A DNA stretch of 64,000 nt. Source: Parahaliea mediterranea (lineage in GTDB: Bacteria > Pseudomonadota > Gammaproteobacteria > Pseudomonadales > Halieaceae). Positions within the stretch are counted from its first letter, which is position 1; every line of letters begins with the position of its first letter. The notes below the pieces were generated by a model that was not told where the DNA came from, did no database searches, and saw only the letters and a program-made list of their open reading frames with translations. The stretch spans positions 186,001-250,000 of the forward strand of contig NZ_JAFKCZ010000001.1 in assembly GCF_017255185.1 (NCBI RefSeq). The letters are read 5' to 3'. Made by a program: the position numbers and the translations under genes. Positions 1-64,000 of the stretch are shown here, in pieces.

Positions 1-1170
1 CGTTTCGCCCCCGAGGACATCGCCTTTCGCGACGAAGTCCGGGCTTTTTTCGACAAGGCCTATGACGAGGAATTGCAGGCCCGCCTCGCCAACCTGGATA
101 CCTTCAAGGACGCGGTGATCGACTGGCAGAAGCGCCTGTACGAGCAGGGCTGGGTGGCGCCCAATTGGCCGAAGGAATACGGCGGGCCGGGCTGGAACCA
201 CACCCAGAAGTTCATCTTCGACAGCGAGCGCGCCGCGCGCGGCATTCGCGATGTGATCCCCTTCGGCCTGCAGATGGTGGCCCCGGTCATCTATACCTTC
301 GGCAACGACGAGCAGAAGGCGCGCTTCCTGCCGCGCATCCTGAGCAGCGACGACTGGTGGTGCCAGGGCTACTCCGAGACGGGCGCGGGCTCCGACCTGG
401 CCTCCCTCAAAACCAAGGCCGAGCTGGACGGCGACGAATACGTGGTCAATGGCGCCAAGATCTGGACCAGCTATGCCCAGTATGCCGACTGGATTTTCTG
501 CCTGGTGCGCACCAACAGCGAGGGCCGGAAGCAGGAGGGCATCAGCTTCCTGCTGATTGACATGCACTCACCGGGCATCAAGGTCAACCCCATCGTCTCG
601 ATCGATAACCACCACAGCCTGAACGAGGTGGAATTCAACGATGTGCGGGTGCCGGTGGCCAACCGCATCGGCGAGCAGGACAAGGGCTGGACCTACGCCA
701 AGGCCCTGCTGGCCCACGAACGCACCACCATCGCCGGCGTGGCCGATAGCAAGCGCAACTTCAACGAGGTGCGCGAACTGGCGGCGGCGGAGGTCAACGG
801 CGGCAAGCGCCTGATTGACGACCCGCTGTTCCGCAAGCGCCTGTCGGATATCGAGATCGAGCTGATGGCGCTGGAGTTCACCGAACTGCGGGTGCTGGCC
901 ACGGTGGCGGCGGGGGGCGCGCCGGGCGCGGAGTCTTCCCTGCTCAAGATCAAGGGCACCGAGATGCAGCAGGCGGTGCAGGAGCTGCGCATGGACCTGG
1001 CGGCCTACTACCAGGGCGTGCTGCCCACCGACCTGTCGCCGGAGCAGCTCGGCCACGCCTTCGGCAGCGCCGCGCGCCAGTCCTACATGTACGGTCGCGC
1101 CGCCACCATCTACGGTGGCTCCAACGAGGTGCAGAAGAACATCATCGCCAAGGCCGTGCTCGGCCTGTAA
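1..1170 (+). CDS. Acyl-CoA dehydrogenase, large (catalytic) subunit of a pair; 5' end cut off by the window
   Basis: This is an FAD-dependent acyl-CoA dehydrogenase that introduces an alpha,beta double bond into an acyl-CoA. The reading frame is open from base 1 and already reads like the N-terminal helix of the family (FAPEDIAFRDEVRAFF), so only a few residues are missing. The FAD/substrate region (SETGAGSDLAS, IWTSYAQYADW) and the C-terminal YGGSNEVQKNIIAKAVLGL motif are intact. A Glu is present in the helix where steroid-type FadE proteins keep the catalytic base (LLAHERTTIAG). The next gene, 23 bp downstream, is a second dehydrogenase that lacks a Glu there, so the two probably form an alpha2beta2 enzyme like PimC/PimD or the mycobacterial FadE pairs. 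The substrate is not readable from sequence; steroid or other branched/cyclic acyl-CoA is an inference from context. Confidence 0.9.
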   Translation, partial: RFAPEDIAFRDEVRAFFDKAYDEELQARLANLDTFKDAVIDWQKRLYEQGWVAPNWPKEYGGPGWNHTQKFIFDSERAARGIRDVIPFGLQMVAPVIYTFGNDEQKARFLPRILSSDDWWCQGYSETGAGSDLASLKTKAELDGDEYVVNGAKIWTSYAQYADWIFCLVRTNSEGRKQEGISFLLIDMHSPGIKVNPIVSIDNHHSLNEVEFNDVRVPVANRIGEQDKGWTYAKALLAHERTTIAGVADSKRNFNEVRELAAAEVNGGKRLIDDPLFRKRLSDIEIELMALEFTELRVLATVAAGGAPGAESSLLKIKGTEMQQAVQELRMDLAAYYQGVLPTDLSPEQLGHAFGSAARQSYMYGRAATIYGGSNEVQKNIIAKAVLGL

Positions 1171-1193
1171 TCGCGTAACCGGAGATCCAGTCC

Positions 1194-2330
1194 ATGAATT
1201 TCGATTTCACTGAAGAACAGACCATGCTCCGGGACAGCGTGGCGCGCTATGTCCAGGACAGCTACGATTTTGAAACCCGGCGTAAAATCGCCGATTCCGA
1301 CGCCGGGATCAGCCGCGAGCACTGGCGGACCTTCGCCGAGCTCGGCTGGTTGTCGGTGCCCTTCGCCGAGGAGTTCGGCGGTTTCGGCGGCAACCATGTC
1401 GACACCATGGTGGTGATGGAGGAGCTGGGCAAGGGCCTGGTGCTCGAACCCTATCTTGCCTCCGTGCTGCTCTTTGGCGGCCTGCTGCAGCGCAGCGACA
1501 ACGGCCCCTTGCAGGGCGAGTACATTCCCCGCGTCATCGAGGGTAGCTGCTTGGGGGCTTTCGCCTACCTGGAGCGCCAGAGCCGCTTCGAGCTCACCGA
1601 TATCAAAACGCGCGCCGAATCGGCGGGCGATGCCTACACCCTCAACGGCGAAAAGGTCGCGGTGTTCAACGGCGCCAACGCCGACACCCTGATCGTGTCC
1701 GCGCGGACTGCCGGCGGGCAGTCCGATCGCGAGGGCATCAGCTTGTTCCTGTTGCCGGCGGATGCCGCGGGGGTCACGGTGACCCCCTACGGGATGATGG
1801 ATGGCCAGCGAGTGGCCAACATCGTGTTGGAGAATGTCAGCGTGCCCGCGGGCAACCGGCTCGGTGCCGAGGGTGACGGCATGGCCCTGATGGAACCGGT
1901 GGTGCGGGACGCGATCCTGGCCCTGTGCGCCGAGGCGCTCGGCATTATGGCGCAGCTCAACGCCAAGACCCTGGAATACACCAAGACGCGCAAGCAGTTC
2001 GGGGTGGCGATCGGCAGCTTCCAGGCCCTGCAGCACCGCATGGTCGATACCTTCATGGCCTACGAGCAGACCAAATCCCTGTTGTATCGCGCGGTGTGCG
2101 AGGTGGAGGAGGGCGCCGATACCGCGGCGAGCACGGTCCACGCCCTCAAGGTCCAGGTGGACAAGGCGGGACGGCAGGTTTTCGGCGAGGCAATCCAGCT
2201 TCACGGGGGCATGGGGCTCACCGACGAGCTGGATATCGGGCACTTCGCTAAGCGCCTGATGATGATCAATACCACCTTTGGCAATGCCGACCATCACCAG
2301 GCGGCCTTTAACGCAGCGCGCTATGGTTAA
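1194..2330 (+). CDS. Acyl-CoA dehydrogenase, partner subunit (PimD/FadE type)
   Basis: This 378-residue acyl-CoA dehydrogenase starts at an ATG preceded by a GGAG-type ribosome site. It follows the large subunit by 23 bp and is probably co-transcribed with it. The N-terminal MNFDFTEEQTMLRDSV, the RKQFG FAD-binding motif (TKTRKQFGVAIGSFQALQHR) and the C-terminal QLHGGMGLTDE are standard for the fold. In the helix that carries the catalytic Glu in active subunits this protein reads MEPVVRDAILALCAEALG, with no Glu at the aligned position. It is therefore likely the non-catalytic partner that contributes FAD or substrate contacts in a heterotetramer. That pairing rule is known from mycobacterial steroid FadE enzymes; applying it here is inference. 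Confidence 0.88.
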   Translation: MNFDFTEEQTMLRDSVARYVQDSYDFETRRKIADSDAGISREHWRTFAELGWLSVPFAEEFGGFGGNHVDTMVVMEELGKGLVLEPYLASVLLFGGLLQRSDNGPLQGEYIPRVIEGSCLGAFAYLERQSRFELTDIKTRAESAGDAYTLNGEKVAVFNGANADTLIVSARTAGGQSDREGISLFLLPADAAGVTVTPYGMMDGQRVANIVLENVSVPAGNRLGAEGDGMALMEPVVRDAILALCAEALGIMAQLNAKTLEYTKTRKQFGVAIGSFQALQHRMVDTFMAYEQTKSLLYRAVCEVEEGADTAASTVHALKVQVDKAGRQVFGEAIQLHGGMGLTDELDIGHFAKRLMMINTTFGNADHHQAAFNAARYG

Positions 2331-2456
2331 TGAACGTTCCGCGCCCGGTTTGTTTTGCGCTGCGGCCGGGCGTGGCGTAAGTTAGGAAGCATACCGCCAA
2401 CCATTCAATTCCGCGGCCGCCCCCTCCGGGGAGGTGGCGTCACCTGGAGACCTACT

Positions 2457-3497
2457 ATGAAACTCGGCTTTTTGCTCGGCTACTCCGGCAAGCAGATTCA
2501 CATCCCACTGGACCTCATCCGGCAGGCGGAATCCATGGGCTTCGATTCGGTATGGACCGCCGAGGCCTACGGCAATGACGCGGTGACGGCGGCCTCCTGG
2601 GTGTTGGCCCAGACCGAGAAGATCCGCGTGGGCACCGCGATCATGCAGATGCCGGCGCGGACGCCGGCGATGTGCGCGATGACCGCGATGTCCCTCGACC
2701 AGCTGTCCGGCGGCCGTTTTATCGTGGGCCTGGGCGCTTCCGGGCCGCAGGTGGTGGAGGGCTGGCACGGCGTGCCCTACGGCAAGCCGGTGACCCGCAC
2801 CAAGGAGTACATCCAGATACTGCGCAAGATCTTCGCCCGCGAGGGGCCGGTGTCGTTCGACGGCGACATGTACCAGCTGCCCAACACGGGTCCTGGCACC
2901 ACTGGCCTCGGCAAGCCGCTGAAGTCCATCCTGGAGGGCAACCCCGACATTCCCATCTACACCGCGTCGATCACCCCCGCGGGCCTGCGCTGCGCCGGCG
3001 AGGTCGCCGACGGCGTGTTCCCGGTGTGGATGGACCCGAACAAGTTCGATGTCCTGGGCGAGCATATCGAGAAGGGATTCGCCAAGGCGGGCAACGGTAA
3101 GAGCCTGAAAGACTTTGATATCGCCCCCTTCGTGTCGGTGGCGATGAACGACGATCTCGACGCCGCCTATGACTCCCTGCGCCCCTGGCTGGCGCTGTAT
3201 ATCGGTGGCATGGGCGCCAGGGACAAGAACTTCTACAACGATTACGCCACGCGTCTGGGTTACGGCGACGCGGCAAAACAGATCCAGGAGCTTTACCTGT
3301 CCGGCAAGAAAGCCGAAGCGGAAGCCCAGGTGCCCAAGGAGCTGCTGGATGACGTGGCGCTGGTGGGTCCCAGGGAGCGCATCATTGAACGCCTCGCCCC
3401 GTGGAAGGAGGCCGGCAAGCGCGGTGAGGTGGGCACCATGCTGTTGGGCGTGCACGACCCCGAGGTACTGGAGCTGTTCGCCCGGGAGCTGCTCTGA
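2457..3497 (+). CDS. LLM-class flavin/F420-dependent oxidoreductase (Rv3520c-like)
   Basis: This is a 346-residue TIM-barrel oxidoreductase of the luciferase-like monooxygenase family. The N-terminus MKLGFLLGYSGK, the segment GFDSVWTAEAYGNDA and the block LSGGRFIVGLGASGPQVVEGW are typical of the F420-type branch that includes Rv3520c of the mycobacterial cholesterol regulon. The ATG at 2457 is chosen because GGAGA at 2446-2450 lies 6 bp upstream; the open frame extends further upstream but without family similarity. The stop overlaps the next ATG by one base (TGATG), so the SDR gene is translationally coupled. Whether the cofactor is F420 or FMN cannot be decided here: no F420 biosynthesis genes lie in the window. 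Confidence 0.85.
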   Translation: MKLGFLLGYSGKQIHIPLDLIRQAESMGFDSVWTAEAYGNDAVTAASWVLAQTEKIRVGTAIMQMPARTPAMCAMTAMSLDQLSGGRFIVGLGASGPQVVEGWHGVPYGKPVTRTKEYIQILRKIFAREGPVSFDGDMYQLPNTGPGTTGLGKPLKSILEGNPDIPIYTASITPAGLRCAGEVADGVFPVWMDPNKFDVLGEHIEKGFAKAGNGKSLKDFDIAPFVSVAMNDDLDAAYDSLRPWLALYIGGMGARDKNFYNDYATRLGYGDAAKQIQELYLSGKKAEAEAQVPKELLDDVALVGPRERIIERLAPWKEAGKRGEVGTMLLGVHDPEVLELFARELL

Positions 3498-4291
3498 TGC
3501 AGCTGGCGGGCAAGGTTGCCGTGGTCACCGGCGGTGCCAATGGCATCGGCAAGGCCCTGTGCGAGCGTTTTCATGCCGAAGGCGCCGCCAAGGTAGTGGT
3601 CGTTGACCTCGAGGAGGACAACGCCCGGCGGGTCGCGGAGGCCATCGACGGCGACGCCTACGGTGTGGATGTGCGCGACGAAGCGCAGGTCGCGGCGATG
3701 GTGAAAGACGTCGAGCAGCGCCTCGGCCGCATCGACCTGTTTTGCAGCAATGCCGGCATCATCGCCGGGGACGGCGAGCCCTGGTGGGCCACCTCCGCCC
3801 CCAACAGCACCTGGCAGGCGATGTGGGACATTCATGTGATGTCCCATGTCTACGCGGCGCGGGCTTGCCTGCCGGCCATGATCGAATGCGGCGAAGGCTA
3901 TTTCCTCAATACCGCCTCCGCCGCCGGCCTGTTGAACCAGGTTGGCGACGCGGCCTATTCCACCACCAAGCACGCCGCCATCGGCTTTGCCGAGGCGCTG
4001 GCCATTACCCATGGCGATGATGGCATCAAGGTATCGGTGCTGTGTCCCCAGGCGGTGGCCACGCGCATGATCGGCGATAATAAAGACGGTGGCACAGCGG
4101 GCGTGGACGGCGTGATCAGCGCCGAGGACGTGGCCCAGGCGGTGATCGAGGGGCTCGACACGGAACAATTCCTGATTTTGCCGCACCGCGAGGTGGCCGA
4201 CTACCGGGCCAACAAGGCGGAGAGTTACGATCGCTGGTTGGGCGGTATGCGTAAGCTGCGCCGTAAATACGGCAACCCCAAGCTGTCATGA
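3497..4291 (+). CDS. SDR family NAD(P)-dependent oxidoreductase
   Basis: This 264-residue classical short-chain dehydrogenase has a TGGANGIG nucleotide-binding loop at residues 11-18, the NAG motif (CSNAGIIAG) and a YSTTK active-site YxxxK. An Asp after the second beta strand (VVVDLEEDN) favours NAD over NADP. It probably oxidises a hydroxyacyl-CoA or an alcohol made by the preceding enzymes; the substrate is unknown. The start overlaps the oxidoreductase stop by one base and its own stop overlaps the aceK start by four bases (ATGA), which places it in the middle of a tightly coupled operon. Confidence 0.88.
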   Translation: MQLAGKVAVVTGGANGIGKALCERFHAEGAAKVVVVDLEEDNARRVAEAIDGDAYGVDVRDEAQVAAMVKDVEQRLGRIDLFCSNAGIIAGDGEPWWATSAPNSTWQAMWDIHVMSHVYAARACLPAMIECGEGYFLNTASAAGLLNQVGDAAYSTTKHAAIGFAEALAITHGDDGIKVSVLCPQAVATRMIGDNKDGGTAGVDGVISAEDVAQAVIEGLDTEQFLILPHREVADYRANKAESYDRWLGGMRKLRRKYGNPKLS

Positions 4292-6063
4292 ACAAGGGAG
4301 ACGCCACCGCGAGTTGGGGAGTGGAAAAGCAGGAACGCTTTGCCCGCTGCATCCTCAACGGCTTTGAATCCTATTTCGCCGAGTTCCAGAACATTACCCT
4401 CGCTGCGCGCACGCGCTTCGAAAATGCCGACTGGCAGGGCATGCACCGCGCCTCCATCGAGCGCATCGACCTGTACAAGTCGAAAACCACCGCGGTGCTC
4501 GACGTGGTGCAGTTGATTGCCGGTGACCAGCTGCGCGATTTCGAGTTCTGGACCGAGACCAAGGCGGTCTATGCCGAACTGATTCGCGGCCACGACAATT
4601 TCGAGATGGCCGAGACCTTCTTCAACTCGGTGTACTGCGCGGTGTTCAAGCACCTCAAGATACGCGATGAGCACGCTTTTGTGTTCTCCCCCCAGGGCGA
4701 TATGCCGCCATCTGATTTCACCCGCGTGGTGCGGCGCTACCCGCTTGAGGGTTCGCTGCCGTCGGTTTTGCAGCGCCTGTTTGACGATTACGCCTTCAGC
4801 TTGCCCTACGAGGATATCCAGCGCGATATCGGTCACATCGTCGAGGCCATGAACAACTACCTGCCCGGGCGCTTCGACCTGTCGCGCGACGAGGTGGAGT
4901 TCCAGATCCTCGAGCACTACTTCTTCCGCAACAAGGGTGCATATATCGTCGGCCGGATAGTCTCCGGATCCGATTCGATGCCCATTGTATTTCCCATCCA
5001 GCAGAGCGAGACGGGAGAAGTCTTCGTGGACACGGTGCTGTTTGGCGCCGACAAGTGCAGTGTGCTGTTCAGTTTTACCCGCTCCTACTTCATGGTGGAT
5101 GCAAGTATCCCCTCCCAGTATGTGTTGTTCCTGCAGCAACTCATGCCCGCCAAGCCCATCTCGGAGATCTACAGCGCGATGGGTTACAACAAGCACGGCA
5201 AAACCTACTACTACCGCTGCGCGCATCGGCACATGACGCGCACCACGGACAAGTTCATCATCGCCCCGGGGATCAAGGGCATGGTGATGAGCGTATTTAC
5301 CATGCCGTCCTATGAGTTCGTGTTCAAGATCATCAAGGACCGCTTCACTCCGCCCAAGGAGATGACCCACGAGCAGGTGAAGGAGAAGTACCGCCTGGTG
5401 AAGCGCTGGGACCGGGCGGGGCGTATGGCCGATACCCAGGAGTTCACCAACCTGGCCTTTGCCCGGGAGCGCTTCTCCGAGGAGTTGATGGAGGAACTGC
5501 ACAAGGTGGCGCCATCGGTGATCGAGGAACACGGCAAGGCCTTGATCATCAAGCACGTCTATGTGGAGCGGCGCATGACGCCGCTCAACCTCTACTTGCA
5601 GGACGCCGATGAAGAGCAGGTGGCGGCGGTAATGGATGAGTACGGCAACGCCATCAAGCAGCTCGCCGCGGCGAATATTTTCCCGGGCGACATGCTGTTG
5701 AAGAATTTTGGCGTCACCCGCCACGGTCGGGTGGTGTTTTACGACTACGACGAGATCCAGCCCCTGACCGACTGCAACTTTCGCCGGATCCCAGAGCCCC
5801 GTACCGAGGCCGAGGAAATGGCCAGCAAACCCTGGTACACGGTGGGGCCCAACGACATTTTTCCCGAGGAATTCCGCCTGTTCTTCTCGGGCAATCAGCG
5901 CGCGAGAAAGGTGTTTGACGCCATGCACAGCGATATCTACGAAGCGGAGTTCTGGCAGGGACTGCAATCGCGCATTCGCGATGGCCATATCGAGGACTTC
6001 TTCCCCTATCGCCGGAAACTGCGGTTCCCGCGCGAGCCCCGGTCAATGCGGGAGGTGGGTTGA
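4288..6063 (+). CDS. aceK: Isocitrate dehydrogenase kinase/phosphatase
   Basis: AceK reversibly phosphorylates isocitrate dehydrogenase and so controls the split of isocitrate between TCA cycle and glyoxylate shunt. The 591-residue length is close to the E. coli enzyme (578). The N-terminal regulatory domain (FESYFAEFQNITLAARTRFE, then DFEFWTETKAVYAE) is followed by the atypical P-loop APGIKGMVM, the VFKIIKD lysine strand, the catalytic NFGVTRHGRVVFYDYDEI segment and the C-terminal KPWYTVGPNDIFPEEF. It is not next to aceA or aceB; it is joined by an ATGA overlap to an upstream SDR gene and by one base to a histidine phosphatase downstream. Coupling to acyl-CoA catabolism would make sense because that pathway yields acetyl-CoA, but this is inference. 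Confidence 0.97.
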   Translation: MNKGDATASWGVEKQERFARCILNGFESYFAEFQNITLAARTRFENADWQGMHRASIERIDLYKSKTTAVLDVVQLIAGDQLRDFEFWTETKAVYAELIRGHDNFEMAETFFNSVYCAVFKHLKIRDEHAFVFSPQGDMPPSDFTRVVRRYPLEGSLPSVLQRLFDDYAFSLPYEDIQRDIGHIVEAMNNYLPGRFDLSRDEVEFQILEHYFFRNKGAYIVGRIVSGSDSMPIVFPIQQSETGEVFVDTVLFGADKCSVLFSFTRSYFMVDASIPSQYVLFLQQLMPAKPISEIYSAMGYNKHGKTYYYRCAHRHMTRTTDKFIIAPGIKGMVMSVFTMPSYEFVFKIIKDRFTPPKEMTHEQVKEKYRLVKRWDRAGRMADTQEFTNLAFARERFSEELMEELHKVAPSVIEEHGKALIIKHVYVERRMTPLNLYLQDADEEQVAAVMDEYGNAIKQLAAANIFPGDMLLKNFGVTRHGRVVFYDYDEIQPLTDCNFRRIPEPRTEAEEMASKPWYTVGPNDIFPEEFRLFFSGNQRARKVFDAMHSDIYEAEFWQGLQSRIRDGHIEDFFPYRRKLRFPREPRSMREVG

Positions 6064-6770
6064 TGGCCACGTTATACCTGATCCGTCACGGCCAGGCGTC
6101 CTTCGGCGCCGAGGACTATGACAAACTGTCGGAACTTGGCTGTCGGCAGGCAAGCGCGGTGGGCCGCTACCTTGCCGCCCACGGCATTTACCTGGACGCC
6201 GCCTACAGTGGCAACTTGTTGCGCCAGCGGGAGACGACTGAGCTCGCCCTCGCGTCGCAGCCGCAAGCCGTGCCCCATCAAATCGACTCGCGATTCAACG
6301 AGGTGCGCAACGACGAGCAAATAGAGCACCTCGTGCCGCGGATTGTCGAAAGCAACCCCGCAATCCGCGCGTTGATGGAAAAGGGCTTGAGCCAGAGCAA
6401 GGACTACCAGAAAGTCATCGAGGCTGTGTTCAATTACTGGGTTTCGCCGCAGTGCGACGCGGCGGGCATCCAGAGCTGGGAGGATTACGCCGGCGGGGTT
6501 CGCGATGCGCTCGGGGACCTGGTGCGCGAGCAGGGCTCGGGCAAGACGGTGGCGGTGTTCACCTCTGGCGGCACCATTGCCACGGCAGTGTCGCAGGTAC
6601 TCGGGCTCGGCGGCGAGCACGCCTACAAGTTCTACGAGCCGGTATTCAACTGCTCCATTACCCAGCTGTTTTACAGTGGCGACAAAATTTCCCTGTCCTA
6701 CTTCAACGACCGCTCCTTCCTGCAGCTGATGGGGCGCGAGACTGACGAGAACCTGGTCACCTACCGTTGA
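6063..6770 (+). CDS. Histidine phosphatase family protein (phosphoglycerate mutase-like)
   Basis: This 235-residue protein of the histidine phosphatase superfamily carries the phospho-His RHG motif at the N-terminus (ATLYLIRHGQASFGAEDYDKL) and a conserved late segment VAVFTSGGTIATAV. In many members the second active-site His lies in a GH-type motif near that position; here it reads TSGG, so the distal residue is changed. The ATG overlaps the aceK stop by one base and the stop overlaps the next ATG by one base. It is a phosphatase or mutase of unknown substrate. Confidence 0.82.
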   Translation: MATLYLIRHGQASFGAEDYDKLSELGCRQASAVGRYLAAHGIYLDAAYSGNLLRQRETTELALASQPQAVPHQIDSRFNEVRNDEQIEHLVPRIVESNPAIRALMEKGLSQSKDYQKVIEAVFNYWVSPQCDAAGIQSWEDYAGGVRDALGDLVREQGSGKTVAVFTSGGTIATAVSQVLGLGGEHAYKFYEPVFNCSITQLFYSGDKISLSYFNDRSFLQLMGRETDENLVTYR

Positions 6771-7318
6771 TGGACATTATGCTGGTGCGTCACGGGGAAG
6801 CGTCCGCCGAGTGGGGGCAGCACGAAGACCCCGGTCTCAGCGCCCTGGGGCGGCAGCAGGCCGCGGAAGCCGCCGAGGCCCTGCGGGTGACGGTGAATCC
6901 CGATTGGGGCTTGTACAGCAGTCCCCAGGCCCGGGCGATGGAAACCGCGGAGCCGCTCGCCCGCTCGCTTGGCGTAGCGGCGCGAATCGAGGAGGCATTC
7001 CGCGAAATTCCCGCGCCAGTGCCGTTGGCCGGCCGCAAGGCGTGGCTGCGCCAGTTCATGCGGGAATCGTGGCGGACTCAACCCGATTCCCTGTGGCAGT
7101 GGCGTGAAGGTATCCTCGGGCGCTTGCGCGAACTGGGCGCCCCCGCAGTGGTTTATACCCACTTCCTGGTCATCAATACCGTGGTGGTTGCCGCCGAGGA
7201 GCGGGACGATACCCTGTGTTTCTGGCCGGATAACGGCTCCATTACGCACCTGCGCCTGGAAGGGGGACGCCTGTCCGTGGTGACGCTTGGCCGGGCAATG
7301 AAAACCGTGGTGAACTGA
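6770..7318 (+). CDS. Histidine phosphatase family protein (SixA-like size)
   Basis: This 182-residue protein belongs to the same superfamily as its upstream neighbour, with MLVRHGEAS at the N-terminus, YSSPQARAMETA and the VVYTHFLVINTVV block that supplies the distal His. It is the last gene of a chain running from 2457 to 7318 with one- to four-base overlaps. The small size resembles SixA, which acts on phosphohistidine, but substrate assignment is not possible. An 8-bp tandem array follows directly and could mark the operon end. Confidence 0.8.
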   Translation: MDIMLVRHGEASAEWGQHEDPGLSALGRQQAAEAAEALRVTVNPDWGLYSSPQARAMETAEPLARSLGVAARIEEAFREIPAPVPLAGRKAWLRQFMRESWRTQPDSLWQWREGILGRLRELGAPAVVYTHFLVINTVVVAAEERDDTLCFWPDNGSITHLRLEGGRLSVVTLGRAMKTVVN

Positions 7319-7321
7319 GCC

Positions 7322-7440
7322 CGTCACACCGTCACACCGTCACACCGTCACACCGTCACACCGTCACACCGTCACACCGTCACACCGTCGCATCGTCGCA
7401 TCGTCGCATCGTCGCACCACCGCACCACCGCACCACCGCT
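7322..7440. repeat. 8-bp tandem repeat array
   Basis: Eight exact copies of CGTCACAC occupy 7322-7385. Three copies of CGTCGCAT, one CGTCGCAC and drifting CACCGCAC units then run to about 7440. The array begins three bases after the stop codon of the histidine phosphatase gene. It has no coding signal and looks like slippage-generated sequence; copy number probably varies between strains. Confidence 0.9.
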
Positions 7441-7456
7441 CCGTGGCGCCTGGAAT

Positions 7457-7478
7457 GTAGGGTCGAATTCATTCGACC
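7457..7478 (+). repeat. REP-like palindrome, GTAG + GGTCGAAT-TC-ATTCGACC
   Basis: GTAG at 7457-7460 is followed by a perfect 8-bp-arm palindrome with a 2-base centre. It is one of at least 26 copies in the window and lies between two convergent genes. Confidence 0.85.
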
Positions 7479-7527
7479 AATACCACCCAAAACCACTAAA
7501 AAACCGCCCCGCAAACCCCCTGCCTCC

Positions 7528-8382
7528 TCAACGCGGTGTACGCATCAGCGACTCCTGCGCGGTGGACGCCACCAACTCGCCCTCCCGAGTGAAGAAGGTG
7601 CCGCGACTCAGGCCGCGGCTGCCGTGGGCCGTAGGGCTGTCCATGCTGTAGAGAAGGTGGTCGTCCGTCCGCGCCGGTCGGTGGAACCAGATGGCGTGAT
7701 CGAGGCTGGCGACTTGCATCCCCGGGGTATGGTCGCTGTAGGGGTGGGGCAGCATGGCAGTAGCCAGCAGCGCGAAATCGGACATGTAGGCCAGTAGTAT
7801 CTGATGCCGCACCGGGTCGTCGCCCACTTCTCCCCTGGCGCGGAACCAGCAGTGATGCACGGGTTCCTGGGGCTCCGGGGCGTCGTAGTTACGGCGTTTT
7901 ACCGGCCAGCGGTCCAGGGGGTTTAGCAAGAATGCGTTGGGCTCCTCGTCCGGTCGTTCCGCACTGCGCCGGCCCCAGTACTGTGCATCCGATTCAAGTT
8001 CTTCCGGTGGTGTGACCGCGGGGGGCGTCAGCTGGTGCTCCAACCCGTCTTCCAGCGTATGAAAGGATATCGCGGCATTGAAAATCGCGGCGCCGTCCTG
8101 CTTGGCGACGACGCGGCGGGTGGTAAAACTGCGTCCGTCCCGTATCGGGTCCACTTCGTAGACAATCCGTTTGTCTGGGTTTCCGGGCCTCAGGAAGTAT
8201 GCGTGCATCGAGTGGGCGGGGCGGCTGGCTTCCACGGTTTGACTAGCCGCGTACAGGGCCTGCGCCAGAACCTGGCCTCCAAACACACGCTGTGGAAAAC
8301 GCGGACTGTCGCCGATAAACAGGTATTTATCTATTCGCTCGACTTCGAGAAGCTCAATCAGTTCGGCCAGGCGGTCGGTCAC
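7528..8382 (-). CDS. tesB: Acyl-CoA thioesterase II
   Basis: TesB hydrolyses acyl-CoA to free acid and CoA. The 284-residue product shows the double hot-dog pattern: RVFGGQVLAQALYAA and HSMHAYFLRPGNPDKRIVYEV in the first half; ASLDHAIWFHRP, DHLLYSMDSP and GLSRGTFFTREG in the second. The GTG at 8382 is chosen over upstream codons because family similarity begins at VTDRLAELIELLEVERID and a GGAG lies 7 bp upstream; the extension beyond it overlaps the tetR gene. The start is 34 bp from the stop of the double TetR gene, so the two are probably co-transcribed and the regulator may respond to acyl-CoA level. Confidence 0.93.
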   Translation of the reverse strand: MTDRLAELIELLEVERIDKYLFIGDSPRFPQRVFGGQVLAQALYAASQTVEASRPAHSMHAYFLRPGNPDKRIVYEVDPIRDGRSFTTRRVVAKQDGAAIFNAAISFHTLEDGLEHQLTPPAVTPPEELESDAQYWGRRSAERPDEEPNAFLLNPLDRWPVKRRNYDAPEPQEPVHHCWFRARGEVGDDPVRHQILLAYMSDFALLATAMLPHPYSDHTPGMQVASLDHAIWFHRPARTDDHLLYSMDSPTAHGSRGLSRGTFFTREGELVASTAQESLMRTPR

Positions 8383-8416
8383 AAGGTTACTCCGTCGCTG
8401 TTGTGCACCACCGGGA

Positions 8417-9691
8417 TTACTCGCGCGGTAGTACACCGTTGTAGAAGATATCAAAGTAGTCGTTGGCGGCGCTCTCCAGGTCGTCGACGCGGCGCCAGAG
8501 GCCGATGTCCATGGATGCGTTGATGGCGCCGGCAATCAGGTTCTGCGCAATCACAGTGTCGATCTGCCGTACGCTACCGTCATCAATCCCCTCGCGGATA
8601 AAATCCCCGAAGCGGGCGTTGGAGGCTTCGGTGCGCTTGAGGATTTCCCGGCGTCTGTCTATCGGGAGTGCGGTGATGGTGTTGTAGCGGATCAGCGGGC
8701 CTTCGTCCGAATTCTGTACGCGGAAAATGCCGCGACAGACCTGGGCGACTTTTTCCAGGCCGCTGCCGTCGATCTTCTTCGCCTCGGCGTGAATGCGGGC
8801 GGTGGCGTCCTGTGAATAGGTGTAGCAGTTGTACAGCAGGTCTTCCTTGTTCTTGATGTGGTAGTAGAACGCGCCCTTGGAGACGTTGAGGTGCTCGGCA
8901 ATCTCGTCCAGTGAGGTGCCGTTGAACCCCTGCTTGTTGAAGAACCAGGTGCCAGCCTTGTAGAAGGCCTGCTGCTTCAGGCGGTTTTGTTCCTCCCGGT
9001 CGAAGCCCTGCACGAAACTGGCGGGCGCGCGCGGAATGCCGCCCCGGGTCGGAGTGTACTGCCCCCTGCCCGCATACAGGCCGTGGGAGAGTATGTCGGC
9101 GGCGCTATTGGCGGCGTCCATCACCTTGTCCCGCGGTATGCTGTGGAGCCAGGAAAACGTCCAGTCCACCGAGCCGATGATGGCGCGGGTCGCGGAAGTT
9201 GTGTCGAGCTTGCGAAACTTGCCCTCGGCAATGCCATCGCGCAGGTATTGTCGCAATCGCTTGAACATGGTGATATAGACCGCCTCGACCTCTTTGCGGT
9301 GTGGCTCTTTGAGAGAGGCGATTTCGAGCAGGGCGGCGATGTATGGGCCTCGCCCTTCCTGGGCGGCCAGCCAGTTTTCAAAATGTCGGAGGAAAAAAGC
9401 CCGGGCGCGCAGGAGGGGGTCGTCGGTCTGGGCTTCTATCTCATCCATCTGCCGCAAATGGTGTTGCAAGGCAGCCATGTAGCATTGGTAGATCAGCTCT
9501 TCCTTGGTTTTGACATAGTAGTAGAGGCTGGTCTTGGTGAGCCCCAGAGTAGCCGCGATGTCTTGTAGAGTCGTGGCGCGAGAACCCTTGGAATTGAAGA
9601 GCTTGGCTGCCTGGGAGAGGATGGCGGCCCGCTTGGCGTCGTGCTGCGCGGAGCGATTGAAGGGCGAAGATGTCGGTTTGTCGTTACTCAT
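8417..9691 (-). CDS. Tandem (double) TetR-family transcriptional regulator
   Basis: This 424-residue protein contains two complete TetR units in one chain. The first HTH lies at about residues 20-70 (TLQDIAATLGLTKTSLYYYV) and is followed by a ligand domain. A second HTH lies at about 236-290 (SLDEIAEHLNVSKGAFYYHI) with its own ligand domain. A typical TetR protein is about 200 residues and dimerises; this fusion could bind DNA as an intramolecular pseudo-dimer. The two HTHs are clearly diverged, so it is an old fusion or duplication. It sits upstream of tesB on the same strand and 62 bp after tag. The AT-rich 9692-9753 stretch could hold its promoter and operator. Confidence 0.9.
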   Translation of the reverse strand: MSNDKPTSSPFNRSAQHDAKRAAILSQAAKLFNSKGSRATTLQDIAATLGLTKTSLYYYVKTKEELIYQCYMAALQHHLRQMDEIEAQTDDPLLRARAFFLRHFENWLAAQEGRGPYIAALLEIASLKEPHRKEVEAVYITMFKRLRQYLRDGIAEGKFRKLDTTSATRAIIGSVDWTFSWLHSIPRDKVMDAANSAADILSHGLYAGRGQYTPTRGGIPRAPASFVQGFDREEQNRLKQQAFYKAGTWFFNKQGFNGTSLDEIAEHLNVSKGAFYYHIKNKEDLLYNCYTYSQDATARIHAEAKKIDGSGLEKVAQVCRGIFRVQNSDEGPLIRYNTITALPIDRRREILKRTEASNARFGDFIREGIDDGSVRQIDTVIAQNLIAGAINASMDIGLWRRVDDLESAANDYFDIFYNGVLPRE

Positions 9692-9753
9692 GCCAACCCC
9701 CGCCCCGGTCTTGGCGGAGGGGCGAGCATACTCGTTCGTCTAAAATTCAAACT

Positions 9754-10344
9754 TTAAGTATTTTTTTTGGTACTGTCCAGTCCCGCGCATGCGCTATGGC
9801 GGAAACAATTCACCGTGTGATCATTCACCATACCGGTCGCCTGCATATGGGCGTAGATGATGGTCGAGCCGACGAAGGTGAAGCCGCGAGCCTTCATGTC
9901 CTTGCTGATTTTGTCGGAAAGCGGGGTGGTGGCGGGCACCTTGGACAGGGATTTCCAGCGGTTCTGGATTGGCCGGCCATCGACGAAACCCCAGATATAG
10001 TCGCTAAACGAGCCGTACTCCTCGCGGACGGCCAGGAATGCGCGGGCATTGGTGCGCGCGCCGAAGACCTTGAGACGGTTGCGGACAATGCCAGGGTCCT
10101 GCAGCCGTTTTTCCAACTGCTTGTCGGTAAAGCGCGCCACGCGCTCCGGATCGAATCCAGCGAACTGCTTCCGGTAACCTTCGCGCTTGCGCAGCACGGT
10201 TATCCAAGACAAGCCGGCTTGCGCTCCCTCGAGAATCAGGAATTCGAACAGGGTGGTGTCATCATAGACCGGCACGCCCCATTCCTCATCGTGATACTGT
10301 ACGTAGAGCGGGTCCTCGCCACACCAGCCGCAGCGTTGTTCCAT
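9754..10344 (-). CDS. tag: DNA-3-methyladenine glycosylase I
   Basis: Tag excises 3-methyladenine from alkylated DNA. The 196-residue product has the zinc ligands in the expected places: Cys5 and His18 in MEQRCGWC...QYHDEEWG and the His/Cys pair in NDHTVNCFRH near the C-terminus. The FEFLILEGAQAGLSW helix with the active-site Glu and the FVGSTIIYAHMQATGMVNDH block are also present. The gene is divergent from the crotonase gene at 10463 and reads toward the tetR-tesB genes; a functional tie to them is not evident. Confidence 0.96.
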   Translation of the reverse strand: MEQRCGWCGEDPLYVQYHDEEWGVPVYDDTTLFEFLILEGAQAGLSWITVLRKREGYRKQFAGFDPERVARFTDKQLEKRLQDPGIVRNRLKVFGARTNARAFLAVREEYGSFSDYIWGFVDGRPIQNRWKSLSKVPATTPLSDKISKDMKARGFTFVGSTIIYAHMQATGMVNDHTVNCFRHSACAGLDSTKKNT

Positions 10345-10462
10345 GGTTATTCTCCGGTGATTTCTGCCGCAGTATGTGTGCGGCGATGGCGGGTGTCCAG
10401 CAGTGACTGGCAGCCTCCGTCACGCTGTGGGAAAATCGCAGGCTTTTCGGGGCTCGAACAAC

Positions 10463-11221
10463 ATGACCGATACAATCAAGTACTCCAGTGATGGCCGCAT
10501 TGGGCGTTTGCTGCTCAACAACCCGGGCCGCCATAATTCCCTGGGCGAGGAGCAGCTATCGGCGATGCAGCAGCATCTGCGAATGCTTACTCGTACAAGC
10601 GGGCCCCGTGTACTGGTCATTACAGGGGCAGGTGATCGTACGTTTTGCTCCGGGGCCTCGTTACAGGAGATGAACAGCGGCAAGATTAGTGGTGAATTGT
10701 TCCAGGATACCACCGATCTGATAGCGGCCTTGCCCATCCCCACCATCGCCGCGTTGAATGGCAATGTGTTCGGCGGCGGCGTGGAATTGGCGTTGAGTTG
10801 CGATTTTCGTATTGGCCTGGAAGGTACGCGCATGCGGGTGCCCGCGGCGGCTATTGGCCTGTGTTATCCGACGAGTGGTATCGAACGTTTCGTGCAGCGC
10901 CTAGGCGTGTCCGCTGCCAAACGCCTGCTCATGGCGGCCGAGGAAATCAGCGGTCGTGACATGGTTGATATCGGTTTCCTTGATTACCTGAGCGACCGGG
11001 AAGGTTTTCAAGCCGCTGTGGAAAACATCGCCAACAACCTGTCGGATCTCGCCCCTCTTGCCGTTTGTGCGATGAAGGAGATCATTCAGGGAGCCTCGGC
11101 CGGCGCACTGGATCCGGAGCGTGTCCGTGTACTTGCTCAACGCTGCCTGGAATCCGAAGATCTACAGGAAGGTTTCGCGGCGCAGCGCGAGAAGAGAAAA
11201 CCCGACTTTAGCGGGCGCTAG
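10463..11221 (+). CDS. Enoyl-CoA hydratase/isomerase family protein, catalytic Glu residues not conserved
   Basis: This 252-residue crotonase-fold protein has the oxyanion-hole loops (FCSGASLQEM and GNVFGGGVELALSCDF). The two segments that carry the catalytic glutamates in true hydratases are altered: PAAAIGLCYPTSG replaces the usual PE...GAGG pattern. The ATG at 10463 is chosen because similarity begins there (MTDTIKYSSDGRIGRLLL); the longer open frame upstream is not conserved in type. It may be an isomerase, hydrolase or decarboxylase of the superfamily rather than a hydratase. Its 3' end overlaps the convergent ApbE-like gene by 14 bp. Confidence 0.8.
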   Translation: MTDTIKYSSDGRIGRLLLNNPGRHNSLGEEQLSAMQQHLRMLTRTSGPRVLVITGAGDRTFCSGASLQEMNSGKISGELFQDTTDLIAALPIPTIAALNGNVFGGGVELALSCDFRIGLEGTRMRVPAAAIGLCYPTSGIERFVQRLGVSAAKRLLMAAEEISGRDMVDIGFLDYLSDREGFQAAVENIANNLSDLAPLAVCAMKEIIQGASAGALDPERVRVLAQRCLESEDLQEGFAAQREKRKPDFSGR

Positions 11222-12131
11222 ACAATCCCGCACTCCGTGCCAGCGGGCCGTGGCACCCCCTTGATCTATCGATACTCAGCCAAGGCAAGTTCAGGGCGGA
11301 GAGCCAGTCCAGGGCTTCCTGTTCTGCCCGAAAACGGGCGACCGTGGCGGCGGCACATGCTTCCAGGGCTTGGGGGGCGGCTACAGCCACCGACAGCGGA
11401 CCCGGTATGGGGTAGCCATCTGCTGGGCTGAAAGCCTGGCCGAAGTGCTCGCCATTGATCATTAGTCGACGCTCGAAGTTTCCGCGCTGGGAATAACACG
11501 CATTGTTTAGCTTCATGCGGTGAATGGCCGTGCGCGAGCCGTGCGGATAGCGAATGCCCACCAGCCAGTTGGCGCCGTCGGGCTGGCGACCGATGGTGCC
11601 GACATCCCTGTCCAGGTCGATGAGCGCGGAAGTTACCCCTTCTCTGAGCAGCAGTCTTCTCAAACTGTCGACCACATATGGACAGATGCAGCTGTCGAGA
11701 TTGAGCATCAACTCACTGGTGTCGCTGCGAAGTGAGTTGCCGTCGTGCCGAACATGGTGCCAACCAGTCATGGTCAGTGCGGTTTGGATTGCCTGGTCCG
11801 TCGGGGGCAAAGGGGCTGTTGACCGCCAAAGCTTGTCTACACAGACGATACTTGGATCGAACACATTATTGGTTTTTTCCCGTATGGCGGAGATGTATTC
11901 CAGCAGTTGGCGAACCTCGCCATCAATCGCTGCGCTGGTTGACGGACTCAGTGAATGGTTAAAGGCGTGAACCAGGCTGCCTTGCCTATGTGCCCCGAGA
12001 CGGCCCTCAATGCGTCGTAGTTCACCAATGGCAAGCTCTAGCAGCGCAGGACCGCGCCCGTTGAGATCGCCGACGACAATATGGCAAGCCCTTCCGAGAG
12101 CGTGAAACCTTTTTTCGACCAACCTGTTCAA
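11208..12131 (-). CDS. ApbE-like (FAD:protein FMN transferase family) protein, degenerate
   Basis: This 307-residue protein matches the ApbE fold in order: a RRIEGRLGAHRQGSLVHAFN segment (family ExxxS...S..N), EYISAIREKTNNVFDPSI, GVTSALIDLDRDVGTIGRQP (family GG-N...G), GANWLVGIRYP, and a C-terminal INGEHFGQAFSPADGYP. The family normally has a His-Ile-hydrophobic-Asp-Pro block at the last site and a GG dipeptide in the central loop; here they read AFSPADG and DLDRD. Catalytic FMN transfer is therefore doubtful. It lies 21 bp after the sensor kinase on the same strand and is probably the last gene of that operon. No signal peptide or lipobox is obvious. Confidence 0.72.
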   Translation of the reverse strand: MNRLVEKRFHALGRACHIVVGDLNGRGPALLELAIGELRRIEGRLGAHRQGSLVHAFNHSLSPSTSAAIDGEVRQLLEYISAIREKTNNVFDPSIVCVDKLWRSTAPLPPTDQAIQTALTMTGWHHVRHDGNSLRSDTSELMLNLDSCICPYVVDSLRRLLLREGVTSALIDLDRDVGTIGRQPDGANWLVGIRYPHGSRTAIHRMKLNNACYSQRGNFERRLMINGEHFGQAFSPADGYPIPGPLSVAVAAPQALEACAAATVARFRAEQEALDWLSALNLPWLSIDRSRGCHGPLARSAGLSSAR

Positions 12132-12152
12132 CTGCGTACTCGGATGGCGGTA

Positions 12153-15100
12153 TCAGGGTGATGGAAGCCCTGCTGACGGTAATCTGACCTGTACCTCGGT
12201 GCCTTGTCGGACGTTGACAGATATCGCCCCACCAAGAACGGCGACTGTTTCAGCCACCGTGGCAATACCGGCAGAGCGCGGTGACTGGAAATCGACTCCC
12301 TCGGGTAGTCCGAGCCCGTTGTCGGAAACGGAGAGAAACAGAAAATCACTGTCATCGGAGGGATCGCCTTTCCGCTTGACTTCTATCCTAATAAAGCAGG
12401 AATGTGAGCCTGGGTCAAAAGCATGGTCTACGGCGTTGCTGAAAAGCTCGTAGAGTACAATGGAAAGTGGCAAAGCAAACTCAGCGCTAAACAGTTCATC
12501 ACATACGTCATTGATAACCGTAATGCGCGAATTGCCCTGCAGATCCCTGGCGGAAACCAGCTCGCCAGCAAGTATGTCGGTGAACTTATGCAAATCAGCT
12601 AGTAGAGTGTCGTGCTTGTAGAACAATGACTTTTCCAGGCAGGCCAGCGCGACAAGCCGTCGTTCCTGATTGGCGGCGTAAGTTGCGTTGACCGAAGACG
12701 GGAGGTGCTCTGCATGCCTTGCAAAGCATTCATTGACCAGTGTCAGCTTGTCCAGGTTAAAGCGGTGTATGCTTTCCACGAGCCGAGACTGATGATCCAG
12801 TTGCTCTTGTACATCGTCCATGGCCCTGTCCGCGGTTTCCTGCATCTCCTGGGCCAGTTGAATGGCTCGACGCCGAATAACCGCATTGTCATAAGTTTTC
12901 TTCGCGTGCCAGGCGATAAGTATCGCGGAAACTGCGTACAGGCAATACGCCCACCAGCTATTCCATGGGGCGGGATTGACTTTGAGCGATGTTGAGATCC
13001 CATCTCGATTCCAAACACCCGCCGAACTCGCTCCCTGAACAAGAAACTGATAGCTACCGGCTGGTAGGTTAGTGTACGTCGCGGTATTGCGATTTCCAAC
13101 ATCGATCCAATCGGGATCGAATCCTTCTAGTTTGTAACGGTATTGATTGTTGGCGGTATCTAGATAGTCGAGAATGCTGAATTCGAAGGTTATGTAGTAG
13201 TCTAGGTAGTCCAGTTCAAGAGACTGTAGATATTTAATCGGCTTTGAAAGAGTAGCGCTCGAGCCGGCGATTGTTACGTCGGTTAGAACAAGAGGAGGTG
13301 GATTGGTATTAACTACAATATTTGAAGGATTGAATCGGTTGTAGCCGTTGCTGCCGCCGAAATATATACGACCCGACGTATCTTTATATGAAGCTCCATA
13401 CTCGAACTCCATACTCTGAAGTCCGTGTGTTTTTCTAAAATAACGAATTTCTTCTAGCTCCCTCACCCAGGCCAGGCCAGAATTTGTCGCCAGCCAAACA
13501 CCTCCTTCTCGATCTGATTGAATCGCATATATAGGTGTATCGGCGAATTCATTAAATCCATATGGGGTGATTTGAGCTGTACTAACATTACGTTTTTTCG
13601 AAGCGGGTGAAAAAAGCAACCCATTTCTTAACGTTCCGAACCAAATGTTTCCATCGTTATCTTCAGTAGCGCACAAAATGATAGATTTTTCCAGGTTCTG
13701 ATGCTGCGCGTTACGAAATGAGGCCGAAAGAAAAGTTTCAGATTCAAGATCAAAAATCTGAAGTCCTCCTTCTGTCCCAACCCAAACTCTTCCTGCGCTG
13801 TCTTGAAAAAGTAAAATTACTCTATCGTTGGCGATAGACATACTATCGGCAGTTGTAAGGTAACTACTAATAGAGTTATTTTGACGGATTATGTTCAAGC
13901 CTCCACCGTAGGTTCCGACAAGAAGTTCTCCAGAGCTTAAGCGTAGCAAAGCACTAATACTGTTTGCTGATAACTTTGGAAAAGTTGTTGCTGAATAATT
14001 TGTTGTTGAACGGGTTGATAGATCAACATTTAGTAGTCCTCTATTCCTGCTACCAAGCCAAATCGAATTCTCCTCAACGAGAAGTGTCATTAAGCGATCG
14101 GTTTCTAGTTCAAGGTCGGGGTAGAGGTCTCGAAATTCCACGTGAGTATTGTTTGTTTCGGAAAAGCTAAACAAGCCGTTGTAAGTTGCTACCCAAAGGC
14201 CGATCTCTTTGGATCCACCTATTGCCGTAATAGAGTGCATTTTAGAATTATCTTTTATGTCATACAGATCAAAAAGTGGCTCAGTTAAAACATTTACGCC
14301 ATTGTAAGTTCCTATCCAGCTAGGTCCTTCGGCAAGGCTAAATATTGAGGTTACTTCATCATTGGTTAATTCTGAATTTTCCATGTAGAAATGTAGTTGC
14401 GTACTTCTGTTATAAACTATGTATAGACCTTGGTCCGTGGCAATTCGATATTCACCTTTAGATGCAACATAATCGATACTATGTATCGTTGAGCGACTTG
14501 AGTCAGAGGAGCTTTGGCTTATTAGCGGGTATTTGGAGCAGGTCTCGTTATTCGTATCAGCAGAGTATAAGCCTGACCCTCTTGTCCCAATTAAAAATAC
14601 CGAATCATTCTCGGTGAATATCTCTTCAACCGGGATATTCTTAAAGCTACATGTTTTATGTGTCTTTACTTTTGAGTATGCGGCTTTCTTCTTCTCGTAT
14701 GAAGCGAACCGTCCATCTTCGGATGCAATATGAATCTGCCCGCTTGGGCTTTCTACGATATCTGAAATTCTCGCCGAGCCGACGGAATTGAGTAAAAGTT
14801 CTTCATTATTTCCCTGTCGAATAATAGAGACGGACCCATCTTCGTGGCCGATCCAGATAGTACCTGAACTATCAACCAGGAGGCTTGATATGCTGGCTTT
14901 TTGTTTCGATAGGTGGTGAGCGATGTATCTGGGATGAGTGGAGAACCTGTTTAAAGTTTCGTCAAAGATAAGTAGTCCGGAGTCTCTTGCCGCGGCGAGT
15001 ATGGTTCCATTTGGTGACTCTACTAGTTCAATAGCATTCAGTTGGTGAGTTGTGCCAGAAGAGTCTACCCAGTCGACAAACTGAACTAAATGATGCCCGT

Positions 15101-15419
15101 CATACTTATGAATTCCATTGAATGTTGCAAGCCATAGAAGTCCTGATTTGGTTTGTACAACGCTGAGGATAGACTTCTGGGTTAGCTTTTGAGTAACACT
15201 TGAATTTGATAGTAGGTACTTGATTCGATCATGGGTGGTTGTTGAGCTACCAAAGCATGTAGGGGCTAGCAATACTATTACGTATAGGAACGTTATAATA
15301 ACCAGGTTCTTCTGACTTAATTTATATCTAGGTGATGATAACAATGAGATTTTCAGGCAGCGATTCACGGCCAATGCATGTTGTTTTTTGATTAAAGTAG
15401 CTTTTTTTGAGACGTCCAT
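12153..15419 (-). CDS. Membrane sensor kinase: beta-propeller (Reg_prop), Y_Y_Y, TM, HisKA_2-like/HATPase
   Basis: This 1088-residue sensor has an N-terminal membrane segment (about 38-55, NLVIITFLYVIVLLAPTCFG) that could be a signal anchor. A periplasmic propeller follows, built from repeats such as GLLWLATFNGIHKYDG, AGRVWVGTEGGLQIFD and GGVWLATNSGLAWV. A Y_Y_Y domain (YRYKLEGFDPDWIDVGN) precedes a second TM segment (WWAYCLYAVSAILIAW). The cytoplasmic part has a probable phospho-acceptor His near residue 885 (ESIHRFNLDKLTLVNE), an N-box LSIVLYELFSNAVDHAF and a G1 box VSDNGLGLP. There is no receiver or DNA-binding domain, so a separate partner is needed. The start is 13 bp after the hybrid kinase stop. 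The propeller half is AT-rich and the kinase end more GC-rich. Confidence 0.88.
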   Translation of the reverse strand: MDVSKKATLIKKQHALAVNRCLKISLLSSPRYKLSQKNLVIITFLYVIVLLAPTCFGSSTTTHDRIKYLLSNSSVTQKLTQKSILSVVQTKSGLLWLATFNGIHKYDGHHLVQFVDWVDSSGTTHQLNAIELVESPNGTILAAARDSGLLIFDETLNRFSTHPRYIAHHLSKQKASISSLLVDSSGTIWIGHEDGSVSIIRQGNNEELLLNSVGSARISDIVESPSGQIHIASEDGRFASYEKKKAAYSKVKTHKTCSFKNIPVEEIFTENDSVFLIGTRGSGLYSADTNNETCSKYPLISQSSSDSSRSTIHSIDYVASKGEYRIATDQGLYIVYNRSTQLHFYMENSELTNDEVTSIFSLAEGPSWIGTYNGVNVLTEPLFDLYDIKDNSKMHSITAIGGSKEIGLWVATYNGLFSFSETNNTHVEFRDLYPDLELETDRLMTLLVEENSIWLGSRNRGLLNVDLSTRSTTNYSATTFPKLSANSISALLRLSSGELLVGTYGGGLNIIRQNNSISSYLTTADSMSIANDRVILLFQDSAGRVWVGTEGGLQIFDLESETFLSASFRNAQHQNLEKSIILCATEDNDGNIWFGTLRNGLLFSPASKKRNVSTAQITPYGFNEFADTPIYAIQSDREGGVWLATNSGLAWVRELEEIRYFRKTHGLQSMEFEYGASYKDTSGRIYFGGSNGYNRFNPSNIVVNTNPPPLVLTDVTIAGSSATLSKPIKYLQSLELDYLDYYITFEFSILDYLDTANNQYRYKLEGFDPDWIDVGNRNTATYTNLPAGSYQFLVQGASSAGVWNRDGISTSLKVNPAPWNSWWAYCLYAVSAILIAWHAKKTYDNAVIRRRAIQLAQEMQETADRAMDDVQEQLDHQSRLVESIHRFNLDKLTLVNECFARHAEHLPSSVNATYAANQERRLVALACLEKSLFYKHDTLLADLHKFTDILAGELVSARDLQGNSRITVINDVCDELFSAEFALPLSIVLYELFSNAVDHAFDPGSHSCFIRIEVKRKGDPSDDSDFLFLSVSDNGLGLPEGVDFQSPRSAGIATVAETVAVLGGAISVNVRQGTEVQVRLPSAGLPSP

Positions 15420-15432
15420 GTCAAGCTGGGTT

Positions 15433-18400
15433 TTAACTAACTTTTTTTAGTGAAAATTCTGCGCAGAATTCTTCGACAAACACTTTGTACTCATCTTCTA
15501 GCTCAACAATTAAGGACTTGTAAGGAGCGTTTTCTCTGCTTCTTCCTTTTCTTTCGATATCAGCAGCGATAGACCTTACGCGTTCAGCGCCAATGTTTGC
15601 ACTCATTGACTTGATTGCGTGTGCAGTTTTGTAGATTGCCTCGAGATCGTTGGTGCCGTCATGAATATATAGTTCATCTACTTTTTCATTCATTTGAGAA
15701 ATAAAGCCGTCGAAAATGGCAGGTAAGATTTGATTTCCGGTTTGCCTTTCGACTTCTCTGATGTTCTCGATAGCGGACAAAAGAATTACTCCACGAACAA
15801 GAGACTGTCCGGTATTTGATTTGATTGATGTGCTTGTCGGAAAACTTTGACTAAGCATTGGAGTGTTTTGCAGAGAAGTACCTAAAAACTGGTGGAATAC
15901 TTTGTTTAGGTCCTCCGTCGTGAACGGCTTAGTAACGAACAAATCCATGCCTGCATCTTCTGCAGCAAACTCTTCGTCTTTGCTTGATCCGGCAGTCAAG
16001 GCAACAATTGGCGTTCTTGGGAGATTTTTTTTGCTTTCGTGATCTCTAATTGACCTAGCTGCTTCATAACCGTCCATAATTGGCATCTGACAGTCCATAA
16101 ATACCAAGTCTGGAAGGTTTTCAATGTATGAGCGTACGGCTTCTTTTCCATTGTTGGCTAAGGAAACCTCATGGCCAAACATCTGAATCATCTCTTTTGC
16201 AATACGTTGGTTTGTTTCTACATCCTCTGCAACTAGAATTCTAATAGATTTAGTAGGGCTGTTTTTAATGGCAGGTTGAATCTTGAGCGGTTGAGTGTCT
16301 ATGGAGGAGGCTAGGGTTAATGCTTCGTGAATAGAGTCGCTGGAAATTGGTGCTCCCACTATAGGAAATCTTGAAAATTCATCTGCTACTGATGTTTGAT
16401 CTATTGGCGTGATTAATACGGCATTCTTAATATCATTTAAAGCGTGGGAACATTGCTGTGTTGATTGAAGGCTTGAAAAATCTACAACTAATATTTCAAA
16501 CTGAGATGCGTCATTAATAAACTTATCAAAAGAGCTGTAGCTTTCGACATTTAATCCAAGTCTAACTAAGTGTGTGGCGATCATTTCTGATCTGTATATA
16601 TCTTTGCAGTAGATAGAGGAATTTTTCCCGGCCATATCTGGCTGCTTGATATGATTCTTTTTGATACCAAATGGAATTGTCAAATTAATGGCTGTACCTT
16701 TTTCAGGTTCTGAAGTGACTGCAATGGTTCCGCCCATGAGTTCGACGTAGTGACGAGAGATTGATAGCCCCAATCCTGTGCCGCCATATTCTCTTGTTGT
16801 GCTTGCGTCTGCTTGAATAAATGGATCAAAAATCTTTGAAATAGTCTCTGAGTCCATTCCAATTCCGGTATCTTCTACAACAATAGAGGTCGTACCTATT
16901 TTACGGTTTTTGTTATTTATTCTTGTTGATACTCGAACATTTATATGTCCGTTATGAGTGAATTTAATTGCATTGTTAAGCAGATTTATGACTATTTGGC
17001 GAAGCTTTGTAGGATCTCCATAGCTGAGTTCTGGTGTTAAATTGTCAATGATATTGTTTAACGACAGACCTTTTTTCCTGGCTGGTTCAGCCTGTAGATA
17101 ACAAGTTTCCTCTATTAGCTTTGGCAAGCAGAATTCGGTTACATCTAGTTCTACCTTGGCCGCCTCAACTTTTGAGTAGTCTAGAATTTCATTTATAAGC
17201 TTTAGTAGCGATTCGCCGCTACGATGTGCGGCTTCAGCAAACATTTTCTGTTGATCGGTTAATTTAGTATGTAATAGTAGATCGGTCATGCCTATCATGC
17301 CATGCATGGGCGTCCGTATTTCATGACTCATCGTTGCAAGAAATTTTGATTTTGCTTGATTAGCTTCCTCGGCAGTTTTTCTTGCTTTTTCTAGATCAAC
17401 TGTTCTTTCTGAAACTTTTCTTTCAAGTTCTTCTTGCCGTTGCTTTGCCTGTAGAGAAGCTCGCTTTTGTCGTGACACTAGTAAAAATATCGCTACACTA
17501 ATAAGGCCCAAATAAATGAAGTACGCGGGAAGGCTCCTCCAGGGTGGCGGATTGACTACAATCGGTAGTGAGGCGCCATTCCAGTTCCATGTGCCGTCAG
17601 GGGAGGCGGCAGCTAAACGCAATCTATAATTTCCTGACGGTAATGTGGTAAATGTTGCGACTCTAGAGGAGTCCGAAATTACCCAATCTGGATTGATACC
17701 TTCTAACTTATAGGCATATTGAATCAGATCCGGGTTGGAATAGTCTGCGGCAAAAAATTCAATAGATACCATTTTGTCCTGATAGCCAAGTGTGAGCTCA
17801 GAAATATTGCTATATGATTCTCCGAGTTCGCGCCTGATATTCATTACCCTAATATCGGAAATGCTAACTTGAGGTGGTGGCTTGGCAGTGGGTAAAGTCT
17901 TTGTGTCTATTTGGTTGTAACCATGATTCCCTCCAAAATATATTTGGCCTCCTTTCGATTTAAAGGACGCCCCCATGTTAAATTCGGTATCCTGAAGGCC
18001 ATCTCTTACACCATAGTGCTTAATATTTTCAGTTATTGGATTGAGTTTTGTTACGCCGCTATTGTGCGAAAGCCATAAATTTCCGTGTGTGCCAGATTGA
18101 ATCCCGTATATATGTGAACTTGGAAGCGAAACGTTTTCAGCATAGTGCTCAAATTTTTCAATACCTCGTGCTCTATCCTCTAGTTGCCAGCGATTTAGTC
18201 CTCCGCCATTAGTTCCTAGCCATAAATCTTGGTTTTCATCTTCAAAGAAAGCCCAAACCATATCGTTCGAAATTCCATCTGAATCTCCCCTCTTGGAGAA
18301 TATTCTTGTAAATCTCTTGGCGCCTGGTTCAAGTTTGTTTAGGCCACTTTCGGTGCCAACCCATATGATTCCTAGAGAGTCTTCAAATAGCGCGATGACA

Positions 18401-19917
18401 CGATTGCTACTTATGCTATTTGCATCGAGTGGGTTGTGTGTCAGGTTGGTGAAGCTTCCAGAGTTTTCATCGAGAATGCTAAGCCCTCCACCAAAAGTGC
18501 CAGCGTATAGCTTTCCATCAGATGCGCGCACAATAGAAGTTATGCCATTTGCTGCAATGGAGTTCTTCTTTATCGGAGAATGCCTGAATACGGTAACTTC
18601 ATTTGTGTCTAAATCAATTCTATTCAGGCCGCCATTAAATGTCCCAACCCAGAGAATAGAGTCTTCACCAAGAAGGCTCATTACGATTGAGCTAGAAATT
18701 CCTGGATATGTATATTCGTTAATCCATTCGAATGTTTGGTGGCCGCTCCTCAGGCGGTTAAGCCCTTCATCCGTGCCTACCCAGAAGCTGCCATCACCTG
18801 TTTCGGCAAATGCATTAACTGAGTCGCTTGCCAAATTGTTGTTCGCAGAGTCGAATTTTGGGAAAAGGGCGATTGCTCCCGATGCGAGCCCATTGTATGT
18901 GCCTATCCAGTATTGACCATCACGTGATTGAAAGACGCTATAGATTCGATTGTCGGGTAATTGCGAGTTGCTTATTGAATAACGAGAAAATGTCTCTGTT
19001 ATTGGATCAAAAAGATTAAGCCCTTCCTGGGTTCCTACCCATATATTCTTGGCGTTATCCTGGAAGACGTCGTAAGTTTTATTCGAGGAAAGAGAGTTCA
19101 GATCGGTGCCTGTATGTTTATAGTTGTTGACTTCAAGTGTGCTTGAATCGATCACACTCAGACCTGACTCAAGGGAAGATGCCCAAATATAGCCGTTGTC
19201 ATCTGCAAGTAGTTTCAAGAAAGTGTTTGATACAGGGGATTTTTCGGAGTTTTTGGCGCTTTTGATAACCTTGATACTATGATTGCCGGGTAAAACTCTC
19301 AGTATGCCAGATGCTGTGGTGGCTACCCAGATAGCGCCATCCGAAGACTCAGCGAAGCTTCGAACCTCTCCTAGAGCAGGGATATCGTTTCCGTTTGGAA
19401 AAAAGTGTTTAAATTGGTTGAGCTTTGGGTCGTAAGAGCTGAATGCGTTTTCGTAACCTAGCCAGATACGACCAGATTTGTCCGCAAATACTGTGTATAT
19501 GTTATTTGAAAAAACAGATGTATTTGAGCCGTCACTAGTTAAGGCAGAAAATGTATTTTTTACTGGATGATACTGATTGAGTCCACCGCCTATAGTAGAA
19601 ACCCATATGCGTCCGTTTATATCTTCTGTTATATGTGTGACGTTATCGGAACTTAGTGTGTGGGGATTGGCAGCAGAGTATCTGTAATTTTCAAGCTCGT
19701 GGCCATTGTATCGGTTTAATCCTTCTTGGGATACAAACCACATTGCTCCTGTTGAGTCCTGAAAAGACTGACTTACACTTTGCTGAGTTAAATCAGATGA
19801 GAAAGCTGCTTTTCTGAAATTTATACTCGGTGGTAAATTTTGGGCACTAGCGCTCCCAGGGGCGGAAAGCAGCCCGAATACACCTATTAGTAAAATTATA
19901 AGTACATACTGCCGCAT
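15433..19917 (-). CDS. Giant hybrid sensor kinase: signal peptide, beta-propeller, Y_Y_Y, TM, HisKA, HATPase, receiver, HPt
   Basis: This 1494-residue protein begins with a signal peptide (MRQYVLIILLIGVFGLLSA). A periplasmic propeller of about 14 blades follows, with motifs such as GAMWFVSQEGLNRYNG, KNIWVGTQEGLNLFDP and GIIWVGTESGLNKLEP. After the Y_Y_Y domain and TM segment (YFIYLGLISVAIFLLV) come HisKA with His about 864 (KFLATMSHEIRTPMHG), HATPase boxes (LLNNAIKFTHNG, DTGIGMDSE, GGTGLGLSI), a receiver with Asp about 1275 (LVFMDCQMPIMDGYEA) and a C-terminal HPt with His about 1433 (YKTAHAIKSMSANIG). All phosphorelay residues are present. In Bacteroidetes this architecture senses oligosaccharides; the ligand here is unknown. 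No output regulator is fused, so phosphate must pass to another protein. The gene is AT-rich relative to the window. Confidence 0.93.
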   Translation of the reverse strand: MRQYVLIILLIGVFGLLSAPGSASAQNLPPSINFRKAAFSSDLTQQSVSQSFQDSTGAMWFVSQEGLNRYNGHELENYRYSAANPHTLSSDNVTHITEDINGRIWVSTIGGGLNQYHPVKNTFSALTSDGSNTSVFSNNIYTVFADKSGRIWLGYENAFSSYDPKLNQFKHFFPNGNDIPALGEVRSFAESSDGAIWVATTASGILRVLPGNHSIKVIKSAKNSEKSPVSNTFLKLLADDNGYIWASSLESGLSVIDSSTLEVNNYKHTGTDLNSLSSNKTYDVFQDNAKNIWVGTQEGLNLFDPITETFSRYSISNSQLPDNRIYSVFQSRDGQYWIGTYNGLASGAIALFPKFDSANNNLASDSVNAFAETGDGSFWVGTDEGLNRLRSGHQTFEWINEYTYPGISSSIVMSLLGEDSILWVGTFNGGLNRIDLDTNEVTVFRHSPIKKNSIAANGITSIVRASDGKLYAGTFGGGLSILDENSGSFTNLTHNPLDANSISSNRVIALFEDSLGIIWVGTESGLNKLEPGAKRFTRIFSKRGDSDGISNDMVWAFFEDENQDLWLGTNGGGLNRWQLEDRARGIEKFEHYAENVSLPSSHIYGIQSGTHGNLWLSHNSGVTKLNPITENIKHYGVRDGLQDTEFNMGASFKSKGGQIYFGGNHGYNQIDTKTLPTAKPPPQVSISDIRVMNIRRELGESYSNISELTLGYQDKMVSIEFFAADYSNPDLIQYAYKLEGINPDWVISDSSRVATFTTLPSGNYRLRLAAASPDGTWNWNGASLPIVVNPPPWRSLPAYFIYLGLISVAIFLLVSRQKRASLQAKQRQEELERKVSERTVDLEKARKTAEEANQAKSKFLATMSHEIRTPMHGMIGMTDLLLHTKLTDQQKMFAEAAHRSGESLLKLINEILDYSKVEAAKVELDVTEFCLPKLIEETCYLQAEPARKKGLSLNNIIDNLTPELSYGDPTKLRQIVINLLNNAIKFTHNGHINVRVSTRINNKNRKIGTTSIVVEDTGIGMDSETISKIFDPFIQADASTTREYGGTGLGLSISRHYVELMGGTIAVTSEPEKGTAINLTIPFGIKKNHIKQPDMAGKNSSIYCKDIYRSEMIATHLVRLGLNVESYSSFDKFINDASQFEILVVDFSSLQSTQQCSHALNDIKNAVLITPIDQTSVADEFSRFPIVGAPISSDSIHEALTLASSIDTQPLKIQPAIKNSPTKSIRILVAEDVETNQRIAKEMIQMFGHEVSLANNGKEAVRSYIENLPDLVFMDCQMPIMDGYEAARSIRDHESKKNLPRTPIVALTAGSSKDEEFAAEDAGMDLFVTKPFTTEDLNKVFHQFLGTSLQNTPMLSQSFPTSTSIKSNTGQSLVRGVILLSAIENIREVERQTGNQILPAIFDGFISQMNEKVDELYIHDGTNDLEAIYKTAHAIKSMSANIGAERVRSIAADIERKGRSRENAPYKSLIVELEDEYKVFVEEFCAEFSLKKVS

Positions 19918-20002
19918 GTAGTTAGCCCAAGCTCGATAGATTTTTCGAGTCTAAATGATTGTGGGCTTTCAGACTATAAGGGAGGGTAAGGGGGGGGAGG
20001 GT

Positions 20003-20027
20003 GGCCCAGAATGTAGACCCCTGGGCC
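20003..20027. other. Hairpin between repeat-protein gene and hybrid kinase gene
   Basis: GGCCCAG at 20003-20009 pairs with CTGGGCC at 20021-20027 across an 11-base loop. It lies 39 bp past the stop of the repeat-protein gene in its direction of transcription. No U-tract follows on either strand, so it may attenuate or stabilise mRNA 3' ends rather than act as a classical terminator. Confidence 0.45.
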
Positions 20028-20066
20028 GCTATGCACGAATGCTACCTGACTAGGTATGACGCGGTC

Positions 20067-20912
20067 TTACCGAATGCTCCATTTGTAACCTGCTTGTTCA
20101 GGTTGGGAGCGAATACTCCATTTGTAGCCAGCCTGTTCAGAAAAGCTTCGGATACTCCACTTATAACCGGCTTGTTCGGCGAACGAGCGGATGCTCCATT
20201 TGTATCCGGCTTGTTCGGCGGTGGACCGGATACTCCACTTGTAGCCAGCTTGTTCGGGGAAGGAGCGGATGCTCCATTTGTATCCGGCTTGTTCAGCGGT
20301 GGACCGGATACTCCACTTGTAGCCAGCTTGTTCGGGGAAGGAGCGGATGCTCCATTTGTATCCGGCTTGTTCAGCGGTGGACCGGATACTCCACTTGTAG
20401 CCAGCTTGTTCAGGGAAGGAGCGGATGCTCCATTTGTATCCGGCTTGTTCAGCAGCGGATCGGATGCTCCATTTATATCCGGCTTGCTCAGCCGTAGACC
20501 GGATGCTCCACTTGTAGCCAGCTTGTTCAGGGAAGGAGCGGATGCTCCATTTGTATCCAGCTTGCTCGGCTACATTTTTTGTACTCCACTGATAAGGAGT
20601 GGCGCCGGCGTACTCTGCGCTGCTAGGTTTCTCAATCGAGTCAGCGCCCCATTTGTAGCTCTTGTTTCGGTCTGTGGTGGCTGACCAGTGGGCGCTAGAA
20701 GCGGAGTTTTGCTCTGCCGCATTCCACTTGTAGCTATTCCGAGCGGCATAAGTGACTTCTGAAGCAAGCGAGTGGCTAACTTTGTGCACTTGGGTGGCGG
20801 CATCTTGAATCTCAGCTTCCTGAGCAGAGTTTGCACTCATTGCGACCATGGGGGCAGCTGCAAGAGAGATAAAGGCTACCGAACGTCCCAGTGTACTTTT
20901 GATAGATTTCAT
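20067..20912 (-). CDS. Secreted repeat protein with 13 copies of EQAGYKWSIR (13-residue period)
   Basis: This 281-residue protein is not recognised as a known family. A Sec signal peptide is visible (MKSIKSTLGRSVAFISLAAA, with an A-rich site near residues 28-31). Residues 35-115 hold degenerate relatives of the repeat (SYKWNAAEQ, SYKWGADSIEK, PYQWSTKNVAEQ). Residues 116-281 are 13 copies of EQAGYKWSIR joined by three-residue spacers, mostly S-F-P and S-T-A in alternation. The protein ends right after the last SIR. There is no Cys in the repeats. ATG 20912 is chosen because an AAGGTGG ribosome site lies just upstream. It is flanked by a secreted subtilisin gene upstream and two sensor kinase genes downstream, all on one strand. 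It could be a structural fibre or solenoid, or a precursor of repeated peptides; neither is shown. Confidence 0.82.
   Translation of the reverse strand: MKSIKSTLGRSVAFISLAAAPMVAMSANSAQEAEIQDAATQVHKVSHSLASEVTYAARNSYKWNAAEQNSASSAHWSATTDRNKSYKWGADSIEKPSSAEYAGATPYQWSTKNVAEQAGYKWSIRSFPEQAGYKWSIRSTAEQAGYKWSIRSAAEQAGYKWSIRSFPEQAGYKWSIRSTAEQAGYKWSIRSFPEQAGYKWSIRSTAEQAGYKWSIRSFPEQAGYKWSIRSTAEQAGYKWSIRSFAEQAGYKWSIRSFSEQAGYKWSIRSQPEQAGYKWSIR
20070..20567 (-). repeat. 39-bp coding tandem repeat with 78-bp higher-order unit, 13 copies
   Basis: The array encodes the 13 decapeptide units of the secreted protein. Adjacent 39-bp units differ at fixed synonymous sites (GGATGCTCCATTTGTATCC versus GGATACTCCACTTGTAGCC on the plus strand) and these two versions alternate. 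The true duplicated unit is therefore 78 bp, and its copies around 20219, 20297 and 20375 are nearly identical. This pattern indicates recent expansion of a two-unit block with the peptide held constant. Confidence 0.92.
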
Positions 20913-21231
20913 TTTTCCGCCCACCTTAAATAACCACTAAAAATTTCTGTCACTATCACCTGTGACCTATATCCCGAAACTGAGAATGCCCCTGCGATGC
21001 AGATCACACCTTTGTTTCCGAGTGCTTGCAAACTTTATACGTTTCGGGCTCGGGGGGAGGAAGGGTTGTATATACCCATTTTGGGTTAGCGCCCCCGGAG
21101 TGGGGGTGGGGAGTGTGGCGCCGAGGGGGGAGGTGTGGCGCAAGCTCCTGATTTAACAGCTAAAAGTATTAGCCTTTCAAGGGGGGTTGTATATGCCCCG
21201 AATGGGGTGTCTGGGGCTGGCCGGGCTTGGG
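20913..21231. other. Intergenic region between subtilisin and repeat-protein genes, with a duplicated GGGTTGTATAT motif
   Basis: No gene is supported here. Besides the CRP-like site, two related sequences stand 118 bp apart: GGGTTGTATATACCC then ATTTTGGG at 21063-21085, and GGGTTGTATATGCCCC then GAATGGGG at 21184-21207. Each contains a CCC-N4-GGG inverted element. The rest is G-rich and unassigned. The repeated motif could be a regulator site or a relic of a small repeat. Confidence 0.5.
20993..21008 (-). promoter_or_regulatory. CRP/Vfr-like site upstream of the repeat-protein gene
   Basis: Read toward the gene, the site is TGTGATCTGCATCGCA, one mismatch from the TGTGA-N6-TCACA consensus. 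It is about 80 bp upstream of the ATG at 20912. A TATAGG-type -10 candidate about 30 bp further downstream would place the site near -40, as in class II CRP promoters. It is a motif match only. Confidence 0.45.
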
Positions 21232-23223
21232 TTACTGCCGGTCCGGAGCCTTGCCGGGATGGGCGGGCCGCTGGCGCGCAAGCCGGTCAATGGCTGACTT
21301 TTCCTCGAGGTAGTGCTGGGTCCAGTCGATCGGCGAGGCCTCTTCGGGGGAGGGGCCGTTTTTGCGTTCGATGTGGGCTTTTACCCCCCATCGCCGATCG
21401 TCACTGGGTCCCTTGGCGGAGGGTTTGCCTGCGTAGAGTTCCGATAGCCCGGGCAGGGTGGCGCTGCCGTCTTCGGTGATGATGGCGGGGCCTTCGTAAT
21501 GCTGGATGTTGTCGATTTCCTGCGCCAGGTCCATATCGACGTTGCCACAGCCCCGTTTGCCGAGCGTGACTGCCCGTGTGGCGCTTGCGTAGCCGTTACC
21601 CTGCTGGAATGGGCTGTAGGCCAGGCGGCCGTCGCGATTGATGGCAAACTCTGCGCTGGAGATGAGCTTGCATTTAACATCGTCTGGGGTCAGGTCCGGT
21701 TCCAGTTGCAGCAGCAGGGATGCGATGCCACTCACCAGGGCGCTGGCCTGGGAGGTGCCTGTCATCACAAATTCGCCGTTGTTTAGCAGATAATCGGGGT
21801 GCTCCTGGGTAAGTGTCGACCCCGGGCGGGTAATGCCGGAGATATGGCCGCCCGGTGCGACAATATCGGGCTTGATGTGACCGCTCGGCGTGGGGCCGCG
21901 GGACGAAAAATCCGGAACGTAGTCGTCATTGCGGTCGTTGGGGGTCCAGGAATCGGTGACTGCGCCGACGGTGATGATATACGGCAGGTTACCGGGAGAG
22001 CCCACCGTCATGGCGTCGGGGCCCTCATTGCCGGCGGCGGCAACCACAACGATGCCCGCTTGCCAGGCGCGCATCAGGGCCTGGTTGATTGGGTCCAGCC
22101 AATACGGCCAGCGCGGGCGGGCGGCGAAGGAAAGGTTGAGTACCCGGATGCCGAGTCTTTCCCGGTTATCCACAACCCACTGGATGCCGCGCACAATATC
22201 GAGAAAGTCCCCCTTCCCTGTTTTGTTGAAGGCCTTAACCGCCACGATGTCGACGTCAGGGGCTATGCCCATGAAGCTGTTTTCCGGTGCGCCTTTCCGG
22301 GTCACCGCCCCGCTGTTGGCGAGTACGCTGGTCATGTGCGTGCCGTGCCCGCTCTCGTCAAATACCTCGGAGTCGGCAATATCCGCTATGGCGTCGTAAC
22401 GTCCCGCAATGCGCTGTCGGCCCCGGGTGTCCCTGGTGAGGTTCTCGTGTTCCCAGAGCCCGGAGTCCAGTACCGCAACGGCGACTCCCCGGCCGGTAAC
22501 GCCGTGCTGGTGCAGTTCGGCGGCGCCGGAGACCGTGGGATAGTAGGTGTCGCTGCCGTATTCGGCGTATCCAGGGATGAGTTCGGTGACACAGCCGCCA
22601 GTGAATTCAGCCTCTAAATCGATTTCATGTTGCTCAATGGATGGCGGTGAGCCTTTGAAATGGCTGAATTGAAACGTAAGTAAATGCTCACTATTGATGC
22701 GTGCCTCAATCCCTTGCGGCACCGTCAATTCGACTTTGTCGGGGCCTGGCGGAAGGCTTTGCCCCGGCATGAGGTCAGTGCCATCGAGGGTGGCTTTGCG
22801 CAACTCGCCGAGCCGCCCGGGCCAATGCATGCGCAGTGTTTCCAGGGCCACTGTGTCACTGCCTTTGTTGTACAGGCGCCAGTGGAGTGCGTCCTTGTCG
22901 AAGTCCAGTTCAAGCGCTCCGCCTACATTGCAGGCCTCCTGTACCGGCGGTGGAGGGGTCAGGGAGAGATCGTCAATGTGCCGGCTGACCAGGGGGGAGT
23001 CGACAATGGCCTCGAGCTGCTGCCGGCTGACCAGGGCGCCCACCGCGTTGATGATATGCAGGTTGTGGGTGACGGTCCCCCCCTTGAGTTCAACCAGGGT
23101 AGAGAGCTGGCTGCTGGATTCTCCCTGGAGCATCACTCGTAAGGGGGCTTCGTCCGCCTGGCCGGTGAGCGGGGATAACGCCAGCACTGCCAATAGCGCA
23201 AGGGCAAGGTTGTGTTTGAGCAT
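21232..23223 (-). CDS. Secreted S8 (subtilisin-like) serine peptidase
   Basis: This 663-residue peptidase has a signal peptide (MLKHNLALALLAVLALSPLT, ending near QADEA), a likely I9-type propeptide (about 25-85) and an insert of about 110 residues (about 95-205) not typical of minimal subtilisins. The catalytic domain carries Asp253 (AVLDSGLW), His293 (SGHGTHMTSVLA), the oxyanion Asn399 (AAAGNEGP) and Ser491 (MTGTSQASALVSG). A C-terminal extension of about 110 residues ends in a basic, proline-rich tail. Cleavage specificity is unknown. The start is 8 bp after the stop of the REC-GGDEF-EAL gene, so it is probably co-transcribed with it. It is the nearest upstream gene to the secreted repeat protein, which makes that protein a candidate substrate. 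Confidence 0.92.
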   Translation of the reverse strand: MLKHNLALALLAVLALSPLTGQADEAPLRVMLQGESSSQLSTLVELKGGTVTHNLHIINAVGALVSRQQLEAIVDSPLVSRHIDDLSLTPPPPVQEACNVGGALELDFDKDALHWRLYNKGSDTVALETLRMHWPGRLGELRKATLDGTDLMPGQSLPPGPDKVELTVPQGIEARINSEHLLTFQFSHFKGSPPSIEQHEIDLEAEFTGGCVTELIPGYAEYGSDTYYPTVSGAAELHQHGVTGRGVAVAVLDSGLWEHENLTRDTRGRQRIAGRYDAIADIADSEVFDESGHGTHMTSVLANSGAVTRKGAPENSFMGIAPDVDIVAVKAFNKTGKGDFLDIVRGIQWVVDNRERLGIRVLNLSFAARPRWPYWLDPINQALMRAWQAGIVVVAAAGNEGPDAMTVGSPGNLPYIITVGAVTDSWTPNDRNDDYVPDFSSRGPTPSGHIKPDIVAPGGHISGITRPGSTLTQEHPDYLLNNGEFVMTGTSQASALVSGIASLLLQLEPDLTPDDVKCKLISSAEFAINRDGRLAYSPFQQGNGYASATRAVTLGKRGCGNVDMDLAQEIDNIQHYEGPAIITEDGSATLPGLSELYAGKPSAKGPSDDRRWGVKAHIERKNGPSPEEASPIDWTQHYLEEKSAIDRLARQRPAHPGKAPDRQ

Positions 23224-23231
23224 TCCCGAAG

Positions 23232-25040
23232 CTATTCCGCCACCGCCACGCTATTCAGCAGTGACTTGTAATCCTGTCTGAGCAGGGCGGGAACGTCCTC
23301 CGGGTAGGCCGGACGTGAAAAGTAGTAGCCCTGCAGCAGTTCGCAACGTTTTTCCAGGAGGTAGCGCAGCTGCTCCTCGGTCTCGATTCCCTCGGCGATC
23401 ACGCGCAGGTTGAGGGTGCTCGATAGCGCGAGGATCGCATCGACGATGGCGGCGCCGTCGGGACTGTCGAGATCGGCGACAAAACTCTGGTCGATTTTCA
23501 GGGTATCGATGGGGAAGCGTTTCAGGTAGCTGAGGGAGGAATAGCCGGTGCCGAAGTCGTCCACCGCCAGTGCCAGCCCGATATCCTTGAGCTGCCGCAG
23601 TTTTTCGATATTGGTTTCCGCATCGGTCATGATGGCGCTTTCGGTAAGCTCCAGTTCTATGCGATGGGGGGGCATGCCGGCCCGCTGCAGGATGTCCGCC
23701 ATGCGCTGTGCCAGCCCGCTCTGGCTGAACTGAATGGGCGAGATATTCACGCTGACGCGAAAATCAGGCAGCCCCTGGGCCTGCCAGCGCATACAGTCCC
23801 GCGCGACCTCGGCCAGCACCCATTCGCCGAGCTCAATGATCAGCCCCGTGCGCTCCGCAACCGGTATGAATTCGTTGGGCGGCACCATGCCCCGCTCCGG
23901 ATGTTTCCAGCGCACCAGGGCCTCCATGCTCACCACGGTGCAGGTGTCGGTGGATATCTGGGGCTGGTAGCGCAGTTCCAGCTCGTGGTTTTCCATGGCG
24001 TGGCGCAGCTCTTCCTCCATCTTGAGCTGTTCCACTGCCTTGGCGTTCATTTCTTCGTTGTAAAAGCGATAACAGGCGCGCCCCTCGGCCTTCGCCACAT
24101 ACATGGCGGTGTCGGCATTGCGCACCAGGCTGTCCGGATCGGTGCCGTCCTGGGGGTATAGGGCAATGCCGATGCTGGGGGTCACCACCGGGTTGTGGGA
24201 TTGCAGGGCAATCGGTGCGGACAGGCTGCGCAGGATACGGCGCGCCACTGTTTCCACATGCGAGGTATCGGGAATGTCCGAGAGCACTACGGTAAATTCG
24301 TCGCCGCCAAGGCGGGCGATTTCCGTCCCGTATTCGTTCTGGTTCTCCGCGTTCCTGTCGGAGAAATAGTTGATCGCGTCGTCTTCGCGCAGCTCCATGC
24401 TCAGGCGCTTGGCAATTTCCACCAGCAGGCGGTCGCCGCGGCCGTGACCGATGGAGTCGTTGATGCGTTTGAAATGATCCAGGTCGATAAACAGCAGCGC
24501 GGCATGGGAGTTGTGCCGTTGGCAGCGCTTGAGGATGCGATTCAGCTGTTCGTTGAAGCTGCGACGATTGGGCAGGCTGGTAAGCGGGTCGTAGTAGGCC
24601 AGGTAGCGAAGCCGGTCCTCCTGCCGCTTGAGGGCGTTAAAGGCGTTGCTGGCGCGCAACATGTACTGCACGTCGCGCCCCAGCAGGGACCAGTTCACCG
24701 GCTTTGTCTTGTACTGCGTGGCACCCGCCTCGAAGCCCTGGTCGATGGACTGCCGGTCGTCGGAGCCGGTTACGATCATGATGGGGATCGATTCGCCCTG
24801 CGGCATCTGGCGAATGCGCTTGCAGACCTCCAGGCCGCTCATCCCCGGCATTTCCACGTCGAGGAATACCAGGTCCGGCCGCTCGCGCACGAACATGTCG
24901 ATGGTTTCGGGCCCGTTGCTGGCCTCCACCACCGTCATGTTCTCTGCCTCGAGGCACTGCCGGGTCAGCAGGCGCACGTTGGCGTCGTCGTCACTGACCA
25001 GGATCTTTGCGCGGAGCCTGGGCTGGATGTTGGCTGACAT
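23232..25040 (-). CDS. Response regulator with REC-GGDEF-EAL domains (c-di-GMP turnover)
   Basis: This 602-residue cytoplasmic protein has a full receiver (acidic SDDD near residues 16-19, phospho-acceptor Asp61 in LVFLDVEMPGMSG, Thr91, Lys113). A GGDEF domain follows with an intact ARLGGDEF signature but no RxxD inhibitory site (the preceding residues read EYGTEI). The EAL domain has EALVRWKHP, VSVNISPIQF, ELTESAIM, DDFGTGYSSLSYL and LKIDQSFV, which looks competent for phosphodiesterase activity. It is the only stand-alone receiver protein near the two sensor kinases and could be their output. The subtilisin gene follows after 8 bp. Confidence 0.93.
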   Translation of the reverse strand: MSANIQPRLRAKILVSDDDANVRLLTRQCLEAENMTVVEASNGPETIDMFVRERPDLVFLDVEMPGMSGLEVCKRIRQMPQGESIPIMIVTGSDDRQSIDQGFEAGATQYKTKPVNWSLLGRDVQYMLRASNAFNALKRQEDRLRYLAYYDPLTSLPNRRSFNEQLNRILKRCQRHNSHAALLFIDLDHFKRINDSIGHGRGDRLLVEIAKRLSMELREDDAINYFSDRNAENQNEYGTEIARLGGDEFTVVLSDIPDTSHVETVARRILRSLSAPIALQSHNPVVTPSIGIALYPQDGTDPDSLVRNADTAMYVAKAEGRACYRFYNEEMNAKAVEQLKMEEELRHAMENHELELRYQPQISTDTCTVVSMEALVRWKHPERGMVPPNEFIPVAERTGLIIELGEWVLAEVARDCMRWQAQGLPDFRVSVNISPIQFSQSGLAQRMADILQRAGMPPHRIELELTESAIMTDAETNIEKLRQLKDIGLALAVDDFGTGYSSLSYLKRFPIDTLKIDQSFVADLDSPDGAAIVDAILALSSTLNLRVIAEGIETEEQLRYLLEKRCELLQGYYFSRPAYPEDVPALLRQDYKSLLNSVAVAE

Positions 25041-25127
25041 GTTTGTTCGCTGACCGGCTGCGATTGACGCTAGGCTAACACCAGCCGCGCCCGGAGCCTA
25101 GGGTATTGGGTGTTAATGAGGCCCAGT

Positions 25128-26834
25128 TCACGAGGGGATGCGCTCGCTGCGTTTGAATCGTTGCTCCTGGACAAAGCGCGGCAGCTGCTGCAGGGGAATG
25201 GCCGGACTGTAGTAGAACCCCTGTACCTCATGGCACAGTTGTTGGCGCAGGAACTCCACCTGCTCGAAAGTTTCGGCGCCTTCGGCGATAACCTTCATCG
25301 ATAGCCGGCGTGCCATTTCGATGATCATCGTGCACACCGCCACCTGCTGCGGGTTATGCGGTAGTTCGCGTACGAAGGCCGCATCCACCTTGAGCGCGGC
25401 AATGGGCAGCTCGGTGAGGTGGGACAGCTGGGAAAAGCCCGTGCCGAAATCGTCCAGCGAGAACGAAATACCGAGCAGGCGCAGCTCGTCCATCCGTGCC
25501 TTGATGGCGCCGGGGCTTTTGAGAATGGTACTTTCGGTGAGTTCCAGCTCCAGGCGCCCCGCGTCCGCACCGGTGCGCTCGAGAATGTCCTTGATCACTC
25601 CGAGGAAGCGTTCGTCCTGGATCTGCGAAAACGAGACGTTCACCGCCACGTCGACATTGCCCAGCCCCTGTTCCTCCAGCCAATTGATGGCAAAGCAGGC
25701 GTGCTGGATCACTTGGTAGCCGATGGTTTTCATCAGCCCCATATCCTCGCACTCGGCGAGGAATTCCCCCGGGCAAAGCAGACCGCGTTCGGGGTGGTTC
25801 CAGCGCAACAGGGCTTCGAGGCCGGCCAGTTGACCCGTGGCCAGGTCTACCCGGGGCTGGTAGTGCAATTCGAACTGGTTCTTGCGCGCCGCGGTGCGCA
25901 GCTCCGCGGCCAGACTATTGCCGCCCGCGGCGTCAAACTGGATTTGGCCGCAGTAGCGGATGAACTTGCTGCCAGCCACCGATTTGGCCTGCAACATGGC
26001 GCCGCGGGCGGCCTCGACGATGTCGGAAAACTCCAGCCCGTCCTCGGGGAACAGGGCGGCGCCGATACTGACGTCCACCGAAACCTGATGCTCATTGAGA
26101 ATGACCGGTGTCGCCAGGGACTTGAGCATTTTTCCGGCGATTATCTCCACGTCCGCGGCGGAGCTCACATCCTCCAGCACCACGGCGAATTCGTCCCCGC
26201 CAAGCCGCGCCAGGCTGTCGGTGTTGCGCAGCTTATTGGATAGCCGGCGCGAGAGGGTCTTGATCAGCAGGTCGCCGTTGTTTTCGCCGTAGTGGTCGTT
26301 GATATTGGAGAAGCGGTCGATGTTGACGTAGAGCAGGGCGGTGTTGAAGCTGTAGCGCCGCGAGCGCTCCATCGCGCGCTCCAGGTGGGCGCGAAAGCCG
26401 AGGCGGTTCAGGGCGCCGGTCAGGCTGTCGCGATTGGACAGCTGCTCGATCTGCATCCGCGCCTGCTTCAGCTGGATGCTGTAATCCAGTACCCGGTGCA
26501 CCAGCGCGTCCTGCAGCTGTCCCCGCGCCAGATAGTCTTGGGCGCCGTAGTCCCGCAGGCGGTTGGCCATGTCGCCGCTCGGCTCTTCCAGCAGCATAAT
26601 GATGGGGGTGGAGACATGATGTTTCTGGGCCAGGCGCAGCAGGTACTCGGTTTCCGGCCCCTCGGCCATGATCACCGCGTCGATGTTGGGGTCCAGCAGG
26701 GCCTCGAGCGGGCGCTCCATGGAGTCGGCGCTGGCAAGTGAGAAGCGGGAGGGCTGGGCGCGCTCCAGGCAGGCCGACAGAACCAGGTGATCCGCCCGGT
26801 TCTCGGATATGATCAGAACGGTGTGCTGTTCCAC
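25128..26834 (-). CDS. Pseudo-receiver GGDEF-EAL protein
   Basis: This 568-residue protein has an N-terminal receiver-like domain (HTVLIISENRADHLVLSACL) in which the phospho-acceptor Asp is missing (IDAVIMAEGPETE), so it is probably not phosphorylated. The GGDEF domain keeps ARLGGDEF and an upstream RNTD, the canonical RxxD inhibitory c-di-GMP site five residues before the motif. The EAL domain has EALLRWNHPERG, VAVNVSFSQIQ, ELTESTIL, DDFGTGFSQLSHL and AALKVDAAFV. It lies 87 bp upstream of the REC-GGDEF-EAL gene on the same strand. The two share domain order but differ in receiver and I-site, which suggests distinct inputs. Confidence 0.92.
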   Translation of the reverse strand: MEQHTVLIISENRADHLVLSACLERAQPSRFSLASADSMERPLEALLDPNIDAVIMAEGPETEYLLRLAQKHHVSTPIIMLLEEPSGDMANRLRDYGAQDYLARGQLQDALVHRVLDYSIQLKQARMQIEQLSNRDSLTGALNRLGFRAHLERAMERSRRYSFNTALLYVNIDRFSNINDHYGENNGDLLIKTLSRRLSNKLRNTDSLARLGGDEFAVVLEDVSSAADVEIIAGKMLKSLATPVILNEHQVSVDVSIGAALFPEDGLEFSDIVEAARGAMLQAKSVAGSKFIRYCGQIQFDAAGGNSLAAELRTAARKNQFELHYQPRVDLATGQLAGLEALLRWNHPERGLLCPGEFLAECEDMGLMKTIGYQVIQHACFAINWLEEQGLGNVDVAVNVSFSQIQDERFLGVIKDILERTGADAGRLELELTESTILKSPGAIKARMDELRLLGISFSLDDFGTGFSQLSHLTELPIAALKVDAAFVRELPHNPQQVAVCTMIIEMARRLSMKVIAEGAETFEQVEFLRQQLCHEVQGFYYSPAIPLQQLPRFVQEQRFKRSERIPS

Positions 26835-27195
26835 TGGTGCCCCTGCATCGTCCTCTCCCGCAGCGATTTGTTACTGTTGTCCCGCCTGGGAGTCCCGGAT
26901 GGCTTGCCCGCTAATTCTATATATAACATGAAGTTATACGCGGGTTCTTAGCGAAATTCTAGTGAATGTTTGTTAAATAGTGCCGTGGCCGAGAGTGCTG
27001 GCAGGGAACAGTTGCCCGTTGGGATTGATTGATTGGTGCCTGAGGATACTAAAAGGCGGGTGGCGCCGAAGGCCGGAATAGCGCCGGTTTTCGCCGCCAT
27101 TGCCCGGCGTGGAACACCGGGCAATGGCGCGGCGGGCGCCGTTCGCCCGGTGGGCGATGCCGGTCCGGGAGGCGAAGCCGTGTGAGCTTGCGCGG
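26835..27195. other. Intergenic region with a strong hairpin
   Basis: No gene is supported. A 13-bp perfect stem, CGCCATTGCCCGG at 27095-27107 with CCGGGCAATGGCG at 27117-27129 and a 9-base loop, lies downstream of the DUF6746-like gene in its direction of transcription. There is no U-tract. A smaller inverted repeat, TATAAC-ATGAA-GTTATA at about 26922-26938, lies upstream of the pseudo-receiver GGDEF-EAL gene and could be an operator or promoter part. Confidence 0.6.
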
Positions 27196-27579
27196 CTACC
27201 GACCGGTCAGCTGGCGACTGCGTTTCAGGTAGTCCAGGCCGTTGTGGCGCACGCGATCGCCCTGGAGTTGCTCCGACCCGAGGTGGACCTCCTCCAGTGT
27301 CGCGGCAATGTCGTCCAGTTCCTGGTCCAGGCGCTGGAGGGCGTTTTCCAGGGTGTAGCTGAGTTGGTGGATCTTGCCCATGTCCGCGTCGCTCAATGCG
27401 TCTTTGGCGAGCAGTGTCGCCAGGTATTCATTGTAGGCCTCGAGGTTGCTCAGGGCCTCCGTCACCGTGGCCGAAGGCGCCCCCTGGTAGTGGTCGAAGC
27501 GCTGTTCGTCGGCGCCGGCACCGGCGGCGAAAAAAAGAAGGGGGGCGGAAATTGCCAGGGCGGCCGCGGTTGCTTTCAT
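27196..27579 (-). CDS. Small exported DUF6746-like protein
   Basis: This 127-residue protein has a signal peptide (MKATAAALAISAPLLFFAAG, cleavage near AGA-DEQ). The mature helical part (EQRFDHYQGAPSATVTEALS, IHQLSYTLENALQRLDQELD) resembles the DUF6746 family of small periplasmic proteins, from memory of that family. ATG 27579 is chosen because an AAGG ribosome site precedes it and the signal peptide starts there. The function is unknown; the mature chain looks like a helical hairpin. Confidence 0.75.
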   Translation of the reverse strand: MKATAAALAISAPLLFFAAGAGADEQRFDHYQGAPSATVTEALSNLEAYNEYLATLLAKDALSDADMGKIHQLSYTLENALQRLDQELDDIAATLEEVHLGSEQLQGDRVRHNGLDYLKRSRQLTGR

Positions 27580-27720
27580 GGGATACCTTGAAATGTAAAT
27601 GGGAATCATTGCTGGTTGCGGCAAGGTAAGCGATTCGCCGTCGCTTTACAAGTCTTCGGCTATTGTGCGGCCTGGGCGCTGTGGGGCGGAGGTCGGTTAT
27701 CGGACGCTGCGCTTGGCCCG

Positions 27721-28215
27721 CTAGCGGCAGCGGGTGCAGCGAAATACCGGGATGTCGCGGTCGGTGCGGGCCTGGTACTCGTCGAAATCGGGGTACAGCG
27801 AGAGCAGGTGAGGCCACAGTTCGGCTTTTTCTTCGGCGCTGACCTGGCGCGCCTCGTATGCGTGTTCCTGGCCGTCCACCATAATGTGTACCCGGGGGTG
27901 GGCTTTCACATTGTAATACCAGGCGGGATTGCGCGGCATGCCGCCCTGCGAGGCGACCATCAGCTTGTCGTCCCCGTGGGGCAGGTGGATCAGGGCAATG
28001 CGTCGCGGCTTGCCCGATTTCGCTCCCGTGGTGGTGACCACGCACACGGGGTAGCCGCCGGGGAAGGTGTTCATGATGCGGCCCTTGCTGGCGCGGAACC
28101 CGGCCACCTGAATACGTGTGGCCCATTTCAGGAAGAAGCGTACCACGGGGACTTGCCGGTCTGTTATGGGGCGCACGTCTTCGCGCCGCGTGTTCACGTA
28201 ATCGTATTGTTTCAC
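27721..28215 (-). CDS. Ddn-like nitroreductase family deazaflavin (F420)-dependent oxidoreductase
   Basis: This protein of about 165 residues has the split-barrel fold of the Ddn/FDOR-B group: FLKWATRIQVAGFRASKGRI, NTFPGGYPVCVVTTTGAKSG with PRRIALIHLPHGDD, then GMPRNPAWYYNVKAHPRVHI. These are the family's cofactor-binding blocks. The GTG at 28215 is chosen because similarity begins at VKQYDYVNTRREDV; no upstream ATG fits. Family members use F420H2 to reduce quinones or other acceptors. It is divergent from nadA. Presence in a proteobacterium together with an LLM-family enzyme raises the question whether the host makes F420. Confidence 0.82.
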   Translation of the reverse strand: MKQYDYVNTRREDVRPITDRQVPVVRFFLKWATRIQVAGFRASKGRIMNTFPGGYPVCVVTTTGAKSGKPRRIALIHLPHGDDKLMVASQGGMPRNPAWYYNVKAHPRVHIMVDGQEHAYEARQVSAEEKAELWPHLLSLYPDFDEYQARTDRDIPVFRCTRCR

Positions 28216-28338
28216 TGCCAAAGCCCTTGTTATTGCTGTTGTTGTCCCCACTTTACTGTACAAGAGGCAAATTTCCAGCCCGCCAAACTGTGGTAAACTG
28301 GGCAGGCCCAACTGTATGAACCCTCCGCAGTACATCCT

Positions 28339-29412
28339 ATGAGTCTAGCTTCCGAAAAACTGGAATCGATCCGCCAGCAGGTGCAACATCATCTGGACCG
28401 CGCCGAGCGCAGCCAGCTCTCCCCCGACCAGGAGGAGGCGCTGAAGGCGCGCATCAAACAGCGCCTGGCCGCGGAAAACGCGGTGATCGTGGCGCATTAC
28501 TACACGTCGCCGGCCATCCAGGCGCTGGCCGAGGAGACCGGTGGCTGCGTGTCCGACTCGCTGGAAATGGCGCGCTTTGGCCACGATCACCCGGCCCGCA
28601 CCCTGGTGGTTGCCGGCGTGAAGTTCATGGGCGAGACCGCCAAGATTCTCACCCCCGACAAGCGGGTGTTGATGCCCACCCTGGAGGCCACCTGTTCCCT
28701 GGACCTGGGCTGCCCCGCGGATGAGTTCGCCGCGTTTTGCGACGCCCACCCGGATCGCACCGTGGTGGTGTACGCCAATACCTCCGCGGCGGTGAAGGCG
28801 CGCGCTGACTGGGTGGTGACTTCCAGTATCGCGCTGGATGTGGCGGAGCACCTGGCCGCCCGTGGCGAGAAAATTATCTGGGCGCCGGACAAGCACCTGG
28901 GCGACTACGTGCGCAGGGAAACCGGCGCCGACATCCTGATGTGGGATGGCGCCTGTATCGTGCACGAGGAGTTCAAGGCCCGCGGGATCGCCGACCTGAA
29001 GCAGGTCTACCCGGACGCGGCGGTACTGGTGCACCCGGAGTCCCCCGCTCCGGTATTGGAGCTGGCCGACCGGGTGGGTTCCACCACCCAGATCATTCGC
29101 GCCGCCCAGGAGATGGACAACGAGCGTTTCATCGTCGCCACCGACCAGGGTATTTTCTACAAGCTGCAGCAGCAGGCGCCGGACAAGGAATTCCTGATTG
29201 CGCCCACCGCGGGCAAGGGGGCTACCTGTCGCAGTTGCGCCAACTGCCCGTGGATGGCGATGAACGAGCTGGAGGCGTTGGCCGGGGTGTTCGACCGGGA
29301 CGACAACGAAGTTTTCGTCGACGCGGCCCTGGGCGAGCGGGCCATGGTGCCCCTGCGGCGCATGCTGGATTTTGCCGCGCAGCTCAAGGTTGCGGTCAAG
29401 GGCAAGGCCTGA
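28339..29412 (+). CDS. nadA: Quinolinate synthase A
   Basis: NadA condenses iminoaspartate with dihydroxyacetone phosphate to quinolinate in NAD synthesis and carries a [4Fe-4S] cluster. The 357-residue product has the expected ligand cysteines: Cys119 ([11 protein letters not shown]), Cys206 ([11 protein letters not shown]) and the CRSCANCP group at 297-303. Substrate motifs [16 protein letters not shown] and [12 protein letters not shown] are intact. No nadB or nadC is adjacent. REP-like palindromes follow the stop. Confidence 0.97.
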
Positions 29413-29448
29413 GGCCGTTCGCTTTTTGGTGGGGGCGCCGTCGCCTTT

Positions 29449-29626
29449 GGTCGAATGAATTCGACCCTACATGGGTGAGACCGCACCTTGTGCGGCGGAG
29501 GGGAGGCCCCTTTTTTAGGGCCGTTTATTTCGTCCGCGCCGTGGCCGGGTGACGCCGTGCATCGGTCGAATGAATTCGACCCTACGCGGGCGGGCGCGCT
29601 CCCTGTAGGGCGCAATTTATTGCGCC
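29449..29626. repeat. Three REP-like palindromes downstream of nadA, including a GGCGCAAT variant
   Basis: Copies lie at 29449-29470 and 29564-29585 (both minus orientation, ending CTAC) and at 29605-29626 (plus). The third keeps GTAG but its stem is GGCGCAAT-TT-ATTGCGCC, so both arms changed together. The whole 29413-29717 gap holds nothing else recognisable. Confidence 0.85.
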
Positions 29627-29717
29627 GCTTCCTATCGTCGCCCCTCATTGCAGCGCTTTGCGGTTGAATCCGTCCCGGCAGGCCGGTTGCAACCGGCCCG
29701 ACGGGTGGCTTTGATCG

Positions 29718-31190
29718 CTACAGGTCCATCTGCTCGCGCAGCTTGGCGATATCCTGCAACCGCTGGTTGATTTTCGCCGTGGTGGGATAGTCGCTGCGGG
29801 TCAGTTTCAGGGCGTAGTTCAACTGTTTTTCCGCCTGGTCCAGCACGCCGTTGAGGATGAAGTACTCGGCCCGGGACTGGTGCAGGCCGACAATGTTGCC
29901 CGACAGCCCCTGCACTTCAGCCAGCAGGTACCACAGAGAGGGGTCATTGGGCCTGCGCTTGCTCTGTTCCACCAGCACTTCCTCCGCCACGTGGGCCTGC
30001 TGGTCGCGCATCAGCGCCTTGGCGTAGGTCATGGTCAGCGGGTGGTTGCCGGGCGAGCGCTTCAGTCGTTTGGCCAGCTTTTCCGCGGCCTGGTCCGCCT
30101 GATTGCGGGCCATATCGATCTCGGCATCGGCAATCAGGTATTCCAGCCGCGAAGGGTCGTCGGACCAGATGGTGTCCAGTTCCAGGCTGGCCTCGTCGGC
30201 CCGGCCCGCCGCGGTCAGGGCCAGCACCAGGCCGTAGCGCGAGGCTTCGGGGGAGCGGGTCGTGCCGTCGAGTTCGCTGCGGAACTTCTGTACCGCCTCC
30301 TCTGGCGTGTCGGCCAGCTGATTCACTACCCGGGCGCGCATCAACTGGTATTCCAAATTGACCGCCGGCGGCCGTTCAGGGTATTGGCGGGCCCGGTTGC
30401 GGGTGTCGGCGATCCGGTTTTCCGACAGCGGGTGCGTGCGCAGGAATTCCGGTATCCGGTTGCCGCTGGTATAGCGGGTGGCCTGTAGCATGCGCTCGAA
30501 CATGGCGGGTGCCGCGCGTGGGTCCATGCCCGCGTCGACCAGGGTCTGCATGCCCACCCGGTCCGCCTCCGCCTCGTTGCTGCGACTGTAGCGCAGCGCG
30601 GAGTCCTGGGCCGCGGCCTGTGCCGCCGACAGCGCCGCCATGCCGGCGTCGCCGCCCGCCGTGGCCATGAGTACGAAGCCCGCGAGCATGGCCGCCAGGT
30701 TCAGCGGCGTCTGGGCCTTCTGGAATTCCACCCGGCGGGAAAAGTGCCGCTGGCTGAGGTGGGCGATCTCGTGGGCCAATACGGTGGCCAGTTCGTCCTC
30801 GGTCTGGGCGTAGAGCAGCAGGCCGTTGTGTACCCCGATGACCCCGCCGGGCACGGCGAAGGCATTGATCGTGGGGTTGTCCACCACCACCAGGTCCACC
30901 CGGCGGTCCTGCAGCTGGCTGTGCGTGACCAGGCGATAGATCAGGTTCTCGAGGTAGTCGAACAGCAGCGGGTCATCGACGGTGGGCACCTGGCTGCGGA
31001 AGATGCGCAGCCAGGTGCGCCCCAGCTGGTGCTCGTATTCCGCCGAGAACAGGCTGGTGCTGGCCTCGCCCAGGTTGGGCAGTTTCAGGTCCTCGGTGCG
31101 CTGTGCCGACGCCGGACCCGACGCCAGCGCGAGTGCCAGGGCAAGGCTCAGCGGGCGCAGGGCGGATTGTAGGGAATAACGCTTGGGCAC
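29718..31190 (-). CDS. bepA: Periplasmic M48 metalloprotease with TPR domain (BepA type)
   Basis: BepA is a periplasmic protease/chaperone that maintains the outer membrane, mainly LptD assembly. The 490-residue product has a signal peptide (LRPLSLALALALASGPASA), the zinc motif HEIAH in LATVLAHEIAHLSQRHF, the third ligand Glu in SNEAEADRVGMQ, and the THPLSENRIADTR loop. The C-terminal half is TPR-like. Length matches the family (about 487). It is divergent from the tusA-like gene; a shared promoter region lies at 31191-31391. Confidence 0.94.
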   Translation of the reverse strand: MPKRYSLQSALRPLSLALALALASGPASAQRTEDLKLPNLGEASTSLFSAEYEHQLGRTWLRIFRSQVPTVDDPLLFDYLENLIYRLVTHSQLQDRRVDLVVVDNPTINAFAVPGGVIGVHNGLLLYAQTEDELATVLAHEIAHLSQRHFSRRVEFQKAQTPLNLAAMLAGFVLMATAGGDAGMAALSAAQAAAQDSALRYSRSNEAEADRVGMQTLVDAGMDPRAAPAMFERMLQATRYTSGNRIPEFLRTHPLSENRIADTRNRARQYPERPPAVNLEYQLMRARVVNQLADTPEEAVQKFRSELDGTTRSPEASRYGLVLALTAAGRADEASLELDTIWSDDPSRLEYLIADAEIDMARNQADQAAEKLAKRLKRSPGNHPLTMTYAKALMRDQQAHVAEEVLVEQSKRRPNDPSLWYLLAEVQGLSGNIVGLHQSRAEYFILNGVLDQAEKQLNYALKLTRSDYPTTAKINQRLQDIAKLREQMDL

Positions 31191-31391
31191 AGGGAGATCA
31201 CATCAAAGGGCTGCGGGGTCGCCTCTATTGTACGTCATGGGCCACACCTCGCGGAATTTGGCTTCTCACCAGCTCGAATCTGGGCTTTCATCAGCTAAGA
31301 GTGGCCCGCGGCGGAAAAGTTCAGACTCTGTTGGGCGGGCAGGAGTGAATGGATATACTGGGCGCCGCATTAATTGATGGTAGTGCCCTTG

Positions 31392-31625
31392 ATGACCGAG
31401 CCCGCAGTACAGGAAGTGGACGCCACAGGCCTGCAATGTCCCATGCCGCTGTTAATGGCAAAGCGGGCCCTCAACGGCCTGGCCAGTGGCGAGCAGTTGC
31501 GCGTGATCGCCACTGATCGCGGTTCGGTGCGTGACTTCCAGGTCTTCGCCGAGCAGTCCGGCCACCGGCTGCTGGCCTCCGGGGAGCAGGATGGGGTCTA
31601 CATCCACCTGCTGCAGAAGGCCTGA
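31392..31625 (+). CDS. TusA/SirA family sulfur-carrier protein
   Basis: This 77-residue protein has the family signature EVDATGLQCPMPLLMAKRAL, with the CPxP Cys that carries persulfide sulfur, and the compact beta-alpha-beta-alpha length. ATG 31392 (MTEPAVQ) is chosen on family length; ATG 31377 would add five residues and neither has a strong ribosome site. It is 5 bp upstream of the AI-2E-type permease gene. Whether it is TusA of tRNA thiolation or another paralogue cannot be told. Confidence 0.85.
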   Translation: MTEPAVQEVDATGLQCPMPLLMAKRALNGLASGEQLRVIATDRGSVRDFQVFAEQSGHRLLASGEQDGVYIHLLQKA

Positions 31626-31630
31626 TCGCC

Positions 31631-32713
31631 ATGCTGGAAATATTCAACAAGTGGTACCAGCGCTACCTGTTCGAGGAAGAATCGATCCTGCTGCTGGTGC
31701 TGCTCACCGTCAGCGTGGTGTTGCTGATGACCATCGGCGACATCCTGGCGCCGGTACTCGCCGCCATTGTCCTGGCCTACCTGATGCAGGGGGTGGCCAT
31801 CCAGTTGCAGCGCCACGGCCTGCCGCAGTGGGTGGGGGTGAGTGTCGCCTTCCTGGTATTTGTCGGCGCCTTTTTCGGCTTCATCTTTGGCCTGCTGCCG
31901 CTGGCCTGGCGCCAGTTGCTGGCCCTGGCGGCGGAGATGCCGCGCATGCTGGAACAGGGCCGCGACCTGCTCGGCGTGCTGCCCGCGCGCTATCCCGAGT
32001 TCGTCGGCGAAAAGCAGTTGAACCAGGTGATGTCCATGGCCCAGACCGAGCTGGCTGAGTTTGGCCAGACCCTGGTCACCCGCTCCCTGGCGACTATTCC
32101 CAGCATCCTTACCGTGCTGGTGTACGTCATTCTGATTCCCATACTGGTGTTTTTCTTTCTCAAGGACCGGCAGCAGATCCTCGCCTGGTGCGGCAGTTTC
32201 CTGCCCCGGGAGCGCCCCCTGTTGCGGCGTATCTGGGGTGAAATGAACATGCAGGTGGCCAACTACGCCCGCGGCAAGGTGCTGGAAATCCTGATCGTCG
32301 GCGCCACCAGCTACGTGTGCTTCGTGTGGATGGGGCTCAATTACGCCGCGCTGCTCGCCCTGTTGGTGGGCCTGTCGGTGATTATTCCCTATATCGGCGC
32401 GGCCCTGGTGACCCTGCCGGTGGTGATCGTCGCCTATTTTCAATGGGGCTTTACCAGTGAATTTTATTACCTGGTGCTGGTCTACTTCATCATCCAGGCC
32501 CTGGACGGCAACGTACTGGTGCCTCTGCTTTTTTCCGAAGCCGTGAACCTGCACCCGGTGGCCATCATCCTCGCGGTGCTGTTCTTTGGTGGTATCTGGG
32601 GGCTGTGGGGCGTGTTCTTTGCCATTCCCCTGGCGACCCTGATCAAGGCAATTATCAACGCCTGGCCGACCCGGACGGAAGAGCCGGGCCAATCCCTACA
32701 AACAACGGAGTAA
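31631..32713 (+). CDS. AI-2E/PerM family transporter
   Basis: This 360-residue integral membrane protein has an N-terminal hydrophobic pair (ILLLVLLTVSVVLLMTIGDI, then IVLAYLMQGVAI), a central soluble stretch and a C-terminal membrane block including LNYAALLALLVGLSVIIPYI and the family motif DGNVLVPLLFSEAVNLHP. The family includes PerM and YdiK, exporters or permeases of mostly unknown substrate. It sits between a TusA-like gene (5 bp) and an M16 protease gene (3 bp) in an apparent operon. Confidence 0.9.
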   Translation: MLEIFNKWYQRYLFEEESILLLVLLTVSVVLLMTIGDILAPVLAAIVLAYLMQGVAIQLQRHGLPQWVGVSVAFLVFVGAFFGFIFGLLPLAWRQLLALAAEMPRMLEQGRDLLGVLPARYPEFVGEKQLNQVMSMAQTELAEFGQTLVTRSLATIPSILTVLVYVILIPILVFFFLKDRQQILAWCGSFLPRERPLLRRIWGEMNMQVANYARGKVLEILIVGATSYVCFVWMGLNYAALLALLVGLSVIIPYIGAALVTLPVVIVAYFQWGFTSEFYYLVLVYFIIQALDGNVLVPLLFSEAVNLHPVAIILAVLFFGGIWGLWGVFFAIPLATLIKAIINAWPTRTEEPGQSLQTTE

Positions 32714-32716
32714 GCG

Positions 32717-35593
32717 ATGCCGGTGATACACCCGCTGCGGGGTGGCAGAACCCTGTTGACCCTTTTCCTGGCCCTCGTGCTGGCGGCCTGCGCCGCAAGT
32801 CCCGCGCGCGAAACTGGCCCGCTAGACGTCAGTCCGGTCCAGAGCCCCAACGACGATCACGCCTACCGCCTGCTGGTGCTCGACAACGCCATGCAGGTGC
32901 TGCTGGTCTCCGACCCCGACGCGCCCAAGGCGGCGGCGGCGCTTGACGTGATGGTCGGCAGCGGCGACAACCCCGAGGGGCGCGGCGGCCTGGCCCATTT
33001 CCTGGAGCACATGCTGTTCCTGGGAACCGACAAGTATCCCGATCCCGCGGAGTACGAAGCGTTCATTACCGAGCACGGCGGCACGCGCAACGCCTACACC
33101 AGCTTCGAGCACACCAATTATTTCTTCGACGTCAATGCGTCATTCCTGCCCGGCGCCCTGGATCGCTTTGCCCAGTTCTTTATCGCGCCGCGCTTCGATG
33201 CCGAATATGTCGAGCGCGAGAAGAATGCGGTACAGGCGGAGTACCAGATGGGGCTGAAAAGCGACCCGCGCCGCGGCCTGGACGTGCTGCAATCGGTGAT
33301 GAACCCCGAGCACCCCTTCAGCCAGTTCGCGGTGGGTAGTCTGGATACCCTGGCGGACAAGCCGGACTCCGCCATTCGCGACGACCTGCTCAGGTTTTAC
33401 GACCGCCACTATTCGGCCAACGCCATGCGCCTGGTGGTGCTGGGCAAGGAGTCCCTCGACGAGCTGGAATCGCTGGTGAGGCCGCTGTTCTCGCAGGTAC
33501 CCAACCGCGGCTACGAGCCGGAGGACATCGAGGCTCCCCTGTTTGCCGCCGGTGACCTGCCGATGCTGGTAAAAGTAAAGCCCCAGGCCACCCTGCGCCA
33601 GCTGGAGCTGTCCTTCCCGGTGGCGGACTACCGCGAGGACTATCGCGTTCAGCCGCTGTCGTATCTCGGCAACCTGGTGGGACACGAGGGCGAGGGCAGC
33701 GTACTGTCCCAGCTCAAGGCCGAGGGTTTGGCCGAGAGTCTGTCCGCGGGTTCGGGGCTGGCCTGGCGCGGCGGCAGCCTGTTCAGTATCAACATCGCGC
33801 TCACCGAAAAGGGCGTGGCCCAGTACGAGCGCGTGTTGCAGCTGTTGTTCGCCTACCTGGACATGCTGCGCGAGGAAGGGCCCCAGCAATGGCTGTACCA
33901 GGAGCAATCGCAGCTGGCGGCGTTGCGCTTCCGCTTCAAGGAGGAGCCCGAGCCGATAAACTACGTGAGTGGCCTGGCCAGCGGCATGCACTACTACCAG
34001 CCCCAAGACGTGCTGCAGGGGCCCTACTTGATGAGCGATTACCAGCCCGCCGAATTGCGGGAATTGCTGTCGGCGGTAGTGCCCGGCAACGCTTTGGTGA
34101 CACTGACCGATGGCAGCGTGCAGACCGATCGGGTCAGTGAACACTACCAGGTGCCCTATGCGCGGCGGGTCGCCGGCGGGCCGGCGCTGCAACGCTGGAC
34201 CGGCGCCGGTGACGAGCCGGAATTGCACCTGCCCGCGCCCAACGAGTTCATCGCCGAGGATGTGTCGCTGGTGCCACTGGAAGAGGCGGTGCCGGCGGCG
34301 CCGCAGCGGGTGTTGCAGTCCGGCAGGCAGGCGGTGTGGTTCCTGCAGGACGGCGAATTCCGCCTGCCCAAGGGGGCAACCTACATCAATTTCCGGTCGC
34401 CGACGGTGGGCCAGAGTGCGGAACAAACCGCCGCTGCGGTGCTGTACACGGCGCTGCTCAAGGATGCGGTGAACGAGTTCGCCTATCCCGCCCTGTTGGC
34501 GGGATTGAGCTTTGATCTTTATAAGCACGCCCAGGGCATCAGCCTGCGCATCAGTGGCTACAACGACAAGCAGGGCCTGTTGCTTGAACGCCTGCTGGAA
34601 GCGGTGCGGCGGCCGGATTTCGACCCGGGGCGATACGCCAATATCCGCGCGGACATGATTCGCGGGCTGCGCAACGTGGTGGCCAAGCGTCCCTCCAGCC
34701 AGGTGATCGACGACCTGCGCGAGGCCTTGCTGTACGGGGAGTGGGGCGAGCAGGCCCTGATCGAGGCCCTGGAGGGCATGAGCCTGGCGGATGTCGAGGC
34801 CTACGCCGGGGATTTCTGGCGCGGGGCCACCGCGGAAACCATGATCTACGGCAACTACACGCCGGCGGCGGTTGAGGGCGTCAGCGAGCAGGTGGGCCGC
34901 CTGCTGGCCAATGGGGCGACGCCCCCGCTACCGCCGCTGCGGGTGCTGGCGCTGGCGCCGGGCGAGTCGCTGCAGTACGCCGTGGACGTGCCCCACGACG
35001 ACTCGGTCATCGCCTGGTACCTGCAGGGCGCGGGGGATACCTGGCACGATCGCGCCGCCACCGCGCTCAGCGTGCAGGTGATCAAGTCGGGCTTTTTCCA
35101 GCAGCTGCGCACCGAGCAGCAGCTGGGTTACGTGGTGGCCGCCATTCCCTGGTCCCAGCTGGATGTGCCGGGGATGGTCCTGCTGATCCAGTCACCCAGC
35201 GCCTCCGCCCCCGATGTCGCGGCGGCCATCGACCGCTTTATGGACAGCGTGCCGGCGGCGACGGACGCACAGCAGTTTGCACGCCACAAGGGGGCGCTGA
35301 TCAGCGAGATTACCAAGCCGGACAAAAATCTTTGGGAGCGCGCCGAGTTCTACTGGCAGTCCATTGCCAAGAAACAGTACGACTTCGACGGCCGCGACCG
35401 CCTGGCGGAAGCGGTGCGCGCCCTCGACCTGGAGGATTGGCGGAGCTATTACCAGCGCGTGTTCCGGCAGCAGCCCCATTCCCTGCAGGTGGTGGCCCCG
35501 GGCCGCTGGCAGCGCCTGCCGGAAGGCGCGGGCACGGTGCTGCGCGACGCGGGCGCCATCAAGGCCGGGCACGCGACCTACAGTATCGATTGA
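32717..35593 (+). CDS. M16 insulinase-family zinc protease, lipoprotein (pitrilysin-like)
   Basis: This 958-residue protease starts with a lipoprotein signal (LFLALVLAACAAS, lipobox Cys) and so is probably membrane-anchored in the periplasm. The inverted zinc motif HxxEH is in GLAHFLEHMLFLGT, followed by the NAYTSFEHTNYFFDV strand and the distal Glu in YVEREKNAVQAEY. Four M16 repeats fit the length (E. coli pitrilysin is 962). The C-terminal RTEQQLGYVV motif of the insulinase group is present. It probably degrades small periplasmic polypeptides. A strong terminator follows. Confidence 0.93.
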   Translation: MPVIHPLRGGRTLLTLFLALVLAACAASPARETGPLDVSPVQSPNDDHAYRLLVLDNAMQVLLVSDPDAPKAAAALDVMVGSGDNPEGRGGLAHFLEHMLFLGTDKYPDPAEYEAFITEHGGTRNAYTSFEHTNYFFDVNASFLPGALDRFAQFFIAPRFDAEYVEREKNAVQAEYQMGLKSDPRRGLDVLQSVMNPEHPFSQFAVGSLDTLADKPDSAIRDDLLRFYDRHYSANAMRLVVLGKESLDELESLVRPLFSQVPNRGYEPEDIEAPLFAAGDLPMLVKVKPQATLRQLELSFPVADYREDYRVQPLSYLGNLVGHEGEGSVLSQLKAEGLAESLSAGSGLAWRGGSLFSINIALTEKGVAQYERVLQLLFAYLDMLREEGPQQWLYQEQSQLAALRFRFKEEPEPINYVSGLASGMHYYQPQDVLQGPYLMSDYQPAELRELLSAVVPGNALVTLTDGSVQTDRVSEHYQVPYARRVAGGPALQRWTGAGDEPELHLPAPNEFIAEDVSLVPLEEAVPAAPQRVLQSGRQAVWFLQDGEFRLPKGATYINFRSPTVGQSAEQTAAAVLYTALLKDAVNEFAYPALLAGLSFDLYKHAQGISLRISGYNDKQGLLLERLLEAVRRPDFDPGRYANIRADMIRGLRNVVAKRPSSQVIDDLREALLYGEWGEQALIEALEGMSLADVEAYAGDFWRGATAETMIYGNYTPAAVEGVSEQVGRLLANGATPPLPPLRVLALAPGESLQYAVDVPHDDSVIAWYLQGAGDTWHDRAATALSVQVIKSGFFQQLRTEQQLGYVVAAIPWSQLDVPGMVLLIQSPSASAPDVAAAIDRFMDSVPAATDAQQFARHKGALISEITKPDKNLWERAEFYWQSIAKKQYDFDGRDRLAEAVRALDLEDWRSYYQRVFRQQPHSLQVVAPGRWQRLPEGAGTVLRDAGAIKAGHATYSID

Positions 35594-35627
35594 GTGCGCA
35601 TGTTAGCGCTGTAAATTTACTACATCG

Positions 35628-35661
35628 AAAGCCCGCCCAGTCCAGCTGGGCGGGCTTTTTT
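35628..35661 (+). terminator. Rho-independent terminator after the M16 protease gene
   Basis: A 13-bp stem (AAAGCCCGCCCAG, loop TCCAG, CTGGGCGGGCTTT) ends in a run of six T residues. It is 35 bp after the stop codon and separates this operon from aceE. Confidence 0.93.
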
Positions 35662-35726
35662 ATGGGCTATTTCGGGGTATTTATAGTTCCCATATAGAAC
35701 TCTTATTCCAATCCGCCGGTGGTTGC

Positions 35727-35741
35727 TGTAATATTTTTACA
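35727..35741. promoter_or_regulatory. Palindrome TGTAA-TATTT-TTACA upstream of aceE
   Basis: A perfect inverted repeat with 5-bp arms lies about 140 bp before the aceE start, in the only AT-rich part of the gap. It could be a regulator site for the pyruvate dehydrogenase operon. It does not match the PdhR box of enterics. Confidence 0.35.
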
Positions 35742-35881
35742 TCTCTGGTGTAAAAAACGGGCCGGTGGCCGGCATTGTTGCCGTCGGCGGCCTATACTGC
35801 AGGAAACGCCATGCAATATTAGTCCCATTTTGGGACTTATGTGGCGGCCACACGCGCAATGACTTCAGGAGCGACATCGGT

Positions 35882-38533
35882 ATGACGGAAGACAAGGATC
35901 CCATCGAAACCCGGGAATGGCTGGAGGCGCTCGATTCTGTCCTGAAGTTCAGCGGCCCCGAGCGGGCCAGCTGGCTGCTGAGCGAGTTGGCCAAACACGC
36001 CACCGAAACCGGTGTACGGCTGCCCACCGCGATTACCACGCCGTTTCGCAATACCATCTCCCCCGCCGATGAAAAGCTCATGCCCGGGGACCTGTTCATG
36101 GAGCGGCGCATCCGCTCGCTGGTGCGCTGGAACGCCCTGGCCATGGTCATGCGCGCCAACGACAACGACGAGGGCCTGGGTGGGCATATTTCCAGCTTCT
36201 CCTCCAGCGCCACGCTCTACGATGTCGGCTTCAACTATTTCTTTCGCGGCACCGAGGGCGGCCACCCCGGCGACCTGGTGTTCTACCAGGGCCACAGCGC
36301 GCCGGGCATGTACGCCCGCTCCTACCTCGAGGGGCGCCTGAGCGAGGAGCAGCTGGATAATTTCCGCCGCGAGGTGGATGGCAATGGCCTGTCCTCCTAC
36401 CCCCACCCCTGGCTGATGCCCGACTACTGGCAGTTTCCCACGGTATCCATGGGGCTAGGGCCGATACAGGCCATTTACCAGGCTCACGTGATGAAGTACC
36501 AGCAGAGCCGGGGCCTGCTGGATCACGGCGATCGCAACGTGTGGTGCTTTATGGGCGACGGCGAATGCGACGAGCCCGAATCCCTCGGTGCCATCTCCAT
36601 GGCCGGCCGCGAGAAGCTGGGCAACCTGATTTTCGTGGTGAACTGCAACCTGCAGCGCCTGGACGGACCGGTGCGCGGCAACGGCAAGATCATCCAGGAA
36701 CTGGAGGGCGTGTTCCGCGGCGCCGGCTGGGATGTACTCAAGGTGATCTGGGGCCGCAAGTGGGACCCCTTGCTGGAACGGGACGAAACCGGCTTGTTGC
36801 AGCAGCGCATGGACGAGGTCTGCGACGGCGAGTTGCAGAACTACAAGTACAATGGCGGTGCCTACACCCGCGAGCATTTCTTCGGCAAGTACCCCGAAAC
36901 GCTGAAGCTGGTGGAGGACCTGTCCGACGACGACATCATGTACCTCAACCGCGGCGGGCACGACCCCTACAAGGTGTACGCCGCCTACGCCAACGCGGTG
37001 GCCCAGCACGAGCGCCCCACGGTGATCCTGGCGATGACCGTGAAAGGCTACGGCACCGGCGAGGCCGGGGAGGCCAACAACGAAACCCACTCCCTGAAAA
37101 AGCTGGACATGGACAGCCTGAAGGCCTTCCGCGACCGCTTCGGTATCCCCATTTCCGACACCGAGCTCAAGGACGTGCCCTACTACCGCCCGGCGCCGGA
37201 CAGCCCCGAAATGCGCTACATGAAACAGAGCCGGGAAGAGCTGGGCGGTTCGATACCCGCCCGGCGCAGCCAGCCGGAACTGCTGACCACGCCGCAGCTG
37301 TCGGCCTTCGACAACCAGCTCAAGGGTTCGGGCAAGCGCGAGATCTCCACCACCATGGCCTTTGTGCGCCTGCTGTCGAGCCTGGTGAAAGACAAGGAAA
37401 TCGGCGAGCGCGTGGTGCCCATCGTGCCCGACGAGGCGCGCACCTTCGGCATGGAGGGGATGTTCCGCCAGCTCGGCATTTACTCCTCGGTGGGGCAGCG
37501 CTATACACCCCAGGACGCCGGCCAGATCATGTTCTATAAAGAGGACCAGAAGGGCCAGATCCTGGAGGAGGGTATCAACGAGGCGGGCGCGTTCTCGGCC
37601 TGGCTGGCGGCGGCCACCTCCTACAGCACCAGCAACTACCCCATGGTGCCGTTCTATATTTTCTACTCGATGTTCGGCTTCCAGCGCATCGGCGATTTGG
37701 CCTGGGCCGCGGGCGATTCCCAGGCGCGGGGCTTTTTGATCGGCGCCACCGCCGGGCGCACCACGCTCAACGGCGAGGGCCTGCAGCACCAGGACGGCCA
37801 CAGCCACCTGCTGGCCAGCACCATCCCCAACTGCGTCAGCTACGACCCCGCCTACGCCTACGAACTGGCGGTGATCATCCAGGACGGCCTGCGGCGCATG
37901 TACCAGGAGGGCGAAAACAAGTTCTATTACATCACCACGATGAACGAGAACTACAACCAGCCGGAAATGCCCCAGGGGGTCGAGGAGGGCATCGTCAAGG
38001 GCATGTACCTGCTCAAGCGCGGGCCGAAGAAGAAGGGGCCGCGGGTGCAGCTGATGGGCGCCGGCACCATCCTGCGCGAGGTGGAGGCCGCGGCCCAGAT
38101 CCTGGAGCAGGAGTACAAGGTCATGGCCGATATCTGGAGCCTGACCAGCGTCAACGAATTGCAGCGGGAGGGCAAGGCCGCCCTGCGCTGGAACATGCTG
38201 CACCCGGAAGACACGCCGCGGGTGCCCTATGTGACCCAGCAGCTGGAGGGGCAGCAGGGCCCCGCCGTGGTGGCGACGGATTACATGAAGTCCTACGTCG
38301 ACCAGTTGCGGCAGTTTGTGCCCGGGCGCTACACCACTCTGGGCACCGATGGTTTCGGGCGCTCGGATACCCGCGACAAGCTGCGCAAGTTCTTCGAGGT
38401 GAGCCGGGAATACGTGGTGGTGGCCGCGCTCAAGGCCCTGGCCGACGACGGTGAGCTGGAGGCCTCGGTCGTGTCCGAAGCCATGCGCACCCTGGGCGTT
38501 TCCCCCGACAAGGTGGATCCGCTGTCCGTCTAG
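35882..38533 (+). CDS. aceE: Pyruvate dehydrogenase E1 component (homodimeric type)
   Basis: AceE decarboxylates pyruvate with thiamine diphosphate and acetylates the E2 lipoyl group. The 883-residue length matches E. coli AceE (887). The ThDP motif is GDGECDEPESLGAISMAGRE...NCNLQRLDGPV, and the pyrimidine-domain segment EGINEAGAFSAWLAAATSYS is present. ATG 35882 (MTEDKDPIETREWLEALDSV) is chosen because the family starts there, although the frame is open further upstream. aceF follows after 46 bp. No lpd gene is in the window. Confidence 0.97.
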   Translation: MTEDKDPIETREWLEALDSVLKFSGPERASWLLSELAKHATETGVRLPTAITTPFRNTISPADEKLMPGDLFMERRIRSLVRWNALAMVMRANDNDEGLGGHISSFSSSATLYDVGFNYFFRGTEGGHPGDLVFYQGHSAPGMYARSYLEGRLSEEQLDNFRREVDGNGLSSYPHPWLMPDYWQFPTVSMGLGPIQAIYQAHVMKYQQSRGLLDHGDRNVWCFMGDGECDEPESLGAISMAGREKLGNLIFVVNCNLQRLDGPVRGNGKIIQELEGVFRGAGWDVLKVIWGRKWDPLLERDETGLLQQRMDEVCDGELQNYKYNGGAYTREHFFGKYPETLKLVEDLSDDDIMYLNRGGHDPYKVYAAYANAVAQHERPTVILAMTVKGYGTGEAGEANNETHSLKKLDMDSLKAFRDRFGIPISDTELKDVPYYRPAPDSPEMRYMKQSREELGGSIPARRSQPELLTTPQLSAFDNQLKGSGKREISTTMAFVRLLSSLVKDKEIGERVVPIVPDEARTFGMEGMFRQLGIYSSVGQRYTPQDAGQIMFYKEDQKGQILEEGINEAGAFSAWLAAATSYSTSNYPMVPFYIFYSMFGFQRIGDLAWAAGDSQARGFLIGATAGRTTLNGEGLQHQDGHSHLLASTIPNCVSYDPAYAYELAVIIQDGLRRMYQEGENKFYYITTMNENYNQPEMPQGVEEGIVKGMYLLKRGPKKKGPRVQLMGAGTILREVEAAAQILEQEYKVMADIWSLTSVNELQREGKAALRWNMLHPEDTPRVPYVTQQLEGQQGPAVVATDYMKSYVDQLRQFVPGRYTTLGTDGFGRSDTRDKLRKFFEVSREYVVVAALKALADDGELEASVVSEAMRTLGVSPDKVDPLSV

Positions 38534-38579
38534 CCGATGGCAAGCAACCCGCAATTCCAGGTTTAAAAGGATACCGCAC

Positions 38580-40280
38580 GTGGCGAAACAACAAGTGACA
38601 GTACCGGATATCGGGGGCGCCGAGGGCGCCGAGGTCATCGAGCTGCTGGTGGCCGTTGGCGACTCGGTGGAGGTGGAGCAGGGGCTGATTGTGCTCGAGT
38701 CCGACAAGGCCTCCATGGAAATCCCCTCGTCCCACGCCGGCAAAGTGGTGGAACTGCTGGTCGCCGAGGGCGACGAGCTGGCCGAGGGATCGCCCATCTT
38801 GGTGCTCGAGGTCGAAAGCGAGAGTGGCGGCGACAGCGGTGATTCGGGCGACGAAGCCGACAAAGCCGACGAGGCGGGGGCGGCGCAAGTGGCGCCCGCG
38901 CAGGCCGGTGCTAAGGCCGATGACAGTGCCAGTGACAATGCCAGCGATGGCGGGGCCGTCGGGGGCGGGGAGGCCCCCGCCGAAGCCGTCGCGCAGGCGC
39001 GTGAAACCGTGGTGCCGGTGCCGGATATCGGCAGCGACGACGCGGTCGACCTGATCGAGATCAGCGTGGCGGTGGGGGACAGCGTCGCCGAGGGCGACTC
39101 GCTGGTGGTGCTGGAGTCGGACAAGGCGTCGATGGAAGTGCCCTCGCCGGAGGCCGGGGAGGTGGTTGAGATCCTGGTCAAGGAAGGTGGCAGCGTCCGC
39201 CAGGGCGACGACCTTTTGCGTCTCAAGGTCGCCGGTTCCGCACAGGTGGAAAAACCGGCGAAAAAACCGGAGCCAGACCCGCAGCCTGCCGAGGCCGGGG
39301 GCGGGCCCCGCAAGCCCGCGGTCCCGGACAGGGCCTCCGCGGCGGGTGCGTCGCCCGCGGCGGGCGCCGCCAGTAACGGCGGCGCGGTGTACGCCGGCCC
39401 GGCGGTGCGCAAGCTGGCCCGGGAGCTGGGTGTCGAGCTGGAGAATGTCAGTGGCTCCGGCCCCCGGGGGCGCATTCTCAAGGAGGATGTGCAGGCCTTC
39501 GTCAAGGACGCCCTGACCGGCAAGTCCGGCGCGGCGGCCGGCGCCGGTATCCCGCCGATCCCCGAGGTGGACTTCGCCGCCTTCGGCGAGGTGGAGGTGG
39601 TGCCGCGCAGCAAGCTCGATAAGCTCACCGCCCGCAACATGCAGCGCAACTGGCTGAATGCGCCTCACGTGACCCAGTTCGACGAGGCGGATATCACCGA
39701 GATGGAAGCCTTCCGCAAAGCCATGAAGGGCGAGGCGGAAAAGCGCGGCACCAAACTGACGCCGTTGCCCTTCCTGCTCAAGGCCTGTGCCGTGGCGCTG
39801 CGGGACAACCCCAAGTTCAACGCCTCGCTGTCCGTCGACGGCGAGGAGCTGGTGTACAAGAAGTACATCCACATCGGCATGGCGGTGGATACCCCGGCGG
39901 GCCTGGTGGTGCCGGTGATCCGCGACGTCGACCGCAAAACCCTGTGGCAACTGGCGGAAGAGGTGTTGGACATGGCCGCGCGGGCCCGCGACCGCAAGCT
40001 CAAGCCGGCGGAGATGCAGGGCGGCTGCTTCTCCATTTCCAGCCTGGGCGGTATCGGCGGCACCGGCTTCACGCCCATCGTGAACGCGCCGGAAGTGGGC
40101 ATCCTGGGGGTGTCGCGCGCGGAGACCAAGCCGCGGTGGGATGGCGCGGCCTTCCAGCCCCGCACCATGCTGCCCCTGTCGCTGTCCTACGATCACCGGG
40201 TGATCAATGGCGGCGACGCCGGCCGCTTCTGCACCCAGCTGGTGGGGCTGTTGGGGGATATCCGCAAGCTGCTGCTGTGA
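38580..40280 (+). CDS. aceF: Pyruvate dehydrogenase E2, dihydrolipoamide acetyltransferase, two lipoyl domains
   Basis: The 566-residue E2 has two lipoyl domains, each with a DKAS-type lipoylation motif (LESDKASMEIPSS and LESDKASMEVPSP), joined by acidic and Ala/Pro-rich linkers. A peripheral subunit-binding domain follows (VRKLARELGVELENVSGSG), and the catalytic domain ends in LSLSYDHRVINGGDAGRF with the active-site His and Asp. The GTG at 38580 is chosen because AAAAGG lies 9 bp upstream and the lipoyl domain begins immediately after. It works with AceE; the E3 subunit must be encoded elsewhere. Confidence 0.97.
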   Translation: MAKQQVTVPDIGGAEGAEVIELLVAVGDSVEVEQGLIVLESDKASMEIPSSHAGKVVELLVAEGDELAEGSPILVLEVESESGGDSGDSGDEADKADEAGAAQVAPAQAGAKADDSASDNASDGGAVGGGEAPAEAVAQARETVVPVPDIGSDDAVDLIEISVAVGDSVAEGDSLVVLESDKASMEVPSPEAGEVVEILVKEGGSVRQGDDLLRLKVAGSAQVEKPAKKPEPDPQPAEAGGGPRKPAVPDRASAAGASPAAGAASNGGAVYAGPAVRKLARELGVELENVSGSGPRGRILKEDVQAFVKDALTGKSGAAAGAGIPPIPEVDFAAFGEVEVVPRSKLDKLTARNMQRNWLNAPHVTQFDEADITEMEAFRKAMKGEAEKRGTKLTPLPFLLKACAVALRDNPKFNASLSVDGEELVYKKYIHIGMAVDTPAGLVVPVIRDVDRKTLWQLAEEVLDMAARARDRKLKPAEMQGGCFSISSLGGIGGTGFTPIVNAPEVGILGVSRAETKPRWDGAAFQPRTMLPLSLSYDHRVINGGDAGRFCTQLVGLLGDIRKLLL

Positions 40281-40381
40281 GGGCCCGGTCCCTTAGGGGC
40301 ATTCTCGGCGCCGCGGGAGATTGAGTTCAAACCCGCACCGGGCTGGATGCGCTAACCCTGTTGGGCACAATGCATGGCGTC

Positions 40382-40591
40382 GCGGTCGAATATATTCGAC
40401 CCCACCCCGGGGAGAGGGCGTGCTCCCTGTAGGGTCGAATTCATTCGACCTTACAATGCCCCGGCGGGACTCTCTGCAAGGCGCAAAGCCGCGGTCGAAT
40501 AAATTCGACCCCCACACGGGGAGAGGGCGTGCTCCCTGTAGGGTCGAATTCATTCGACCTTACAATGCCCCGGCGGAACTCTCTGCAAGGC
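40382..40591. repeat. Duplicated 109-bp block containing two inverted REP-like pairs
   Basis: The sequence at about 40382-40482 is repeated at 40491-40591 with few changes, a period of 109 bp. Each block has one REP in minus orientation with degenerate GTGG (40384-40401, 40493-40510) facing one in plus orientation (40429-40450, 40538-40559). This is the BIME arrangement of REP families. The rest of the 40281-40675 gap has no recognised feature. Confidence 0.88.
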
Positions 40592-40675
40592 GAACAGCCG
40601 CCCCGCAGGGCATTTCACACTTGGCATGAATAGTGCTGCTGCAATACTGTGTGTAATGGAATCGGCGGCAATCGG

Positions 40676-41590
40676 GTGGCGAGGGTGGCCAACTACGGCG
40701 GTGAAAGGGGCCCGGACTGGCAACAGGCCTTTCTGCGGGAGCACCAGCTCGGTGCGGCCTATCTCGAGGCCGCACAACAATGGTTCGCCCCCCTGGCGGC
40801 CCGTCTTGCCGCGCACCAAAAAAGCGCGGCCCGACCGGTGCTCTATGGGCTGAACGGCAGCCAGGGGTCGGGCAAGACCACCCTGGTCGACTATCTCCGC
40901 CAGTCTCTCGAGCGGGATCACGGCTTGCGCTGCGCCGCCCTGTCCCTGGACGACTTCTACCTGACCCGCGCGGCGCGCCGGACCCTGGCCGACACCGTGC
41001 ACCCCCTTTTCGCCACCCGGGGAGTACCCGGCACCCACGACAACGCATTGATGCTGCGCACGCTGCGGCGGGCGCTATCGCCGGAAGCCGGCGAGCTGGC
41101 CATTCCGCGCTTCGACAAGGCCAGGGACGACCGCTGTCCGCAAGCCGACTGGGAGCGGGTGGAGTTGCCGCTGGATGTGGTGCTGCTCGAGGGCTGGTGT
41201 CTCGGCGTGGAGGCCCAGCCGGCGGAGAGCCTGGCGCGGCCGGAGAATGCGCTGGAGCGCGACGAGGACGCCGCGGGTATCTGGCGCAAGCACGTCAATG
41301 CGGTACTGGCCAGGGATTTTCCGCCCGTCTACCGTCTGGTGGACCAGTGGATCATGCTCAAGGCGCCGTCTTTTGACTGCGTGCTGCGCTGGCGCCGGGA
41401 GCAGGAGGACAAGCTGCGCCAGCGGCTCGGCCCGGGAGCGCTGGAGAAGACCATGGATGCCGCCGCCGTGGCGCGCTTCGTCCAGTACTACCAGCGCCTG
41501 ACCGAGGTCGCGCTGGCCACGCTGCCCTCTCGCGTGGACTATCTCTATGTCCTCGACGAGCAGCGGCAGGTGCTGCGGGAGGGTCATTGA
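40676..41590 (+). CDS. Glycerate kinase-like P-loop kinase (GLYK/YggC-Tda10 type)
   Basis: This P-loop kinase of about 304 residues has a Walker A GSQGSGKTTLVDYLRQ, a DDFYLTRAAR substrate segment (family DDFYLT), the HPLFATRGVPGTHD motif and VVLLEGWCLGVEA. These are the hallmarks of plant-type D-glycerate 3-kinase and its bacterial relatives. The start is uncertain: GTG codons at 40649, 40676 and 40685 are all possible and none has a strong ribosome site. It overlaps the MPGP-type phosphatase gene by one base. In this operon it would phosphorylate glycerate released from glucosylglycerate, feeding 3-phosphoglycerate back to GpgS. Confidence 0.85.
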   Translation: MARVANYGGERGPDWQQAFLREHQLGAAYLEAAQQWFAPLAARLAAHQKSAARPVLYGLNGSQGSGKTTLVDYLRQSLERDHGLRCAALSLDDFYLTRAARRTLADTVHPLFATRGVPGTHDNALMLRTLRRALSPEAGELAIPRFDKARDDRCPQADWERVELPLDVVLLEGWCLGVEAQPAESLARPENALERDEDAAGIWRKHVNAVLARDFPPVYRLVDQWIMLKAPSFDCVLRWRREQEDKLRQRLGPGALEKTMDAAAVARFVQYYQRLTEVALATLPSRVDYLYVLDEQRQVLREGH

Positions 41591-42429
41591 TGCCCGGCGA
41601 CGATCGACAGCGGCTGGTGTTTACGGATCTGGACGGCACCTTGCTGGACCACCACAGTTACAGCTACGCGGACGCGATGCCGAGGCTGCGCGCCCTGGAC
41701 CGCATGGCGATACCGGTGATCCCGGCCACCAGCAAGACCCGGGCGGAGGTCGAGCAGTTGCGCCGGGAGCTGGGCAATCGCCATCCCTTCATCGTGGAAA
41801 ACGGCGCGGCGGTGTTTATCCCCGAGGACTATTTTGCCAGCCGGCCCGACGGCACCCGGGTCAGCGGCGGCTACTGGATACGTGAACTGGCACCCCCGCG
41901 GGCCCGCTGGCTGGAGCTGTTGTCCGCCCTGGAGGGGGACTACGGTGGCGAATTCCAGCACTTCTTTCGCCTGGGCACGCCGGGGATCATGCAGCTCACC
42001 GGCCTGCCGGAGGCCCGCGCGCGCCAGGCCAACGAGCGCGAATACAGCGAGCCGGTGCACTGGCTGGGCCGCGAATCGCGCAAGCAGCGCTTCGTCGCGG
42101 CCCTGGAGGCCGCCGGCGCCACGGTGCTGAGGGGCGGGCGCTTCCTGTCGGTGAGCGGCGACAGCGACAAGGGCCGGGCCCTGCAATGGCTGCGTGCGTG
42201 CTACCGGGAGCGCGAGCCGGGCTTGCCGGTGGATGACCTGGCGGCGGGCGATGGCGACAACGATCGCGCCATGCTGGAGGCCGCCGGCACCGCGCTGTTG
42301 GTGCGTTCGCCGGTGCACGACTTTCCCCAGCTGCGGCGCGGGTCGCGGGTGATTCGCTCCCGCGCCACCGGGCCCGCGGGCTGGGCCGAGGGTGTCGCCA
42401 CCTGGCTGCGCGGCGATACCGGCAACTGA
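41590..42429 (+). CDS. HAD phosphatase of the mannosyl/glucosyl-3-phosphoglycerate phosphatase family
   Basis: This 279-residue HAD-superfamily phosphatase has motif I FTDLDGTLLDHHSYSY (DxDGT), the motif II ATSKTRAEVEQLRREL typical of the MPGP branch, and the late acidic motif AAGDGDNDRAML. It would remove the phosphate from glucosyl-3-phosphoglycerate made by the next gene product. Family members accept mannosyl and glucosyl substrates; the operon favours the glucosyl form. The ATG overlaps the kinase stop by one base. Confidence 0.88.
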   Translation: MPGDDRQRLVFTDLDGTLLDHHSYSYADAMPRLRALDRMAIPVIPATSKTRAEVEQLRRELGNRHPFIVENGAAVFIPEDYFASRPDGTRVSGGYWIRELAPPRARWLELLSALEGDYGGEFQHFFRLGTPGIMQLTGLPEARARQANEREYSEPVHWLGRESRKQRFVAALEAAGATVLRGGRFLSVSGDSDKGRALQWLRACYREREPGLPVDDLAAGDGDNDRAMLEAAGTALLVRSPVHDFPQLRRGSRVIRSRATGPAGWAEGVATWLRGDTGN

Positions 42430-42442
42430 CGAGGACTATCCC

Positions 42443-43666
42443 ATGGGCGATTTCTACCAGAACGGTATCATCACTACCCTGCACAACATGTCCGATCGCC
42501 CCCTGTCGGCGCTGGAGGAGGAGTTGACCGGCTTCGCCCGGCGCCGGCCGATGGGCCTGATCCTGCCCTCGCTCTACTCCGAACTGGAGGGCGAGGCCCT
42601 GCCGCGTATCCTCGACCACCTGGAGCTTGTCCCCTACCTGTCGGAGGTGGTGGTGGGCCTGGACCGCGCCGACGAGGCGCAATACCGCAAGGCCCTGGCG
42701 TTCTTCGCCCGCCTGCCGCAGCATCACCGGGTACTGTGGAACGAGGGTCCCCGGCTCAAGGCCCTGGACGCGGAGCTGCAGCGTTTCGACCTCGCTCCGC
42801 GGGAGCTGGGCAAGGGGCGCAACGTCTGGTACTGCATGGGCTATACCCTGGCCTCCCAGCGCACCGAGTCGGTGGCCCTGCACGACTGCGACATCCTCAC
42901 CTACGACCGCTCGCTACTGGCGCGGTTGATCTACCCGGTGGCGCACCCGCAGTTCAACTACGAGTTCTGCAAGGGTTTCTACGCCCGGGTGGCGGATGGC
43001 AAGATCAACGGCCGGGTCAGCCGCCTGCTGGTGACGCCGCTGCTGCGAGCGCTGAAGAAAACCCTGGGAGACATGGAGTTTATCGAGTACATGGACAGCT
43101 TTCGCTACCCGCTGGCGGGGGAGTTCTCCTTCCGCCGGGACGTGCTCAATGACATTCGCATTCCCAGTGACTGGGGGCTGGAGATCGGTGTGCTGTCGGA
43201 GATGTACCGCAACTACGCCAACAACCGCCTGTGCCAGGCGGACATCGCCGATGTCTACGATCACAAGCACCAGGACCTGTCGGCGGAGGATGCCAGCAAG
43301 GGCTTGTCCAAGATGTCGACCGACATCGCCAAGGCCCTGTTCCGAAAACTGGCCACTCGCGGCGTGACCTTCAATACCGAGACTTTCCGCTCCCTCAAGG
43401 CGACCTATTACCGCATCGCGCTGGATTTTGTGGAGACCTACCACAATGACGCGGTGATGAACGGTCTCACCCTGGACATCCACAACGAGGAGAAAGCCGT
43501 GGAGCTGTTCGCCCAGAACATCATGAAGGCCGGGGAGGCCTTCCTCGACCGCCCCATGGAGCGCCCCTTCATTCCCAGCTGGAGCCGGGTACAGAGCGCG
43601 ATCCCCGATATCCTCGAGCGCCTGCTGGACGCGGTGGAGCGGGACAACGCTGAATTCGCGGCGTGA
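42443..43666 (+). CDS. gpgS: Glucosyl-3-phosphoglycerate synthase (GT81-type glycosyltransferase)
   Basis: This 407-residue retaining glycosyltransferase transfers glucose from a nucleotide sugar to 3-phosphoglycerate. Visible features are the N-terminal [36 protein letters not shown], the metal-binding region [20 protein letters not shown] and [26 protein letters not shown] 42443 is chosen for its GAGGA ribosome site; the frame runs further upstream into the preceding gene. The product is the precursor of the compatible solute glucosylglycerate. Confidence 0.9.
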
Positions 43667-43682
43667 GGCGTGGAGTGAAGTG

Positions 43683-45443
43683 ATGCAGGGGGAGACGGGA
43701 GCCGCGCTGCGCGACCGGGTCGCGCAGCACATCCAGGCTATCTATCACGACAGCCCGCTGGGTGCCTCCCCGGAGGGCCTGGCGGCGGCATTGCTGGATA
43801 TCATGCGCCTGCCGCCGGAGCAGGCGCCGCCGCTGCAGCACGTCAATCACTGGAACCAGTGCGACGCGGTCCTCATAACCTATGGCGACAGTCTCTTGGG
43901 GCGTGACGAAAAGCCCCTGGCCACCCTCAAGCGCTTCCTGGATGAAAACACCGACCGGCTGCTCAAGGGCGTGCACATCCTGCCTTTTTACCCCTGGAGT
44001 TCCGATGACGGCTTTGCGGTGCTGGACTACTCCAGTGTCAACGAGGCGCTCGGCGACTGGAGCGATATCGAGGCGATCGCGGCGGATTACGACTTGATGG
44101 CCGATCTGGTGATCAATCACTGCTCCAGCCGCAGCCTGTGGTTCGAGAATTTCGTCAAGGGCCAGGATCCGGGGCGCGGCTACTTCTTTACCGCCGACCC
44201 CGGGGAGGACCTGTCTGCGGTGGTGCGGCCGCGCACCTCGCCCCTGCTGCGGGAGGTTGAAACCAGTGAGGGCACGCGCCATGTCTGGTGCACCTTCAGT
44301 CACGACCAGGTGGACCTGGATTTTCGCAACCCCGAGGTGCTCAAGGCTTTTGTCAGCATTGTGCGTCAATACCTCGACGCGGGGGTGCGGATCTTCCGCC
44401 TGGACGCGGTGGCCTTCCTGTGGAAGGTGCCGGGAACCAGCTGCCTCAACCTCGAGGAGACCCACGAAGTGGTGCGGTTGCTGCGTACCCTGGTGGAGCA
44501 CGCCCGGCCGGACGCGATGTTGATCACCGAGACCAACATCCCCAATCGCGAGAACCTGTCCTACTTCGGCAACGCCAACGAGGCCCACTGCGTCTACAAT
44601 TTCTCGCTGCCACCGCTGTTGCTGAATACCCTGGTCACCGGCGATTGCAGCTACCTGAAGCAGTGGGTGATGGCGATGCCGCCGGCCCAGAACGGTACCG
44701 CCTATTTCAACTTCATCGCCTCTCACGACGGGATCGGCCTGCGGCCGGCGGAGGGCCTGTTGTCGGACGAGGAGCTGGACCGCTTGATCCAGGCGATGCA
44801 GCGCTTCGGTGGGCACGTGTCCTACCGCGCCCTGGAAAACGGCGAGTCCCGGCCCTACGAAATCAATATCGCCCTGTTCGACGCCCTGCAGGGTACCGTG
44901 GCCGGGCCCGACGAGTGGGGGCTGGAGCGCTTTGTCTGCGCGCACGCGGTCATGCTTGGCCTGGAGGGCATCCCCGGGATTTATCTGCACAGCCTGCTAG
45001 GTACCCGCAACGACTACCAGCGCGTGGAGCACACCGGGCACGCACGCTCCATCAATCGCCACCAGTGGGACCTGGACCTGCTGCAGGAAGCCCTGGCGGA
45101 CGGCGATAGCAGCCACAGCCAGGTATTTCGGCGGCTGAAGGCGCTGCTGGCCATCCGCCGTCGCCAGGCCGCCTTTCACCCCAACGCCACCCAGTTCACC
45201 CTGCACCTGGGCACCGCGGTGCTGGGTTTCTGGCGCCAGAGCATGGACCGCCGCCAGAGTGTGTTCTGCATTTCCAATATCAGTCGCGAGCCGCAGGCGC
45301 TGAACCTGATGGACATCAACCTGATCGACTCCCACCAGTGGATGGACCTGATCGGCGGCGAGGTCTACGGGTCGCGGGACCAGCAACTCGAGTTGCGGCC
45401 CTATCAGACCCTGTGGATCACCAACCTGCCGGATCACTGCTGA
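43683..45443 (+). CDS. Glucosylglycerate phosphorylase-type GH13 (sucrose phosphorylase family)
   Basis: This 586-residue GH13 subfamily 18 enzyme has the TIM-barrel motifs [32 protein letters not shown] (nucleophile Asp in RLDAVAF), [16 protein letters not shown] (acid/base Glu) and [14 protein letters not shown]. The family includes sucrose and glucosylglycerate phosphorylases; gene context with GpgS favours the latter, releasing glucose 1-phosphate and glycerate. ATG 43683 follows a GGAG at 8 bp; it is 16 bp after gpgS. It closes the operon. Confidence 0.88.
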
Positions 45444-45486
45444 GGTCGGTCGCAGGGGGCGGGCCGTGGGCAACGCCGGAGGGGTC

Positions 45487-45552
45487 GGTCGAATGAATTC
45501 GACCCTACAGCGGGCAGCTCAAACCCCCATGTAGGGTCGAATTCATTCGACC
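45487..45552. repeat. REP-like pair in inverted orientation
   Basis: One copy at 45487-45508 (minus, ends CTAC) and one at 45531-45552 (plus, starts GTAG), both with the GGTCGAAT stem. The second runs directly into the 14-bp tandem array. Confidence 0.85.
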
Positions 45553-45730
45553 AAACCAGCCCGACCAAACCAGCCCGACCAAACCAGCCCGACCAAACCA
45601 GCCCGACCAAACCAGCCCGACCAAACCAGCCCGACCAAACCAGCTCGACCAAACCGGCTCGACCAAACCGGCTCGACCAAACCGGCTCGACCAAACCAGC
45701 CCGACCAAACCGGCCCGACCAAACCGGCCC
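45549..45730. repeat. 14-bp tandem array, 13 units of GACCAAACCRGCYC
   Basis: Thirteen contiguous 14-bp units run from 45549 to 45730, varying only at two positions (CAGCCC, CAGCTC, CGGCTC, CGGCCC). The first GACC is the last four bases of a REP palindrome, so the array seems to have grown from the REP edge. It fills most of the 45444-45850 gap between the glucosylglycerate operon and fabV. Confidence 0.92.
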
Positions 45731-45850
45731 GCCTTCACTGCCCGCGCGCGATCCACTACCAACCATCGGGTTCGACATCCCCCTGTGCTAAACTCGCCAA
45801 AACCGGTTCTAGCCCGGTGATCCGACAAGTTTGGTATCAGGAAGCAATCG

Positions 45851-47044
45851 ATGATCATAAAGCCCCGCGTCCGCGGTTTCCTTTGCACCACCACCCATCC
45901 CGCCGGCTGCGACGCCAATGTGCGCGCCCAGATCGACTACGTGAAAGCCCGCGGCCCGATCGACGGCGGTCCCAAACGGGTACTGGTGATCGGCGCTTCC
46001 ACCGGCTACGGCCTGGCCTCGCGGATTAGCGCCGCCTTTGGCGCCGGCGCCTCGACCCTGGGAATCTTCTTCGAGAAAGAGGGCAGCGAAAAGAAACCGG
46101 GCACCGCCGGCTGGTACAATTCCGCGGCCTTCCACCGGTACGCCGAGGCCGAGGGCCTGTACGCCAAGAGCATCAACGGCGATGCCTTCAGCGACGAGAT
46201 CAAGCAAAAGACCATCGACACCATTCGCGCCGATCTCGGCCAGGTGGACCTGGTGGTCTATAGCCTGGCGGCCCCGCGGCGCCTGCACCCGGTAACCGGC
46301 GTGGTGCACAACTCCACCCTCAAGCCCATCGGCCAGGCCACCACCCAGCGGGGGGTCAATACCGACAAGGGCGAGATCCAGGATTACCACCTGGAGGCGG
46401 CCACCCAGGAGGAGATCGATAACACCGTCGCGGTGATGGGCGGCGAGGACTGGCAGATGTGGATCGAGGCCCTCGATGAGGCCGGTGTGCTGGCGGAGGG
46501 CGCGAAGACCACCGCCTATACCTATATCGGTGAAAAAATCACCTGGGACATCTACTGGCACGGCACCATCGGCGCGGCCAAGCAGGACCTGGACAAGCGG
46601 GTGATCGATATCCGCGAGCGCCTCGCGCAAAAGGGTGGCGACGCCCGGGTCTCGGTGCTCAAGGCGGTGGTCACCCAGGCCAGTGCCGCCATTCCCGCCA
46701 TGCCCATCTACCTGGCCATCCTGTTCAAGGTGATGAAGGAGCAGGGCGTGCACGAGGGCTGTATCGAGCAGGTCGACGGGCTGTTCCGCGACTCGCTCTA
46801 CGGCGGTGAGCCGCTGCTCGACGACGAGGGCCGCCTGCGCGCCGACGGCAAGGAGCTGGCGCCCGCGGTGCAGGAGACGGTAGCGGATATCTGGTCGCGT
46901 ATCGATACCGACAATCTTAACGAGGTCTCCGATTTCGCCGGCTATAAACGCGAATTCCTGCAGCTGTTCGGTTTCGAGGTAGACGGCGTGGACTACGAGG
47001 CCGACGTCGATCCCGTGGCGCCAATCCATAACCTGGTCTCGTAG
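45851..47044 (+). CDS. fabV: Trans-2-enoyl-ACP/CoA reductase FabV
   Basis: FabV is the NADH-dependent enoyl reductase of fatty acid synthesis that is naturally triclosan-resistant. The 397-residue product matches the family from [20 protein letters not shown]. The nucleotide loop [11 protein letters not shown] is at about residues 48-58. The Y-x8-K catalytic pair reads [10 protein letters not shown], and [14 protein letters not shown] is also family-specific. The MBL hydrolase gene starts 2 bp after its stop. Confidence 0.96.
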
Positions 47045-47046
47045 CG

Positions 47047-47889
47047 ATGCTGGAGCACGGTAAACCCTTCGCGCTCAGCGAGCGGGTACGGCGCCTGGTG
47101 GCGCCCAATCCCGGGCTGATGACCGGCCCGGGCACCAACACCTACCTGCTCGGGCGCGACGAGGTCGCGGTGCTGGACCCCGGTCCCGCCATCGACGAGC
47201 ACATCGACGCCATCCTGGAGGCCGGAGCCGGGCGTATTCGCTGGGTCATCTGCACCCACACCCACCCGGACCACTCCCCCGCCTGGCGCGCGGTTGCGGA
47301 GGCCTCCGGCGCCGAGGTTCTGGGCGCCCTGCCGGCGGATGACCGCTTCCAGGACGACAGCTTCGCACCCACACGGGTACTCGAGCACGACGACCTGCTG
47401 CGCGCCCCGGAGTTTTCCCTGCGCGCGCTGCATACACCGGGCCATGTCAGCAACCACTTCTGCTTCCTGCTGGAAGAGGAGGGCATGTTGTTTGCCGGGG
47501 ATCACATCATGAAGGGGTCCACGGTGGTTATCGTGCCGCCGGGAGGCGACATGAAAGCCTACATCGACTCCCTGCGCCTGTTGCTCGACTATCCGCTGCG
47601 GCACATCGCCCCGGGGCACGGCGAGCTGATCCTCGATCCCCGCCAGGAAGTCGAGCACCTGGTGGAGCACCGCCTCAAGCGCGAGCGCAAGGTGGTGGCG
47701 GGGCTGGGGCAGCTGGGCCGGGCCGACACTGACGCGCTGGTCAAGGCGGTGTACGACGATGTCGACGAGGCGCGCCACGAGTGGGCCAAGTTGTCGCTGG
47801 CGGCGCACCTGATCAAGCTGCGGCAGGAGCAGCGTGCCCATCACCATGCCGACGACACCTGGGAATTACGTCGCCCAAGCGACAGTTAG
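47047..47889 (+). CDS. MBL-fold metallohydrolase (LACTB2-like)
   Basis: This 280-residue metallo-beta-lactamase-fold protein has the zinc motif THTHPDHSPAW, later metal ligands in LHTPGHVSNHFCF, AGDHIMKGST and APGHGELI. It begins with NPGLMTGPGTNTYLLG, as in LACTB2-type hydrolases and RNases. Substrate unknown. It is 2 bp downstream of fabV and 65 bp upstream of an acyl-CoA ligase gene, so the three may be one operon. Confidence 0.85.
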   Translation: MLEHGKPFALSERVRRLVAPNPGLMTGPGTNTYLLGRDEVAVLDPGPAIDEHIDAILEAGAGRIRWVICTHTHPDHSPAWRAVAEASGAEVLGALPADDRFQDDSFAPTRVLEHDDLLRAPEFSLRALHTPGHVSNHFCFLLEEEGMLFAGDHIMKGSTVVIVPPGGDMKAYIDSLRLLLDYPLRHIAPGHGELILDPRQEVEHLVEHRLKRERKVVAGLGQLGRADTDALVKAVYDDVDEARHEWAKLSLAAHLIKLRQEQRAHHHADDTWELRRPSDS

Positions 47890-47954
47890 CAGCCGTCCCG
47901 CCTGAGATAATCGACGTTTCAGCCTAACAATTACAGAAAACCGGAGCACCTTCC

Positions 47955-49586
47955 ATGAATGGTCTAATGATGGACACCCCGCTGACGGTCACCGCGATAA
48001 TGGAGCACGCCGAGCGCTTCAACGGCGGCGGTGAGATTGTCTCGGTGACCCGTGACAACCCGCGGCACCGCTACACCTACCGCGAGGCCTTCGCCCGCGC
48101 CCGGCAGCTGGCCAATGCCATGGCCGGCTGGAACCTGGCCCGCGGCGATCGTATCGCCACCCTGGCCTGGAACGACTACCGCCACTTCGAGACCTATTAC
48201 GCCTCGGCCTGTAGCGGCTATGTCTGCCACACCATCAACCCGCGCCTGTTCCCCGAGCAGCTGGTCTACATCATCAATCACGCCGAGGACCAATACGTCT
48301 TCTTCGACCTGGATTTCCTGCCCCTGGTCGAGGGTGTCGCCGCGCAGTGCCCGGGAGTCAAGGGCTGGGTTGCCCTGACCAGCGAGGAACACATGCCCGA
48401 GACCCGGCTGGAGGGGGTGCTGTGCTACGAGACCCTACTGGCGCAGCACGGCAGTGAATTCGAGTGGCCGGCGCTCGAGGAGAACGAGGCCTGCGCCCTG
48501 TGCTATACCTCGGGCACCACCGGCAACCCCAAGGGCGTGCTGTACTCCCACCGCTCCACCCTGCTGCACGCCTACGCCTCGATGATGCCCGACGCCCTGG
48601 GCCTGTCCCGGGAGGATGTCGTGCTGCCGATCGTGCCGATGTTCCACGTCAATGCCTGGGGCATTCCCTACTCCTGCCCCATGGCCGGCGCCAAGATTGT
48701 TTTCCCGGGCGCCAAAATGGGCGACGGCGAGACCCTGGCCGACCTGATCAACGAGGAGGGGATCACCCAGTCCGCCGGCGTGCCCACTGTGTGGCTGGCG
48801 TTGCTGGCCTACCTCAAGGCTTCCGGTAGAACGATCGAATCGCTCCAGCGCGTGGTTGTCGGCGGCGCCGCCTGCCCGCTGTCGGTGCAGGAGGATTTCG
48901 AGCGCTATGGCGTGGAGGCGAGGGTCGGTTGGGGCATGACCGAAATGAGCCCCCTGGGCTCGGTCAATGCCAGCGCCGCCACCCGCGACCGTCACAGCCC
49001 CGAGGGCTTCGCCAAACTGCGGCTCAAGGCCGGGCGGCCGGTGTTCGGGGTGGAGATGAAGATCGTCGATGAAAAGGGTGATGAGCTGCCCCACGATGGC
49101 GTGGCCTATGGCTCGCTCAAGGTGCGCGGTCCGTGGATCTGCTCCAGCTATTTCAAACTGGAGGGCAGCGATGCCCACGCCGAGGAAGGCTGGTTCGAGA
49201 CCGGGGACGTGGCCACCATCGACCCGGATGGCTACGTGGCCATCACCGACCGCACCAAGGACGTGATCAAGTCCGGCGGTGAATGGATCTCGTCCATCGA
49301 GGTGGAGAACGTGGCCACCGACCACCCCAAGGTGGCGGAAGCCGCGGTCATCGGCCACTACCATCCCAAGTGGAGCGAGCGGCCGCTGTTGGTGGTGGTG
49401 CGCGGCCCGGAGGGCCAGGACCTCACCGCCGAGGAGATGCTCGCCTGGTTCGATGGCAAGATCGCCAAGTGGTGGGTACCGGACGCGGTGCAGTTCGTGG
49501 ACGAGCTGCCCCACGGCGCCACCGGCAAGATCCAGAAAGTCGAGCTGCGCAAGCAATTCGAAGACTTCCAGTTCCCCGGCGCCTAA
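47955..49586 (+). CDS. AlkK-like medium/long-chain acyl-CoA ligase
   Basis: This 543-residue ANL-superfamily ligase activates a carboxylic acid through an acyl-AMP. The P-loop is [20 protein letters not shown], followed by [26 protein letters not shown], the hinge [16 protein letters not shown] and [18 protein letters not shown]; the C-terminal Lys is in [11 protein letters not shown]. Its layout closely follows AlkK-type ligases of Pseudomonas. A GGAG lies upstream of ATG 47955. The substrate could be a fatty acid or a steroid side-chain acid. Confidence 0.9.
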
Positions 49587-49590
49587 CCCC

Positions 49591-49793
49591 AAAACGGGGG
49601 CGGGTACCTATTTCCTGGATAGAAAATAGGTATCCGTCCCGAATGGTACTTACTTAAGTCAAGGACAGGGTATGTTGCCCTCTGTAGGGTCGAATTAATT
49701 CGACCAAAAAGGGTGCTGACGGCATCAATGGCCGAATAAATTCGGCCCTACAACGGTTAAGTAGGTGCCATTGGTACCCGTCCCCCTTTGTTT
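49591..49793. mobile_element. MITE-like element with imperfect terminal inverted repeats and two internal REPs
   Basis: The left end AAAACGGGGGCGGGTACC (49591-49608) is inverted at the right end GGTACCCGTCCCCCTTTG (49773-49790). Sub-terminal ATGGTACTTACTTAA (about 49643-49657) is inverted as TTAAGTAGGTGCCAT at about 49758-49772. A further hairpin is formed by CCTATTT and AAATAGG at 49606-49630. Internal REPs are at 49684-49705 (plus, AATTAATT centre) and 49730-49751 (minus, GGCCGAAT stem). No open frame is credible. It lies between convergent genes and touches the receptor stop codon. Confidence 0.6.
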
Positions 49794-52099
49794 TAGTAGC
49801 GCAATTTCAGGTCCACACCCCAGGTCCGCGGCTGCAGGTAGGTGGTGGAGGTCTGGCCAATGCGGTAGTTGACGTTGTCTTCGTCGGTCAGGTTCTTGGC
49901 CCACACCGCGAATTGCCACTCGCCGCCCAGTAGCTGCACGTAGTCCAGGCTGATCCGGGCGTTCAGCAGGCCGTAGTCACCCACCAGTACCTCGCCGGCG
50001 TCGGTATTGGCCAGGGCGTACTGCTCGTCCTGCCAGGCGTAGTCCAGGTGCGCCTTCAGCTCGCCCAGCGAATCCAGCTGCAGGTAGTAGTCGGCCACCA
50101 GGCTGTAGGCATTTTCCGGCGCCCACACCAGCACGGTGGTGTCGGTGCGGTCGGAGCCGTCGGGGAATACCGCGTCGGAGATGTCCGAATCCAGGTAGGC
50201 GTAGTTGATGCCGATCTGGAAGTTGTCGGTGATCGCCGCGAGTATGTCCAGTTCCACGCCGCGAATCTCCGCCTCGCCGGAATTGAAGATGTCCACGATG
50301 TTGGGTGCGTTCACCGGGTCGGGGAGGTAGTCGAGGATGATGTCCTCGATTTCGGTCTGGTACACGGCGGCGTTGAGGCGCAGTCGGTTGTCGAGCAATT
50401 CGGATTTCAGCCCCAGCTCGTAGCTGACCAGTGTTTCCTCGTCAAAGGTCTGGGAGAAATCCAGGGATTTGGGGCTGGAGCCCCCGGAGCGGAAGCCGGT
50501 GGAGACCTTGGCGTAGGTCGAAACCTGGTCTGTCCAGCGGAAGTCCGCGGTGGCGCTCCAGTCCGGTTGGTTGATGTCCGAACCGTTGTCACCCGGGTTG
50601 AAGGCGTTCCACAGCAGGCCGTCGGTGGTACGGGTAGCGGTGCGTTCGTCCTGGGTGTAGCGCGCGCCGAAGGTCAGGTCCAGGCGGTTGTCGAGAATAT
50701 CCGGGGTCCAGGTAGCCTGGCCGAACAGGGCGTAGGACTCCACTTCGCTATCCACCGTGAACTCGCCGAGGTAGGCGGGGTAGAAGCTTGGATCGAGCAC
50801 GTTGCACACCGGCGGCGGAGCGCCGAAGGCGCCGGATACACAGGGGCCGCTGCTGTCGAAGGCGATGATGCCGGTGGATTCCACCAGCGTGCGATCAAGG
50901 TACTGTCGCTCTGCCGCACTGCCCTCTTCTTTTAGATAGTACAGGCCCCCGACGTATTTCCAGCTGGCGCTGGAGCCGGAGAGCTGGAATTCCTGGGTGT
51001 ACTGCTCGTGCTCGGTAACTGTATTCACCTCCAGGCCTGAGGCGCCGCCAAAGGAATCGGCGAAATTCTGCGACAGGTTGTCGTCGAAGGCGCGGTAGCC
51101 GGTGATCGATTTGAAGGTGAGGAAATCGTTGATGTCGTAGCTTACGGTCAGCGAGTGACCGCGCGCCCGGGTGGTGGTCAGCGGCAGGTGATAGGCGCGC
51201 CGCTGGCCGGTCTTGGCGTCGTAGGTTTTCTCCACCCGCTCGCGGTAGCTGGCCACGATATCGCCGCCAGCGGCGCTGATGCCGGCGCCGGTTGCACCGG
51301 AGTACTGGAAGTAGGGGGACGTGGTGTCCATGTCGGAGTAGTCGAAGCTGTAGTCCACCACCAGCCGGTCGATCTGGTCGTAGCGCAGGGCGATGCGAAT
51401 TCCCTGTTTGTCTTCCAGGTAGAAATCGTTGTAGTCACCGCCCGGCACCTGGCCGGCGCCGCCGTTCTCCACCCAGCCGTCGCGCTCGGTAAACGTCAGG
51501 TCCACGTGTGATTTGACGCCGGCAACCGTTGGCAGGTCGACGCTGGTCACCGAGCGCTGGTAGCCGTAGTTGCCCAGGCTGAAGGTCTGGTCGAGGCTGA
51601 ACTCCCCGCTCGGTTTCTTGGTGATGAAGCTGATGGCGCCGGCGGTGGTGTTGCGGCCGTACAGGGTGCCCTGGGGGCCGCGCAGGACTTCCACGCGCTC
51701 CAGGTCGGCCAGGTCCGACAACACGCCGGTGTGGCGCCCGGCGTAGACGCCATCGTAGTAGACGCCGACAGTGTTGTCCTTGGTCAGGATGATGGAGTCG
51801 GCGTTGCCGATGCCGCGAATGAAGAAGCCGAGGTTGTTGCTGGTGGTGGGGTAGGCCGGGGTCTGCAGGCTGGGGCTGGCCAGGCCGATGTCCTTGGCGT
51901 TATTGAGCCCCATGTTCTCGATGGCCTCGCTGTTGAAGGCGCTGATGGCGATGGGGGTGTCCTGCAGCGATTCACTGCGTTTCTGGGCGGTGACGATCAC
52001 TTCTTCGAGCCCCTGTGCCAGGGCGGCGATTGGCAGCAGAAGGCCGGAGGCCACGGCGACGGCGGAAGCCAGTCTCCGGCGGACGGTTGTTGGGTTCAT
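49793..52099 (-). CDS. TonB-dependent outer-membrane receptor
   Basis: This 768-residue receptor has a signal peptide (RRRLASAVAVASGLLLPIAALA), a TonB-box-like EEVIVTAQKR, a plug domain (IRGIGNADSIILTKDNTVGV, then VEVLRGPQGTLYGRNTTAGA) and a 22-strand-type barrel ending in aromatic WGVDLKLRY. Receptors of this subtype (IRGIGN...GVYYDGVYAGR) are abundant in marine and steroid- or aromatic-degrading gammaproteobacteria. It is divergent from fadD3 across a 220-bp region with a strong inverted repeat. Uptake of the steroid or bile acid substrate is a reasonable inference. Confidence 0.93.
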   Translation of the reverse strand: MNPTTVRRRLASAVAVASGLLLPIAALAQGLEEVIVTAQKRSESLQDTPIAISAFNSEAIENMGLNNAKDIGLASPSLQTPAYPTTSNNLGFFIRGIGNADSIILTKDNTVGVYYDGVYAGRHTGVLSDLADLERVEVLRGPQGTLYGRNTTAGAISFITKKPSGEFSLDQTFSLGNYGYQRSVTSVDLPTVAGVKSHVDLTFTERDGWVENGGAGQVPGGDYNDFYLEDKQGIRIALRYDQIDRLVVDYSFDYSDMDTTSPYFQYSGATGAGISAAGGDIVASYRERVEKTYDAKTGQRRAYHLPLTTTRARGHSLTVSYDINDFLTFKSITGYRAFDDNLSQNFADSFGGASGLEVNTVTEHEQYTQEFQLSGSSASWKYVGGLYYLKEEGSAAERQYLDRTLVESTGIIAFDSSGPCVSGAFGAPPPVCNVLDPSFYPAYLGEFTVDSEVESYALFGQATWTPDILDNRLDLTFGARYTQDERTATRTTDGLLWNAFNPGDNGSDINQPDWSATADFRWTDQVSTYAKVSTGFRSGGSSPKSLDFSQTFDEETLVSYELGLKSELLDNRLRLNAAVYQTEIEDIILDYLPDPVNAPNIVDIFNSGEAEIRGVELDILAAITDNFQIGINYAYLDSDISDAVFPDGSDRTDTTVLVWAPENAYSLVADYYLQLDSLGELKAHLDYAWQDEQYALANTDAGEVLVGDYGLLNARISLDYVQLLGGEWQFAVWAKNLTDEDNVNYRIGQTSTTYLQPRTWGVDLKLRY

Positions 52100-52207
52100 G
52101 CAAACTACTCCTTTTGTCGTGATCCGGCTTTTTTACGCCGGCGCTTGCGAGGCATTCATGGTGCCAGAGGGGGCGTGGGGGCGGTATAGGCGGGTATACA
52201 ACTATTT

Positions 52208-52249
52208 GCACTATGCGTAGATTATTGAGAAAAATATTACGCATTGTGC
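52208..52249. promoter_or_regulatory. 12-bp inverted repeat in the divergent TonB receptor/fadD3 promoter region
   Basis: GCACTATGCGTA (52208-52219) is inverted as TACGCATTGTGC (52238-52249), 11 of 12 matching, separated by 18 AT-rich bases. The centre is 91 bp from the fadD3 start and 129 bp from the receptor start. The AT-rich character and position between divergent genes suggest an operator, possibly for the Lrp/AsnC regulators downstream of fadD3. Confidence 0.55.
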
Positions 52250-52319
52250 TTGTTGGGGCCCGGAAGGCCATCTATATTTGTCATCTACAACCCGTCACAT
52301 TGGCTTGGGAGGCCGCAGA

Positions 52320-53921
52320 ATGCGCGCAGCGGGTGCTGAATCACAAAGCGGTGGAATGAAAACCGTACCGCAGTTGGTCGCCGAGGCCGCCGCCATCCAC
52401 GGCGAGCGGGTGGCGATCCGCGACGGCGAGGTGGAGCTTAGCTACCGGGCCCTGGACGCCGCGCGCAGGCAGGTGGCCGGCGCACTGGCGGCGATGGGGC
52501 TGCAAAAGGGCGAGCGAATCGCCATCTGGGCCCCCAATATGTATCAGTGGATCCTGGCCGCCCTGGGCGCCCAGACCCTCGGTGGGGTGATGGTGCCGCT
52601 GAATACCCGGCTAAAGGGCGGTGAGGCAGGCTATATATTGCGCGCCAGCGGCGCGCGCTGGCTGTTTACGGTGCCGGATTTTTTGGGTGTGAATTACCCG
52701 GAAACCCTGGCCGGAGAGTCTTTGCCGGACTTGCAGGGCATGGTCATGCTGGAGGGGCGGCACCCGGGGAGCCTGTCCTGGGATGATTTCCTGGCGCGGG
52801 CGGCCCAGACACCGGATGCGGAAGTGCAAGAGCGGGCGGCGGCGCTGAGCCCCGACGACACCCTGGATATCCTGTTCACCTCCGGCACCACCGGCAAGCC
52901 CAAGGGTGTGGTCACCGCGCACGGCCAGAATATTCGCGCCTTCGCGACCTGGAGCGACACCGTGGGGCTGCGCGCCGAGGACAACTACCTCATCATCAAC
53001 CCCTTCTTCCACACCTTTGGCTACAAGGCCGGATGGCTGTCGGCCATTATTTGCGGCGCGAAAATCCTGCCGGTGCGCCAGTTCGACCTCGACGCCGTGC
53101 TGGAGCAGATCGCCCGCGACCGGGTGTCGATGATCCCGGGTCCGCCCACCATTTACCAGTCCTTGCTGGCCCACCCCCAGCGCGCGGAGTACGACCTCTC
53201 CAGCCTGCGCCTGGCGGTGACCGGCGCCGCGCCGGTGCCGGTCAAGCTGGTGGAGCAGATGCGCGAGGTGCTCGGCTTCCAGGCGGTGGTGACCGCCTAC
53301 GGCCTCACCGAGACCTGTGGCGTGGTATCGATCTGCCGGCCGGACGACAGTGCCGAGCGCATTTCCCACAGCTCCGGTCGCGCCATGGCCGGGGTGGAGA
53401 TGAAATGCGTGGACGCTGGAGGCGACAGCGTGCCCCCGGGTACCGAGGGGGAGATCTGGTGCCGTGGCTTTAACGTGATGCAGGGTTACCTGGACAATCC
53501 CGAGGCGACGGCCCAGACCATCACCGCGGACGGCTGGCTGCGGACCGGCGATATCGGCGTGCTGGACGAGGATGGCTACGTGCGCATTACCGACCGCCTC
53601 AAGGATATGTTCATCGTCGGCGGCTTCAACTGCTACCCGGCGGAAATCGAAAACACCCTGTGCGACATGCCGGGGGTGGCCCGGGCGGCGGTGATCGGCG
53701 TGCCCGACGAGCGCATGGGCGAAGTGGCCCGGGCCTACATCGTGGCGGCCTCCGGCGCCGACCTCGACGAGGCGGCGGTCATCGCCTGGTCGCGCCAGCA
53801 CATGGCCAACTACAAGGTGCCCCGTTCGGTGCGCTTCCTGGACGCCTTCCCGATGAACGCGGGGGGCAAGGTATTGAAGAACGAACTGCGCGAGCTGGCC
53901 GCCGGGGAAGCGAAAGCGTGA
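52320..53921 (+). CDS. fadD3: FadD3-type acyl-CoA synthetase (steroid C/D-ring, HIP-CoA ligase)
   Basis: FadD3 activates HIP, the bicyclic propanoate left after steroid A/B-ring removal, to its CoA ester. The 533-residue product has P-loop FTSGTTGKPKGVVTAHGQNI, PFFHTFGYKAGWL, TAYGLTETCGVVSICRP, hinge GWLRTGDIGVLDEDGY and C-terminal Lys in GGKVLKNELREL. ATG 52320 is chosen because GGGAGG lies 7 bp upstream; the family core begins at MKTVPQLVAEAA (52356), an alternative start. The gene directly precedes two Lrp-type genes and is in the same locus as ipdABC, echA20 and fadA6, which supports the FadD3 call over a generic ligase. Confidence 0.85.
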   Translation: MRAAGAESQSGGMKTVPQLVAEAAAIHGERVAIRDGEVELSYRALDAARRQVAGALAAMGLQKGERIAIWAPNMYQWILAALGAQTLGGVMVPLNTRLKGGEAGYILRASGARWLFTVPDFLGVNYPETLAGESLPDLQGMVMLEGRHPGSLSWDDFLARAAQTPDAEVQERAAALSPDDTLDILFTSGTTGKPKGVVTAHGQNIRAFATWSDTVGLRAEDNYLIINPFFHTFGYKAGWLSAIICGAKILPVRQFDLDAVLEQIARDRVSMIPGPPTIYQSLLAHPQRAEYDLSSLRLAVTGAAPVPVKLVEQMREVLGFQAVVTAYGLTETCGVVSICRPDDSAERISHSSGRAMAGVEMKCVDAGGDSVPPGTEGEIWCRGFNVMQGYLDNPEATAQTITADGWLRTGDIGVLDEDGYVRITDRLKDMFIVGGFNCYPAEIENTLCDMPGVARAAVIGVPDERMGEVARAYIVAASGADLDEAAVIAWSRQHMANYKVPRSVRFLDAFPMNAGGKVLKNELRELAAGEAKA

Positions 53922-54397
53922 GTACCGCAGCGGCCGTTGAGGCTCACCCGCAGCTGGACGAGGTGGATCACCGCATTATTGCGCTGCTGCGCGAGGACGG
54001 GCGCATGCCCTTTCGCGCCATCGCCCGGGAGCTGGGGGTCACCGAAACCACGGTGCGGGCGCGGGTGCGGCGCCTGGAGGACTCCAACACCATGCGCGTG
54101 GTGGCGGTGACCGATATCGAGGCCGCTGGCTACAACATGCTGCTGGCGGTGGGCGTGCAGGTGGAAAACCGCACCCCGGAAAGCGTCGCCCGCGATATGG
54201 CGGAGATCCCCGAGGTGTTCTCGGTGAACGTGGTGGTGGGCACTCACGATATCGAGGCATTGGTAGTGGCCGAGGATCAGGGCGCCCTGCATACCCTGCT
54301 GTCCGAGCGCCTGGCGGGCCTTCCCGGTGTGCGCCGGCTCACGCCCTCGCTGGCGGTGGACGTGCTCAAGAACCAGGCCGACTGGGTGCCGCTGTGA
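53918..54397 (+). CDS. Lrp/AsnC family transcriptional regulator 1
   Basis: This 159-residue regulator has an AsnC-type winged HTH (LDEVDHRIIALLREDGRMPF, ELGVTETTVRARVRRLE) and a RAM ligand domain (VVGTHDIEALVVAE). The GTG start shares four bases (GTGA) with the fadD3 stop, and its own stop shares four with the next gene, so all three are translationally coupled. Together with its neighbour it could sense a CoA ester or amino acid and control the cluster. The fusion of fadD3 expression to two regulators suggests autoregulation. Confidence 0.88.
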   Translation: MSTAAAVEAHPQLDEVDHRIIALLREDGRMPFRAIARELGVTETTVRARVRRLEDSNTMRVVAVTDIEAAGYNMLLAVGVQVENRTPESVARDMAEIPEVFSVNVVVGTHDIEALVVAEDQGALHTLLSERLAGLPGVRRLTPSLAVDVLKNQADWVPL

Positions 54398-54861
54398 GCC
54401 GCCGGCAGCTGGACGGACTGGATCGGGACATCGTGCAGTGGCTGTCGCGGGACGCGCGCATCAGCAATCGCCAGATCGCCGCGGAGCTGGGCGTCACCGA
54501 GGGCACCGTGCGCGCGCGAATCAAACGCATGGAAGAGCAGCGCCAGATCCGCATCACCGCGGTGACCAATATCGACCGCTTCCGAGACGCCAGCCTGGCC
54601 TATATCTGGATCGAGGTGGAGCGCACCCACCAGGTGCGCGCGGTGGCGCGGGAGCTGGCGGCGATTCCCGAACTCGGTTTCGTCGGCGAAATGCTCGGTC
54701 GCTCGGACCTGCTGGCCATCACCATGGTGCGCAACAACGAGCACCTGGCGGAGTTTGTGCACAGCCGCATCGGCACCATCGAGGGGGTGCGTCGCACCGA
54801 GAGCACCCTGGGGGTGAATTTTGTCAAGCACGACTACCGCATGGCGCGGATCGTGAAGTGA
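54394..54861 (+). CDS. Lrp/AsnC family transcriptional regulator 2
   Basis: This 155-residue regulator has the same layout as its upstream neighbour (LDGLDRDIVQWLSRDARISN, ELGVTEGTVRARIKRME, then LGRSDLLAITMVRNNEHLAE). The HTH helices are near-identical while the RAM domains differ clearly, so the pair probably reads related DNA sites and may form heterodimers. GTG start overlaps the preceding stop by four bases. Siroheme decarboxylase pairs (NirD/L type) share the fold but lack the conserved recognition helix seen here. Confidence 0.88.
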   Translation: MSRRQLDGLDRDIVQWLSRDARISNRQIAAELGVTEGTVRARIKRMEEQRQIRITAVTNIDRFRDASLAYIWIEVERTHQVRAVARELAAIPELGFVGEMLGRSDLLAITMVRNNEHLAEFVHSRIGTIEGVRRTESTLGVNFVKHDYRMARIVK

Positions 54862-54877
54862 GGAACTCAGTCTCCGT

Positions 54878-54949
54878 GTAGGGCCGAATTCATTCGGCCA
54901 GCCAGTGCGTACTGGCCTGGCCTATTTGGCCGAATGAATTCGGCCCTAC
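54878..54949. repeat. Inverted REP pair (BIME-like), GGCCGAAT stem
   Basis: A plus copy at 54878-54899 and a minus copy at 54928-54949 face each other with 28 bp between. They lie between the second Lrp gene and ipdA, 68 bp before the ipdA start, and may end or stabilise the upstream transcript. Confidence 0.87.
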
Positions 54950-55016
54950 AGGGGCGTCATTCCGGCAGGAATGGCAGTTTGGAAAGTCGGAACCCTTTTA
55001 GGTAACGGGAATTATT

Positions 55017-55889
55017 ATGGACAAGCGTATCAGCCCCGCCGAGGCGGTGGCACAAATCTCGGACGGCATGACCGTGGGCATTGGCGGCTGGGGACCCCGG
55101 CGCAAGCCGATGGCCCTGGTGCGTGAAATTCTGCGCTCCGATCTCAAGGATCTCACCATTGTCGCCTACGGCGGCGCCGACGTGGGCATGCTCTGCGCCT
55201 CGGGCAAGGTCAAAAAGGTGATCTTCGCCTTTGTCTCCCTGGACTTCATCCCATTGGAACCCTACTTCCGCCAGGCGCGGCAAGCCGGCGCCATTGAGGT
55301 GATGGAAATCGACGAGGGCATGATGCTGCTGGGCCTGCGCGCCGCCGCCTGGGGCCTGCCCTTCATTCCCACCGAGGTGGGCCTGGGCACCGATATCCTG
55401 ACCCACAACCCCGACATCAAGGTGATCGACAGCCCCTACGACGACAAGGAGTGGGTCGCCATGCCCGCCCTGAACCTGGACGTGGCGCTGATCCACGCCG
55501 ACCGCGCCGACGCCCGGGGCGTGTGCCAGATCGAGGGCCCGGATCACTACCTGGACGACTGGATCGCCCGCGCCGCGCGCAAGACCATCGTGTCCTGCGA
55601 GGAGGTCGTGGACACCAGCTACTTCCAGGACCCGGCGCGCGCGCGGCAGGTGTTCTGGGAGCGTTCGATCACCGACGCCGTGGTGGAAATCCCCGGGGGC
55701 GCCCACCCGACCTCCTGCAACCCGCAGTACGGCTTCGACGTGCCGCACTTCAAGGCCTACACCGGCACCGCGAAAGACGGCGGTTTTGCCGCCTACACCG
55801 AGCAGTTCCTGGGCGCCTCCGAGGCCGAATACCAGGAGCGGGTGGGTGGCCTTGACGCCATCCGCAACATCGCCCTGCCCACTTACTGA
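55017..55889 (+). CDS. ipdA: IpdA, CoA-transferase-family subunit A (steroid ring C/D opening)
   Basis: IpdAB hydrolyses the last carbocycle of the steroid (COCHEA-CoA) although it has the class I CoA-transferase fold. The 290-residue subunit shows MDKRISPAEAVAQISDGMTV, GIGGWGPRRKPMALVREILR, YGGADVGMLCASGKVKK and EVGLGTDILTHNPDIKVI, as in Rv3551-type proteins. ipdB follows after 19 bp. Presence next to ipdB, ipdC and echA20 in one strand and order makes the assignment firm at pathway level. Confidence 0.92.
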   Translation: MDKRISPAEAVAQISDGMTVGIGGWGPRRKPMALVREILRSDLKDLTIVAYGGADVGMLCASGKVKKVIFAFVSLDFIPLEPYFRQARQAGAIEVMEIDEGMMLLGLRAAAWGLPFIPTEVGLGTDILTHNPDIKVIDSPYDDKEWVAMPALNLDVALIHADRADARGVCQIEGPDHYLDDWIARAARKTIVSCEEVVDTSYFQDPARARQVFWERSITDAVVEIPGGAHPTSCNPQYGFDVPHFKAYTGTAKDGGFAAYTEQFLGASEAEYQERVGGLDAIRNIALPTY

Positions 55890-55908
55890 TCGGCCGAGGA
55901 GAGACACC

Positions 55909-56706
55909 ATGACCGCAGCAACTGACTACACCCTCGCCGAACTGTGCATCGTGGCGGCGGCGGAGGCCTTCCGCGACGACGGCGAGAAGCTCGCCACGGG
56001 CATCGGGGTGGTTCCGCGCCTGGCCGCCAGCCTGGCGATGAAGACCTTCAACCCGGACCTGATGATGACCGACTCCGAGGCCTTTATGCTGTCGGAGCCC
56101 AACCCGCTGGGCAAGCGGCCCGACGATTTCGTGCAGGCCAACGAGAGCTGGATGGGCTTCTCGCGCATCTTCGACAACGTGTGGAGCCGCAAGCGCCACG
56201 CCATGCTGGGCCCGACCCAGATCGATCGCTTCGGCCAGTCCAACACCTCGGCCCTGGGCGGCAGCTACCAGCAGCCCAAGGTAATGATGCTGGGCGCGCG
56301 GGGCTTCCCCGGCAACTCCATTTCCCACCGCAACAGTTTCTTCGTGCCGGCCCATAACACCCGTGTGTTTATTGACGGCGAGTGCGACTACGTCTCCTCC
56401 ATCGGCTACAACCCGGCGCGCCTGCCCAAGGGGCACAGCCTGGACGACGTGGACATCCACCGCGTGATTACCGATTTGTGCGTGATGGACTTCGGCGGCC
56501 CCGACCACCAGCTGCGCATCCTCTCCCTGCACCCCGGGGTGAGCGCGGATCAGGTGCGGGAGAATACCGGCTTCGAATTGTGCATCCCGGAGGGCATTCC
56601 GGTGACCCCGGCACCCACCGAGGAGCAACTGCAGATCATCGCCGGCCTGGACCCGCACAACCAGCGCGCGTACCAGATCAAGGACAACCCGCCGGGAGTG
56701 CGTTGA
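55909..56706 (+). CDS. ipdB: IpdB, CoA-transferase-family subunit B (steroid ring C/D opening)
   Basis: The 265-residue partner of IpdA has LAELCIVAAAEAFRDDGEKL, ATGIGVVPRLAASLA, MTDSEAFMLSEPNP, GPTQIDRFGQSNTSALG and DYVSSIGYNPARLP, matching the Rv3552-type beta subunit. ATG 55909 follows a GAGGAGA ribosome site. The typical catalytic Glu motif (S-E-N-G) of true beta-ketoacid CoA-transferases is not seen; the equivalent region reads TDSEAFML, as expected for this hydrolase branch. ipdC starts 4 bp after the stop. Confidence 0.92.
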   Translation: MTAATDYTLAELCIVAAAEAFRDDGEKLATGIGVVPRLAASLAMKTFNPDLMMTDSEAFMLSEPNPLGKRPDDFVQANESWMGFSRIFDNVWSRKRHAMLGPTQIDRFGQSNTSALGGSYQQPKVMMLGARGFPGNSISHRNSFFVPAHNTRVFIDGECDYVSSIGYNPARLPKGHSLDDVDIHRVITDLCVMDFGGPDHQLRILSLHPGVSADQVRENTGFELCIPEGIPVTPAPTEEQLQIIAGLDPHNQRAYQIKDNPPGVR

Positions 56707-56710
56707 GCCG

Positions 56711-57805
56711 ATGAGCCTGGATACACGCCTGACCGAGTTGCTCGGTTGCCGCTACCCCATCGTGCAGACCGCGATGGGGTGGGTGGCGGACCCGAGGTTG
56801 GTGGCCGGCAGCTGCAATGCCGGGGGCTTCGGCTTCCTCGCCGGCGCCACCATTCCGCCAGCGGAGATGGAGCGCGACATCCTGCGGGTCAAGGAGCTGA
56901 CCGACCGACCCTTCGGCGTCAACTTCCACATGTACCAGCCCAACGCGGCGGACATCGTTGATCTGGTGATCAGGCACGGCGTGCGGGCGGTGAGCTACTC
57001 CCGCTCCCCCGGCCCGGAGTTCATCAAGAAACTGAAGGACGCGGGCGTGGTTTGCATGCCCACCGTGGGTCTGCCCAAGCACGCCGTCAAGGCGGTGGAG
57101 CTGGGCGCCGATGCGGTGACCGTGCAGGGCGGCGAGGGCGGGGGGCACACCGGCGCCGTGCCCACCACCCTGCTGATCCCCCAGGTGATCGACGCGGTGG
57201 GAGACAAGGTCCCGGTGGTTGCCGCCGGCGGATTCAAGGACGGCCGCGGCCTGGTCGCCGCCATGGCCTGGGGCGCGGACGGCATCGCCATGGGCACGCG
57301 TTTCCTGCTGACCCGGGAGAGCCCGGTGCCGGATGCCACTTTGCAGCGCTACCTGGCCTGCAAGGACCCGGCGCAGATTATCCGCTCCACGGCGATGGAC
57401 GGCTTGCCCCAGCGCATGATCATGAACGAGTTGCTGGCCGACCTGGAAAAAGCGGGCGGCCTGAAGAAGTTACTGATCGCGGTACGCAACGGCCTGGCCT
57501 TCCGCAAACACACCGGCGCCAGCATCGCCAGCCTGCTGAAATCCGCCGTGGCCATGCGCGGCGCCGGCGACCTGACCGCCGCCCAGGCCATCATGTCCGC
57601 CAATGCGCCAATGATCATCCAGAAGGCCATGGTGGACGGCCAGCCCGAGCAGGGCGTGTTGCCCAGTGGCCAGGTGGCGGGGGTGATCGATGAACTGCTG
57701 AGCTGCGAGGAGCTGATCGGAAGTATTGTCGCCGAGGCGGAACAGCGCCTGGCCGCCCTGGCTTCCCGCGCAACCCGGCTGGATAAACCCGGCCCGACAC
57801 CGTGA
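56711..57805 (+). CDS. ipdC: IpdC, nitronate monooxygenase-fold flavin reductase of HIP degradation
   Basis: The 364-residue TIM-barrel flavoprotein resembles nitronate monooxygenases (PIVQTAMGWVADPRLVAGSC, VTVQGGEGGGHTGAVPTTLL, VVAAGGFKDGRGLVAAMAWG, DGIAMGTRFLLTRES). In the ipd locus this type is the FMN-dependent reductase/oxidoreductase IpdC (Rv3553) that prepares the CoA intermediate before EchA20 and IpdAB. Four bases separate it from ipdB. A long REP array follows and interrupts the operon before echA20. Confidence 0.9.
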   Translation: MSLDTRLTELLGCRYPIVQTAMGWVADPRLVAGSCNAGGFGFLAGATIPPAEMERDILRVKELTDRPFGVNFHMYQPNAADIVDLVIRHGVRAVSYSRSPGPEFIKKLKDAGVVCMPTVGLPKHAVKAVELGADAVTVQGGEGGGHTGAVPTTLLIPQVIDAVGDKVPVVAAGGFKDGRGLVAAMAWGADGIAMGTRFLLTRESPVPDATLQRYLACKDPAQIIRSTAMDGLPQRMIMNELLADLEKAGGLKKLLIAVRNGLAFRKHTGASIASLLKSAVAMRGAGDLTAAQAIMSANAPMIIQKAMVDGQPEQGVLPSGQVAGVIDELLSCEELIGSIVAEAEQRLAALASRATRLDKPGPTP

Positions 57806-57907
57806 TGGATACCCGGCTCTTAAATCGATACATGCGCCCGGCGCGCGGGATGTTCCCCTGTTGGGCGGAGGGCCTGCCCCTCTTTTTCGGGTCATTCATT
57901 CCGCCGC

Positions 57908-58241
57908 GGTCGAATGAATTCGACCCTACATGGCCAGGGCGCACCCCTTGTGGCGCCGAATCCATCCAACCCACGCGCGAAACACCTCGCCCCTGTAGGG
58001 CCGAATTCATTCGGCCAACACGCGAAACACCTCGCCCCTGTACGGCCGAATCCATCCGGCCAACACGCGAAACACCTCGCCCCTGTAGGGCCGAATTCAT
58101 TCGGCCAACGCGCGGAACACCTCTTCCCCGTAGGGCCGAATTCATTCGGCCAACGCGCGAAACACCTCTTCCCCGTAGGGCCGAATTCATTCGGCCAACA
58201 CGCGAAACACCTCTTCCCTGTAGGGCCGAATTCATTCGGCC
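57908..58241. repeat. REP array: seven 45-bp tandem units plus one inverted copy, within the ipd cluster
   Basis: Units start at 57950, 57995, 58040, 58085, 58130, 58175 and 58220, exactly 45 bp apart. Most contain GTAG, the stem GGCCGAAT-TC-ATTCGGCC and a linker reading AACRCGCGAAACACCTC. The 57950 and 58040 units have decayed stems (CCGAATCCATCC). A separate copy with a GGTCGAAT stem lies inverted at 57908-57929. It fills most of the 57806-58280 gap; no gene is supported there. Confidence 0.93.
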
Positions 58242-58280
58242 AACTGCGCCGGCAAACCGAAAAGGTTCGAGGACATAACC

Positions 58281-59033
58281 ATGACCGCAGTATTCAACAC
58301 CACTATCACCGATGGCGTCGCCGAGATGGTCCTGGACCACCCGCCGGTCAACGCATTCAGCAGCGAAGGCTGGTTTGCCATCGCCCGCGAGATCGATGCC
58401 CTGGGCGCCAACGACGCCGTGCGGGTGATCCTAATCGCCGCCGAGGGCAAGGGCTTTTGCGCCGGGGTGGATATCAAGGAGCTGGCCTCCCACCCGGAAC
58501 GCATCGTGGACGTCAACAAGGGCAACTACGAGACCTTCCGCGCCATCCACCGCAACCCCAAGCCGGTGATCATCGCCCTGCACGGCTTCGTGCTGGGTGG
58601 CGGTATCGGCATGGCCGGCGCCGCGGACATCCTGGTGGCCTCGGACTGCGCCCGCTTCGGGGTGCCCGAGATTGACCGCGGCGCGATGGGCGGCGGCGCC
58701 CACCTGCAGCGCATGTTCCCGGTGCAAAAGGTGCGCTATATGTACTTTACCGGTGAGTTTATCGACGCCGCCGAGGCCTACCGCCTGGGCGCCGTTGAAC
58801 GCGTCGTGCCAAAGGAAGCACTGCGCGCCACCGCCCGGGAGATCGCCGGCAAAATCGCGGATAAATCCCCCGCCATGGTCAAGCTGGCCAAGGAGGCGCT
58901 GACCGGTATCGAGGACGGCAACCTGGAGGACAAGTACCGCTGGGAGCAGGGCTTCACCCTGGAGGCCTACACCGTGGGCGACTCCCAGGAGTCCCGCGAC
59001 GCCTTCGTGGAAAAACGCGATGCCAAATTCTAA
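58281..59033 (+). CDS. echA20: EchA20-type enoyl-CoA hydratase family ring hydrolase
   Basis: EchA20 opens steroid ring D of the HIP-derived CoA ester. The 250-residue crotonase-fold protein has AAEGKGFCAGVDIKELASHP and LHGFVLGGGIGMAGAADILV (oxyanion hole), then FGVPEIDRGAMGGGAHLQRM, where an Asp/Gly-rich loop replaces the usual hydratase glutamate pattern. ATG 58281 has a GAGGA ribosome site. It is separated from ipdC by the REP array but in the same orientation. Confidence 0.87.
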   Translation: MTAVFNTTITDGVAEMVLDHPPVNAFSSEGWFAIAREIDALGANDAVRVILIAAEGKGFCAGVDIKELASHPERIVDVNKGNYETFRAIHRNPKPVIIALHGFVLGGGIGMAGAADILVASDCARFGVPEIDRGAMGGGAHLQRMFPVQKVRYMYFTGEFIDAAEAYRLGAVERVVPKEALRATAREIAGKIADKSPAMVKLAKEALTGIEDGNLEDKYRWEQGFTLEAYTVGDSQESRDAFVEKRDAKF

Positions 59034-59081
59034 CAGGGACGGATACCGATTCTCGCCCTGTGGGCTGGGAACTCTCGCCCT

Positions 59082-59103
59082 GTAGGGCCGAATTCATTCG
59101 GCC
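59082..59103 (+). repeat. REP-like palindrome, GGCCGAAT stem
   Basis: GTAG at 59082-59085 followed by the 18-bp palindrome, in the 100-bp gap between echA20 and the next dehydrogenase gene. Confidence 0.87.
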
Positions 59104-59133
59104 ACCACCGACACAACGAATGACCGAAACACT

Positions 59134-60297
59134 ATGAACCTGACCTACACCGACCAACAAAACGCCTTCCGCGAGGAAGTTCGCGCCTGGCTGGCCGACA
59201 ATGTCCCGGCCGAGCCGCTGCAAACCTTCGACACCGAAGAGGGCTTTAAACAGCACCGCGAATGGGAGGCCACCCTCAACAAGGGCCGCTGGGGCATGGT
59301 CACCTGGCCCGAGGCACTCGGCGGCCGCGGCTGCGACCTGATCGAGTGGTTGATTTTCGAGGAGGAGTACTACCGCGCCCGCGCCCCCCTGCGGGTGAAC
59401 CAGAACGGCATCTTCCTACTCGGCCCCACCCTGATGGAGTACGGCACCGAGGAGCAGAAAGCGCGCATCCTGCCCAAGATGGCCAACGGCGAGGAAGTCT
59501 GGGCCCAGGGCTGGTCCGAACCCAACGCCGGTTCCGACATGGCGGCGATTCGCTCCACGGCGAAGCGCGAAGGCGACAAGTACATCATCAACGGCCAGAA
59601 GACCTGGTCCACCCGCGCGGTGTGGGCGGATTGGCTGTTCGGCATGTTCCGCACCGACCCCGATTCCCAGCGCCATCGCGGCCTGACCTTCATCCTGGTG
59701 CCCCTGGACAGCCCCGGCATTACCGTGCGCCCGATTCCCCAACTGGATGGGCTGCCCGGCTTCGCCGAGATCTTCTTCGACAACGTGGAAGTGGATGTCA
59801 GCAACCGCCTGGGGGACGAGGGCGCCGGCTGGAGCGTGGCCATGGCCACCGCCGGTTTCGAGAGGGGCTTGATGCTGCGCTCGCCGGCCCGCTTCCAGGA
59901 GACCGCCCGACGTTTGGTGGAGTTGTACCAGGCCAACCGCGAGCAGGCCGACCGCGACCCGGCGGTGCGCGACGCGGTAATGCGCGCCTGGATGGACGCC
60001 GAGAGTTATTGCCTGACCACCTACGAGACCGCCTGCCGCCTCACCCAGGGCGGCAAGATCGGCGCCGAGTCCTCCACCAACAAGATTTTCTGGTCGGAGC
60101 TGGACCAGGCCATGCACGCCACCGCCCTGAGCATCCTCGGCGCCCGCGCGGAACTGCTGCCCCACGCCCCGGACGCCGGCGACGTGGGCGCCTGGCTGGA
60201 CGGCTGGCTGTTCGCCCAGTCGGGGCCGATCTACGCCGGCACCAATGAGATACAGAGAAATATCATCGCCGAGCGCATGCTGGGCATGCCGCGATAG
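59134..60297 (+). CDS. FadE30-type acyl-CoA dehydrogenase, catalytic subunit
   Basis: This 387-residue acyl-CoA dehydrogenase has MNLTYTDQQNAFREEVRAWL, QGWSEPNAGSDMAAIRSTAK, NGQKTWSTRAVWADWLFGMF and the C-terminal PIYAGTNEIQRNIIAERMLG. A Glu is present in the catalytic helix (MATAGFERGLMLRS). In the steroid pathway FadE30 dehydrogenates the HIC-CoA side chain; length and neighbours fit that role. Its partner is encoded 157 bp downstream and lacks the Glu. Confidence 0.87.
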   Translation: MNLTYTDQQNAFREEVRAWLADNVPAEPLQTFDTEEGFKQHREWEATLNKGRWGMVTWPEALGGRGCDLIEWLIFEEEYYRARAPLRVNQNGIFLLGPTLMEYGTEEQKARILPKMANGEEVWAQGWSEPNAGSDMAAIRSTAKREGDKYIINGQKTWSTRAVWADWLFGMFRTDPDSQRHRGLTFILVPLDSPGITVRPIPQLDGLPGFAEIFFDNVEVDVSNRLGDEGAGWSVAMATAGFERGLMLRSPARFQETARRLVELYQANREQADRDPAVRDAVMRAWMDAESYCLTTYETACRLTQGGKIGAESSTNKIFWSELDQAMHATALSILGARAELLPHAPDAGDVGAWLDGWLFAQSGPIYAGTNEIQRNIIAERMLGMPR

Positions 60298-60454
60298 GAG
60301 GGGGAATGCGCTATTCACCGCAGCTCTTTGTCAGCTCCCTGCTCAGTCGGTCACGTATTGACGTATACGCTCCCTCCCTGCGCGGGGTGCTTCCTCAATC
60401 TGCGACGAATATCGCATCCCTGTCGTTCGGTGGACGAATTAGAGAGTTTTGATC

Positions 60455-61498
60455 ATGGATTTTACCTTTAGCGAAGACCAGCTCCTGTTCCGCGATTCGG
60501 TGCGGGATTTCCTGGTGAACGAAGTGACCCCGGAGCGCATTCGCGGTACCTGGGAGAGCGACAGCGGCCGTGACGACGGTCTGTGGCGGCAACTGGCCGA
60601 GATGGGCCTGACCGGCATCACCGTGCCCGAGGAGCACGGTGGTCTGGGCATGAATGAACTGGACTTCGTACTGCTGGCCCAGGAGTGCGGCTACGTGGCC
60701 CTGCCCGAGCCCCTGGTCAACACCGCCCTGGTGGCGGTGCCGGTACTTACGCAACTGGGTGGGGAGCTTGCCGCCGAGTGGTTGCCGCAGATCGCGGCCG
60801 GTGACACCCGCGTTGCCGTGGGCTGTGCCGAAAACGGTTTGGCCGAGGACGCCGCCCAGTGTGGTTTGTTGCTGTGGGCCGAACCCCAGGCTCTCTACTT
60901 GCTGACGCCGGAACAGTTCGAGGCGCGTCACAACGCCTCGGTGGACCCCTCGCGCAAACTCTACGCCATCGATATCGCCGAGGGCGTCCCGCCGGTTGCC
61001 ACCGGCGAGCAGGCGGCGGCCCTTTACCAGGCGGTGCTCGATCGCGGCGCCCTGGGGGCGGCCGCCCAGGCCCTGGGCCTGGCCCAGCGCATGATCGATC
61101 TCTCGGTGCAGTACACCAGCGAACGCCAGCAGTTCGGCAAGCCCATCGGCACCTTCCAGGCGGTCAAGCACCACATGGCCAATGTCGCCGTGCGCCTGGA
61201 ATACGCCAAGGCCCCGGTAACCCGCGCGGCCTATGCCCTGGCCGGGGACGAGTCCCGTGCCGCCCACGCGGTGTCCCACGCCAAGCTGGCGGCTTGCGAG
61301 GCGGCCAACCTGGCGGCCAAGAACAGCATCCAGGTACACGGCGCCATGGGCTATACCTGGGAGGTGGATTTGCACATCTTCATGAAGAAGGCCTGGGCCA
61401 TGGCCGGCACCTTCGGCGATACCGGCTTTCACAAACAGCGTGTGGCGGAGCACATCTTCGCCGACGGCGCCGTCCTGGGGGCAGGTACAACATTTTGA
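60455..61498 (+). CDS. Acyl-CoA dehydrogenase, partner subunit lacking the catalytic Glu (FadE33-like)
   Basis: This 347-residue protein has MDFTFSEDQLLFRDSVRDFL, VPEEHGGLGMNELDFVLLAQ, the ERQQFGKPIGTFQAVKHHMA FAD motif and VHGAMGYTWEVDLHIFMKKA. At the aligned base position it reads YQAVLDRGALGAAAQALG, with no Glu. It also misses about 30 residues of the middle beta domain compared with its partner. These are traits of the small subunit in two-gene FadE enzymes. ATG 60455 is chosen on similarity, with AGAGAG upstream. The 157-bp gap before it holds no recognised feature. Confidence 0.86.
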   Translation: MDFTFSEDQLLFRDSVRDFLVNEVTPERIRGTWESDSGRDDGLWRQLAEMGLTGITVPEEHGGLGMNELDFVLLAQECGYVALPEPLVNTALVAVPVLTQLGGELAAEWLPQIAAGDTRVAVGCAENGLAEDAAQCGLLLWAEPQALYLLTPEQFEARHNASVDPSRKLYAIDIAEGVPPVATGEQAAALYQAVLDRGALGAAAQALGLAQRMIDLSVQYTSERQQFGKPIGTFQAVKHHMANVAVRLEYAKAPVTRAAYALAGDESRAAHAVSHAKLAACEAANLAAKNSIQVHGAMGYTWEVDLHIFMKKAWAMAGTFGDTGFHKQRVAEHIFADGAVLGAGTTF

Positions 61499-61515
61499 AA
61501 CCTGCGGGGGCAATA

Positions 61516-61625
61516 GGCCGAGTGAATTCGACCCTACAGATGTACCGGTCTACCCCCTGTAGGGCCGAATTCATTCGGCCACCGGCGGAACGCCCAAGCC
61601 CCCGTAGGGCCGAATTCATTCGGCC
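61516..61625. repeat. Three REP-like palindromes between the fadE partner gene and fadA6
   Basis: Copies at 61516-61537 (minus; mixed stem GGCCGAGT/ATTCGACC, partly decayed), 61559-61580 (plus) and 61604-61625 (plus). The two plus copies are 45 bp apart, the same period as in the 58-kb array. Confidence 0.87.
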
Positions 61626-61664
61626 AACCGACCACCGAATAATTGCACAGCGAGGAAACACACC

Positions 61665-62813
61665 ATGCCAGAAGCCTACATCGTAGACGCCGTACGCACC
61701 CCCACCGGCCGCCGCCGCGGCAGCCTGGCCGAGGTGCACGGCGCGGACCTGGGCGCCCACGTGCTAAAAGCACTGGCCGAACGCAACGCCATTCCCGACA
61801 ACGAATACGACGACGTGATCTTCGGCTGCGTCGACACCATCGGCCCCCTGGCCGGCGATATCGCCCGCACCTGCTGGCTGGCCGCCGGCCTGTCCGACGA
61901 GGTGCCCGGCACCACCGTCGACCGCCAGTGCGGTTCTTCCCAGCAGGCGGTGCACTTCGCCGCCCAGGCGGTGATGGCCGGGGTCAACGATGTGGTCGTG
62001 GCCGGCGGTGTACAGACCATGACCAGCATCCCCATCTCTTCCGCGATGCTGGCCGCCGAGCCCCTGGGCTTCAAGGACCCCTTCTCAGGCAGCCAGGGCT
62101 GGGTGGCCCGCTACGGCGACACCCCGGTGTCGCAGTTCAACTCGGCGCAGATGATCGCCGACAAATGGCAGTGCAGTCGCGAGGACATGGAGGCCTTTGC
62201 CCTGGAATCCCACGCCCGCGCCCTGCGCGCCATCGCGGAGGGCCGCTTCGATCGCGAAATCGTGGCCATGGACCAATTGGCGATGGACGAGACGCCGCGC
62301 AAGACCTCGATGGAGAAGATGGCGGACCTGGATCCGCTGGCGGAGGGCGGCACGATCACCGCCGCGGTATCGAGCCAGACCTGCGACGCGGCCTCGGCGG
62401 TGCTGATCGTGTCGGAGGCGGCCCTGAAGCGCTACAACCTGACACCCCGGGCGCGCATTCACCACATGAGCGTGCGCGGCGCGGACCCGATCTGGATGCT
62501 GACCGCGCCGATCCCGGCAACGGCCTACGCATTGAAGAAGGCTGGCATGAAGCTAGAGGACATCGACCTGGCGGAGGTGAACGAGGCCTTTGCGTCGGTG
62601 CCGATGGCGTGGATGAAGGAGACGGGATTCCCGTACGAGAAGATGAACGTGAACGGCGGCGCGATCGCCCTGGGCCACCCGCTGGGTGCGACGGGCACGA
62701 AACTGATGACGACGCTGCTGCACGAGTTGGAGCGCACGGGCGGGCGCTATGGATTGCAAACCATGTGCGAGGGTGGCGGGCAGGCCAATGTCACCATTCT
62801 CGAGCGCTTGTAA
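61665..62813 (+). CDS. fadA6: FadA6-type acetyl-CoA acetyltransferase (thiolase)
   Basis: The 382-residue thiolase cleaves a beta-ketoacyl-CoA late in steroid C/D-ring degradation. It has the nucleophile Cys89 (TVDRQCGSSQQAVHFAA), the GGAIALGHPLGATGTKL motif with the active-site His and the C-terminal Cys in TMCEGGGQANV. N-terminal EAYIVDAVRTPTGRRRGSLA is typical. ATG 61665 follows GAGGAAA. It belongs to the ipd/fadE cluster by position and strand. Confidence 0.9.
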   Translation: MPEAYIVDAVRTPTGRRRGSLAEVHGADLGAHVLKALAERNAIPDNEYDDVIFGCVDTIGPLAGDIARTCWLAAGLSDEVPGTTVDRQCGSSQQAVHFAAQAVMAGVNDVVVAGGVQTMTSIPISSAMLAAEPLGFKDPFSGSQGWVARYGDTPVSQFNSAQMIADKWQCSREDMEAFALESHARALRAIAEGRFDREIVAMDQLAMDETPRKTSMEKMADLDPLAEGGTITAAVSSQTCDAASAVLIVSEAALKRYNLTPRARIHHMSVRGADPIWMLTAPIPATAYALKKAGMKLEDIDLAEVNEAFASVPMAWMKETGFPYEKMNVNGGAIALGHPLGATGTKLMTTLLHELERTGGRYGLQTMCEGGGQANVTILERL

Positions 62814-62861
62814 TTGGTTGGGTATCGCTCTGGAATCGCATTGAATGGCGCTCCGTAGCAG

Positions 62862-62990
62862 GGCGCGCCACCTCGGGGGAGGCCGGCGGGACACGCCGTG
62901 AACCCGACCATGGGGGCTTGTGTTGCGGGGGGCCGCCCCCGGCATCCATGCCTCTCACAGTCCCGCCAGCCTCCCCCGAGGCGTCACGCC
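62862..62990. repeat. Long-hairpin element, 129 bp
   Basis: The left arm (62862-62892) and right arm (62960-62990) are inverted copies over 31 bp; the inner 21 bp (CTCGGGGGAGGCYGGCGGGAC) differ by one base. The loop holds a second GC-rich hairpin (GCGGGGGGCCGCCCCCGGC). It lies 48 bp after fadA6 and has no open frame. Confidence 0.8.
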
Positions 62991-63243
62991 TTCTAGCGTG
63001 CCAACTCGAAATGCGTAGCCCAGGGTAACTGAGTTGGAAAATGTGGCTGGCAGTAAACGGGAGTAACCGATTTCGGCAGCTCCGAAGGTAGCCTGTAAAG
63101 GGGTCAGAGCCCTTTTAGCTATGGTGCTCCGGCACACGGCCCGGCGCCCACGGACCTCTTCTTGCGCGGCTCGGAGATTGGGCTGCCGGAAACACTGGGG
63201 TGAAGGATGGAAGTTAAAGCCTATTTCGACAGCACTGCAGGTA

Positions 63244-63357
63244 GCCCAGGGGGCGTGGGGGCGTTTTTCAGGACCGTGTGCAGCATGGATGCTGCGCACG
63301 AGCCTACATGGACGTATTCACGGCGAGTCCTGAAAAGCGCCCCCATGTCCCCGGGGC
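63244..63357. repeat. Long-hairpin element with inner hairpin, 114 bp
   Basis: The arms 63244-63274 and 63327-63357 are inverted 31-bp copies with a few mismatches; the core TTTTCAGGAC / GTCCTGAAAA is perfect. Inside is GTGTGCAGCATGGATGCTGCGCAC at 63276-63299, itself a hairpin. Structure resembles a MITE or structured RNA; the 63000-63486 stretch has no credible gene. Confidence 0.8.
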
Positions 63358-63389
63358 GGAATGTTAACCCCGAAGCGACGCCAATGCGG

Positions 63390-63435
63390 AAAAGGGGTCA
63401 GACCCCTTTATTAGAAAAGGGTTCTGACCCCTTTA
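63390..63435. repeat. AAAGGGGTCAGA-CCCCTTT repeats
   Basis: AAAGGGGTCAGACCCCTTT at about 63391-63409 is followed by AAAGGGTTCTGACCCCTTT at about 63416-63434. A related AAAGGGGTCAGAGCCCTTTT lies at 63097-63116. Such sequences commonly flank repeat-associated transposase relics, from general knowledge. No transposase gene is in the window. Confidence 0.7.
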
Positions 63436-63486
63436 TTGGCCCCCTGTATTAAAACAGAGACACAGAGCAAAGACAGGAACTGAACA

Positions 63487-64000
63487 ATGAGCGGAATCTG
63501 CGAAGGACGAGTAGTCATCATCACCGGCGCCGGTGGCGGCCTGGGCGCGGCCCATGCGAGGGTGCTGGCCAGCGAAGGCGCCAAGGTCGTCGTCAACGAC
63601 ATCAACCAAGAGGCCGCGGCCAAAGTCGTTGAGGAGATCAAGGCCGCCGGCGGCGAAGCCGCGGTCAACACCTCCGATATCACCAACTACGACGACAGTC
63701 TCAATGCCGTCAAACAGGCCATCGACACCTTCGGTGGCCTGCACGCCGTGGTCAACAATGCCGGCATCAACCGCGACCGCATGTTCGCCTCCATGACCGA
63801 GGCCGAGTGGGATGCCATCATGGCCGTGCACCTCAAGGGGCATTTCTGCATCAGCTCCCACGCCGTGCACTACTGGCGCGGGCAGGCCAAGGCCGGTGAG
63901 TCCGTCGATGGCCGCATTATCAACACCACCTCCGGCGCCGGACTGCAGGGCTCCATCGGCCAGTCCAACTACGCCGCCGCCAAGGCCGGTATCGCCGCCC
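63487..64000 (+). CDS. SDR family oxidoreductase, 3' end cut off by the window
   Basis: The first 171 residues show a classical SDR: TGAGGGLGAAHARVLASEGA nucleotide loop, VVVNDINQEAAAK, VVNNAGINRDRMFASM and the active-site Ser/Tyr region (NTTSGAGLQGSIGQSNYAAAK, with YxxxK). The style MSGICEGRVVIITGAGGGLG resembles Rv3548c/Rv3549c-type dehydrogenases of the mycobacterial HIP cluster, which fits its place after fadA6. The frame is still open at base 64000. Confidence 0.88.
   Translation, partial: MSGICEGRVVIITGAGGGLGAAHARVLASEGAKVVVNDINQEAAAKVVEEIKAAGGEAAVNTSDITNYDDSLNAVKQAIDTFGGLHAVVNNAGINRDRMFASMTEAEWDAIMAVHLKGHFCISSHAVHYWRGQAKAGESVDGRIINTTSGAGLQGSIGQSNYAAAKAGIAA

Follow-up and report, generated by a model that had tools for sequence, protein, structure and literature searches.

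A conserved module of a tryptophan-core repeat protein, a secreted subtilase and propeller sensors in Gammaproteobacteria, with a possible role in peptide signalling

What use does a bacterium have for a secreted protein that ends in thirteen copies of one decapeptide, encoded between a secreted subtilase and two large propeller sensors? The question is raised by a locus of Parahaliea mediterranea lying within a stretch of 64,000 nucleotides (contig NZ_JAFKCZ010000001.1, positions 186,001 to 250,000), the whole of which is called the window here. An earlier note on this DNA had proposed a peptide-precursor system, in which the subtilase releases the repeated peptides and selection acts on each copy. 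The gene content on which that proposal was built, namely 13 copies of EQAGYKWSIR behind a signal-peptide-like start, an S8 peptidase with its triad upstream and two propeller sensors downstream, agrees with our annotation (Table 1).

Table 1. Features of the locus, in window coordinates
Feature	Position	Strand	Basis or remark
Second Reg_prop/Y_Y_Y sensor, 1088 aa	12153..15419	-	HATPase_c; no HisKA match
Reg_prop/Y_Y_Y hybrid histidine kinase, 1494 aa	15433..19917	-	HisKA, HATPase_c, receiver, Hpt
REP, secreted tandem-repeat protein (signal peptide by eye)	20067..20924	-	ORF and homologues; likely start ATG at 20912
13 contiguous 39-bp units (3-residue spacer + EQAGYKWSIR)	20070..20576	-	exact units
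Signal-peptide-like start MKSIKSTLGRSVAFISLAAAPMVAMSA and leader	20577..20912	-	VHKVSHSLA segment and diverged W cores
Secreted S8 subtilase, 663 aa, immediately upstream of REP	21232..23223	-	PF00082
Single relic W core RRWGVKAHIER in S8 C-terminal region	21364..21396	-	residues 610-620
Receiver-GGDEF-EAL protein, 602 aa	23232..25040	-	upstream, 8 bases from S8 gene
GGDEF-EAL protein, weak receiver-like start, 568 aa	25128..26834	-	upstream of S8

The repeat protein, REP, has 285 residues counted from GTG and 281 from the ATG, and its N-terminus was judged signal-peptide-like by eye, no predictor being used. Its stop codon follows directly on the final R of the thirteenth unit. The decapeptides are identical in protein in 13 of 13 units and vary at all 9 degenerate third positions, so that pairwise comparison gives 310 synonymous and 0 nonsynonymous differences (pS = 0.72, pN = 0); nine variable columns drawn at random were all synonymous in 0 of 20000 draws. 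The 3-residue spacers differ in protein (pN 0.40). The window array has no dibasic pair (KR, RR or KK), and RR occurs only in some relatives of genus g23. Ahead of the array the leader holds diverged W cores (SYKWNA, AHWSA, SYKWGA and YQWST), overlooked in the earlier note, and this leader pattern is seen again in homologues. Pfam gave REP weak, scattered and mutually unrelated matches (Lysostaphin_N, DUF6180 and others), which we reject as repeat artefacts together with the opposite-strand ORF at 20001-20684. Matches to REP on Vibrio and Enterococcus plasmids are taken to be chance matches of a repetitive query; the annotation next to the Vibrio match includes neither an S8 nor a sensor, and the Enterococcus stretch is unannotated.

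The window S8 contains a whole PF00082 domain (E 1.3e-49), as do its fused relatives L108 and L115, and this was the sole Pfam match at E up to 0.1, with no kexin P-domain. Residues D253, H293, N399 and S491 are unchanged in 5 aligned homologues, and we read them as the putative catalytic Asp-His-Ser and oxyanion Asn. A structural model of S8 built on 5 rows was of low quality (mean pLDDT 45.1) and is not used here. PADLOC returned just general subtilase and IetS similarity. Both Reg_prop sensors lie downstream of REP, and the genome encodes only one further Reg_prop protein, 3 in total. The best PDB relatives of the hybrid sensor are 4a2l, 3v9f, 3ott and 3va6; its C-terminus consists of a receiver and an Hpt domain, with no HTH match in Pfam. 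The two GGDEF/EAL genes upstream of S8 had escaped the earlier note. No modifying enzyme of the multicore RiPP type is present among the window neighbours identified with Pfam, which are GGDEF/EAL proteins, S8 and sensors, clusters c4-c18 lying outside the Pfam scan.

Do these genes form a unit? Of 140 genomes in the window's family, 69 have the REP gene and 75 the S8 orthologue, the latter including all 69 with REP. Parahaliea mediterranea DSM 21924 and P. aestuarii S2-26 are both carriers of REP, with cores that end in WRIN and WSIR, respectively. A propeller kinase is present in 42/42 REP-bearing family genomes with at most 100 contigs. S8 adjoins the REP gene in all 41 family loci examined and a propeller kinase adjoins in 34 (L072 counted by coordinates). 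Two of the remaining seven loci stop at a contig end, and the other five, all from genus g23, have the kinase elsewhere in the genome, so that both halves are retained in 5/5 genomes with this break. This is the opposite of homologues mostly devoid of S8 or kinase neighbours, and it bears out the conserved unit of REP, S8 and propeller kinases that the earlier note had proposed. NadA and other neighbours are also syntenic in the family, and the linkage is therefore partly inherited.

Outside the family the same components occur in another arrangement, a form not recognised in the earlier note. In Gammaproteobacterial genes of the same S8 clade that do not have the split form, a regular W-repeat array is the subtilase's own C-terminal tail in 69 of 73 cases. 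These 73 genes come from 68 fetched loci, a selection among search matches, and leave aside L109, L139, L144, L154, L170 and some S8 genes in L160, L161 and L163, which miss the motif filters. On the S8 tree, where Bacillus-type plasmid matches serve as outgroup only, the split form is one change nested among fused forms. Tails of VWG or GNSWSG seem to occur on S8 proteins in other phyla. A Reg_prop sensor is adjacent to 46 of the 73 genes outside the split form and within 3 genes of 51. The other 22 comprise seven whose contig ends immediately downstream, L089 on a short contig (in its close relative L090 the sensor lies upstream), and fourteen tail-bearing copies of genus g622, in which S8 is expanded, none with a sensor within three genes; once the g622 copies and the contig-end cases are excluded, the sensor is that near in 51/51. 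Together, these observations make the REP/S8/sensor module well supported.

Selection on each copy, which the earlier note had deduced from the window array, is confirmed over a wider sample, with pS exceeding pN in 37/37 REP arrays and 66/66 fused arrays tested: each core is under purifying selection. In fused arrays, positions -3 to +2 around the W are conserved at 0.82-1.0 and the linkers at 0.51-0.69, and G or A is the commonest residue at position -3 in 63/70. Units are 6, 11, 12, 13 or 17 residues long around a constant core. Conservation falls on a short W core, the linkers being freer to change, a point absent from the earlier note. Core charge differs, cationic within the window's family and acidic in other lineages (EGSIWNEG, EAFMWDEA, DGYLWAD), and for this reason an antimicrobial peptide is rejected as a general account.

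Such short constant cores could be ligands, or they could be docking sites. In the second case the W cores would be short linear motifs through which the protease, in the fused form, or its helper REP, in the split form, docks to a partner in the envelope, be it the propeller sensor or another protein. Peptide release would play no part, S8 would cut other substrates or the sensor, and the array would set avidity, which high copy number and free linkers suit. The relic core of the split S8 sits where its relatives bear the tandem tail, exactly one core being retained, and its motif is found in 39/39 split-form S8s by a pattern derived from the same 39. Furthermore, 32 of the 73 fused S8s end in a conserved N-x-W-V-x-Q-E behind the array. 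These two features suit docking at least as well as they suit a precursor. Docking accords less well with a separate secreted REP of 4-21 W units, which by itself is no tether for the protease, with the g622 tail-bearing copies that have no sensor neighbour, and with the C-termini of REP proteins. Among 39 of these with a stop, related by descent, 38 have the ending of a core, unlike that of a linker: the distance from the last W to the end is exactly three residues in 36 and two in one, and in L069 the last unit is degenerate and the final residue is still R. We consider docking rather unlikely.

Curli CsgA and FapC are secreted tandem-repeat proteins tied to a c-di-GMP-controlled matrix, and REP, a repetitive aromatic secreted protein adjoining c-di-GMP genes, might form an extracellular fibre in the biofilm matrix by beta or amyloid-like stacking, with S8 as its maturase and regulation through c-di-GMP. 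The AF2 model of REP (6 rows) is strand-rich, and its roughly one strand per unit, predicted at low confidence, would suit a fibre; periods 6 and 12, which account for 50 of the 73 S8 genes outside the split form, would fit hexad-type helices. Set against this are the scores of the model itself (mean pLDDT 48.5, about 50-67 in the array), a Foldseek search of it against the PDB with a best E of 0.23 and nothing at or below 0.001 (9u4u, FapC, appears in the list only at E 3.1), and the lack of any sequence relative in the PDB. No single solenoid register accommodates periods of 11, 13 and 17 or linkers that change so freely, and fusion to a protease and a dedicated sensor would be unusual for a fibre subunit. 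Functional amyloids have a fixed unit length and Q/N ladders, in contrast to the W cores and unit lengths of 6-17 seen here, with no Pfam or PDB match; neither a curli nor a Fap family is among the Pfam and NCBIfam matches. A fibre is, in our view, unlikely.

Aromatic repeats are also common in carbohydrate-binding modules. The array might bind a glycan or the cell surface and localise the protease, leaving the propeller to sense digested foreign polymers and not the array, and the Reg_prop sensors known from Bacteroides loci, as far as the accessible text of their description goes, do bind oligosaccharides (PMC3243724). This explanation has to contend with a REP that carries no enzyme, with unit lengths and surrounding sequence too free for a folded binding repeat, and with Pfam matches that include no carbohydrate-binding family in the proteins scanned; we hold it to be very improbable.

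The reading that we tentatively favour, short of calling it probable, is that the protease presents or frees the W-core peptides and the propeller senses them, mostly to set c-di-GMP. A secreted subtilase would offer a short W-centred core in many copies, GYKWSIR being the core of this strain. In most of the relatives examined outside the family these copies form the C-terminal tail of the subtilase itself, and within the family they form a separate REP. S8 would cut in the linkers and so free or expose the cores, which the adjacent Reg_prop protein may bind with its double-propeller periplasmic domain, by analogy with propeller sensors that bind oligosaccharides from the hydrolases of their own loci. 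With the arrangement in the window, the sensor would then alter c-di-GMP through a phosphorelay to the receiver-GGDEF-EAL protein; in other lineages, where GGDEF/EAL domains belong to the propeller protein itself, the change would come through these. In this way the cell could read the amount of its own protease product outside. From the peptide-precursor proposal of the earlier note, the single conserved unit and the selection on each copy stand, and we infer the remaining steps, that is cleavage of the array by S8, sensing through binding of the cores by the propeller, and the direction in which c-di-GMP changes.

The type of output is, in our judgement, the least essential step of this reading. 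GGDEF/EAL motifs are found within the sensor, or such a gene at most 2 genes away, for 28 of 48 sensor proteins. A subgroup of 15/48 has no GGDEF signature motif, and 5/48 fall into neither class. Pfam, applied to seven sensors of the motif-less subgroup, placed GGDEF just above the cut-off in 4, just below it in 2 and nowhere in 1, and the GGDEF output of this subgroup looks degenerate.

Partial Mantel tests on 27 genomes, weak evidence since the genomes are related, correlate array sequence with S8 (partial r 0.44, p 0.0007) and with the sensor (0.24, p 0.016), the latter correlation being gone once S8 is controlled for (p 0.13). This closer tracking of S8 than of the sensor runs against the favoured reading, and so does the partly inherited linkage in the family. 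The same can be said of the g622 copies, of genome G057 (L091), which retains the sensor and a diverged S8 with the array absent, of G042, which retains S8 with both REP and sensor absent, of three genomes that have the sensor without S8, of L144, with an aromatic array that has no W, and of the 15/48 motif-less sensors.

No description of this module was recognised in the literature searched, mostly outside subscription papers. If the cores are the ligand, the module would be a new kind of bacterial peptide signalling, found in marine Gammaproteobacteria, composed of a precursor array, a maturase and a receptor, and exoprotease output would be tied to c-di-GMP. Even with docking or a fibre, the W-tailed proteases of this clade and the single sensor type that accompanies them form a conserved and testable module, undescribed in that literature.

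Among known systems, S8 subtilases with C-terminal extensions share secretion and the S8 catalytic domain. The extensions of a marine gelatinase-type example are PA, FN3 and DUF11 domains and not W-core arrays, and the accessible part of its account describes no sensor linkage (PMC8780967). The Kex2-processed repeat proteins (KEPs) of fungi, including the yeast alpha-factor precursors, have other features in common with the module: as portrayed in the available text, they too combine tandem near-identical cores behind a signal peptide, a subtilase-class protease and cores that are diverse between species (PMC7329392). REP differs in being bacterial, without sequence relationship in the comparisons made, and devoid of a dibasic Kex2 site between the window units; its protease is fused or genetically linked, a propeller sensor is linked as well, the output is often c-di-GMP, and cleavage would have to be by the linked S8. 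An alpha-factor-like module in the full sense, where a subtilase and an array of identical W cores yield a lineage-specific peptide for a double-propeller receptor that sets c-di-GMP, as a quorum or diffusion cue for exoprotease yield, is possible and somewhat doubtful. On the receptor side, the HTCS of Bacteroides polysaccharide utilisation loci share Reg_prop, Y_Y_Y and a hybrid kinase beside a hydrolase, and the sensor domains characterised in the accessible text bind oligosaccharides, the hydrolase products (PMC3243724). In place of glycan hydrolases, the partner here is a protease together with a polypeptide array that the module itself encodes, and the output is an Hpt relay beside a receiver-GGDEF-EAL protein in place of the fused DNA-binding regulator of HTCS; W cores, if they are the ligand, would give Reg_prop propeller sensors a ligand other than a glycan.

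We found that REP, the secreted tandem-repeat protein of the window, has a signal-peptide-like N-terminus, then a leader containing diverged W cores (short W-centred peptides), then 13 contiguous 39-bp units, with the stop codon directly after the last R of the final unit. The decapeptide EQAGYKWSIR is the same in all 13 units while all nine degenerate third positions vary, giving 310 synonymous and 0 nonsynonymous pairwise differences, which bears out the proposal of an earlier note that selection holds each repeat copy. The 3-residue spacers vary at the protein level. The segment VHxVSHSLA, or close variants of it, occurs in the leader of 25 of 41 REPs (the window's leader, 20577-20831, for example), and is a possible candidate recognition element.

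Genes of the REP locus in the window
Feature	Coordinates	Strand
Two GGDEF/EAL genes	25128-26834, 23232-25040	minus
S8 subtilase	21232-23223	minus
REP repeat protein	20067-20924	minus
Two Reg_prop/Y_Y_Y sensors	15433-19917, 12153-15419	minus

Other repeats also occur in the window. The palindrome GTCGAATNNATTCGAC or GCCGAATNNATTCGGC lies at 23 sites from 7462 to 61624 (23 matches at no more than 2 mismatches vs 0.17 expected), frequently paired at a distance of about 45 bases, and is an interspersed repeat family. Tandem repeats at 57955-58244 (45-bp x 6) and 40381-40601 (109-bp x 2) are built from it; a 14-bp tandem repeat of 13 copies (45548-45731, between ORFs 43680-45443 and 45851-47044) adjoins two of its copies, and 8-bp tandem repeats CCGTCACA and CGCACCAC lie at 7321-7439.

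The search detected REP in 64 of 140 genomes of the window's family (49 of the 78 of good quality), and reading the DNA after S8 orthologues apparently without REP added five more (G004, G049, G061, G122 and G129), G049 being counted on its leader only, at a contig end. An S8 orthologue is present in all 69 REP-bearing genomes and in 75 family genomes altogether; the six that lack REP comprise four at contig ends (G009, G022, G102, G108), G055, a fused form in which the W array is the C-terminal tail of S8 itself, and G042, where REP is truly absent. In the 41 family loci read, all REP arrays with repeating units are built of 13-mers (in L070 a contig end cuts REP after the first unit). Units are near-uniform inside one genome and different from genome to genome, with cores including GYKWGIR, GFKWGIR, GYIWGIR, GMKWGIR, AYRWALR, GSKWGRR and ASRWIIR. 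REP ends exactly three residues past its last W in 36 of 39 proteins with a stop, 33 of these 36 finishing in R or K.

S8 adjoins REP in all 41 loci (L073 placed by coordinates) and a large kinase does so in 34 (L072 placed by coordinates), the other seven being two contig-end cuts and five loci of genus g23. In these five genomes the kinase, followed by its own downstream genes, is found on a different contig; therefore, the break fell between REP and kinase, and both halves are retained. All 42 REP-bearing genomes of no more than 100 contigs have the kinase, as do 15 of the 27 more fragmented ones. Because synteny in this family extends to other neighbours, gene order alone is weak evidence there; the array fused to S8 in relatives is stronger.

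Outside its own family, the S8 query matched 2 of 391 genomes in the order, 3 of 370 in the class and 5 of 397 in the phylum, all five of which again belong to the window's class; on follow-up, one family had relatives in 55 of 157 genomes and another in 16 of 100. In these other families the array is the protease's own C-terminal tail. By motif, 73 S8 genes were recovered from 68 loci, and 69 of them have regular spacing of at least three W. Across the 73 genes the modal spacing is 6 (33 genes), 11 (18), 12 (17), 17 (3) and 13 (1), one not being meaningful. G or A is commonest three residues before W in 63 of 70 arrays, and the L098 tail, DADNAGYIWNMS, closely resembles the REP unit. Inside the window's family, fused forms occur in G055 (AGNYWN, repeated about 55 times) and in genus g12 (WNDSFV or SYFFND units). 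Two S8s of family f37 (L099 2-2377, L098 1-2613) also have W motifs ahead of the catalytic domain (LSRYLWDGAKT repeats; LASYLWEET), and in the S8 at L090 8612-11095 the prodomain and catalytic domain are separated by a long low-complexity stretch rich in D, T, G and S. Genomes of genus g622 (L160-L166, L174, L178, L179) carry several S8 genes each, some of them in tandem; these have EGSIWNEG or DGYLWAD tails, and no propeller sensor lies within three genes of them.

A tree of the catalytic regions of 99 S8s (65 fused, 31 split, that is, with a separate REP gene, and 3 others; quick search, no bootstrap) shows the split form as one change nested within fused forms, beside L083 and the L115/L136/L138 group; the relevant branches have SH-aLRT values of 84-96. 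One core stands at the tail position in 39/39 split S8s, as judged by a pattern derived from those same sequences (RRWGVKAHIER in the window). Since split S8s are nested in fused forms and keep this relic core, fission of a fused ancestor is the simplest account.

Positions -3 to +2 of W are 0.82-1.0 conserved vs 0.51-0.69 in the flanks in 34 fused arrays of period at least 11; the same contrast is weaker in 37 REP arrays (0.84-1.0 vs 0.71-0.84). Core pS exceeds pN in 37/37 REP and 66/66 fused arrays. The short linear core, free linkers and varying unit length fit a recognised peptide motif better than a single solenoid. The array may be a fibre, for which its AF2 model (low confidence, about one strand per unit) and a Foldseek search with no convincing match leave room.

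An HMM built on the window-type sensor detected a sensor adjoining 46 of the 73 S8 genes and within three genes of 51; the remaining 22 are seven at a contig end just downstream, L089 on a short contig, and fourteen of g622. Only three Reg_prop proteins are present in the window's genome, two of them at this locus. Among 48 fused-locus sensors, 28 contain GGDEF and/or EAL by motif or have such a gene within two genes, 15 form a subgroup without the GGDEF signature, and 5 show neither. Pfam GGDEF placed four of seven subgroup sensors just above cut-off and two just below, with no match in one; at one subgroup locus (L117) a kinase with AraC-type output lies opposite. By partial correlation of distances, array sequence goes with S8 (r 0.44, p 0.0007) more than with the sensor (r 0.24, p 0.016), the latter losing significance once S8 is controlled for. 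At L091 (6937-7263), a small protein with a signal-peptide-like start, a single FQWGS and a single ITWPS has a diverged S8 on one side and a propeller kinase on the other, and is perhaps REP shrunk to its leader.

We suggest that core peptides, whether free or still part of the array, would be read by the sensor, and that S8 would control this reading by cutting linkers. Against core sensing we count the g622 S8 copies without a nearby sensor, G057 (sensor and S8, no array), G042 (S8 alone), and the relic core of split S8s and the conserved tail end of fused ones, both of which suit docking. The full signalling mechanism is, in our judgement, close to an even bet but on the doubtful side, and an alpha-factor-like quorum reading is a more tentative idea still.

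Bacteroides relatives of the sensor bind oligosaccharides produced by hydrolases of their own loci, according to PMC3243724; here, in contrast, the hydrolase beside the sensor is a protease, and the locus itself encodes a polypeptide with many identical cores. The array is unnamed by any Pfam, NCBIfam or PADLOC family searched, no recognisable description of the module was found in the literature searched, and we regard the module as being of a type without an earlier description. Although dibasic sites and a kexin P-domain, two defining features of fungal Kex2-processed repeat proteins, are absent here, the logic of the module resembles that of those proteins, as portrayed in PMC7329392.
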